A stretch of DNA of 24,451 bases, from positions 1 to 24,451 of IMG/VR virus record IMGVR_UViG_3300048837_001560. The stretch is one strand, 5' to 3'. Made by a program: the position numbers and the translations under genes. This document shows positions 1 through 24,451 of the stretch, one piece after another. Under the pieces are notes generated by a model. It was given only the letters and a program-made list of their open reading frames with translations, was not told where the DNA came from and ran no database searches. Every line of letters starts with the position of its first letter. Positions within the stretch are counted from its first letter, which is position 1. The DNA is from a virus.

Positions 1-3000
1 TGTCCGGCCCCGACGGCAACGGATACCCTACGCCTATACTCGGCACGTTCGGGTCCAGCCGGATCGCCTCCCGGCTGGCCGACAGCGTCACCTCCCAGCG
101 CAACACCAACCGGGCATTGACCCAATCGGCGCTGGTCGCGCTGGTGTCGACGTCATCAAAAAACTTCTCCGACCCGACATAGGTATTGCCGGACCAGGTG
201 TAGATTGCCTGTTCACCGGTCAGCGGCCGTCCGTCGACCCGCAGCACCTGCGCCGTCAGCTGCACCGTATCCGCGCTGAATCCGTAGCCCTGCGCCGCCA
301 GATTAATCCTCACCTGGCCCGCGCCGCTCCACGTCCCGGCACCGCTGAGCCGCAACACCGCCTCGCCGTCGCCGTTGGTCTCATTCAGGATATAGTCCGA
401 CGTGTTCGGCGACGCCGGATCATCGTCCACCGCCTGCCACATCGTCCCGCTCGACGACGCCACGGCCGTCTGCGACACATCCCCGACCGGCGTGTACACA
501 GTGCTACCCGGCGACACACTCACCCGGACCGCAAACACCCGCACCGAGGCCCCGTCCCCCTGGAACAGACTGACGCGGCTGCCATGCATCTCCAACCGCT
601 GGTCGCTCAATATCGCCCGGCGGCTCACCGCCCGTCCGGCGTAGATCCCCGACTCCTGCCGGCCGGTCACCCCGCTCAGCCGGCCATGTCGCGTCACGGT
701 CCGGATATTCCCCGGCGTGTACGGATCCGACCCCCGCCACGTCCGGATCGTCGAATACGGCCCCTGCGGGTCAATCGCGTTGACCTCATGCCAGCCCGCA
801 CCGCTCTTTCCCAGGCCGTGGACCTCCACGCCCGCCCCAGCCTGCTGGCCGGTAATCGACGCCGACCGCGTCCGGAACGTCCACCGCTGCCGGTCTCCCG
901 GCAGGTCCACGTACGACTCCACCGTGCCCCAGGCCAACCCCAGCTTCAGCCCCCCCGCGCTACGGTCCGCGTACTGGATCACCACCCAGTCCAGCGGCTC
1001 GAACACCGGTAAGTCCGACAGCCCCGGCGCGTCAAACACCGTCAACTGCCCCGTCTGCCCTACAGGCGGAATGGTAAACGCCTCCGCGATCTCCGCTGCG
1101 CTCTGCGCCGTCAGCGACCGCCCCACGGCCACCCGGGCGGCGTCGTAAATCAGGCTCGACACATGCAGCTCATCGGCATAAATCCGACGCGTGTCCAGGT
1201 CACCGTCATACGTCCACTGCCAGCCGCTACCGAGATACCCGCCCGCATGATGTGCCGTCTGCAACGACGTATTGGCGTTGACCTGCACCACATCCCCGGC
1301 TGGGTCCAGCACAAACCGACCACCCGGCGCGGCCGTCACGTCATAGTCCAGGTCCGACTCAATCCGGAACCCCGCCGCAAACCGCAACGGAGCGTGCAGC
1401 AGCACTTTCTTCAGTGCCGCCGGCTCCAGGCTGATATCCGTACCTTCTCCCAGAATGCGGCCCGTCCGCACCCGCGTCGCGTAGAGGTCCTCCACCCCCA
1501 CGCTCCCCGCCGCCGACGACCGCAGCAACCGGCCCCGTTCCAGCACGATCCGCGCGTCGGCCGACGACTCGACCAGATGGTAATGGAACATGCCGTTCAG
1601 CGTGTTGCCCGTCGCCGCGCCGATCGTCCCCGGCGCCAGCCGCAGGCCCAGGCCATCCACATACATCCCGCTATGCTCGTAGAGCTGGATGTTCAGGATC
1701 TGCCCACCGGGCGGAATCTCCAGCCCCAGCCCCGCCACCGACTCCTTCAGCCGCAGCCCGTTGTCGATCTCCAGCGCGCTTACGCCCGCCAACCGCACGC
1801 CGATCACCTGCCCGGTCTGCAACTGCAATCCGGTATTCAGCAGCGACACCGGCTCATGATGCGCCGCCGGATCGGCCGTATGCAAATTGAAATAGTGCGC
1901 CAGCAAATACTGCGGATGGTCGTTGTCCGCCAGCCCGGTCAGCGCCCCGTGGTCCGTGACCCCGCCGCCCCCGCCGCTGTCCGTCTTCACCAGCCCGGCC
2001 GCGCTGGTTGTCACCCGCGTCGTGCTCCGCCGATGCGACTGCACGATTGCCTGGTCGTGCCGCGCCAGCGCGTTCGCCGGCGTCCGCCGCGCCCGCAGCG
2101 TGTCCGACACCACCACCGTCGACATCGGCACACCCGCCCCGTCCAGCCGGTCCGTCACCTCGATGACGTAGAAACTGCCGTCCACCGCCGGCTCCGCGCC
2201 CGACTCATTGGTAACGTTGACGATATACCCCGGGTACAGCGGCCGCTCAATCTGGCACTCAATCGTATAGAACGTCCGTGACCGGTACTGCAGCAACGCA
2301 TTCACCGCCGCGAACAACAGCTGGTCACACGCTGCCACCAACTCCTGCGCGCTGGCCGTATCATCCAGCGAGATGTCGCCGATCGTCTCCGTCACCTCCA
2401 GCGGTCCGTCAGCCGTCACCCCGGACGCATCCTCGATGTAGTGCGGCACGTACAGATCATCCGGTACGACCACCGTGAACCCCAGCGACGCCGCATAAGC
2501 CAGCGCGTCCTGAGAGCAATATCCAAGATTGATCCGGTTATCGGCCGTCACCGGATACAACCGGTTCACCAGGCCGTTCTGGTTGTCCTTGGCGATGCGG
2601 TCCACAATGCCGTGGAAATCGTTGCCGTAGATGGCCGCCATGTTGGTGTCCGGACCCGGCTTCGTCAGATGCACCCCGCCCGGCGCCGTTCCCCCGGCCG
2701 TCGCGTCGGCCGTCTTCCGCCAGCTCAACCGCTTCCGCGGCACGCCGCTCTGCGGAAAGTCCTGCCAGAACTCCCCGTTCCGCTCGGCCATCGCCGTCAG
2801 CATCTGCAGCAGGTTATCGCCCCGCGGCAGCAGCGACGACCCCGCCGCCGTACCGCCCGAGCCGCCTTCGATCGTCGCCACGAAATCCGGCCGCATGGCG
2901 ATGAGCTGCGCCACATCGTCCGTCGCCGGCAGGCTGTAGTCATACACGCTGACCGCGTTCCCGCCGGAAGCGCCCGCGGGCGCGTAGTCCCGCAACGTGA

Positions 3001-3991
3001 TCGTCGTCGCCCGGATCTTCCGGATCAGCGTCTCCAGTTGCCCGCCGCCGTTGAGGTCAATCACGATCCGCTGACCCTCGGTCAGATCGCCCGAATCGTC
3101 AATGTTCATCTCGGCCTTGTAGATCGTCACCGACCCACCCGCCGCGATCGAATCCTCCGGCATCCGTGCCTCAAACTCCAGCCGGTTCTCCACGCCGAAC
3201 GGTTCGATTGCCTCAATCCGCGTCACGTGCGCGCCGCCGATCGCCAGCGGCACGCTGATGAAGTCACCGACCACAATGCCGTCAATGTTGGTCAGCGTGC
3301 AGCCGCCGTTGTTCCGTGGCGCGCCGTTCTGCAGCGTCCGCGTAAACGGTCCGACCAGTGTTGATTCCGACGGATCGAAGAACTTGACCGTCACCCCGCT
3401 GGCCACACTCGCCGCCAGCGCCGGCGTGAAGATGATCTGCTGGTTGAACGTGCTGTTAATCGTGATGAGCTGCTTCACGCCCGTCGACAGCGGCACCCGG
3501 GCCCTGTACCCGACGATAGCATGCGTCAGGTCGTTCAGCGTCAGCGAAGTATTCCCCGCCGGGGCGCTGGCCGTCGTCTGCGCCGTGCCGTCCACCTCCG
3601 ACACAAACCGCTCATAGACCGTCTCCGCCCCCAGCGGCGACCACCGCAGCGTCTTTCCGAGAAGCGACGACATGCCTCGCAGCTGCACGCTGATCACACT
3701 GTCGCCGTTAGCCAGCAGCTCCGGCTTGACTGACTGGATGATGCCCGCGCCCATATCCCGGCTGAACGCCCCGGCCGACCCCTCATGCATCAGCGTGTAC
3801 ACGCCCAGCGTTCGGCCGTTCTGCAACAGCGAGCGCGTGTTGGCCGTGTCCCGGCACCGCAGCGCCACCGTCGTCGACTGGTTCATCACCCGTCGCGTCT
3901 GGGAGCCGTCACTGAGCACCTCCACCGTGCCCAGCGCCGCGCCCATCGTTGCCGTGTTGTACACGGCTGCAAACGTCCTGCCTGCTCCCAT
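1..3991 (-). CDS. Giant tail-tip / central fibre protein, C-terminus beyond the left edge
   Basis: An open frame of 1,330 codons begins at ATG 3991 and runs off the left edge with no in-frame stop in my reading of the reverse complement. It starts 4 nt after the stop of the preceding small tail gene. The first 100 or so residues (GTVEVLSDGS, RDMGAGIIQSVKPELLANGD, LRGMSSLLGKTLRW) look like the N-terminal part of siphovirus tail-tip proteins that fold like gp27/gpJ/Tal and close the tail tube. Around residue 680 it carries DHGALTGLADNDHPQY, a motif common in phage fibre and tip proteins where a rigid stem begins; a Gly-rich stretch comes just before it. The C-terminal half is beta-rich and may contain receptor-binding or carbohydrate-binding modules (NGDGEAVLRLSGAGTW). 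Its position after the tape measure fits a tip or baseplate-hub fused to a fibre. Which receptor it binds cannot be told. Confidence 0.82.
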   Translation of the reverse strand, partial: MGAGRTFAAVYNTATMGAALGTVEVLSDGSQTRRVMNQSTTVALRCRDTANTRSLLQNGRTLGVYTLMHEGSAGAFSRDMGAGIIQSVKPELLANGDSVISVQLRGMSSLLGKTLRWSPLGAETVYERFVSEVDGTAQTTASAPAGNTSLTLNDLTHAIVGYRARVPLSTGVKQLITINSTFNQQIIFTPALAASVASGVTVKFFDPSESTLVGPFTRTLQNGAPRNNGGCTLTNIDGIVVGDFISVPLAIGGAHVTRIEAIEPFGVENRLEFEARMPEDSIAAGGSVTIYKAEMNIDDSGDLTEGQRIVIDLNGGGQLETLIRKIRATTITLRDYAPAGASGGNAVSVYDYSLPATDDVAQLIAMRPDFVATIEGGSGGTAAGSSLLPRGDNLLQMLTAMAERNGEFWQDFPQSGVPRKRLSWRKTADATAGGTAPGGVHLTKPGPDTNMAAIYGNDFHGIVDRIAKDNQNGLVNRLYPVTADNRINLGYCSQDALAYAASLGFTVVVPDDLYVPHYIEDASGVTADGPLEVTETIGDISLDDTASAQELVAACDQLLFAAVNALLQYRSRTFYTIECQIERPLYPGYIVNVTNESGAEPAVDGSFYVIEVTDRLDGAGVPMSTVVVSDTLRARRTPANALARHDQAIVQSHRRSTTRVTTSAAGLVKTDSGGGGGVTDHGALTGLADNDHPQYLLAHYFNLHTADPAAHHEPVSLLNTGLQLQTGQVIGVRLAGVSALEIDNGLRLKESVAGLGLEIPPGGQILNIQLYEHSGMYVDGLGLRLAPGTIGAATGNTLNGMFHYHLVESSADARIVLERGRLLRSSAAGSVGVEDLYATRVRTGRILGEGTDISLEPAALKKVLLHAPLRFAAGFRIESDLDYDVTAAPGGRFVLDPAGDVVQVNANTSLQTAHHAGGYLGSGWQWTYDGDLDTRRIYADELHVSSLIYDAARVAVGRSLTAQSAAEIAEAFTIPPVGQTGQLTVFDAPGLSDLPVFEPLDWVVIQYADRSAGGLKLGLAWGTVESYVDLPGDRQRWTFRTRSASITGQQAGAGVEVHGLGKSGAGWHEVNAIDPQGPYSTIRTWRGSDPYTPGNIRTVTRHGRLSGVTGRQESGIYAGRAVSRRAILSDQRLEMHGSRVSLFQGDGASVRVFAVRVSVSPGSTVYTPVGDVSQTAVASSSGTMWQAVDDDPASPNTSDYILNETNGDGEAVLRLSGAGTWSGAGQVRINLAAQGYGFSADTVQLTAQVLRVDGRPLTGEQAIYTWSGNTYVGSEKFFDDVDTSATSADWVNARLVLRWEVTLSASREAIRLDPNVPSIGVGYPLPSGPD

Positions 3992-3995
3992 TGCG

Positions 3996-4460
3996 CTAAT
4001 CCGGCTGCCAGAACTCCATCATCTCAAACTCAATCGCCGCCATCAGTGTGTTCTGCGTCCCGGCCGCGTACGGCGCGGCCCAGGTCGACCGCACCTCCAC
4101 CAGAATCGCCGGCGCCGAGTAATACGTGTGGCTCAACGTCCCGCTCACCCGGCCCGTCAGCGTCCCGTACGCGCCTTTCAAATTCATGAGGTTGATGTGC
4201 TGGAGCTGCGCCGCCGGATACGCGGCCACAAACACCACCGTCCAGCTCACCGCCGGCGGCGTCAGCGGCAGCCGCCCCGTGCCGTTGGCCGAAACCTTGC
4301 CCCCGGCCGGTAGCCGCCGGATCCGCCCGCGCACCACCTCCGGACCGTCGGCCGATCCGCTCTCCACATACACGCCCGAAGCGAGCGCGTTGAACGTGTA
4401 CACGCCGTTATCGAACGACGTGATCCGCACATTGTGCGGCGCCTGGACAAACTCCGTCAC
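3996..4460 (-). CDS. Small tail protein between tape measure and tip protein (distal-tail-like position)
   Basis: A 154-aa frame starting with GTG at 4460, which overlaps the tape-measure stop by four bases (GTGA). It begins MTEFVQAPHNVRITSFDNG and is rich in beta-prone residues, with no membrane segment or signal peptide. The C-terminal part (SAPAILVEVRSTWAAPYAAG, MAAIEFEMMEFWQPD) also looks like a beta-sandwich protein. In siphovirus tail modules the gene directly after the tape measure normally encodes the distal tail protein that joins tube to tip. This one is shorter than most such proteins, so the role is inferred from position and not from recognised motifs. Confidence 0.7.
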   Translation of the reverse strand: MTEFVQAPHNVRITSFDNGVYTFNALASGVYVESGSADGPEVVRGRIRRLPAGGKVSANGTGRLPLTPPAVSWTVVFVAAYPAAQLQHINLMNLKGAYGTLTGRVSGTLSHTYYSAPAILVEVRSTWAAPYAAGTQNTLMAAIEFEMMEFWQPD

Positions 4461-6427
4461 GGCAACACCCCCGCGGCCTGCAACTCCTGAATCAGCTCCA
4501 TCCCCACCGCGCTCACATTCAGAACAATGTCCTTCTGCGCCGGGATGTTGTCGATCAGCGTCTTGACCTCGCCCGACTGCGTGATGACGTCGTCAATGTT
4601 CAACGTCACCACCGCCTCATATGCCTCTTCCGGCGACGTGAAGCCTTCGACAATGCCGATCGCCTCATTCACAGCGGTCTCCACCGCCTCATCATCGATC
4701 TCAAACTCCAGCGTGATCGGGTCCAGACCGTACTGCTGCCCCAGCGCCGCGCCGTAGCTCGAGTAGCCATACTCGCTCAAATCCGGCAGCCCCAGCTCGG
4801 CCACGTTTTGCCTGCTCTCCAGCGCCGACAGCGCCGCCTCCACCGCCGCCGGGTAATCCTGCCAGGCCAGCACACCCCGCTCCACCGCCCCGGCCAGCGA
4901 CTCGGCGATCTGAATCTGCTGCGCCATCGCCTCGCCCACCGCCGCGGCCTCTTCGGAGATGATGCCCCGGTCCACGCCGAACTCGCTCAAAAATCCGATG
5001 CCCGCGCCGTGGCCCCGGGCGGCCTCGTACATGATCTCATCCAGCGTCTTGACGTTCTCGGCCGCCGCGTCCACCTGCTGCGCGTACGTCGTGAAATTGG
5101 CCGCGCCCGTCCGCGTCAGCTCGTCCGTATACTGGCCCCACGCCTGCATCGCGTTGGCCGCTATCTCCGCCTGCGCCGACAGCCCGGCCAGGTCCAGGTC
5201 CGACATCGCCTCCATCGCCAGCGCCGCCGTGTACGCCGTCTCCCCGTAAGCGGCCATCGACCGGTCGACCTGCTCAATCTCCGCCGCGGCCTCCTCCACC
5301 GCGCCGCGCTGTAGCTGCCACTGGTAGTTGATCTGCTCCACCGACCGGTCATAAAGCGCCAGGTCCGACATGGCCTCCTCGATCAGCTCGTTCAACTGCC
5401 GCTGATGCTCCCGTTGCACCTCAACTGCCGACCAGCCCCGCTGCGCGCCCTTCTCCCGCGCGCTCTCATACGCGGCCCAAATCTGTTCATTGGTCGCGCC
5501 CAGCGCCAGCGCCGTTTCTTCCAGGTCGCTCGTCTGGCCGCTCATCGCCACGCCCGCGGCCACCGAGAACGCCGTCCCCAGCGCCTCGCCCGCGGCCTGG
5601 CCAACTTGCGCGGCCGTATCTTCCAGGTCCGGCGACCCCGCCCGCAGCGAATCCACCGACGAGGCGATGCCCTCCGCCGCGCCCGTCGCCAGACCGACCT
5701 TGAACGCGTCGCCGACGTTCTGGACCGTCGCCTCCATGATTTGCAGCTTCCCGGCCGTCGTCTCCGCCGCGCTGCCGACAATCGCCAGCTTCTCCTCGCC
5801 GGCCTCAATCAGCGCCCACTTGAACGCCTCGTCCGCGCGGTAGCCCGCTTCCATCAGCCGCTCGACCTTCGGCTCCACCGCATCGACCGACAGCCCCAGC
5901 GCATCCAGCCGCATCAGCGACTGGTTGTTGATCGTCAGCCCCAGAACATCCATGTTCCAGTTGAGCTGCCCGGCCACCGTCGCCAGCGCCACCGCCTCCT
6001 CATGCGACTTCGCCAGACCCAGGCTCATCAACTGCGACGCCGAGGCGAGCATTTCCTGCTTCGACACCAGGCCGCCCAGCGCCGCGCTGAGGTCCTCCTC
6101 CAGCGCCTGCGCCGTCGTGCCGATATTCGCCGACAACGCCGCGAAATCGTCGTTGGCCTTCACCAGCGCCGCGCCCTCGCCCAGCGCCGCGTACGCCGCC
6201 GTCGCCGCGCCCGCGACCTGCTGCAGGACGTTGGCCACGGCCGAGATCGTCACCGCCCCGGCCGCCACGCCCACCAGTTTCGACAGCCCTGAGCTGGTCT
6301 CCTCCACCCCCGACGCCGCGGCCCGGCCTTCCTCGCCCACCGCGCGCAGATCCTCCCGCGCCCGGCTCAGAACCGCATTGCCCTCATAGTCGACCTCGAG
6401 GATGTAAGAAACCTTCCGATCAGCCAT
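4457..6427 (-). CDS. Tail tape measure protein
   Basis: 656 aa from ATG 6427, preceded by GGGAG about 7 nt upstream. An upstream TTG at 6439 lies inside the heptamer repeat and is unlikely to be the start. The protein is Ala-rich and long-helical throughout (EEAAAEIEQVDRSMAAYGE), with a hydrophobic stretch near residues 50-85 (GVAAGAVTISAVANVLQQVA) typical of tape measures, which scaffold tube assembly, set tail length and are ejected with the DNA. It lies directly after the G/GT chaperone pair, the canonical place. By the usual rule of about 0.15 nm of tail per residue, 656 residues would give a rather short siphovirus tail of about 100 nm (inference). No lysozyme-like or peptidase domain is apparent. 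Confidence 0.88.
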   Translation of the reverse strand: MADRKVSYILEVDYEGNAVLSRAREDLRAVGEEGRAAASGVEETSSGLSKLVGVAAGAVTISAVANVLQQVAGAATAAYAALGEGAALVKANDDFAALSANIGTTAQALEEDLSAALGGLVSKQEMLASASQLMSLGLAKSHEEAVALATVAGQLNWNMDVLGLTINNQSLMRLDALGLSVDAVEPKVERLMEAGYRADEAFKWALIEAGEEKLAIVGSAAETTAGKLQIMEATVQNVGDAFKVGLATGAAEGIASSVDSLRAGSPDLEDTAAQVGQAAGEALGTAFSVAAGVAMSGQTSDLEETALALGATNEQIWAAYESAREKGAQRGWSAVEVQREHQRQLNELIEEAMSDLALYDRSVEQINYQWQLQRGAVEEAAAEIEQVDRSMAAYGETAYTAALAMEAMSDLDLAGLSAQAEIAANAMQAWGQYTDELTRTGAANFTTYAQQVDAAAENVKTLDEIMYEAARGHGAGIGFLSEFGVDRGIISEEAAAVGEAMAQQIQIAESLAGAVERGVLAWQDYPAAVEAALSALESRQNVAELGLPDLSEYGYSSYGAALGQQYGLDPITLEFEIDDEAVETAVNEAIGIVEGFTSPEEAYEAVVTLNIDDVITQSGEVKTLIDNIPAQKDIVLNVSAVGMELIQELQAAGVLP

Positions 6428-6434
6428 CCCTACT

Positions 6435-6483
6435 CCCAATTCCCAATTCTTAATTCCTAATTCCTAATTGTTAATTCTTAATT
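6435..6483 (-). repeat. Heptamer tandem repeat cluster 1, seven units (AATTAGG type)
   Basis: Read on the minus strand, seven exact 7-bp units follow one another: AATTAAG, AATTAAC, AATTAGG, AATTAGG, AATTAAG, AATTGGG, AATTGGG, then AGTAGGG and the tape-measure ATG. The first unit supplies the TAA stop of the chaperone GT frame, and the last units run into the Shine-Dalgarno region of the tape-measure gene. The block is sharply AT-rich in a GC-rich genome and fills the whole intergenic gap. Confidence 0.92.
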
Positions 6484-7181
6484 GACTCCGTATCGCCACC
6501 GCAACCACACCTCGTACCGTCGCTCCACCGGTGGCTCATCTCGCTCCATCTCCAACGACAACACCCGGCCGGCGATCTGCCACGCCTCCGGGTTCGCATT
6601 GGCCCAGGCCACCTTGTTCTCCGCCCGAACGTACCCCCGCATCGACTCGTACACATTGCGCGCGATGCGGTACCCGTCCAGCGTCCGCTGCGGCCAGGCC
6701 ATCCAGCCCCCGCCGAACGGATCACCCAGCGCCTGCACGTTCAGGTAGAACTGCAACTCACCCGGCTTCTCCTCGCTCTGGCCGCGCACGTAGTCCGCGA
6801 CGGCCAGGATCAGCTTTTTTTTTCGTCCAGCGTACCGTACACCAGCGCGTCGAAGTGCCGTAGCACCTGGTCGCCGTAGTACCACGCTTCCGCCGGCGTC
6901 AGCTCATCCACATTGACACCGTCGAACAAGTAGTCCACGCGCGTCACCGCCCGGCCTGCCTCCAGCACGTCGCGGCGGTGGACCTCCGTCTCCGGCGTCA
7001 GAATCCACCCCGCCACGCAGGCCGCCTTGATCGCCGACAACCGCGCCGCCATCTTCCCGACCTGCGGCAGTTGCGCGTACACCGCGTTAAACTCCGCCAC
7101 ATTCCCGGCCGTCGGGTTGCTCACCAGCTCCACCACCCGCCCGAACCGGTCCACCTGGCCCTCAGTCACCGTCTTCGCCAT
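6478..7181 (-). CDS. Tail assembly chaperone G-T fusion made by -1 ribosomal frameshifting
   Basis: Two overlapping frames form the classical siphovirus G/GT pair: frame 0 starts at 7181 and stops at 6810, while the -1 frame is open through the run of A and continues to TAA at 6478. A slip on A_AAA_AAA would give a 234-aa product, 122 residues of frame 0 followed by 112 of the -1 frame (KLILAVADYVRGQ onward). In coordinates this is complement of 6816..7181 joined to 6478..6816, with base 6816 read twice. The T part has a Trp/Arg-rich C-terminus (RRYEVWLRWRYGVN). In lambda and relatives the GT form binds the tape measure and recruits tail-tube subunits. Position between tube protein and tape measure agrees fully. 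The T frame has no start of its own near the shift that needs to be used. Confidence 0.85.
6810..7181 (-). CDS. Tail assembly chaperone G (unshifted product)
   Basis: 123 aa from ATG 7181, with AGGTAGGA upstream as ribosome-binding site. It ends in frame 0 at TGA 6812-6810, three codons after the slippery run begins (DEKKS then stop). It is the abundant short form of the G/GT pair; both forms coat the tape measure during tail assembly and are absent from the virion. The body (AAFNAVYAQL-like helices, TPAEAWYYGDQVLRHFDALV) is helical, as is usual for these chaperones. It follows the tube protein after an 81-nt gap holding a heptamer cluster and a 16-bp palindrome. Confidence 0.82.
   Translation of the reverse strand: MAKTVTEGQVDRFGRVVELVSNPTAGNVAEFNAVYAQLPQVGKMAARLSAIKAACVAGWILTPETEVHRRDVLEAGRAVTRVDYLFDGVNVDELTPAEAWYYGDQVLRHFDALVYGTLDEKKS
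6815..6823 (-). promoter_or_regulatory. -1 programmed frameshift site, run of nine A
   Basis: On the minus strand the G frame reads GAC GAA AAA AAA AGC TGA. The nine A residues contain the slippery heptamer A_AAA_AAA in the correct phase, and the stop follows one codon later. The -1 frame continues as AAG CTG ATC CTG. This is the standard arrangement for siphovirus tail chaperones. Confidence 0.85.
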
Positions 7182-7192
7182 ATCGTCCTACC

Positions 7193-7208
7193 TGTTGGCG
7201 CGCCAACA
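7193..7208. promoter_or_regulatory. 16-bp perfect palindrome just upstream of the chaperone G ribosome-binding site
   Basis: TGTTGGCGCGCCAACA is perfectly self-complementary. It ends 11 nt before the G start codon at 7181 and directly abuts the putative ribosome-binding site (GGTAGGA). It contains an AscI-type GGCGCGCC core. It could be a protein-binding site, or as RNA a structure limiting translation of the chaperone, which must be made in controlled amounts. Function is not established. Confidence 0.5.
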
Positions 7209-7225
7209 CACTGATCCACGCGCTC

Positions 7226-7260
7226 TGTAATTCCTAATTCTTAATTCTTAATTGTTAATT
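7226..7260 (-). repeat. Heptamer tandem repeat cluster 2, five units
   Basis: Minus-strand units AATTAAC, AATTAAG, AATTAAG, AATTAGG, AATTACA follow two bases after the TAG stop of the tail-tube gene and precede the chaperone G leader. Same family as the cluster at 6435-6483. Confidence 0.9.
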
Positions 7261-7262
7261 TG

Positions 7263-7652
7263 CTAAGCCGAGTCCGCCACCGTCATCGACCCGCTCACCG
7301 TGAAGACCACACTGCACACCGCCAGGTCCCCGCTCGGCGAGCTGACCTCCGGTCCCTCCGAGTACGCCTCGGCCGCGTTGTAGTCCAGCACCCCGGCGAT
7401 GTTGCCCGCGTCGATGGCCGCCTTCGCCGCCTGGTCGATCGCATTCATCACCGCCGCTGCGCCGGTGCTCGGCACCACGAAGTTCACCGTGAACTTCGGC
7501 GCGCTCTTGGCCGCCACGCTCAGGTCATACGCCAGGTCCGCCACCGTCTTGGTGATGATCCGGCCCTTGTTCATCACCCGCACCGACTCCACGTGCGGGA
7601 TCGTCATGGTGCCGAACTTGAATGACTGTCCATGTCCTGTCTGTCCGCTCAT
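7263..7652 (-). CDS. Major tail (tube) protein
   Basis: 129 aa from ATG 7652, one base after the stop of the tail-completion gene (TGAGATG). N-terminus MSGQTGHGQSFKFGTMTIPH, then VESVRVMNKGRIITKTVADL and a C-terminal beta strand region (LAVCSVVFTVSGSMTVADSA). Short proteins with this pattern, placed between the DUF3168-type terminator and the G/GT chaperones, are the tube subunits that polymerise as hexameric rings around the tape measure. The length is at the low end for the family. The call rests on position and general beta-rich character more than on a specific motif. Confidence 0.72.
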   Translation of the reverse strand: MSGQTGHGQSFKFGTMTIPHVESVRVMNKGRIITKTVADLAYDLSVAAKSAPKFTVNFVVPSTGAAAVMNAIDQAAKAAIDAGNIAGVLDYNAAEAYSEGPEVSSPSGDLAVCSVVFTVSGSMTVADSA

Positions 7653-7653
7653 C

Positions 7654-8019
7654 TCAACTCACCTCTCTGTAATAGATCTCCACGTCCATCACCTGGACGA
7701 AGGTCGCTGTCTCCACATCTCGCTGCACATGCTGGCCGATCAGCGCCATCCGGTTGATGCTCCCGCCCTGGTAGCCGTTCAGCACCGCATCCATCTGTCG
7801 ATAGACCGACCTCACGCCATCGAACGTCCGATCCACGGCCGACAGTTGGTACACCGCCCGGCGCAGGCTCAACGGCCCGTCCGCCGGCACATACGGATGA
7901 CCTGCGAACTCCACGTACGTACCATACGGCAACTGTGCCCCGGCCGGCGCTTCCACCGGATACAACCGGCCGCCGACCACGCCGCTCAGCGCCGCGTACA
8001 GCTCGCTCTCCACCGTCAT
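7654..8019 (-). CDS. Tail completion / terminator protein, DUF3168 (gp17-like)
   Basis: 121 aa from ATG 8019, overlapping the preceding stop by four bases (ATGA). The pattern is that of the DUF3168 family: an N-terminal helix (VESELYAALSGVVGGRLYP), a strand (LPYGTYVEFAG), the phrase LRRAVYQLSAVDRTFDGVRSVYRQMDAVLNGY, and a C-terminal strand VQVMDVEIYYREVS. Members cap the tail at its head-proximal end. Gene order (gp10-like before, tube protein after) agrees. Confidence 0.82.
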   Translation of the reverse strand: MTVESELYAALSGVVGGRLYPVEAPAGAQLPYGTYVEFAGHPYVPADGPLSLRRAVYQLSAVDRTFDGVRSVYRQMDAVLNGYQGGSINRMALIGQHVQRDVETATFVQVMDVEIYYREVS

Positions 8020-8393
8020 AGCCCCGACGCCTCCGCATGACGGTTCATCGCCGCCACCAGCCGCGCCCGCAGCTCCGGACTCCGCTCCTCCACCGCGCGG
8101 CCGATCATTCGCAACGCCGGCCGCCGGCTCGTGCCGAACTCCAGAAACGGCACCACAAACCAGTCACTGCCGATGTCCACGCTCGCCAACTGGCCGTCAA
8201 TCTCCACCTCGCTCATCTCAATCGACTCAGCCGATTTGCCGGTGTCCCGCGGCGTGTCCCGCTTCGCCTGGTCGACGATCTCCCGGCCGGTCTCCCGCAG
8301 CGCCTCCGGCGCCACCTTGGCCACCATGCCCCGGTCGAACTCGCCCAGATCGGCCACCAGCTCCTCCAGTCCCTGCCACGGATCACGTTTCAT
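8016..8393 (-). CDS. HK97 gp10-like tail completion protein
   Basis: 125 aa from ATG 8393, overlapping the end of the head-tail adaptor by 11 nt. The central segment DTPRDTGKSAESIEMSE followed by VPFLEFGTSRRPALRM is the signature of the HK97 gp10 family (a T.PvdTG.l..si strand, then a v..vEfGT...pa.pf loop). These proteins join the tail terminator to the connector at the end of tail assembly. C-terminal helix ERSPELRARLVAAMNRH. No anomalies. Confidence 0.88.
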   Translation of the reverse strand: MKRDPWQGLEELVADLGEFDRGMVAKVAPEALRETGREIVDQAKRDTPRDTGKSAESIEMSEVEIDGQLASVDIGSDWFVVPFLEFGTSRRPALRMIGRAVEERSPELRARLVAAMNRHAEASGL

Positions 8394-8718
8394 ACAGCCG
8401 CCTCACGTGCAGCATCGTCTCCCGCTGCCGCCCGTTCACGTCCTCCACATGCACGATCTCATAGTCATGGCCGTCATACCGCACGCGCCACGTCGGCGTC
8501 ACATCGTCGCGGAACCGCAGTGTAAACCGTGCCGTCAGCTCCGCCTGGGCGCCGACGCTGGCCACGAACTCCCGGCCACTCACCGGCGCGAACGCCGCGT
8601 AGTCGTGGCCGATGATCCGGTACGCCGTCACCACCTCGCCGCTGGGCGACTGCACGCTCATCGGCTCCTTGATCGCCACGCGGTGCCGGTACTTCCCGGC
8701 TCCGCTGCTACTTGCCAT
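8383..8718 (-). CDS. Head-tail adaptor (SPP1 gp16 / head-tail joining family)
   Basis: 111 aa from ATG 8718, overlapping the preceding gene by 11 nt. It has the typical layout of the small head-tail joining family: KYRHRVAIKEPMSVQSPSGEV near the start, an aFAPVSGREFV-like strand, RFTLRFRDDVTPTWRVRYDG, then YEIVHVEDVNGRQRETMLHV and a charged end. Such proteins form a ring that stoppers the portal channel after packaging. Position between the gp6-like connector and the gp10-like protein is canonical. Confidence 0.88.
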   Translation of the reverse strand: MASSSGAGKYRHRVAIKEPMSVQSPSGEVVTAYRIIGHDYAAFAPVSGREFVASVGAQAELTARFTLRFRDDVTPTWRVRYDGHDYEIVHVEDVNGRQRETMLHVRRLYET

Positions 8719-9331
8719 AGTGGAACCAGTCCCGGTCCAGACTCAGCAGCGCCTCGATCCCGCTCGGCATCGCCAGCGACTGCGGCGGCGTCGGCTGAAA
8801 AACCGTCGCCTCCCGGTGCTCCAGGTAATCGCCGACCACCAGCAGGATGGCCAGCCGGAACATCTCCGGCACGTCCGCGGCATCGTCGCCGTACCCGGCC
8901 GTATACGTCACTTCAATCCCGGCTCGCGCCGGTTGAGGCGCGGGCGGCCACGACGACTTCGCCACCACCGCGCCCGGTTCCAGCGGCCACACCAGCGTCT
9001 CGTACGCCGCCTGGTCCCAGGTCACCGGTCCGCCGTCGGTCCGGTAGACCACGCTCTCGACGGTCTGCACCGGACCCCAGGGCACGTACAGCAATTCCTC
9101 TGCCGGCCACCGGTCCACCACATACCGCCGCGTCTGCGTGATCAGCGACCGCCGCAGGTACAACTCCACGCTCCGCCGCGCCGCTCGAATCAGCAGCTCC
9201 ACGTGCTGCAACTCGGCCGCCGTCTCCAGCCGCAATCGGCTGTGCGTGGCCACCTCAGTTGCGGTCACCGGCTCCCTCGCCGGTGGCACAAGGACCGCCG
9301 GCATCATCGCCGGCGCGGCGTCTGGCATCAT
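8708..9331 (-). CDS. Head-tail connector, HK97 gp6 / phiE125 gp8-like
   Basis: 207 aa from ATG 9331 (a second ATG follows at once at 9328), 3 nt after the stop of the preceding small gene. Diagnostic stretches are the N-terminal helices EPVTATEVATHSRL and LLIRAARRSVELYLRRSLI, the central strand YVVDRWPAEELLYVPWGPVQ, ARAGIEVTYTAGYGDDAADV and the late helix PEMFRLAILLVVGDYLEHRE. This is the connector that assembles as a dodecamer-like ring below the portal. The C-terminus ends with LSLDRDWFHYGK. Confidence 0.88.
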   Translation of the reverse strand: MMPDAAPAMMPAVLVPPAREPVTATEVATHSRLRLETAAELQHVELLIRAARRSVELYLRRSLITQTRRYVVDRWPAEELLYVPWGPVQTVESVVYRTDGGPVTWDQAAYETLVWPLEPGAVVAKSSWPPAPQPARAGIEVTYTAGYGDDAADVPEMFRLAILLVVGDYLEHREATVFQPTPPQSLAMPSGIEALLSLDRDWFHYGK

Positions 9332-9334
9332 GTC

Positions 9335-9574
9335 CTACTTGTCCTTACCCTCGTCGCCGGTCTCCCCGGCCTTGTCTTCGTCCGTCAGCGTGGCCTTTTC
9401 CTTCCCGGCCTTCGTCGCCTTGACCGCCATCTTCTTCTCCGGCGCGTCCGCGAGCTCTGCCTTCTTCGCCCCGATCAGAAACCGGCCGTCCTCATCCGAC
9501 ACCTCGGCCACATCCCCGGGCCCAACCGGCTCACCATTCAAAAACGTGTTGCGCAAGAAAACCACTTTCATCAT
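9335..9574 (-). CDS. Small charged head-associated protein, Lys/Glu/Ala-rich tail
   Basis: 79 aa from ATG 9574 with GGAG 5 nt upstream; a second ATG follows directly. The first half (KVVFLRNTFLNGEPVGPGD, VAEVSDEDGRFLIGAKKAEL) matches a small beta-domain seen in many phage head modules between capsid and connector genes. The second half is a low-complexity, highly charged tail (KAGKEKATLTDEDKAGETGD). The function is not known to me; a minor capsid-associated or connector-assembly role is suggested only by its location. Confidence 0.75.
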   Translation of the reverse strand: MMKVVFLRNTFLNGEPVGPGDVAEVSDEDGRFLIGAKKAELADAPEKKMAVKATKAGKEKATLTDEDKAGETGDEGKDK

Positions 9575-9615
9575 TCACTCTCCGTCAGGAACCAGGAACC
9601 GGAGAGCAGCACCTC

Positions 9616-9643
9616 CCCGATTCCTAATTCCCAATTCCTAATT
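9616..9643 (-). repeat. Heptamer tandem repeat cluster 3, four units
   Basis: Minus-strand units AATTAGG, AATTGGG, AATTAGG, AATCGGG begin a few bases after the TAA stop of the capsid gene. Slightly downstream on the same strand a second 7-bp motif, GGTTCCT, occurs twice in tandem (about 9587-9603) before the next ribosome-binding site. Confidence 0.88.
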
Positions 9644-9647
9644 CGAC

Positions 9648-10994
9648 TTAGGCCGTCAACGCATCCAACATCGCCGCAAACGACTGCGGATGCCGGATCG
9701 CGATATCCGCATCCTGATGCACCGTCACCCGCACGGCGCCGCTCAGATCAGCCGCGTACGGATTGACAATCACATCCAGGCCCGTCCAGAACGCCACGAC
9801 CAGGTCAGCCCAGTTCCCGAAGAAGATCGCGCTGCAGATGCCGTTGGCCGTGCCCTTCGTCAGATTGTCGGCCACCTGGTTGGTCACGTACGCCGGATAC
9901 CCGTTCAACGGCGTCCCCGGCGCGCCCCGGTCCCAGATCATGCTCGCGTCCGTGCCCGCGGCGACAACCGCCCGCTTCAGCAGGCCGCGCACCTTGGCAT
10001 TGGTCATGTACGCCAGCCGGCCGATGTCGGCGTTGTCCACCGCCACCTCGGTCTCCAGCGCCACGATGTCCGCCCAGTCCGGCGTGGCCCCGTTGGCCCC
10101 GCCGACGACGCTGCCGATACCCACCGTCGCGGCGACGCCGCGCGGCTGGTTGTTCGTCGCCGTGCCGTGCAGCGCCACCCGGTCGATCTCGATCGCCAGT
10201 GTCGTCATCAGGTCATTGCGGACGAACATCTCGATGTCGATGCTCGACTGGATCAGCAGCTTGCGGCTGTAGCTGGTCGACGCGCCGACCGTCTTCGGCG
10301 ACAGCGGCACCTGGCCGACCTGCGGCGTGCTCAACGTCACATCGCCGTCCTCAGCTACCCAGTACGCCGTGGCCCCGCCCGTCTGACGCGGAATCGCCAG
10401 ATTCCCGGTCAGGTCGTTCAGGATCGTCGCTCCGGCCGCCTGGACCATGAGCTTGTTCCGCAGCAGCTCGATCATTGGCCGGTCAATGTCCGTCGCCACC
10501 AGGTACCCGCCGTCAGCCGGCGTCCCGATGTTCAACTCGCTCGCCCGGGCCTCGCGCTGCCCGGCGTTGACGATGTCCGCCGGCACCAGGAACCCCGTCG
10601 CCGGCTTTCCACGCGCTTCCACGGCCGCCCGGTGCGCCTCCAGCTCCAGGCCCGCGTTGGACCAGTCGCCGTCAGCCGCGGCCCGGATGGCCCGCGTCAG
10701 GCTGTACGACCGGCGCTCCTGGTCGGTCATGCCGATCTCACCGTCGCCGGGGTCAGCCTCAGCCACAATCCGACCCTGCGACCGGGCCGCCGGCGTCGCC
10801 CGCTCCATCTCCGTCTGGCCCGTCAGCCTCTCAATGCGCTCGTTCAACTGCCGCACCTCGGCGTACTTGGCGTCATACGCCGTCGTCTCGTCCTGGTTCA
10901 GCGCCCGGTTCTCACCCTCGGCCGTGTCCAGGATCTGCCGCGCCTCGGTGATCAACTGCTGCCGGCGCTCCCTTAACTCATGTACCTTTCCCAT
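9648..10994 (-). CDS. Major capsid protein, HK97 fold with N-terminal delta domain
   Basis: 448 aa from ATG 10994, preceded by GGGAG at about 8 nt; a GTG three codons earlier (11003) is an alternative. Residues 1-75 or so are a charged coiled coil (VHELRERRQQLITEARQIL, AEVRQLNERIERLTG), the scaffolding delta domain cut off by the protease. The mature part contains ELNIGTPADGGYLVATDI, a nearly universal pre-strand in this family, then TGNLAIPRQTGGATAYWVAE, VALHGTATNNQPRGV and the C-terminal DADIAIRHPQSFAAMLDA. Lysine-bearing loops exist, but whether HK97-like crosslinking occurs cannot be judged. Lies directly after the protease gene as expected. Confidence 0.94.
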   Translation of the reverse strand: MGKVHELRERRQQLITEARQILDTAEGENRALNQDETTAYDAKYAEVRQLNERIERLTGQTEMERATPAARSQGRIVAEADPGDGEIGMTDQERRSYSLTRAIRAAADGDWSNAGLELEAHRAAVEARGKPATGFLVPADIVNAGQREARASELNIGTPADGGYLVATDIDRPMIELLRNKLMVQAAGATILNDLTGNLAIPRQTGGATAYWVAEDGDVTLSTPQVGQVPLSPKTVGASTSYSRKLLIQSSIDIEMFVRNDLMTTLAIEIDRVALHGTATNNQPRGVAATVGIGSVVGGANGATPDWADIVALETEVAVDNADIGRLAYMTNAKVRGLLKRAVVAAGTDASMIWDRGAPGTPLNGYPAYVTNQVADNLTKGTANGICSAIFFGNWADLVVAFWTGLDVIVNPYAADLSGAVRVTVHQDADIAIRHPQSFAAMLDALTA

Positions 10995-11020
10995 CTCTCT
11001 CACACTCCCGGAATCCCCTT

Positions 11021-11055
11021 CCAGATTCCTAATTCCTAATTCGTAATTTCTAATT
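11021..11055 (-). repeat. Heptamer tandem repeat cluster 4, five units, overlapping the protease stop
   Basis: Minus-strand units AATTAGA, AATTACG, AATTAGG, AATTAGG, AATCTGG. The first two and a half units are translated as the last residues of the protease (LEITN), and the TAG of the third unit is its stop codon. The remainder leads to the capsid ribosome-binding site. Confidence 0.9.
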
Positions 11056-11713
11056 CCAACCTGCGCCGCAACAGCAACAGCCGCGCCTGCGAACTGTCTC
11101 CCAGCCCGGCCGCGCCCGCGGCCGGATCCGGCGGCAATCGATCCGCCAGCGCATCCATCAGTTGGCGGAGCTCCGCCGGCGATGCGCCGTCAAAATCCAC
11201 ATAGTCAACCTGCGCGATCAAGTCGCGCACCGACCGCGCCTCCACGGCCGTCTGCGGGTACGCCGGAAATGTCACCGGCGACACCTCGTACAGCTCGCAC
11301 TGCTCCAGCGTCCGCACCCGGCTCTCGCCGTCCTGCGTCCATGACTGCTTCACCACGTCGAACAAGAACGAGCACTGATACACATCGCCGCGCCGGATGC
11401 TGATCACCGCGTCCCGGCCCGCCTGCGTCTCCGGGGGCCACACCTCAAACCGCAACCCCCGCGCCTCCTCCGTCAGTTTCAGCTTCCCGTTGCTCGTCCG
11501 GCCGAGAACGTGGTCGCTGTTGTGGTTCCACACCGCCGCCACATCCCGGCTCGCAATCGACTCCGCAAACGCGCCCGGCCGGATCCGCTCCCGGAACCCG
11601 CCCAGGTCCTCGCTCAGCACATCATACGGCGCTGCCAACCCCCGGATCGGCGCGCCGCCCTCGTCCTCACCCTCCGCCTCAATCAACTCAAACCCAAACG
11701 CTCTCCGCTCCAT
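11036..11713 (-). CDS. Prohead protease, HK97 gp4 / U35 family serine protease
   Basis: 225 aa from ATG 11713 with GGAGAG about 8 nt upstream. The frame is open further upstream to 11803 but there it only translates the heptamer repeat (ITNYELR), so that part is not taken as coding. The fold markers are GAPIRGLAAPYDVLSED, FRERIRPGAFAES, the catalytic His region AAVWNHNSDHVLGRT, and the catalytic Ser region DVYQCSFLFDVV, followed by ELYEVSPVTFPAYPQTAV, a very typical end of the protease domain. It removes the delta domain of the capsid protein and digests itself. The last residues are encoded by a heptamer repeat. Confidence 0.92.
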   Translation of the reverse strand: MERRAFGFELIEAEGEDEGGAPIRGLAAPYDVLSEDLGGFRERIRPGAFAESIASRDVAAVWNHNSDHVLGRTSNGKLKLTEEARGLRFEVWPPETQAGRDAVISIRRGDVYQCSFLFDVVKQSWTQDGESRVRTLEQCELYEVSPVTFPAYPQTAVEARSVRDLIAQVDYVDFDGASPAELRQLMDALADRLPPDPAAGAAGLGDSSQARLLLLRRRLELEITN

Positions 11714-11734
11714 ACCACACTCTCCGCTCCCCTT

Positions 11735-11762
11735 CCCCATTCGTAATTCGTAATTCGTAATT
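11735..11762 (-). repeat. Heptamer tandem repeat cluster 5, four units (AATTACG type)
   Basis: Minus-strand units AATTACG three times, then AATGGGG, in the short gap between the portal-gpF stop and the protease start. If translated upstream of the protease it would read ITNYELR, the peptide this heptamer family gives in one frame. Confidence 0.92.
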
Positions 11763-11781
11763 CGAGCCGACTCCTGTCGGC

Positions 11782-13827
11782 CTAGGCCGCGACGATCTGA
11801 CAATCACACCCCCGGTGGCTCGGCGGATGCCCCACCGACCGCGACGGCCGCAACGGCGCCACGCCGTCCCCGCCGCCAAATGCCTCGCCCGCGCCGATGA
11901 AGTTGCTCGAAATCGCGATCACCCGGCCGTCCAGCCGCGTGCAATACGGACACGTCTCGCCGAACGCCACCCAGCGCAGCCGCTGCACCCCGGCGTGCTC
12001 AAACGCTGCCACGGCCATCGCCGACCCGGCCCGCACGCTCTCATCCAGCGCGATCTGCCCGGCCCGGTCCGTCCGCCACAACTCCAGTTCCGCGGTCAGC
12101 GCCGCCAGCGGATCGTCCGTCGCCACCAGCGCCGCCTCAATCCGTGCCAGCGCCCGGGCGCTATGCCGCTCCGCGTACAGCGTCAGGTACGCCCGCACGA
12201 ACCGCGCCAGGTCCGGCGTGTCCGCCACGCCGACCTCCGCCGCGGCCGCCTCGGCCACCTGCTGCGCGTAACTCAGCGACACGCCGGAGAGCTGCTCCAT
12301 GATCACCTGCCGGTTCTCGGCGTAGAACTTGCGCAGCCACTCCAGAAACTCTGTCGTGTTGTTCCGCTGCTGGAAGTAGCGCTTCGCCTGGTTGCCGATG
12401 TCGTTCGCTTCCCGATTCACCAGCCGTTGCGCGGCCTCCTGGTACAGCGGCAAATACACCTGCTGCAACCGTCGCCGCGTCATCGCCACCTGCCGCGCCC
12501 GCTGGTCACTCATCCCCGCGGCCGCGGCCGTCTCGTGGCGTCCGGGCAACCCCCTGTGGTTGCCCTCTTCTCCCTCCCCATCCGTCACTCGTAATTCGTC
12601 ACTCGTCATGCCATACCCGGCCGACCCCGCGGGCATCATATTCAGCGGCACCAGATACTGGTCGCCCGCCTCATAGTCATTCAGGTTCTCCCGCTGCCGG
12701 GCCTCGTTCGGCGACATGATGCCCCAGTTGATCATCGTCGCATACGACTGCGTCCGCGCCTGCAGGTCGCCGCGCTGCAGCGCATCCGTCATGAACTCGT
12801 AGTAGTACCGGCCCCGGTCCTCACCCAGCAACGTCATGTTCGATCGCTGCTCAATCCGCCGCAACCACGGCAACAGCGAATACGTCACAAACGACTGCCC
12901 CTGGTGCTCGATGTTGGAGAACGTCGCGCGCTCCAAATCCGCCAGCATATGCGGCGGCACGCGAAAAATCCGCGCGATCTCCTCAATCTGGAACCGCCGC
13001 AGCTGTAGGAACTGGACATCCTCCGGCGGCAAGGCGATGCTCTTGTACGTCATCCCCTCCTCGAGGACCGCGATCCGGTGCGCGTTGTCCAGGCCACCCT
13101 GCCGCGCCTCCCAGCCGGCCCGGATGTTCTGCCGCATCTCCGCCGTCACCTTGCCCGGGTACTCCAGCACCGCCGGCGGAATGGCCCCATTGACGAACAA
13201 CTTTGACCCGAACGCCTCCGCTGCCAGCCCCAGCCCGATCTGCTGCCGCGCCAGTTGGATCGGCGACAGACCCGTGTATCCGTTGCCGCCCAGGCCGCGG
13301 ATGTGCCACACCCGCTGCGCCGGCAGTCCGAACGACCGCTCGCCGTGCTGATACACATACACCAGCCGGCCCGATCCGCTATCTCGCCGCAGCGTCATGC
13401 CCGGCGCCATCAGCGGCCACAGCGCCCGCGGCCGGTCGTCCGTGTCGAACTCAATCTCCGCGTACGCATTGCCGTACAGCAGCACCTGCACCATCGCCAG
13501 CTCAAAGAACTCAAACGCTGAGATCTCCGGGTTAGGCGTGTCGTGCAGCAGGCTGTACGCCGCCGAGCCGGTCGCCCGCTGCCGGCCGCCGCCCTGCTCA
13601 CGTTCGTAGAGGATCATCGGCAGCATCGCCACCGACTCCGACAGGATGCGGATGCAGGCGTACACCGCGCTAAACCGCAGCGACGTCTCCGGCGTCACCT
13701 CCACCCCGGCATCCGACGACCACTGGAACCAGTGGCGCAGCCCATCCGGCAGCGACATCAGCGCCCGCTGCTCGGCTTGCTGCCCCCCCACCTGTTGGCG
13801 CGCAAACAAATCTCTCAGTATCGGCAT
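11782..13827 (-). CDS. Portal protein fused to Mu gpF-like minor head protein
   Basis: 681 aa from ATG 13827 (GGGG 3 nt upstream). Residues 1 to about 400 are an HK97-type portal: TSLRFSAVYACIRILSESVA, LPMILYERE, VLLYGNAYAEIEFD, VWHIRGLGGNGYTGLSP, FSNIEHQGQSFVTYSLLPWL and NDYEAGDQYLVPLNMMP are standard landmarks. Residues about 439-681 are a Mu gpF-like head morphogenesis domain: helical body, then CPYC at 626-629 and a late HPPSHRGCDC (H667, C674, C676), the usual Cys/His end of the family. In most phages these are two separate genes. Residues about 407-435 of the seam (MTSDELRVTDGEGEE, GNHRGLPGRHE) are encoded by a heptamer repeat and a palindromic element. The portal is the DNA channel and packaging docking site; gpF-like proteins are minor head components. 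Confidence 0.9.
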   Translation of the reverse strand: MPILRDLFARQQVGGQQAEQRALMSLPDGLRHWFQWSSDAGVEVTPETSLRFSAVYACIRILSESVAMLPMILYEREQGGGRQRATGSAAYSLLHDTPNPEISAFEFFELAMVQVLLYGNAYAEIEFDTDDRPRALWPLMAPGMTLRRDSGSGRLVYVYQHGERSFGLPAQRVWHIRGLGGNGYTGLSPIQLARQQIGLGLAAEAFGSKLFVNGAIPPAVLEYPGKVTAEMRQNIRAGWEARQGGLDNAHRIAVLEEGMTYKSIALPPEDVQFLQLRRFQIEEIARIFRVPPHMLADLERATFSNIEHQGQSFVTYSLLPWLRRIEQRSNMTLLGEDRGRYYYEFMTDALQRGDLQARTQSYATMINWGIMSPNEARQRENLNDYEAGDQYLVPLNMMPAGSAGYGMTSDELRVTDGEGEEGNHRGLPGRHETAAAAGMSDQRARQVAMTRRRLQQVYLPLYQEAAQRLVNREANDIGNQAKRYFQQRNNTTEFLEWLRKFYAENRQVIMEQLSGVSLSYAQQVAEAAAAEVGVADTPDLARFVRAYLTLYAERHSARALARIEAALVATDDPLAALTAELELWRTDRAGQIALDESVRAGSAMAVAAFEHAGVQRLRWVAFGETCPYCTRLDGRVIAISSNFIGAGEAFGGGDGVAPLRPSRSVGHPPSHRGCDCQIVAA
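12544..12565. repeat. Palindromic element inside the portal-gpF seam
   Basis: Two perfect 8-bp arms, gggcaacc and ggttgccc, enclose a 6-bp loop. On the coding strand this reads GGGCAACC ACAGGG GGTTGCCC and is translated as GNHRGLP. Palindromes of this general sequence are, from memory, dispersed intergenic repeats in several GC-rich bacterial genomes. Here it is coding and sits between the portal and gpF domains. Confidence 0.65.
12579..12606 (-). repeat. Heptamer tandem repeat cluster 6, four units, inside a coding sequence
   Basis: Minus-strand units ACGAGTG, ACGAATT, ACGAGTG, ACGGATG directly follow an in-frame ATG at 12609. Unlike the other clusters this one is fully inside a reading frame, in the linker between the portal and gpF domains, where it encodes TSDELRVTDG. 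Confidence 0.8.
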
Positions 13828-13838
13828 ATCCCCAACGC

Positions 13839-13880
13839 AAAAAAGGGGCGCGCACGTCCTCTTCAGAACGTGCGCGCCCC
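13839..13880 (-). terminator. Strong intrinsic terminator, 11 nt before the portal start codon
   Basis: On the minus strand a perfect 13-bp GC-rich stem (GGGGCGCGCACGT with ACGTGCGCGCCCC), loop of 10 nt, is followed at once by six T. Stem at 13845-13857 and 13868-13880, T run at 13839-13844. This fits a rho-independent terminator for leftward transcription very well. There is no matching T run on the plus strand, so it is unidirectional. The portal ATG follows after only 11 nt, leaving no room for a promoter in between. Confidence 0.88.
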
Positions 13881-13897
13881 AGGTAATCCTCGAACGC

Positions 13898-13917
13898 GGC
13901 GATTGCTGTCAATCGCC
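13898..13917. promoter_or_regulatory. Second stem-loop upstream of the terminator
   Basis: Perfect 8-bp arms ggcgattg and caatcgcc around a ctgt tetraloop, 17 bp upstream (on the minus strand) of the terminator stem. With the terminator it gives a two-hairpin leader between the candidate promoter at 13979-14007 and the portal gene. Confidence 0.5.
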
Positions 13918-13978
13918 CCAAATCTATTTTGCTATCCTGCGTAGTCTCTCAACGGACAGAGCGTAATCTGCTGTTCAC

Positions 13979-14007
13979 ACTCTACCACACCCCTCCCCCA
14001 AAATCAA
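13979..14007 (-). promoter_or_regulatory. Candidate sigma-70-like promoter upstream of the portal gene
   Basis: On the minus strand TTGATT (14007-14002) and TAGAGT (13984-13979) are separated by exactly 17 bp; each matches four of six consensus positions. It lies in the only sizeable non-coding gap within the head region, after the HEPN gene stop at 14094. A transcript from here would pass both hairpins before reaching the portal. Candidate only. Confidence 0.3.
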
Positions 14008-14093
14008 TCCCCCTGTACCACACTCTTGCCCAATCATGTCAAATACAGCAACTGACATTCTACGCCGAAGATCACAGATTAATCCGAAACGAC

Positions 14094-15143
14094 TCAATTT
14101 AGATGAGCCAGAAAATCCAGTAACAGAAATGCTCTGACCATATACGGCTTCTTGCCATAAGTTACATTCTCGCCGTGAAGTACCTTGTTACGATTGAACA
14201 TGAGCGGGCTCTTGGGTAGCTCTCCAACCCTGGTTGCCCCGAACAAGACACCAAGCATGACTGCGCTAAACAGACCGTCAAAATCGCTGTCAAACACCTC
14301 AGACATCTCTTGCCCGAACTTTGTTAAATTAGTCTGATTATTGCGAGACCGTGTGATGCCCTTTGAAATTAAGTAGTCGCCTATTATGCCGTCGATCTGA
14401 GCAATCAAGGTCGGAAGGACTACGTTCGCTACATTGACTTTACGCGATTGTGACAACTGCAGTACCGCGACACAATCTCGAAAGATCTTGTGCCTTCTCT
14501 CGAATAAGCCATTCGCCTGCCACCCCTCCATCATTAGGTGCAACACACTCCAGTTGTCTCTTTCAAGATAGTCAACCATTAGCTTGTTCACTGCAGCATC
14601 TTGTCGCCCCGATCTCTCGCCAATTTCCGCTAGGTCATGGATGAGTCTGATAGGCATGGAAGGCGTAACAAACCACTTATACCTCAGCAACACAGGATAT
14701 GCGCCGCCAAGCGCCCTGTCAGTTTCGCGTCTGAGACGGTCCGTGAAGTCACTTAAGCTTTGGAGTGCCTCCTGATTCGCTTCAGCCCAATCCGTCCAGA
14801 AATTCAGCTGCGGCACGAAAATCTCTGCTATCTGCGCTCGCATCTGAGCGCTCACTATCGCCAGATCTTCGAGTATCGAGTCAAAGACTTGCTGATTCAC
14901 CGTGGCTAGAAGGGCACGTACTTCGCTACCAAACACATCCGAAAAGTCTGCCATCGACGAAGCCGCATCATGGATCGCGCGCGTCTGGGAAAACACCTTC
15001 TCCCAGTCTGTTGCCGACATAACAGGCCATGGCGAAGATCCAACACTGCGCCGAGGCGGCACGGAACCCGAATCATCCGATGTCTGTTTCGGCTCCTCTT
15101 GATCTCTTTCCAATTGCTCGCCTGCCGGGTTATCGTCCATCAT
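14094..15143 (-). CDS. Cargo (moron) protein with C-terminal HEPN-like RxxxxH motif
   Basis: 349 aa from ATG 15143 (GGTGG just upstream; a TTG start at 15191 would give 365 aa). The gene is visibly AT-richer than all its neighbours, with AT-ending codons common, and stands apart with spacers on both sides, so it looks acquired. The protein is mostly helical (SSMADFSDVFGSEVRALLAT, SDFTDRLRRETDRALGGAY). Its C-terminus, NRNKVLHGENVTYGKKPYMV then RAFLLLDFL, contains RNKVLH, i.e. RxxxxH at R318 and H323, the catalytic pattern of HEPN ribonucleases, in the same NR..vLHG context as a family of uncharacterised bacterial proteins. HEPN domains often act in abortive infection and toxin systems, so superinfection defence is the likely but unproven role. 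No antitoxin partner is seen next to it. Confidence 0.75.
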   Translation of the reverse strand: MMDDNPAGEQLERDQEEPKQTSDDSGSVPPRRSVGSSPWPVMSATDWEKVFSQTRAIHDAASSMADFSDVFGSEVRALLATVNQQVFDSILEDLAIVSAQMRAQIAEIFVPQLNFWTDWAEANQEALQSLSDFTDRLRRETDRALGGAYPVLLRYKWFVTPSMPIRLIHDLAEIGERSGRQDAAVNKLMVDYLERDNWSVLHLMMEGWQANGLFERRHKIFRDCVAVLQLSQSRKVNVANVVLPTLIAQIDGIIGDYLISKGITRSRNNQTNLTKFGQEMSEVFDSDFDGLFSAVMLGVLFGATRVGELPKSPLMFNRNKVLHGENVTYGKKPYMVRAFLLLDFLAHLN

Positions 15144-15174
15144 TTCCACCAATTCAGCATCGCAGAATTCCTTC

Positions 15175-15191
15175 TTGTTTCGATCAAACAA
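15175..15191. promoter_or_regulatory. Inverted repeat at the upstream boundary of the HEPN gene
   Basis: TTGTTT and AAACAA arms around a 5-bp centre (GATCG), located 32 bp upstream of the chosen ATG and overlapping the alternative TTG start. It could be an operator keeping the cargo gene quiet, or chance. Short and AT-rich, so evidence is weak. Confidence 0.25.
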
Positions 15192-15254
15192 TTGACTTCA
15201 CGCCACAGGAGAACTCTACCCTCCCGACCGCATCATTGCCACATGTCGGCTCTG

Positions 15255-15296
15255 CATTCATTATTCGTCACTTGTTGCTCGTCACTCGTCACTCCA
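15255..15296 (-). repeat. Heptamer tandem repeat cluster 7, six degenerate units
   Basis: Minus-strand units TGGAGTG, ACGAGTG, ACGAGCA, ACAAGTG, ACGAATA, ATGAATG lie just after the TGA stop of the 98-aa gene (15300). Same ACGAGTG/ACGAATT flavour as the cluster in the portal-gpF seam, more degenerate than clusters 1-5. It marks the right boundary of the AT-rich cargo block. Confidence 0.7.
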
Positions 15297-15299
15297 CCC

Positions 15300-15596
15300 T
15301 CACCGACGCCTCTCCGGTATCGTCTGCTCCATCCCCAGTAGCCGCTCAATCTGTCGCAGCCTGGCGATCGTCCGGTCCCGCTCCCCCAGCAAAAACCGTC
15401 GCAGCGCCACCGCCAGCGACGGTTCAACCGCCGGCTCCATCCCCAGCGCCACCAGCTCCTCCTCCACCCCCCGCTCACGCTTCGGTTCCTGCTCCATATT
15501 CCCATCCATACACCAATCCTCACGATATGCCACGGCACAGCGGCATTGATGCGGCAGCGGCTCATATTTCGCAACTTCCCACCATGCAGTTTCCAT
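15300..15596 (-). CDS. Small hypothetical protein with C-terminal helical region
   Basis: Up to 98 aa from ATG 15596, which lies 7 nt after the preceding stop with AGGTGG close upstream. An internal ATG at 15509 (GAGGA upstream) would give 69 aa and is the main alternative; the first 29 residues contain HQCRC and a third Cys but no recognised domain. The C-terminal part (EPSLAVALRRFLLGERDRTI, ARLRQIERLLGM) is a charged helix, as in many tiny phage proteins. Function unknown. Confidence 0.6.
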   Translation of the reverse strand: METAWWEVAKYEPLPHQCRCAVAYREDWCMDGNMEQEPKRERGVEEELVALGMEPAVEPSLAVALRRFLLGERDRTIARLRQIERLLGMEQTIPERRR

Positions 15597-15603
15597 TCGC
15601 CAC

Positions 15604-16020
15604 CTACCTTAACCCAATCGCCAGCGGCGTCCCATGCGCCGCCGTCAGCTCCGCCCACATCCGGCCGTCCAGCTCGGCAATGATGCGCCTCCGGCTGAAC
15701 CGGTCCGGTGGCCCATCCGCCCCGGCGCAGTCCGCCACCAGGACGCTATACGCCCGGCCATCCGGACCGTACAGCGTCGTCACCTGGCCCACCCGGCTAC
15801 AGTCCATCGCCGCGATATAGCCGTCGACGTCCTGCAGATCCCGCGGCGGCTCATTCCGCCAGATGTCATGCCGCTCCCGGTGGACGACCACCGCCTCCAT
15901 GACACCCGGATCGTAAGCGCTGGCATATCCCTGCTCAACGGCCGGCGTCGTCCGTGCCGTCTCCGGCGCGATCAGCAGCACCATCGCCAGCAGGACCACC
16001 GCGAGCGCCAGGCGCTTCAC
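15604..16020 (-). CDS. Secreted protein, possible double-psi beta-barrel (RlpA-like)
   Basis: 138 aa from GTG 16020, overlapping the preceding stop by four bases (GTGA). The N-terminus is a textbook signal peptide: MKR, then LALAVVLLAMVLLIAP, then a polar cleavage region (ETARTTPAVEQ). The mature part has GYASAYDPGVMEAVV, IAAMDCSRVGQVTTLYGPDG, AYSVLVADCAGADGPPDRFS and IIAELDGRMWAEL. This order (YaS.Y.pg, a conserved Cys/Gly strand, a V.V.DCAG strand, then a helix resembling DLt..af..L) resembles small double-psi barrel proteins such as RlpA domains. A role in cell-wall contact or lysis is conceivable, but catalytic ability is not shown. Two cysteines could form a disulfide after export. Confidence 0.65.
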   Translation of the reverse strand: MKRLALAVVLLAMVLLIAPETARTTPAVEQGYASAYDPGVMEAVVVHRERHDIWRNEPPRDLQDVDGYIAAMDCSRVGQVTTLYGPDGRAYSVLVADCAGADGPPDRFSRRRIIAELDGRMWAELTAAHGTPLAIGLR

Positions 16021-16346
16021 CAGTACACCTCATGATTCAGCGCCTGCGACAACCATCCGACCGCCGCGCCGTTGTCGATGTGCTTGGCCGTGACGCGGAT
16101 AACAGTCCATTCGTCCAGTACCGCCTCGTTGTACTTCTCGCAGTCGGCCGTATATCCCGCGCCGCGCGTGTGTCGGCCGGCCGCATACACGCCGCCTTCC
16201 ACCTCGCACGCCACGCGCTCAGCCGGCCACGCGAAGTCAAACCGCCACTGTCGCCGCGAATGAAACCGGTGTTCCTCGACCCACGGCGGAAACTCCATCG
16301 CGCGCAGGTGCAACCGCAGCGCGGCCACCAGGTGGGACTCATTCAT
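16017..16346 (-). CDS. Putative PD-(D/E)XK-type endonuclease
   Basis: 109 aa from ATG 16346, overlapping the upstream stop by four bases (ATGA). The centre reads RQWRFDFAWPAERVACEVEGG, with D37 and E48/E50 spaced as in the D...ExE/K core of restriction-like nucleases, and then GRHTRGAGYTADCEKYNEAV and TVIRVTAKHIDNG, the usual helix and last strand of this phage family (Vsr/DUF559-like organisation). Such small nucleases occur in phage packaging or replication regions. The expected Lys after the ExE is not obvious, so activity is uncertain. The neighbour genes are small membrane and secreted proteins and give no functional hint. Confidence 0.65.
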   Translation of the reverse strand: MNESHLVAALRLHLRAMEFPPWVEEHRFHSRRQWRFDFAWPAERVACEVEGGVYAAGRHTRGAGYTADCEKYNEAVLDEWTVIRVTAKHIDNGAAVGWLSQALNHEVYW

Positions 16347-16579
16347 GCCCAGCGCCTCAGCTCCACCACGCCTAGAAACAGCGTCCATCGGTAGATGCTC
16401 AGCCGGCTCCCTTCAAACCGTATGAACTGAATCCCCTTCCATTCCGGCCAGAAGACCAGTTGGTATCTCGATCTCGCCGCCCCCAGTCGCAGCCACGCCA
16501 CCACATGCGCCCCAACCGCGATCAGCAGCAGCGGCGACGCCACAATCCATAGCACCAACTCCCTCAGCCGCAGCCGCAT
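16343..16579 (-). CDS. Small protein with one N-terminal membrane helix
   Basis: 78 aa from ATG 16579, inside the 3' end of the preceding 50-aa gene (16 nt overlap), with GGGAGGAGG about 5 nt upstream as a strong ribosome-binding site. Residues about 8-30 (LVLWIVASPLLLIAVGAHVV) form one transmembrane helix, followed by a basic, aromatic domain (YQLVFWPEWKGIQFIRFEGS) that would face one side of the membrane. Unknown family. With the two tiny membrane proteins nearby it could belong to a lysis cassette, but the sequence does not show it. Confidence 0.65.
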   Translation of the reverse strand: MRLRLRELVLWIVASPLLLIAVGAHVVAWLRLGAARSRYQLVFWPEWKGIQFIRFEGSRLSIYRWTLFLGVVELRRWA

Positions 16580-16716
16580 AACCCTCCTCCCAGGACCCAC
16601 CGCAGGCCCAGCCATGTCAGCACCAACCCGGCGATGAGCAGCACAACCACTACCACCAACGCCCAGAAGTCCAGCCATCGAAACGGCCTTCCCGTGACCC
16701 ACCAATTGTCATTCAT
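16564..16716 (-). CDS. Tiny membrane protein, 50 aa
   Basis: ATG 16716 to TGA 16566-16564. It overlaps the preceding gene by 8 nt and the next by 16 nt, fitting the tiling of this array. Translation: MNDNWWVTGRPFRWLDFW, then a single long hydrophobic helix (ALVVVVVLLIAGLVLTWLGL) and a Gly/Cys-rich end (GGGLCGCG). Nothing else would fill this gap, and the start of the following gene depends on translation arriving here. A holin-like or accessory membrane role is possible. Confidence 0.6.
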   Translation of the reverse strand: MNDNWWVTGRPFRWLDFWALVVVVVLLIAGLVLTWLGLRWVLGGGLCGCG

Positions 16717-16930
16717 GACTCTCACCGTCCGGGAGTAGGTTTAGGAGTGCCTCCGCCAGCGTGACGTCCGTTTCGGCAATAAACGATACATCGACCCGAG
16801 TGATATCATTCATGTTTATCGACACGGATACAGCCAGAACATTCAGCAACTCGGTGTCGTCCACAAACAGGCGCATCCCACGACCCGTATACCCTGGTGC
16901 ATCAATCCGTACACGATTCAAGCTCGCCAC
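16709..16930 (-). CDS. Small hypothetical phage protein, beta-rich
   Basis: 73 aa from GTG 16930, directly after the TAA of the previous gene (TAAGTG) and preceded by GGGAGGAG. Sequence runs SLNRVRIDAPGYTGRGM, RLFVDDTELLNVLAVSVSIN, then ITRVDVSFIAETDV. The pattern (a short named strand, an 'elt.v..vs' strand, a 'vtl.fia..ev' strand) recurs in many unnamed siphovirus proteins encoded near terminase genes. No membrane segment. Function not known. Confidence 0.72.
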   Translation of the reverse strand: MASLNRVRIDAPGYTGRGMRLFVDDTELLNVLAVSVSINMNDITRVDVSFIAETDVTLAEALLNLLPDGESHE

Positions 16931-17227
16931 TTACTCACTCCTCCCGCCGCCTCGCGACGGCACCCGACCCCGATTGCTCACATCTATCTGTGGCAGTGTC
17001 GGCTCCTCCGTCACATCGACGATGTCACTCTCGGCCAGCACCCCGGCCTCAAACAGGAACTGCACCGTCTGCCCGCGCACCGTCCGGCCGACCCTCCCGG
17101 ATGAATCCACCAGAACCACGAACGGCCACCGCTGGCCCAGTCCCCCTGGCCGCACTCGTCGCTCCAGCCGCCACCCATCGGCCAGCAACTCCATGATGTA
17201 GCGTTGATACTCCGACAACTCCGCCAT
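16931..17227 (-). CDS. Small hypothetical protein, paralogue of the gene at 19423-19644
   Basis: 98 aa from ATG 17227, 5 nt after the preceding stop. The first 65 residues, SEYQRYIMELLADGWRLERR onward, align with the 73-aa protein encoded on the other side of the terminase genes: both read YQ..I...L..G.RLERR.R..G.G..W, VVLVD..G and TVR..TV..L..AG. The last 30 residues (DVTEEPTLPQIDVSNRGRV) are a polar tail without counterpart. The shared domain is short and may be a helix followed by a beta meander. Function unknown; the duplication suggests a role that is used in two settings or a partner pair. Confidence 0.75.
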   Translation of the reverse strand: MAELSEYQRYIMELLADGWRLERRVRPGGLGQRWPFVVLVDSSGRVGRTVRGQTVQFLFEAGVLAESDIVDVTEEPTLPQIDVSNRGRVPSRGGGRSE

Positions 17228-17232
17228 TCGCC

Positions 17233-17400
17233 TTACTCCTGCCTGCTGTCCTTCGCCCAGGCGAACGCCACCACCAGCAGCAGCGCCCCGGCCCACAGCC
17301 ACACCGCCGGCTCGTAGATAAGCCACAGTCCGTACCCAATCGCCGCGGCCCCGGCGAGGCCCAGTCCATCCTGCGCGACCCAGCGCAACGTCTCTCTCAT
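17233..17400 (-). CDS. Tiny membrane protein, 55 aa, overlapping the large terminase stop
   Basis: ATG 17400 overlaps the terminase stop by four bases (ATGA), the same translational coupling used throughout the array, and the frame ends at TAA 17235-17233. The protein MRETLRWVAQDGLGLAG continues with two hydrophobic segments (LAGAAAIGYGLWLIYE and AVWLWAGALLLVVAFAW) separated by a short polar turn, then KDSRQE. Two-helix small proteins can be holins, and the topology would fit, but no endolysin is recognised nearby. Confidence 0.68.
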   Translation of the reverse strand: MRETLRWVAQDGLGLAGAAAIGYGLWLIYEPAVWLWAGALLLVVAFAWAKDSRQE

Positions 17401-18962
17401 ATCAACTCAATCCCTCGCGTCTCATACACGCTCTCTTCGTCGAGGTCATGCCGCATTGCCCGGCCCAGCGCCATCAGCAACGCGACCACGCCGTCGATCT
17501 TCCGCCTTGCCTTGGTCTTGTTCGGTTTCAGGTTCCCGGCCGGGTCCTGGTCCACGACCACATTGTCAGCGTTCCACCGCAGCACCGGGTGGCCGTTGTG
17601 CTGCAACCCGCCTGCGTTCAGCAGCCGGTAAAGCTCTTTCGCCGGGGCGCTCATGCTGGCGTAGCCCTGGCCGAACTCCACCATCACCAGCCCCGCCCCG
17701 GCGAGCTGGTTCGACACCTGCACCGACCCCCACCGGTCGAATGCGATGTCCACGATGTTGAACCGCTCTGCCAGTTCCTCAATGTCGCGAGTGATCACCG
17801 CGTGGTCGATGACATTGCCCGGCGTCGCCCGCACGAACCCGTCCCGAATCCACGCCTCGTAATTCGCCTGCTGCTGCCGTTGCCGCTCCACCACGTTCTC
17901 CGCCGGCAACCAGAAGAACGGCAGCACGCGATACGGCGCCGCGCCCGTCTCCTCATCCGGAAACAGCAGCACCAGCGACGCCAGGTCGCTCGTGTTCGCC
18001 AGGTCCAGACCGCCGTAGCAGGTCCGGCCCTCCAGCGACTTCTCATCGAACTCCGCCCGGCACGCGTCCCACACCTCCAGCGGAAACCACTTCGACCGCT
18101 GCGCCGTCCGGATGTTCAGCAGCAGCCTCTTGAACGTGTTGATGTACGCCGGCGAGTTCGCCGCCCGGCGCGCCTCCTCCGCCATGTACTCCGGTTTCAG
18201 CGACACGCCATAGTTCGGATTCGCCGCCGCCCACACCGCCGGGTCCTGCCAGTCCGCGTCCGCCGCGGCTTCGTAGATCAGCGGATAGAACGTCTCATCC
18301 TCAATCACCCCGTCCCGAACCTGCACCGCGTACTCGTAGATCTCCGCCTCGATCGACTCCGGCTCATACCCGGCCGTCGTTAAGGCAATGACCAGCGGCT
18401 GCTGCCGAGAGCCCTGCGCCGTGGTCAGCGTATCCCACAGCTCGCGCGTCGGCTGCGTATGCAGCTCATCAAACACCACCAGGTGTGGATTCAACCCGTG
18501 CTTGGTCTTGACATCGGAGCTGAGGACCTTGTAGCTGCTCATGGTCTTCTCGACCGTAATCGCCCGCTTGTAGACCCGCGCCTGTTTCATGAGACGCGCC
18601 GACGACCGGACCATGTCCTTCGTCTGCTCAAACACGATCCCGGCCTGGTCCCGGTCGGCCGCGGCCGAAAAGACGTCCGCTCCCCGCTCTCCGTCCGCGA
18701 AGAGCGCATACGCCGCCAGCGCCGAGCCCCACGTCGACTTGCCGTTCTTTCGCGGCACATACAGCAACACACGACGATACCGCCGCGTCCCGTCACTCCG
18801 CCGCTTCCAGCCGAAAATCTCCCGCGTTGCCTGCCGCTGCCACTCCTCCAGCACAAACGGCTGACCCGCGAACTCGCCCTTCGTATGCTGCAGGTACGTT
18901 TCGATGAACCAGACGACCCGCTCGGCCGCCTCCTCATCGAAATAGTAATCACTCGCCGCCAT
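17397..18962 (-). CDS. terL: Terminase large subunit (ATPase-nuclease packaging motor)
   Basis: 521 aa from ATG 18962; a GTG at 18986 is open but the ATG, just inside the 3' end of the 59-aa gene, is preferred. N-terminal adenine-binding region FVLEEWQRQ; Walker A VPRKNGKST at residues 69-77; Walker B LVVFDELH at 161-168 with D165/E166; coupling motif ALTTAG shortly after. The C-terminal nuclease half has GGLDLANTSDLASL, VDIAFDRWG and a late KIDGVVALLMALG, giving the acidic residues of the RNase H-like site. This is the large family of HK97-like phage terminases. It cuts concatemers and pumps DNA through the portal, working with the small subunit at 19650-20141. Confidence 0.95.
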   Translation of the reverse strand: MAASDYYFDEEAAERVVWFIETYLQHTKGEFAGQPFVLEEWQRQATREIFGWKRRSDGTRRYRRVLLYVPRKNGKSTWGSALAAYALFADGERGADVFSAAADRDQAGIVFEQTKDMVRSSARLMKQARVYKRAITVEKTMSSYKVLSSDVKTKHGLNPHLVVFDELHTQPTRELWDTLTTAQGSRQQPLVIALTTAGYEPESIEAEIYEYAVQVRDGVIEDETFYPLIYEAAADADWQDPAVWAAANPNYGVSLKPEYMAEEARRAANSPAYINTFKRLLLNIRTAQRSKWFPLEVWDACRAEFDEKSLEGRTCYGGLDLANTSDLASLVLLFPDEETGAAPYRVLPFFWLPAENVVERQRQQQANYEAWIRDGFVRATPGNVIDHAVITRDIEELAERFNIVDIAFDRWGSVQVSNQLAGAGLVMVEFGQGYASMSAPAKELYRLLNAGGLQHNGHPVLRWNADNVVVDQDPAGNLKPNKTKARRKIDGVVALLMALGRAMRHDLDEESVYETRGIELI

Positions 18963-19128
18963 CACTCGGCTCGGTCTCGTCCTCACACCGCGGGTCCTGA
19001 GCCATCGCGATTCGGCTCTCCACAGACGTAATCCGCAGCCGCACGTGCCGCACCTCGGCCTCTGCCTCTGCCAGCCACCGCTTCAGACGGTCAAGTTCCA
19101 TCCACAAGTTGTGTTCATTCTCATTCAT
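18949..19128 (-). CDS. Small coiled-coil protein, 59 aa, between small genes and large terminase
   Basis: ATG 19128 to TGA 18951-18949, beginning 6 nt after the previous stop with GAGGAG upstream, and overlapping the terminase start by 14 nt. The product starts MNENEHNLWMELDRLKRWLA, continues as a heptad-like amphipathic helix (EAEAEVRHVRLRITSVESRI) and ends in an acidic tail (DPRCEDETEPSDGGE). It is too short for usual gene-length cut-offs but fills the only gap in the packaging array and has the right coupling distances. Short coiled-coil proteins before terminase genes are common; function unknown. Confidence 0.65.
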   Translation of the reverse strand: MNENEHNLWMELDRLKRWLAEAEAEVRHVRLRITSVESRIAMAQDPRCEDETEPSDGGE

Positions 19129-19134
19129 CGCGTG

Positions 19135-19422
19135 CTACCGCTCCTCGATGATGCGGTCCCCTTCCGCGGCCCTCTCCATCGCCTCGACAAACGTCGCCGC
19201 CGCTGAGGCGAAGAGCACTTCAGACTGCCCCGTGCGCCCGGCCAGGTCCTCGATGATGGCACGGTGGAAGTTGTGTGCCGCCATGAATCCGTCCACGTAA
19301 TCCACGCCGCCCGGATAGTCGTTGATGAACGCCTGATACGCCTTCACCAGGTAATTGGTCAGCAACCTCACCACATGCTGGTCCGCCACCGGCCCCGTGA
19401 CCACAGTCGGCTTCGTCGGCAT
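19135..19422 (-). CDS. Small hypothetical helical protein
   Basis: 95 aa from ATG 19422, which directly follows the TAA of the preceding gene (TAAATG), with GGGAGGAG upstream. Helical content is high: ADQHVVRLLTNYLVKAYQAF, FMAAHNFHRAIIEDLAGRTG, ASAAATFVEAMERAAEGD. No known motif, no membrane segment. Lies between the first paralogue and the coiled-coil gene, inside the packaging module. Confidence 0.75.
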   Translation of the reverse strand: MPTKPTVVTGPVADQHVVRLLTNYLVKAYQAFINDYPGGVDYVDGFMAAHNFHRAIIEDLAGRTGQSEVLFASAAATFVEAMERAAEGDRIIEER

Positions 19423-19644
19423 TTACTCCTCCCGCTCCTCCGGCCGGCCAACCTCATAGCCAACCGCCTCCAGCGCGGCCACCGTCGGCCGTCTTACGGT
19501 CCCCAGTTCCGCGCCTTCCTCATCCACCAGGACCACCACCGCGTGGTCCCACAGGTAGCCGAACCCTGTCCGGCGCATCCGCCGCTCCAGCCGGCACCCA
19601 GCCTCCAGCCGCGCCGCGATCCCCTGCTGATATCGTGTCAACAT
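19423..19644 (-). CDS. Small hypothetical protein, paralogue of the gene at 16931-17227
   Basis: 73 aa from ATG 19644, 5 nt after the small-terminase stop. It reads TRYQQGIAARLEAGCRLERR, then a Trp-containing turn, AVVVLVDEEGAELGTVRR and TVAALEAVGYEVG. The second copy, left of the large terminase, shares the RLERR box, the VVLVD strand and the TVR..TV..L end in the same order. The C-terminus here is short and acidic (RPEEREE). Role unknown. Confidence 0.75.
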   Translation of the reverse strand: MLTRYQQGIAARLEAGCRLERRMRRTGFGYLWDHAVVVLVDEEGAELGTVRRPTVAALEAVGYEVGRPEEREE

Positions 19645-19649
19645 TGGTC

Positions 19650-20141
19650 CTACGTCCGCGCCCGTTTGGCCGCCATCTCAAACTCGCTGAACAGATCGTC
19701 CATGGCATCCTCGCCCTGCTCGACCCGTATCCGCGACCGAGCGCTCGGCGTCATCCCGAACTCCCGCAGCCACGTCAGCAGCTCCTTCCGCGAGCTGTTC
19801 ATGATCGACACCGCCGGATGCTGGTACGAGCCGCCGCGCTCCGAGACCGCGATCATGCCCTCACGTTCGACCTCCGCCCGCGCCGCCATGAACGTGGCAT
19901 ACGCCTCGCACAGCAACGCCAGCGCGAGCTGGTCGACCTGCGTCAGCAGCCCGCACTCGTACAGCGGCCGCGCTATCCGCCGCCAATGCGCCTTCGCCTC
20001 ATCCGACAACCACCGCGGCGCCTGCGGCAACTTCGCCGCCGGCCGCGGCTGCGCCTCCCGCGCATTCAGCGCGCGCTTCCCCGGATTCCCCGCCAGCTCT
20101 GTCAGCCGCGTCGGCCGCGGCGCCGGTCCTCTTCGTCCCAT
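19650..20141 (-). CDS. terS: Terminase small subunit, P27 family
   Basis: 163 aa from ATG 20141, sharing a base with the TAA of a tiny upstream frame (TAATG), with GGAGGAGAGAG upstream. MGRRGPAPRPTRLTELAGNP then GKRALN is the signature start of P27-type small terminases, followed by LSDEAKAHWRRIARPLYECG, LTQVDQLALALLCEAYATF, a QHPAVSIMNSSRKELLTWLR segment and FGMTPSARSRIRV, all in family order. It recognises the packaging site and regulates the large subunit. The HNH nuclease gene next to it is the usual partner in such phages. Confidence 0.93.
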   Translation of the reverse strand: MGRRGPAPRPTRLTELAGNPGKRALNAREAQPRPAAKLPQAPRWLSDEAKAHWRRIARPLYECGLLTQVDQLALALLCEAYATFMAARAEVEREGMIAVSERGGSYQHPAVSIMNSSRKELLTWLREFGMTPSARSRIRVEQGEDAMDDLFSEFEMAAKRART

Positions 20142-20242
20142 TATGCTCTCTCCTCCACTTCATACCCCCGGCCTCCGATATCTGCGGCCGCGCGCGCGGG
20201 ACCCCCCCGCCGGTACCCGGTACACATGGTTTCAGGATTCAT
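20141..20242 (-). CDS. Possible very small ORF between HNH and small terminase genes, 33 aa
   Basis: ATG 20242 overlaps the HNH stop by four bases (ATGA) and the stop TAA overlaps the small-terminase ATG (TAATG), so the frame bridges the gap perfectly. The product MNPETMCTGYRRGGPARAAA ends in DIGGRGYEVEERA. There is no family to compare; it may exist mainly to carry ribosomes across the gap, and could also be chance, as the gap includes a GC-rich palindromic stretch (CCGCGCGCGCGG). Confidence 0.35.
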   Translation of the reverse strand: MNPETMCTGYRRGGPARAAADIGGRGYEVEERA

Positions 20243-20652
20243 GCCGCCCCTCCCCTCTCCGCTCCCCGGCTCTCGCCGGGCGCTTGCTGCATGTCTTGGT
20301 TGGTCTTCCTCGAATGGCACGATTTGCACAGCGGCTGCAGGTTATCATCAGCGTGCGTTCCGCCGGCGCGAAGCGGGGTGATGTGGTCCACCTCGGTGGC
20401 CAGCGTCACGCGGCCGTCTGCTCGACAGTGCACGCACAGCGGACTCGTCGCCAGGATGCGTCGTCGGATGCGCTGCCACCGTCGGTCATAGCCGCGGGCC
20501 GAGGGGGAGGGCCTTGACGCCGGCATGCTCTCGCGCTCTTCCACCACCGACGGCCGTTCCTCCACCGCTGCATGCCGGGCACAGTACCGCCCGGACATGG
20601 CAATGCCGGCGCAGTGCGCAACCGCGCACTGTCGACCTGCTCGCCTGGCCAT
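20239..20652 (-). CDS. HNH endonuclease next to terminase, with N-terminal zinc-ribbon-like segment
   Basis: 137 aa from ATG 20652, overlapping the preceding TGA by one base (TGATG). The HNH domain is complete: zinc-binding C73-x2-C76 and C109-x2-C112, the catalytic VDHITPL (D89, H90), DDNLQPLC (N104) and H113 in CKSCHSRKT. Before it is a segment rich in Cys/His (C9, C14, C24, H27: CAVAHC then RYCARHA) which could be a second zinc site, and a disordered basic linker. HNH proteins in this position (HK97 gp74 type) are needed for cutting at the packaging site together with terminase. Confidence 0.9.
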   Translation of the reverse strand: MARRAGRQCAVAHCAGIAMSGRYCARHAAVEERPSVVEERESMPASRPSPSARGYDRRWQRIRRRILATSPLCVHCRADGRVTLATEVDHITPLRAGGTHADDNLQPLCKSCHSRKTNQDMQQAPGESRGAERGGAA

Positions 20653-20906
20653 CAGTCCTCCACTCCTCCAACGCCGTCCAGTTGCATCACGCCGGCGCAA
20701 TCACTCGTGACGTCCACCCCCAGCACCAGGTAGACCGCGCCGTCGGCGAGCTCCCACTCGCTGATGTAGCCACCACCGGGCTCATCAGCATCTTCCACCA
20801 CTCCCGACACGCTGCCACCGGCCAGGTTGGCACAGAGCAGCACGCTCTTCACCATGCCCGGCGGCAGCGCGGCTACAATGAGCTCGACGACATCACGCGG
20901 ATACAT
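20652..20906 (-). CDS. Small hypothetical protein, beta-rich
   Basis: 84 aa from ATG 20906, overlapping the end of the membrane-protein gene by 14 nt. The frame is open further upstream, but the sequence there is the out-of-frame shadow of the membrane gene. It begins MYPRDVVELIVAALPPGMVK and continues SVLLCANLAGGSVSG, YISEWELADGAVYLVLGVDV. A short GAVYLV phrase recalls GIVYLV in the product of 22802-23074; this is too short to claim homology. Function unknown. Confidence 0.68.
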   Translation of the reverse strand: MYPRDVVELIVAALPPGMVKSVLLCANLAGGSVSGVVEDADEPGGGYISEWELADGAVYLVLGVDVTSDCAGVMQLDGVGGVED

Positions 20907-21495
20907 GACGCTGTTGACGGATACGCTTTGCTCTCTCTCGCAGGAGCTGGCCCTCGGCCAGGCTGCGGAAGGCGTCCATGGCGACGCGGGCGCGTCGGTT
21001 GCGGGCCTCAGCAGAGTTGTATTCGTAGTAGGCAACCAGCACGCCATTGCCGGCGATCGCGATCGTCATGCAGGCCAGCCCGAGCAGGTTCACCGCCCAG
21101 CCCGCGGCCGTCAACGACCCGTCGGCGGCGGTCAGGCTGACCCAGCTTGTTCTGAGCACGATGAAGATCACGGTGATGAGCACACTGATCGCCATGTTGA
21201 TGCCGGTGCCGATGCTGGCGGCCGTCATCTGGACAGTTGTACTCGCATGGCCTTCCCGCAGCCTCGGCCAGGCCGCGGCCAGGCCGTCAATGGCCAGCGT
21301 GCCGACGAGTGCGGCCGTCCAGGCCGAGTACTCCATACCGACCAGCCACGCAAAGAGTTGGTCACCATACTCGAAGAAGAAACCGGCCGTCGTGACGGCC
21401 AACAACAACCGGACCAACCAACCGACGATGCCGCCACCATGGTTACTGCCAGTCTTGTCATCCAAATCTTCCAGGTTAAAAAAGTCGTTCATCAT
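20893..21495 (-). CDS. Integral membrane protein with four predicted helices
   Basis: 200 aa from ATG 21495; a second ATG three bases on (21492) is better spaced from AGAGGT. After an acidic N-terminus (FFNLEDLDDKTG) there are four hydrophobic segments at about residues 22-44 (GWLVRLLLAVTTAGFFF), 56-76, 90-114 (INMAISVLITVIFIVL) and 129-158 (NLLGLACMTIAIAGNGVLVA), then a basic cytoplasmic tail (RERAKRIRQQRH). The family is not recognised. It could be a superinfection-exclusion or host-membrane-modifying protein; holins are usually smaller. Confidence 0.78.
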   Translation of the reverse strand: MMNDFFNLEDLDDKTGSNHGGGIVGWLVRLLLAVTTAGFFFEYGDQLFAWLVGMEYSAWTAALVGTLAIDGLAAAWPRLREGHASTTVQMTAASIGTGINMAISVLITVIFIVLRTSWVSLTAADGSLTAAGWAVNLLGLACMTIAIAGNGVLVAYYEYNSAEARNRRARVAMDAFRSLAEGQLLRERAKRIRQQRHVSA

Positions 21496-21546
21496 TACCT
21501 CTGTGTTGTGTTACTATTTGTGCGGCCGTTCACCTCTGTGCGGCCC

Positions 21547-21566
21547 GGCGGCGTGTGAGCGCCGCC
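21547..21566. promoter_or_regulatory. GC-rich stem-loop downstream of the DUF551-like gene
   Basis: Arms ggcggcg and cgccgcc (7 bp) with loop tgtgag, starting 8 nt after the stop at 21575 in minus-strand reading. There is no T run, so it does not look like an efficient intrinsic terminator. The adjacent 80-nt gap also holds two copies of CACAGAGGT, one being the ribosome-binding site of the membrane-protein gene. Confidence 0.35.
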
Positions 21567-21574
21567 GTTACTTT

Positions 21575-21793
21575 CTATCGCTCTTTCTCTTCCGGCATCT
21601 CCACCGCCATCCAGTGCGTGACCGTACCTGTCACGGTTCGCATGGACGCGAGGTCTCGCCACTCATTGCTGGCGTAATCGTGATAGCCACGGAACCACCG
21701 CCTATGCCAATAGCCATACTCGCGGTACTGCTCCAGAAGCAGCACAGTCTCATTCTCCGGCGCTCGCTCTTCGTCAACGTGGATCCACTGCAT
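21575..21793 (-). CDS. DUF551-like small protein
   Basis: 72 aa from ATG 21793, which shares a base with the TGA of the preceding gene (TGATG); a GTG at 21802 is the alternative. The sequence MQWIHVDEERAPENETVLLL, HRRWFRGYHDY and the closing VTHWMAVEMPEEKER follow the DUF551 pattern (W..v.erlPe....Vl, a middle Trp/Tyr stretch and a final vTHWMplP.p). DUF551 proteins are frequent accessory phage proteins of unknown function. In DUF551 the phrase is usually vtHWmplP; here the Pro is replaced. Confidence 0.75.
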   Translation of the reverse strand: MQWIHVDEERAPENETVLLLEQYREYGYWHRRWFRGYHDYASNEWRDLASMRTVTGTVTHWMAVEMPEEKER

Positions 21794-22500
21794 CACAGGC
21801 ACGGTATCACCTCTCGCACGTTGTCCGGCCGTGCGCCGGGCTCATGAATCTCTACCACCACACTCTGGCCGAGTTCGCCTCGCCAGGCGGCCAGGTGGCC
21901 TAGCTGGCGGCTGTACCAGTAGATTTCGGCCGGCTCCTGGTTGGCGTCGGCCGGATCGTCGAGGAGCCAGTGAAGCTCCACCACCTCGCCGATGTCGCCG
22001 GCGGGCGTGGAGAAGTGCTGGTAATGACCGGCGAACTTGAGCCAGGTGATGACCTGCCTACTGGCCGAGATGATGCAGTCCTGCTTGCTCATTTCGGTCA
22101 CAATCGGCGCGCGGCGATACACGTCACCAACGGACCAGCGCCGCGTGCACCACCGACTGAACCGCCGCAGGTCCACATCACGCAGCTCGTAGAGCGTGCC
22201 GCGGCCGGGCGAGGTGTCCACGCCGCGATAGATATAGCCGCCAGCCGACTGGTCGGCGGCGAACTCCTCCCACTCGGCGGTCATGCCGTTGGATTTCGTA
22301 AACCACCAGTGATAGCGGTCGTTTTGCATCGCGCCGTCGGTCTGACACTGGCAGCGTGACGTGTGCTGTCTGCCGTGTTTGTCGATCAGCGTCAGCTCAT
22401 AGAGCAGCGCCCGGTCGCCCCACAAAAACGGCAGCATGTCCACCTGATTCGGCTCAGGCGCTGCCTGGCCACCGGATACGTGCGGCAAGTAGACAGTCAT
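21793..22500 (-). CDS. Hypothetical protein rich in Trp/Tyr/Cys
   Basis: 235 aa from ATG 22500, overlapping the stop of the secreted peptide gene by four bases (ATGA). The frame stays open to 22776 but that part is a shadow of the peptide gene. Landmarks are MTVYLPHVSGGQ, LPFLWGDRALLYELTLIDKH, QCQTDGAMQNDRYHWWFTKS and ELRDVDLRRFSRWCTRRW; the C-terminus VVVEIHEPGARPDNVREVIP looks like a beta strand region. No signal peptide, no membrane segment and no recognised domain. It belongs to the accessory cluster between ParB and the HNH gene. Confidence 0.72.
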   Translation of the reverse strand: MTVYLPHVSGGQAAPEPNQVDMLPFLWGDRALLYELTLIDKHGRQHTSRCQCQTDGAMQNDRYHWWFTKSNGMTAEWEEFAADQSAGGYIYRGVDTSPGRGTLYELRDVDLRRFSRWCTRRWSVGDVYRRAPIVTEMSKQDCIISASRQVITWLKFAGHYQHFSTPAGDIGEVVELHWLLDDPADANQEPAEIYWYSRQLGHLAAWRGELGQSVVVEIHEPGARPDNVREVIPCL

Positions 22501-22769
22501 TTGGTCCGCTCCATGTGCAGGCCGGGGTAGGCGGCTGGGTACGGATACGGATAGAGCTGCACACCCGCAGGCGGCGTGGGTACCTGCTCGGCGTGCGGCG
22601 GGTAGCCGATCGGCCGTTCGCAGCAGGCAACCGGCGGCGTGGCGTCGGCCCGGTCGACCGTTACGGCGAGCCGCGGCTGCAGGCTCTCGGCCGACAAGCT
22701 GAGATAGCCGCCGGAGACGGCCATCAGCAAGAGCAGGGCCAATAGTAAGAGTTGAATTCGTCGCGTCAC
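22497..22769 (-). CDS. Small exported or membrane-anchored peptide
   Basis: 90 aa from GTG 22769 with AAGAGGAAG upstream. N-terminus is a strong signal or anchor: MTRRIQ followed by LLLLALLLLMAVSGGYLSL. The mature part is short and Pro/Tyr-rich (CCERPIGYPPHAEQVPTPPA, LYPYPYPAAYPGLH). A lipobox is not evident, so it is more likely an anchored or cleaved peptide than a lipoprotein. Unknown function; possibly cell-envelope related. Confidence 0.7.
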   Translation of the reverse strand: MTRRIQLLLLALLLLMAVSGGYLSLSAESLQPRLAVTVDRADATPPVACCERPIGYPPHAEQVPTPPAGVQLYPYPYPAAYPGLHMERTK

Positions 22770-22801
22770 AGTTCACTTCCTCTTATTCACATTAACTACC
22801 G

Positions 22802-23074
22802 TTAATCCAAGTCCATCGCCAACGTCGGCTGGACGGCCGGCGTCTCCAGCGGCCGATCCAGGCGCGTCACCAGGTAGACAATCCCCGCTGGCAGTTTGGC
22901 TGCTCGGACCTGCAAGCCGTCAACAGGCTCAGAAGGCACGGCCGGGGCCTCGCCGCCAACCAGGATGGCCACGACCGGCGGGCGCCGTCCGGCCTTGTGG
23001 CGCGCCATGGCATCCGCCACACTCAGTCCGGCGTATTGGTAACCCTCCATGCCTGATCTCAGGAACATACTCAT
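22802..23074 (-). CDS. Small hypothetical protein
   Basis: 90 aa from ATG 23074, one base after the ParB-like stop, with AGGAGG upstream (part of the Glu-rich end of the ParB gene). The frame is open upstream to 23125, but this is within ParB. MSMFLRSGMEGYQYAGLSVA, DAMARHKAGRRPPVVAILVG, then LQVRAAKLPAGIVYLVTRLD. It resembles a small alpha/beta protein; no family recognised. Confidence 0.72.
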   Translation of the reverse strand: MSMFLRSGMEGYQYAGLSVADAMARHKAGRRPPVVAILVGGEAPAVPSEPVDGLQVRAAKLPAGIVYLVTRLDRPLETPAVQPTLAMDLD

Positions 23075-23075
23075 G

Positions 23076-24451
23076 TCACTCCTCCTCATCGTTCGCGGCC
23101 GCCAGTCTCTCCGTGGCCTCCGCAATTGCTCGCGTCAACCACCCATCCAGCGACTGGCCCGCATCCGGCAGCAGCCCCAGCGCCGCCCCGTCGAATTCCG
23201 GTGACAACCACCGCTCATTGGCCGCCAGCAATCTCTCCGCCCGGAATTGACCACCCCAGGTGTCCCGATAGAACCGGCCTAACTCCCCCAGCATCTCCGC
23301 CAGCGCTACCACCTCGGGATCCAGCCCCACGCCCATCCGCTCGGCGATCGGCGCCAACTGATCGGCAGAACTGCGCTGCAGCCACACGTTCTTCCAGGCG
23401 TGGTCCGCAATCGAGCGCACGATCTCATCCGGATTGCCTGACGCCGTGAGCTTGTCCATCGAGGCATGCATCAGCAGTGCCAGCAACGGTCGCAACCGTT
23501 CATACCACTCCGAGGCGTTGGCCACGCCGGCCGTAAGCTCTCCGTACATCACTTGCCGCAGGTAATCACACAACAAGCGCTCTTGCTCGCTCCACGCCTG
23601 CAGCGTCTTCACATCCGGCCGGTTGGCCTCGCCGTCGGCAGTTTCTTGTACCGCGGCTGCCGCGGCAGCTATTGTCGCCTGCGCCGCCTCGTACTCCTCC
23701 TGCGACACTTCACCATCCTTGTGGACGTACACCACGCCATACCGGCCGTCGTCCTGCCACGTGTTCTTGGACCAATCCCAATCCGGCGCCGCCCAGACGG
23801 CCGCCCCGCCAGGCTGCCAGACCAGACGCAGGTTCTCCGTCATGCCCGCATCGACCAGCATTTGGAGCATTCGCCTCTGGTCATACGACACCTCGCTTGC
23901 GCCGTTGGACGCCACCGCCACGTCCAGCTCCTCGGAGAGCAGCCAGGCGGCGCGGTCACCGAACGCGATCGTCTTGCGATCCATGCACTTCTGGTGAAAG
24001 CAGTAGGCGTTGAGCCTCAGATGGCAGCCGCGGCACGTGGCCTGCACGATGCCCTCGCCAGCCAGCTCCAGCTCGACCAGCGCCGGCGGGATCTCCTCCC
24101 CGGCGAACGCCTGCGCCTTCCGGAAGTACTCGCGGATCTCATCGCTGGTCGTCTCCGGATCGGCCATAACATTCTCGATGAACGCCTCCGGCGCGATCGG
24201 GCCGTTCCAGCCGTAGGCGCTCTCGTTCCACTTCGTGTCGCGCGCCAGCTCCATGACCTTGACCACCGGCGCCAGAGCCAGAAGGTGACGCTCGCTCAGT
24301 TTCCCGGCCCGGTTGGCGTCCTGCAGCTCGTGCGGCAGCTCCAGCAGCCGCAACCGGTTGGCCACCGTCGGCCGCGATACGCCCCAGGCCGCGGCCACAT
24401 CCGCCTGCGAGCCGCCATCCGCCTTAATCCGCTCCAGCTTGCGGCGCATCA
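23076..24451 (-). CDS. ParB-like protein with cysteine-rich segment, N-terminus beyond the right edge
   Basis: At least 457 aa; the frame is open at the right edge and the ParB/sulfiredoxin-like N-terminal domain must lie outside. The visible start contains the ParB helix-turn-helix: SQADVAAAWGVSRPTVANRL then RLLELPHELQDA, typical of KorB/Noc-type DNA binding, and SERHLLALAPVVKV. About residue 180 there is a Cys/His cluster (ATCRGCHLRLNAYCFHQKCM), likely zinc-binding, which is seen in phage- and plasmid-borne ParB-like proteins. The rest is a helical C-terminal region of about 250 residues. In a phage this protein may act in plasmid-like partition, transcription control or DNA cleavage; the missing N-terminus prevents a decision. 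Confidence 0.85.
   Translation of the reverse strand, partial: MRRKLERIKADGGSQADVAAAWGVSRPTVANRLRLLELPHELQDANRAGKLSERHLLALAPVVKVMELARDTKWNESAYGWNGPIAPEAFIENVMADPETTSDEIREYFRKAQAFAGEEIPPALVELELAGEGIVQATCRGCHLRLNAYCFHQKCMDRKTIAFGDRAAWLLSEELDVAVASNGASEVSYDQRRMLQMLVDAGMTENLRLVWQPGGAAVWAAPDWDWSKNTWQDDGRYGVVYVHKDGEVSQEEYEAAQATIAAAAAAVQETADGEANRPDVKTLQAWSEQERLLCDYLRQVMYGELTAGVANASEWYERLRPLLALLMHASMDKLTASGNPDEIVRSIADHAWKNVWLQRSSADQLAPIAERMGVGLDPEVVALAEMLGELGRFYRDTWGGQFRAERLLAANERWLSPEFDGAALGLLPDAGQSLDGWLTRAIAEATERLAAANDEEE

Follow-up and report, generated by a model that had tools for sequence, protein, structure and literature searches.

Heptanucleotide repeat arrays beside stop codons in a phage head/tail gene module, one of them forming an arm of a predicted hairpin after the capsid gene

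The window analysed here is an entire virus record, IMGVR_UViG_3300048837_001560 (24,451 bases, GC 65%), which carries an HK97-type head/tail module with all identified phage genes on the minus strand: small and large terminase, a portal protein fused to a MuF-like domain, protease, capsid, adaptors and tail proteins (Table 1). Family matches were sought for a 660-amino-acid open reading frame (ORF) at 4457–6439 and none was found; from its size and position we call it a putative tape measure. The window holds seven tandem arrays of a single heptamer family (AATTAGG, AATTACG, AATTGGG, AATTAAG and AGTGACG), all in the same sense, reading AATTRNG or AGTGACG on the coding (minus) strand. Five arrays passed a strict period-7 filter, which requires at least 17 of 21 bases to be equal at shift 7, against 0.02 per window in first-order Markov shuffles. 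Under the same filter, no other shift from 3 to 13 gave a match in the window, and the double period (shift 14) gave matches as well. The arrays at 12579–12606 and 15255–15296 are weaker and were detected by TRF. With these two added to the five, all seven array locations of the original prediction were recovered, and the arrays are confirmed as a genuine feature of the window.

Table 1. Heptamer arrays and associated genes in the window.
Feature	Position	Strand	Evidence
Heptamer array, 7 units: AATTAAG AATTAAC AATTAGG AATTAGG AATTAAG AATTGGG AATTGGG, then AGTAGGG	6435–6483	−	
Heptamer array, 5 units, starting 2 nt past the stop of gene 7263–7652	7226–7260	−	
(GTTCCTG)2, inverted partner of the capsid-junction array, inside the 3′ hairpin arm	9586–9600	−	TRF row
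Heptamer array, 4 units, directly 3′ of the major capsid stop; predicted 5′ arm of the 22-bp hairpin	9616–9643	−	
Major capsid protein gene	9648–10994	−	phrog_617, E = 2.6e-92
Heptamer array, 5 units, coding for the final protease residues ELEITN and the TAG stop	11021–11055	−	
Head maturation protease gene	11036–11713	−	phrog_80, E = 1.2e-49
Heptamer array, 4 units, between the portal stop with its small inverted repeat and the protease ribosome-binding site	11735–11762	−	
Portal protein and MuF-like domain fusion	11782–13827	−	PF04860, E = 2.5e-112; PF04233, E = 7e-4, under the PF04233 cut-off
Heptamer array AGTGACG/AATTACG, in frame, linker between portal and MuF-like domains	12579–12606	−	
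Degenerate array, AGTGACG family, 3 nt past the stop at 15300, adjoining an AT-rich accessory ORF	15255–15296	−	

Six of the seven arrays lie at gene borders, starting 0–19 nt from a stop codon, and 191 of the 245 array bases are non-coding in a window that is 94.6% coding, a number reached in 0 of 100,000 random placements. The border enrichment anticipated by the original prediction was thus found beyond all random placements, and bacterial loci show an intergenic excess too (below). Its picture of an array at almost every head/tail junction was correct for the six border arrays but not for the block 7654–9574, where genes overlap or touch and no array is present. Arrays had also been described as running from a stop codon to the next ribosome-binding site: the anchoring at stops stood, but that at ribosome-binding sites did not, as the array at 6435–6483, before the tape-measure gene, is the only one that runs straight into a start codon. 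There, the last units contribute GGGAG at −10 to −6, a Shine–Dalgarno-like motif for the tape-measure start at 6427. Two arrays were correctly predicted to supply a stop codon, namely AAT-TAA of the upstream gene ending at 6478 (array 6435–6483) and AAT-TAG of the protease at 11036 (array 11021–11055). A small inverted repeat, GCCGAC-AGGA-GTCGGC, separates the portal stop from the array at 11735–11762. The single array away from a border, at 12579–12606, proved to be coding, as had been proposed; it is read in frame between the portal domain (residues 53–381 of the fusion protein) and the MuF-like domain, which share one ORF in 16 of the 16 relatives where both parts were found. Lying in a flexible linker, this exception, too, therefore sits where filler is tolerated.

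The main new point is that the capsid-gene array forms one arm of a predicted hairpin, which most relatives build at this place from unrelated sequence. In the gap that separates the capsid stop from the next start, the array GGGAATTAGGAATCGGGGAG base-pairs with an inverted segment holding (GTTCCTG)2, forming a 22-bp hairpin (predicted fold −34.9 kcal/mol, z = −4.8), and only 0.3% of random window segments pair with the array as well. A helix of at least 9 bp was predicted within 80 nt of the capsid stop in 28 of 32 relatives examined, in unrelated sequences, and in one of them (L143) the hairpin is made from a different heptamer array (AATGACG/AGTGACG). A structure that persists although its sequence has been exchanged, in two cases for heptamers, is the best sign of function here; transcription termination or 3′-end protection of the capsid mRNA is its likely use. 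Repeat arrays here serve as building material for an RNA hairpin kept by relatives, which would explain why some arrays persist. The inverted partner had gone unnoticed in the original prediction. Inverted partners as a general rule were considered and dropped: a strong one accompanies only one of the seven window arrays, and a partner surpassing 95% of foreign ones is present for 12% of bacterial arrays, where 5% is expected. The hairpin-arm architecture is a minority one, with a modest excess across bacterial arrays.

The capsid-protein relatives are at most 56% identical, which precludes base-by-base alignment of the window's borders, and change was followed in other related viral contigs. 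One of these (L022) carries a TAGTGAC array that is missing from another (L021) within flanks about 85% identical, so that one border has cleanly gained or lost an array. Copy number, which the original prediction had proposed to compare between relatives, does change in whole units, with array differences in multiples of 7 in the pairs L046/L112 and L012/L051, and L080 and L107 have differing units within one stop-to-start gap. Nearly all relatives lack an array at the corresponding junction, in four relatives of the window (L130, L140, L143 and L152) arrays of other heptamers come after stop codons, and the commonest period in the non-coding DNA of the capsid relatives is 7 (13; any other period ≤6). 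Location, stop anchoring, gain or loss and unit-wise change are shown by the compared sequences. The suggestion that the repeats are a parasite of gaps fits these data if it is taken to mean filler that is tolerated and restricted to borders, given the intergenic enrichment, clean gain or loss, whole-unit changes and absence in relatives.

Identical units occur in bacteria of many phyla. The exact 25-mer AATTACGAATTACGAATTAGGAATT was found in at least 117 bacterial genome stretches from about ten phyla by record title, the titles naming Bacteroidetes, Nostoc/Planktothrix, Promineifilum/Ardenticatenia/Anaerolineae, Calditrichaeota, Ignavibacteria, Planctomycetota, Verrucomicrobiota, Hydrogenedentes, Cloacimonadota, Chloracidobacterium and Proteobacteria. 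A looser pattern gave 3–113 matches per strand in eight genomes, against 0–1 for the reversed-pattern control. In the bacterial loci, a set chosen by one exact pattern and scored, as throughout the surveys, on uncurated gene calls (a greedy longest-ORF set), 166 arrays were intergenic versus 33 coding, 32 of the latter in a stop-free (open) sense. Among 101 arrays that followed an upstream gene on the same strand, 76 had their 5′ edge no more than 15 nt from the stop and 18 had their 3′ edge near the next gene. Convergent inverted array pairs were frequent in Chitinophaga and Anaerolineae loci, and the orientation bias in viral loci was not significant (44 versus 30, p = 0.13). A conserved unit order, ACG-ACG-AGG-ACG, was seen in pattern-selected loci but was weak in order-blind loci (10 versus 6 and 15 versus 8), and we rejected it. 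BLAST of the arrays against annotated phages and plasmids gave no match with the low-complexity filter on, a setting that makes this result little informative. We also rejected a host assignment from protein similarity: across 298 genomes from the class to which the Ardenticatenia genome G002 belongs, the capsid protein reached at most 33% identity, and the large terminase was nearly equally similar to genomes of the Promineifilum phylum (44–48%) and to Streptococcus phages (46%).

Intergenic heptamers are known from bacterial chromosomes. GGGAATC and GGGGA(C/T)T repeats occur in Xanthomonas and Nostoc (Rehm et al. 2015, PMC4692102); those of Xanthomonas (GGGAATC) mostly have four units and are 89–93% intergenic, and GGGAATC repeats lie 28 nt from the 5′ ORF versus 160 nt from the 3′ ORF and form convergent inverted pairs (PMC4692102). 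The phage arrays resemble them in having heterogeneous units of 7 bp, usually about four, in intergenic DNA nearer the 5′ ORF, with occasional convergent inverted pairs and rapid change between relatives, and the phage unit AATTGGG, read as GGGAATT, matches the published (GGGANTN)n pattern (PMC4692102). They differ in their phage setting, PMC4692102 covering chromosomes and finding none on two plasmids, and in that the G-tracts of most phage units are at most 2, so that G3-type G-quadruplexes are not expected. A G-quadruplex role was rejected, as the window's only G3 motif lies outside the arrays, at 17818–17845, and no array holds four G3 tracts.

TAACTGA direct repeats of Beggiatoaceae, cyanobacteria and Bacteroidetes (MacGregor 2015, PMC4679880) are likewise few-unit intergenic heptamer arrays spread over distant phyla, but their unit is different and they lie mostly just upstream of starts, whereas the phage arrays abut stops; with the exception of 6435–6483, this anchoring led us to reject a TAACTGA-type translational site. 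The satellites of Chloroflexus aurantiacus, (GATAGRA)n (PMC6749651), are also heptamer-derived, but from another unit. The original prediction had linked the arrays to the cyanobacterial STRR, tandem heptanucleotides reported for Calothrix (as cited in PMC4692102). It had the class right, but the class is far wider than cyanobacteria, as the phyla holding the 25-mer and PMC4692102 indicate; the phage family, likened to STRR by class, is not specific to cyanobacteria. According to the papers that cite it (PMC4679880, PMC4692102), the chromosome survey of Mrazek (2007) found the heptanucleotide to be the most abundant long repeat unit. Heptanucleotides have been reported to outnumber other long simple repeats in most prokaryotic genomes, with polymerase slippage proposed as the reason. 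As cited, the Mrazek survey deals with chromosomes, not phages, and has the heptanucleotide unit in common with the phage arrays. Few heterogeneous 7-bp units, non-coding bias, proximity to the 5′ ORF and convergent inverted pairs, the traits of the class described by Rehm and Mrazek, were all found here, and on account of these shared traits the phage arrays belong to the known class of intergenic heptanucleotide simple sequence repeats.

Several roles for the arrays were weighed. The original prediction proposed that phage modules recombine through the short homology that the arrays share, and there are indeed alike arrays at several borders within one genome, as well as a 100%-identical patch of ~120 bp spanning the array of L080 and L107 within 77–90% identity. 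When breakpoints were counted, however, synteny breaks flanked 121 of 154 array comparisons and 183 of 241 array-free gene borders (79% versus 76%, p = 0.62, from mutually non-independent counts that show no trend), and other close phage pairs have no identity step at arrays. Because breaks are no commoner at arrays than at array-free borders, module exchange is not supported, and we regard it as very unlikely. The suggested spacer for coupled translation fails as a general role, the distance to the next start being variable and that to the preceding stop tight. The arrays might instead be post-transcriptional regulatory sites: an RNA-binding protein would attach to them and control how the flanking genes are translated or how stable their mRNA is, a proposal made for TAACTGA repeats in Beggiatoaceae (PMC4679880). 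All seven arrays have the same coding-strand location and one runs into the tape-measure start, in keeping with such regulation, but anchoring is at stops rather than starts, the same junction is array-free in relatives and unit identity differs between homologous junctions, which leaves it improbable.

Mobility is suggested by Chitinophaga solisilvae, where dispersed palindromes of ~100–150 bp have outer stems made of the same units, some copies being 85–97% alike; at the one site compared, other Chitinophaga carry ordinary hairpin terminators. We nevertheless give little credence to REP/REPIN-like repeats moved by a RAYT (Y1) transposase, as a PF01797 search found no Y1 transposase in the C. 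solisilvae genome, none of 29 Y1 loci in seven other genomes is flanked by arrays of this family (a period-7 array is nearby in two) and the phage arrays lack a conserved palindromic core. The record also encodes a protein with a ParB HTH domain, at 23076–24449, for which the arrays could be dispersed partition sites (centromere-like iterons), and the phage-plasmid N15 has dispersed centromeres. That reading is extremely unlikely: among the loci of capsid and portal relatives, which are partial, none holds the protein, one array-bearing viral locus has it at 30% identity, and the arrays are present in bacterial chromosomes across many phyla. An assembly artefact could be suspected in a single virus record that has no near-identical relative for comparison, but its probability is close to negligible, as the arrays differ among themselves, have unique flanks and code in frame for residues and stops, and isolate genomes contain the same array class.

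We consider it probable that the arrays are members of the known class that act as tolerated, stop-proximal filler, quickly gained and lost, changing unit by unit and occasionally recruited. Arrays would be introduced at gene borders, directly 3′ of a stop codon, where a repeat length that is not a multiple of three would be harmless. Slippage or recombination would afterwards add, remove or exchange units in whole 7-bp steps, and loss of the arrays would follow quickly. Occasional recruitment would account for the stop codons of two genes, the tape-measure ribosome-binding site, the portal–MuF protein linker and, downstream of the capsid gene, an arm of a 22-bp RNA hairpin at a place where relatives use other sequence. 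Slippage is the presumed local mechanism; alone it cannot explain how one unit family came to seven unlinked borders, or to many phyla, and therefore a spreading process is needed, which we take to be recombination or copying between sites that carried the unit to several borders. The units themselves probably have a cellular origin. A more far-reaching idea, which we hold to be very unlikely, has one common trans-acting process, possibly a templated addition of DNA, at work in phages and in many bacterial phyla: it would write heptamers of this family beside stops and supply raw material for 3′-end hairpins that are repeatedly rebuilt. The over-representation of heptanucleotides in bacterial chromosomes was noticed years ago. 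Array-bearing phages are a small and rapidly evolving system for timing and testing how arrays are gained, are lost and change their units, and in several viral contigs array density exceeds one per kilobase.

The large terminases of three bacterial genomes of the Promineifilum phylum (G678, G406 and G523; terminase regions L506, L507 and L508, respectively) were 44–48% identical to that of the window, and no heptamer arrays were found in the 20 kb around the terminase in any of them; the sole repeat row in the 20 kb of L508 was a run of N.

Arrays were seen in other stretches. A viral contig of putative phage status, L040, carried 18 period-7 arrays in 12.7 kb, composed chiefly of AATTATG and GAGTTAT units. 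Stretches L080 and L107 shared a patch of approximately 120 bp that was 100% identical, compared with 77–90% in the surrounding region, and that covered an array plus both gene ends. In L297, L337 and L338 the heptamer array was apparently read in frame as I-T-N-Y-E-L-x-I-T, near putative C-terminal sorting domains of Bacteroidota proteins.

Dispersed palindromic elements of approximately 100–150 bp were present in Chitinophaga solisilvae (L514–L522), 16 of them in nine 20-kb regions that were chosen for holding one. Their stems were near-perfect, and the sequence varied among copies while self-complementarity was kept. A Y1 transposase was sought in this genome and not found.

Within the window, the ORF in the AT-rich island had no Pfam match and is probably a recently acquired accessory gene; one array adjoins the island and this ORF on one side. 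Both copies of a repeated 12-mer lie near a start codon. Directly upstream of the putative tape-measure gene, two ORFs overlap, and the nine-A run in their overlap looks like the programmed −1 frameshift site of tail assembly chaperones (G/GT).

Coordinates of features in the window and in two other stretches
Feature	Stretch	Position	Remark
Overlapping ORFs	window	6478-6885; 6810-7181	
Nine-A run	window	6815-6823	coding strand
12-mer CCTGTTGGCGCG	window	7190-7201; 13790-13801	2 copies
AT-rich island	window	13800-15200	48-52% GC (genome, 65%)
365-aa ORF	window	14094-15191	inside island
Array	window	15255-15296	
Identical patch	L080	6122-6242	
Period-7 arrays	L040	1-12692
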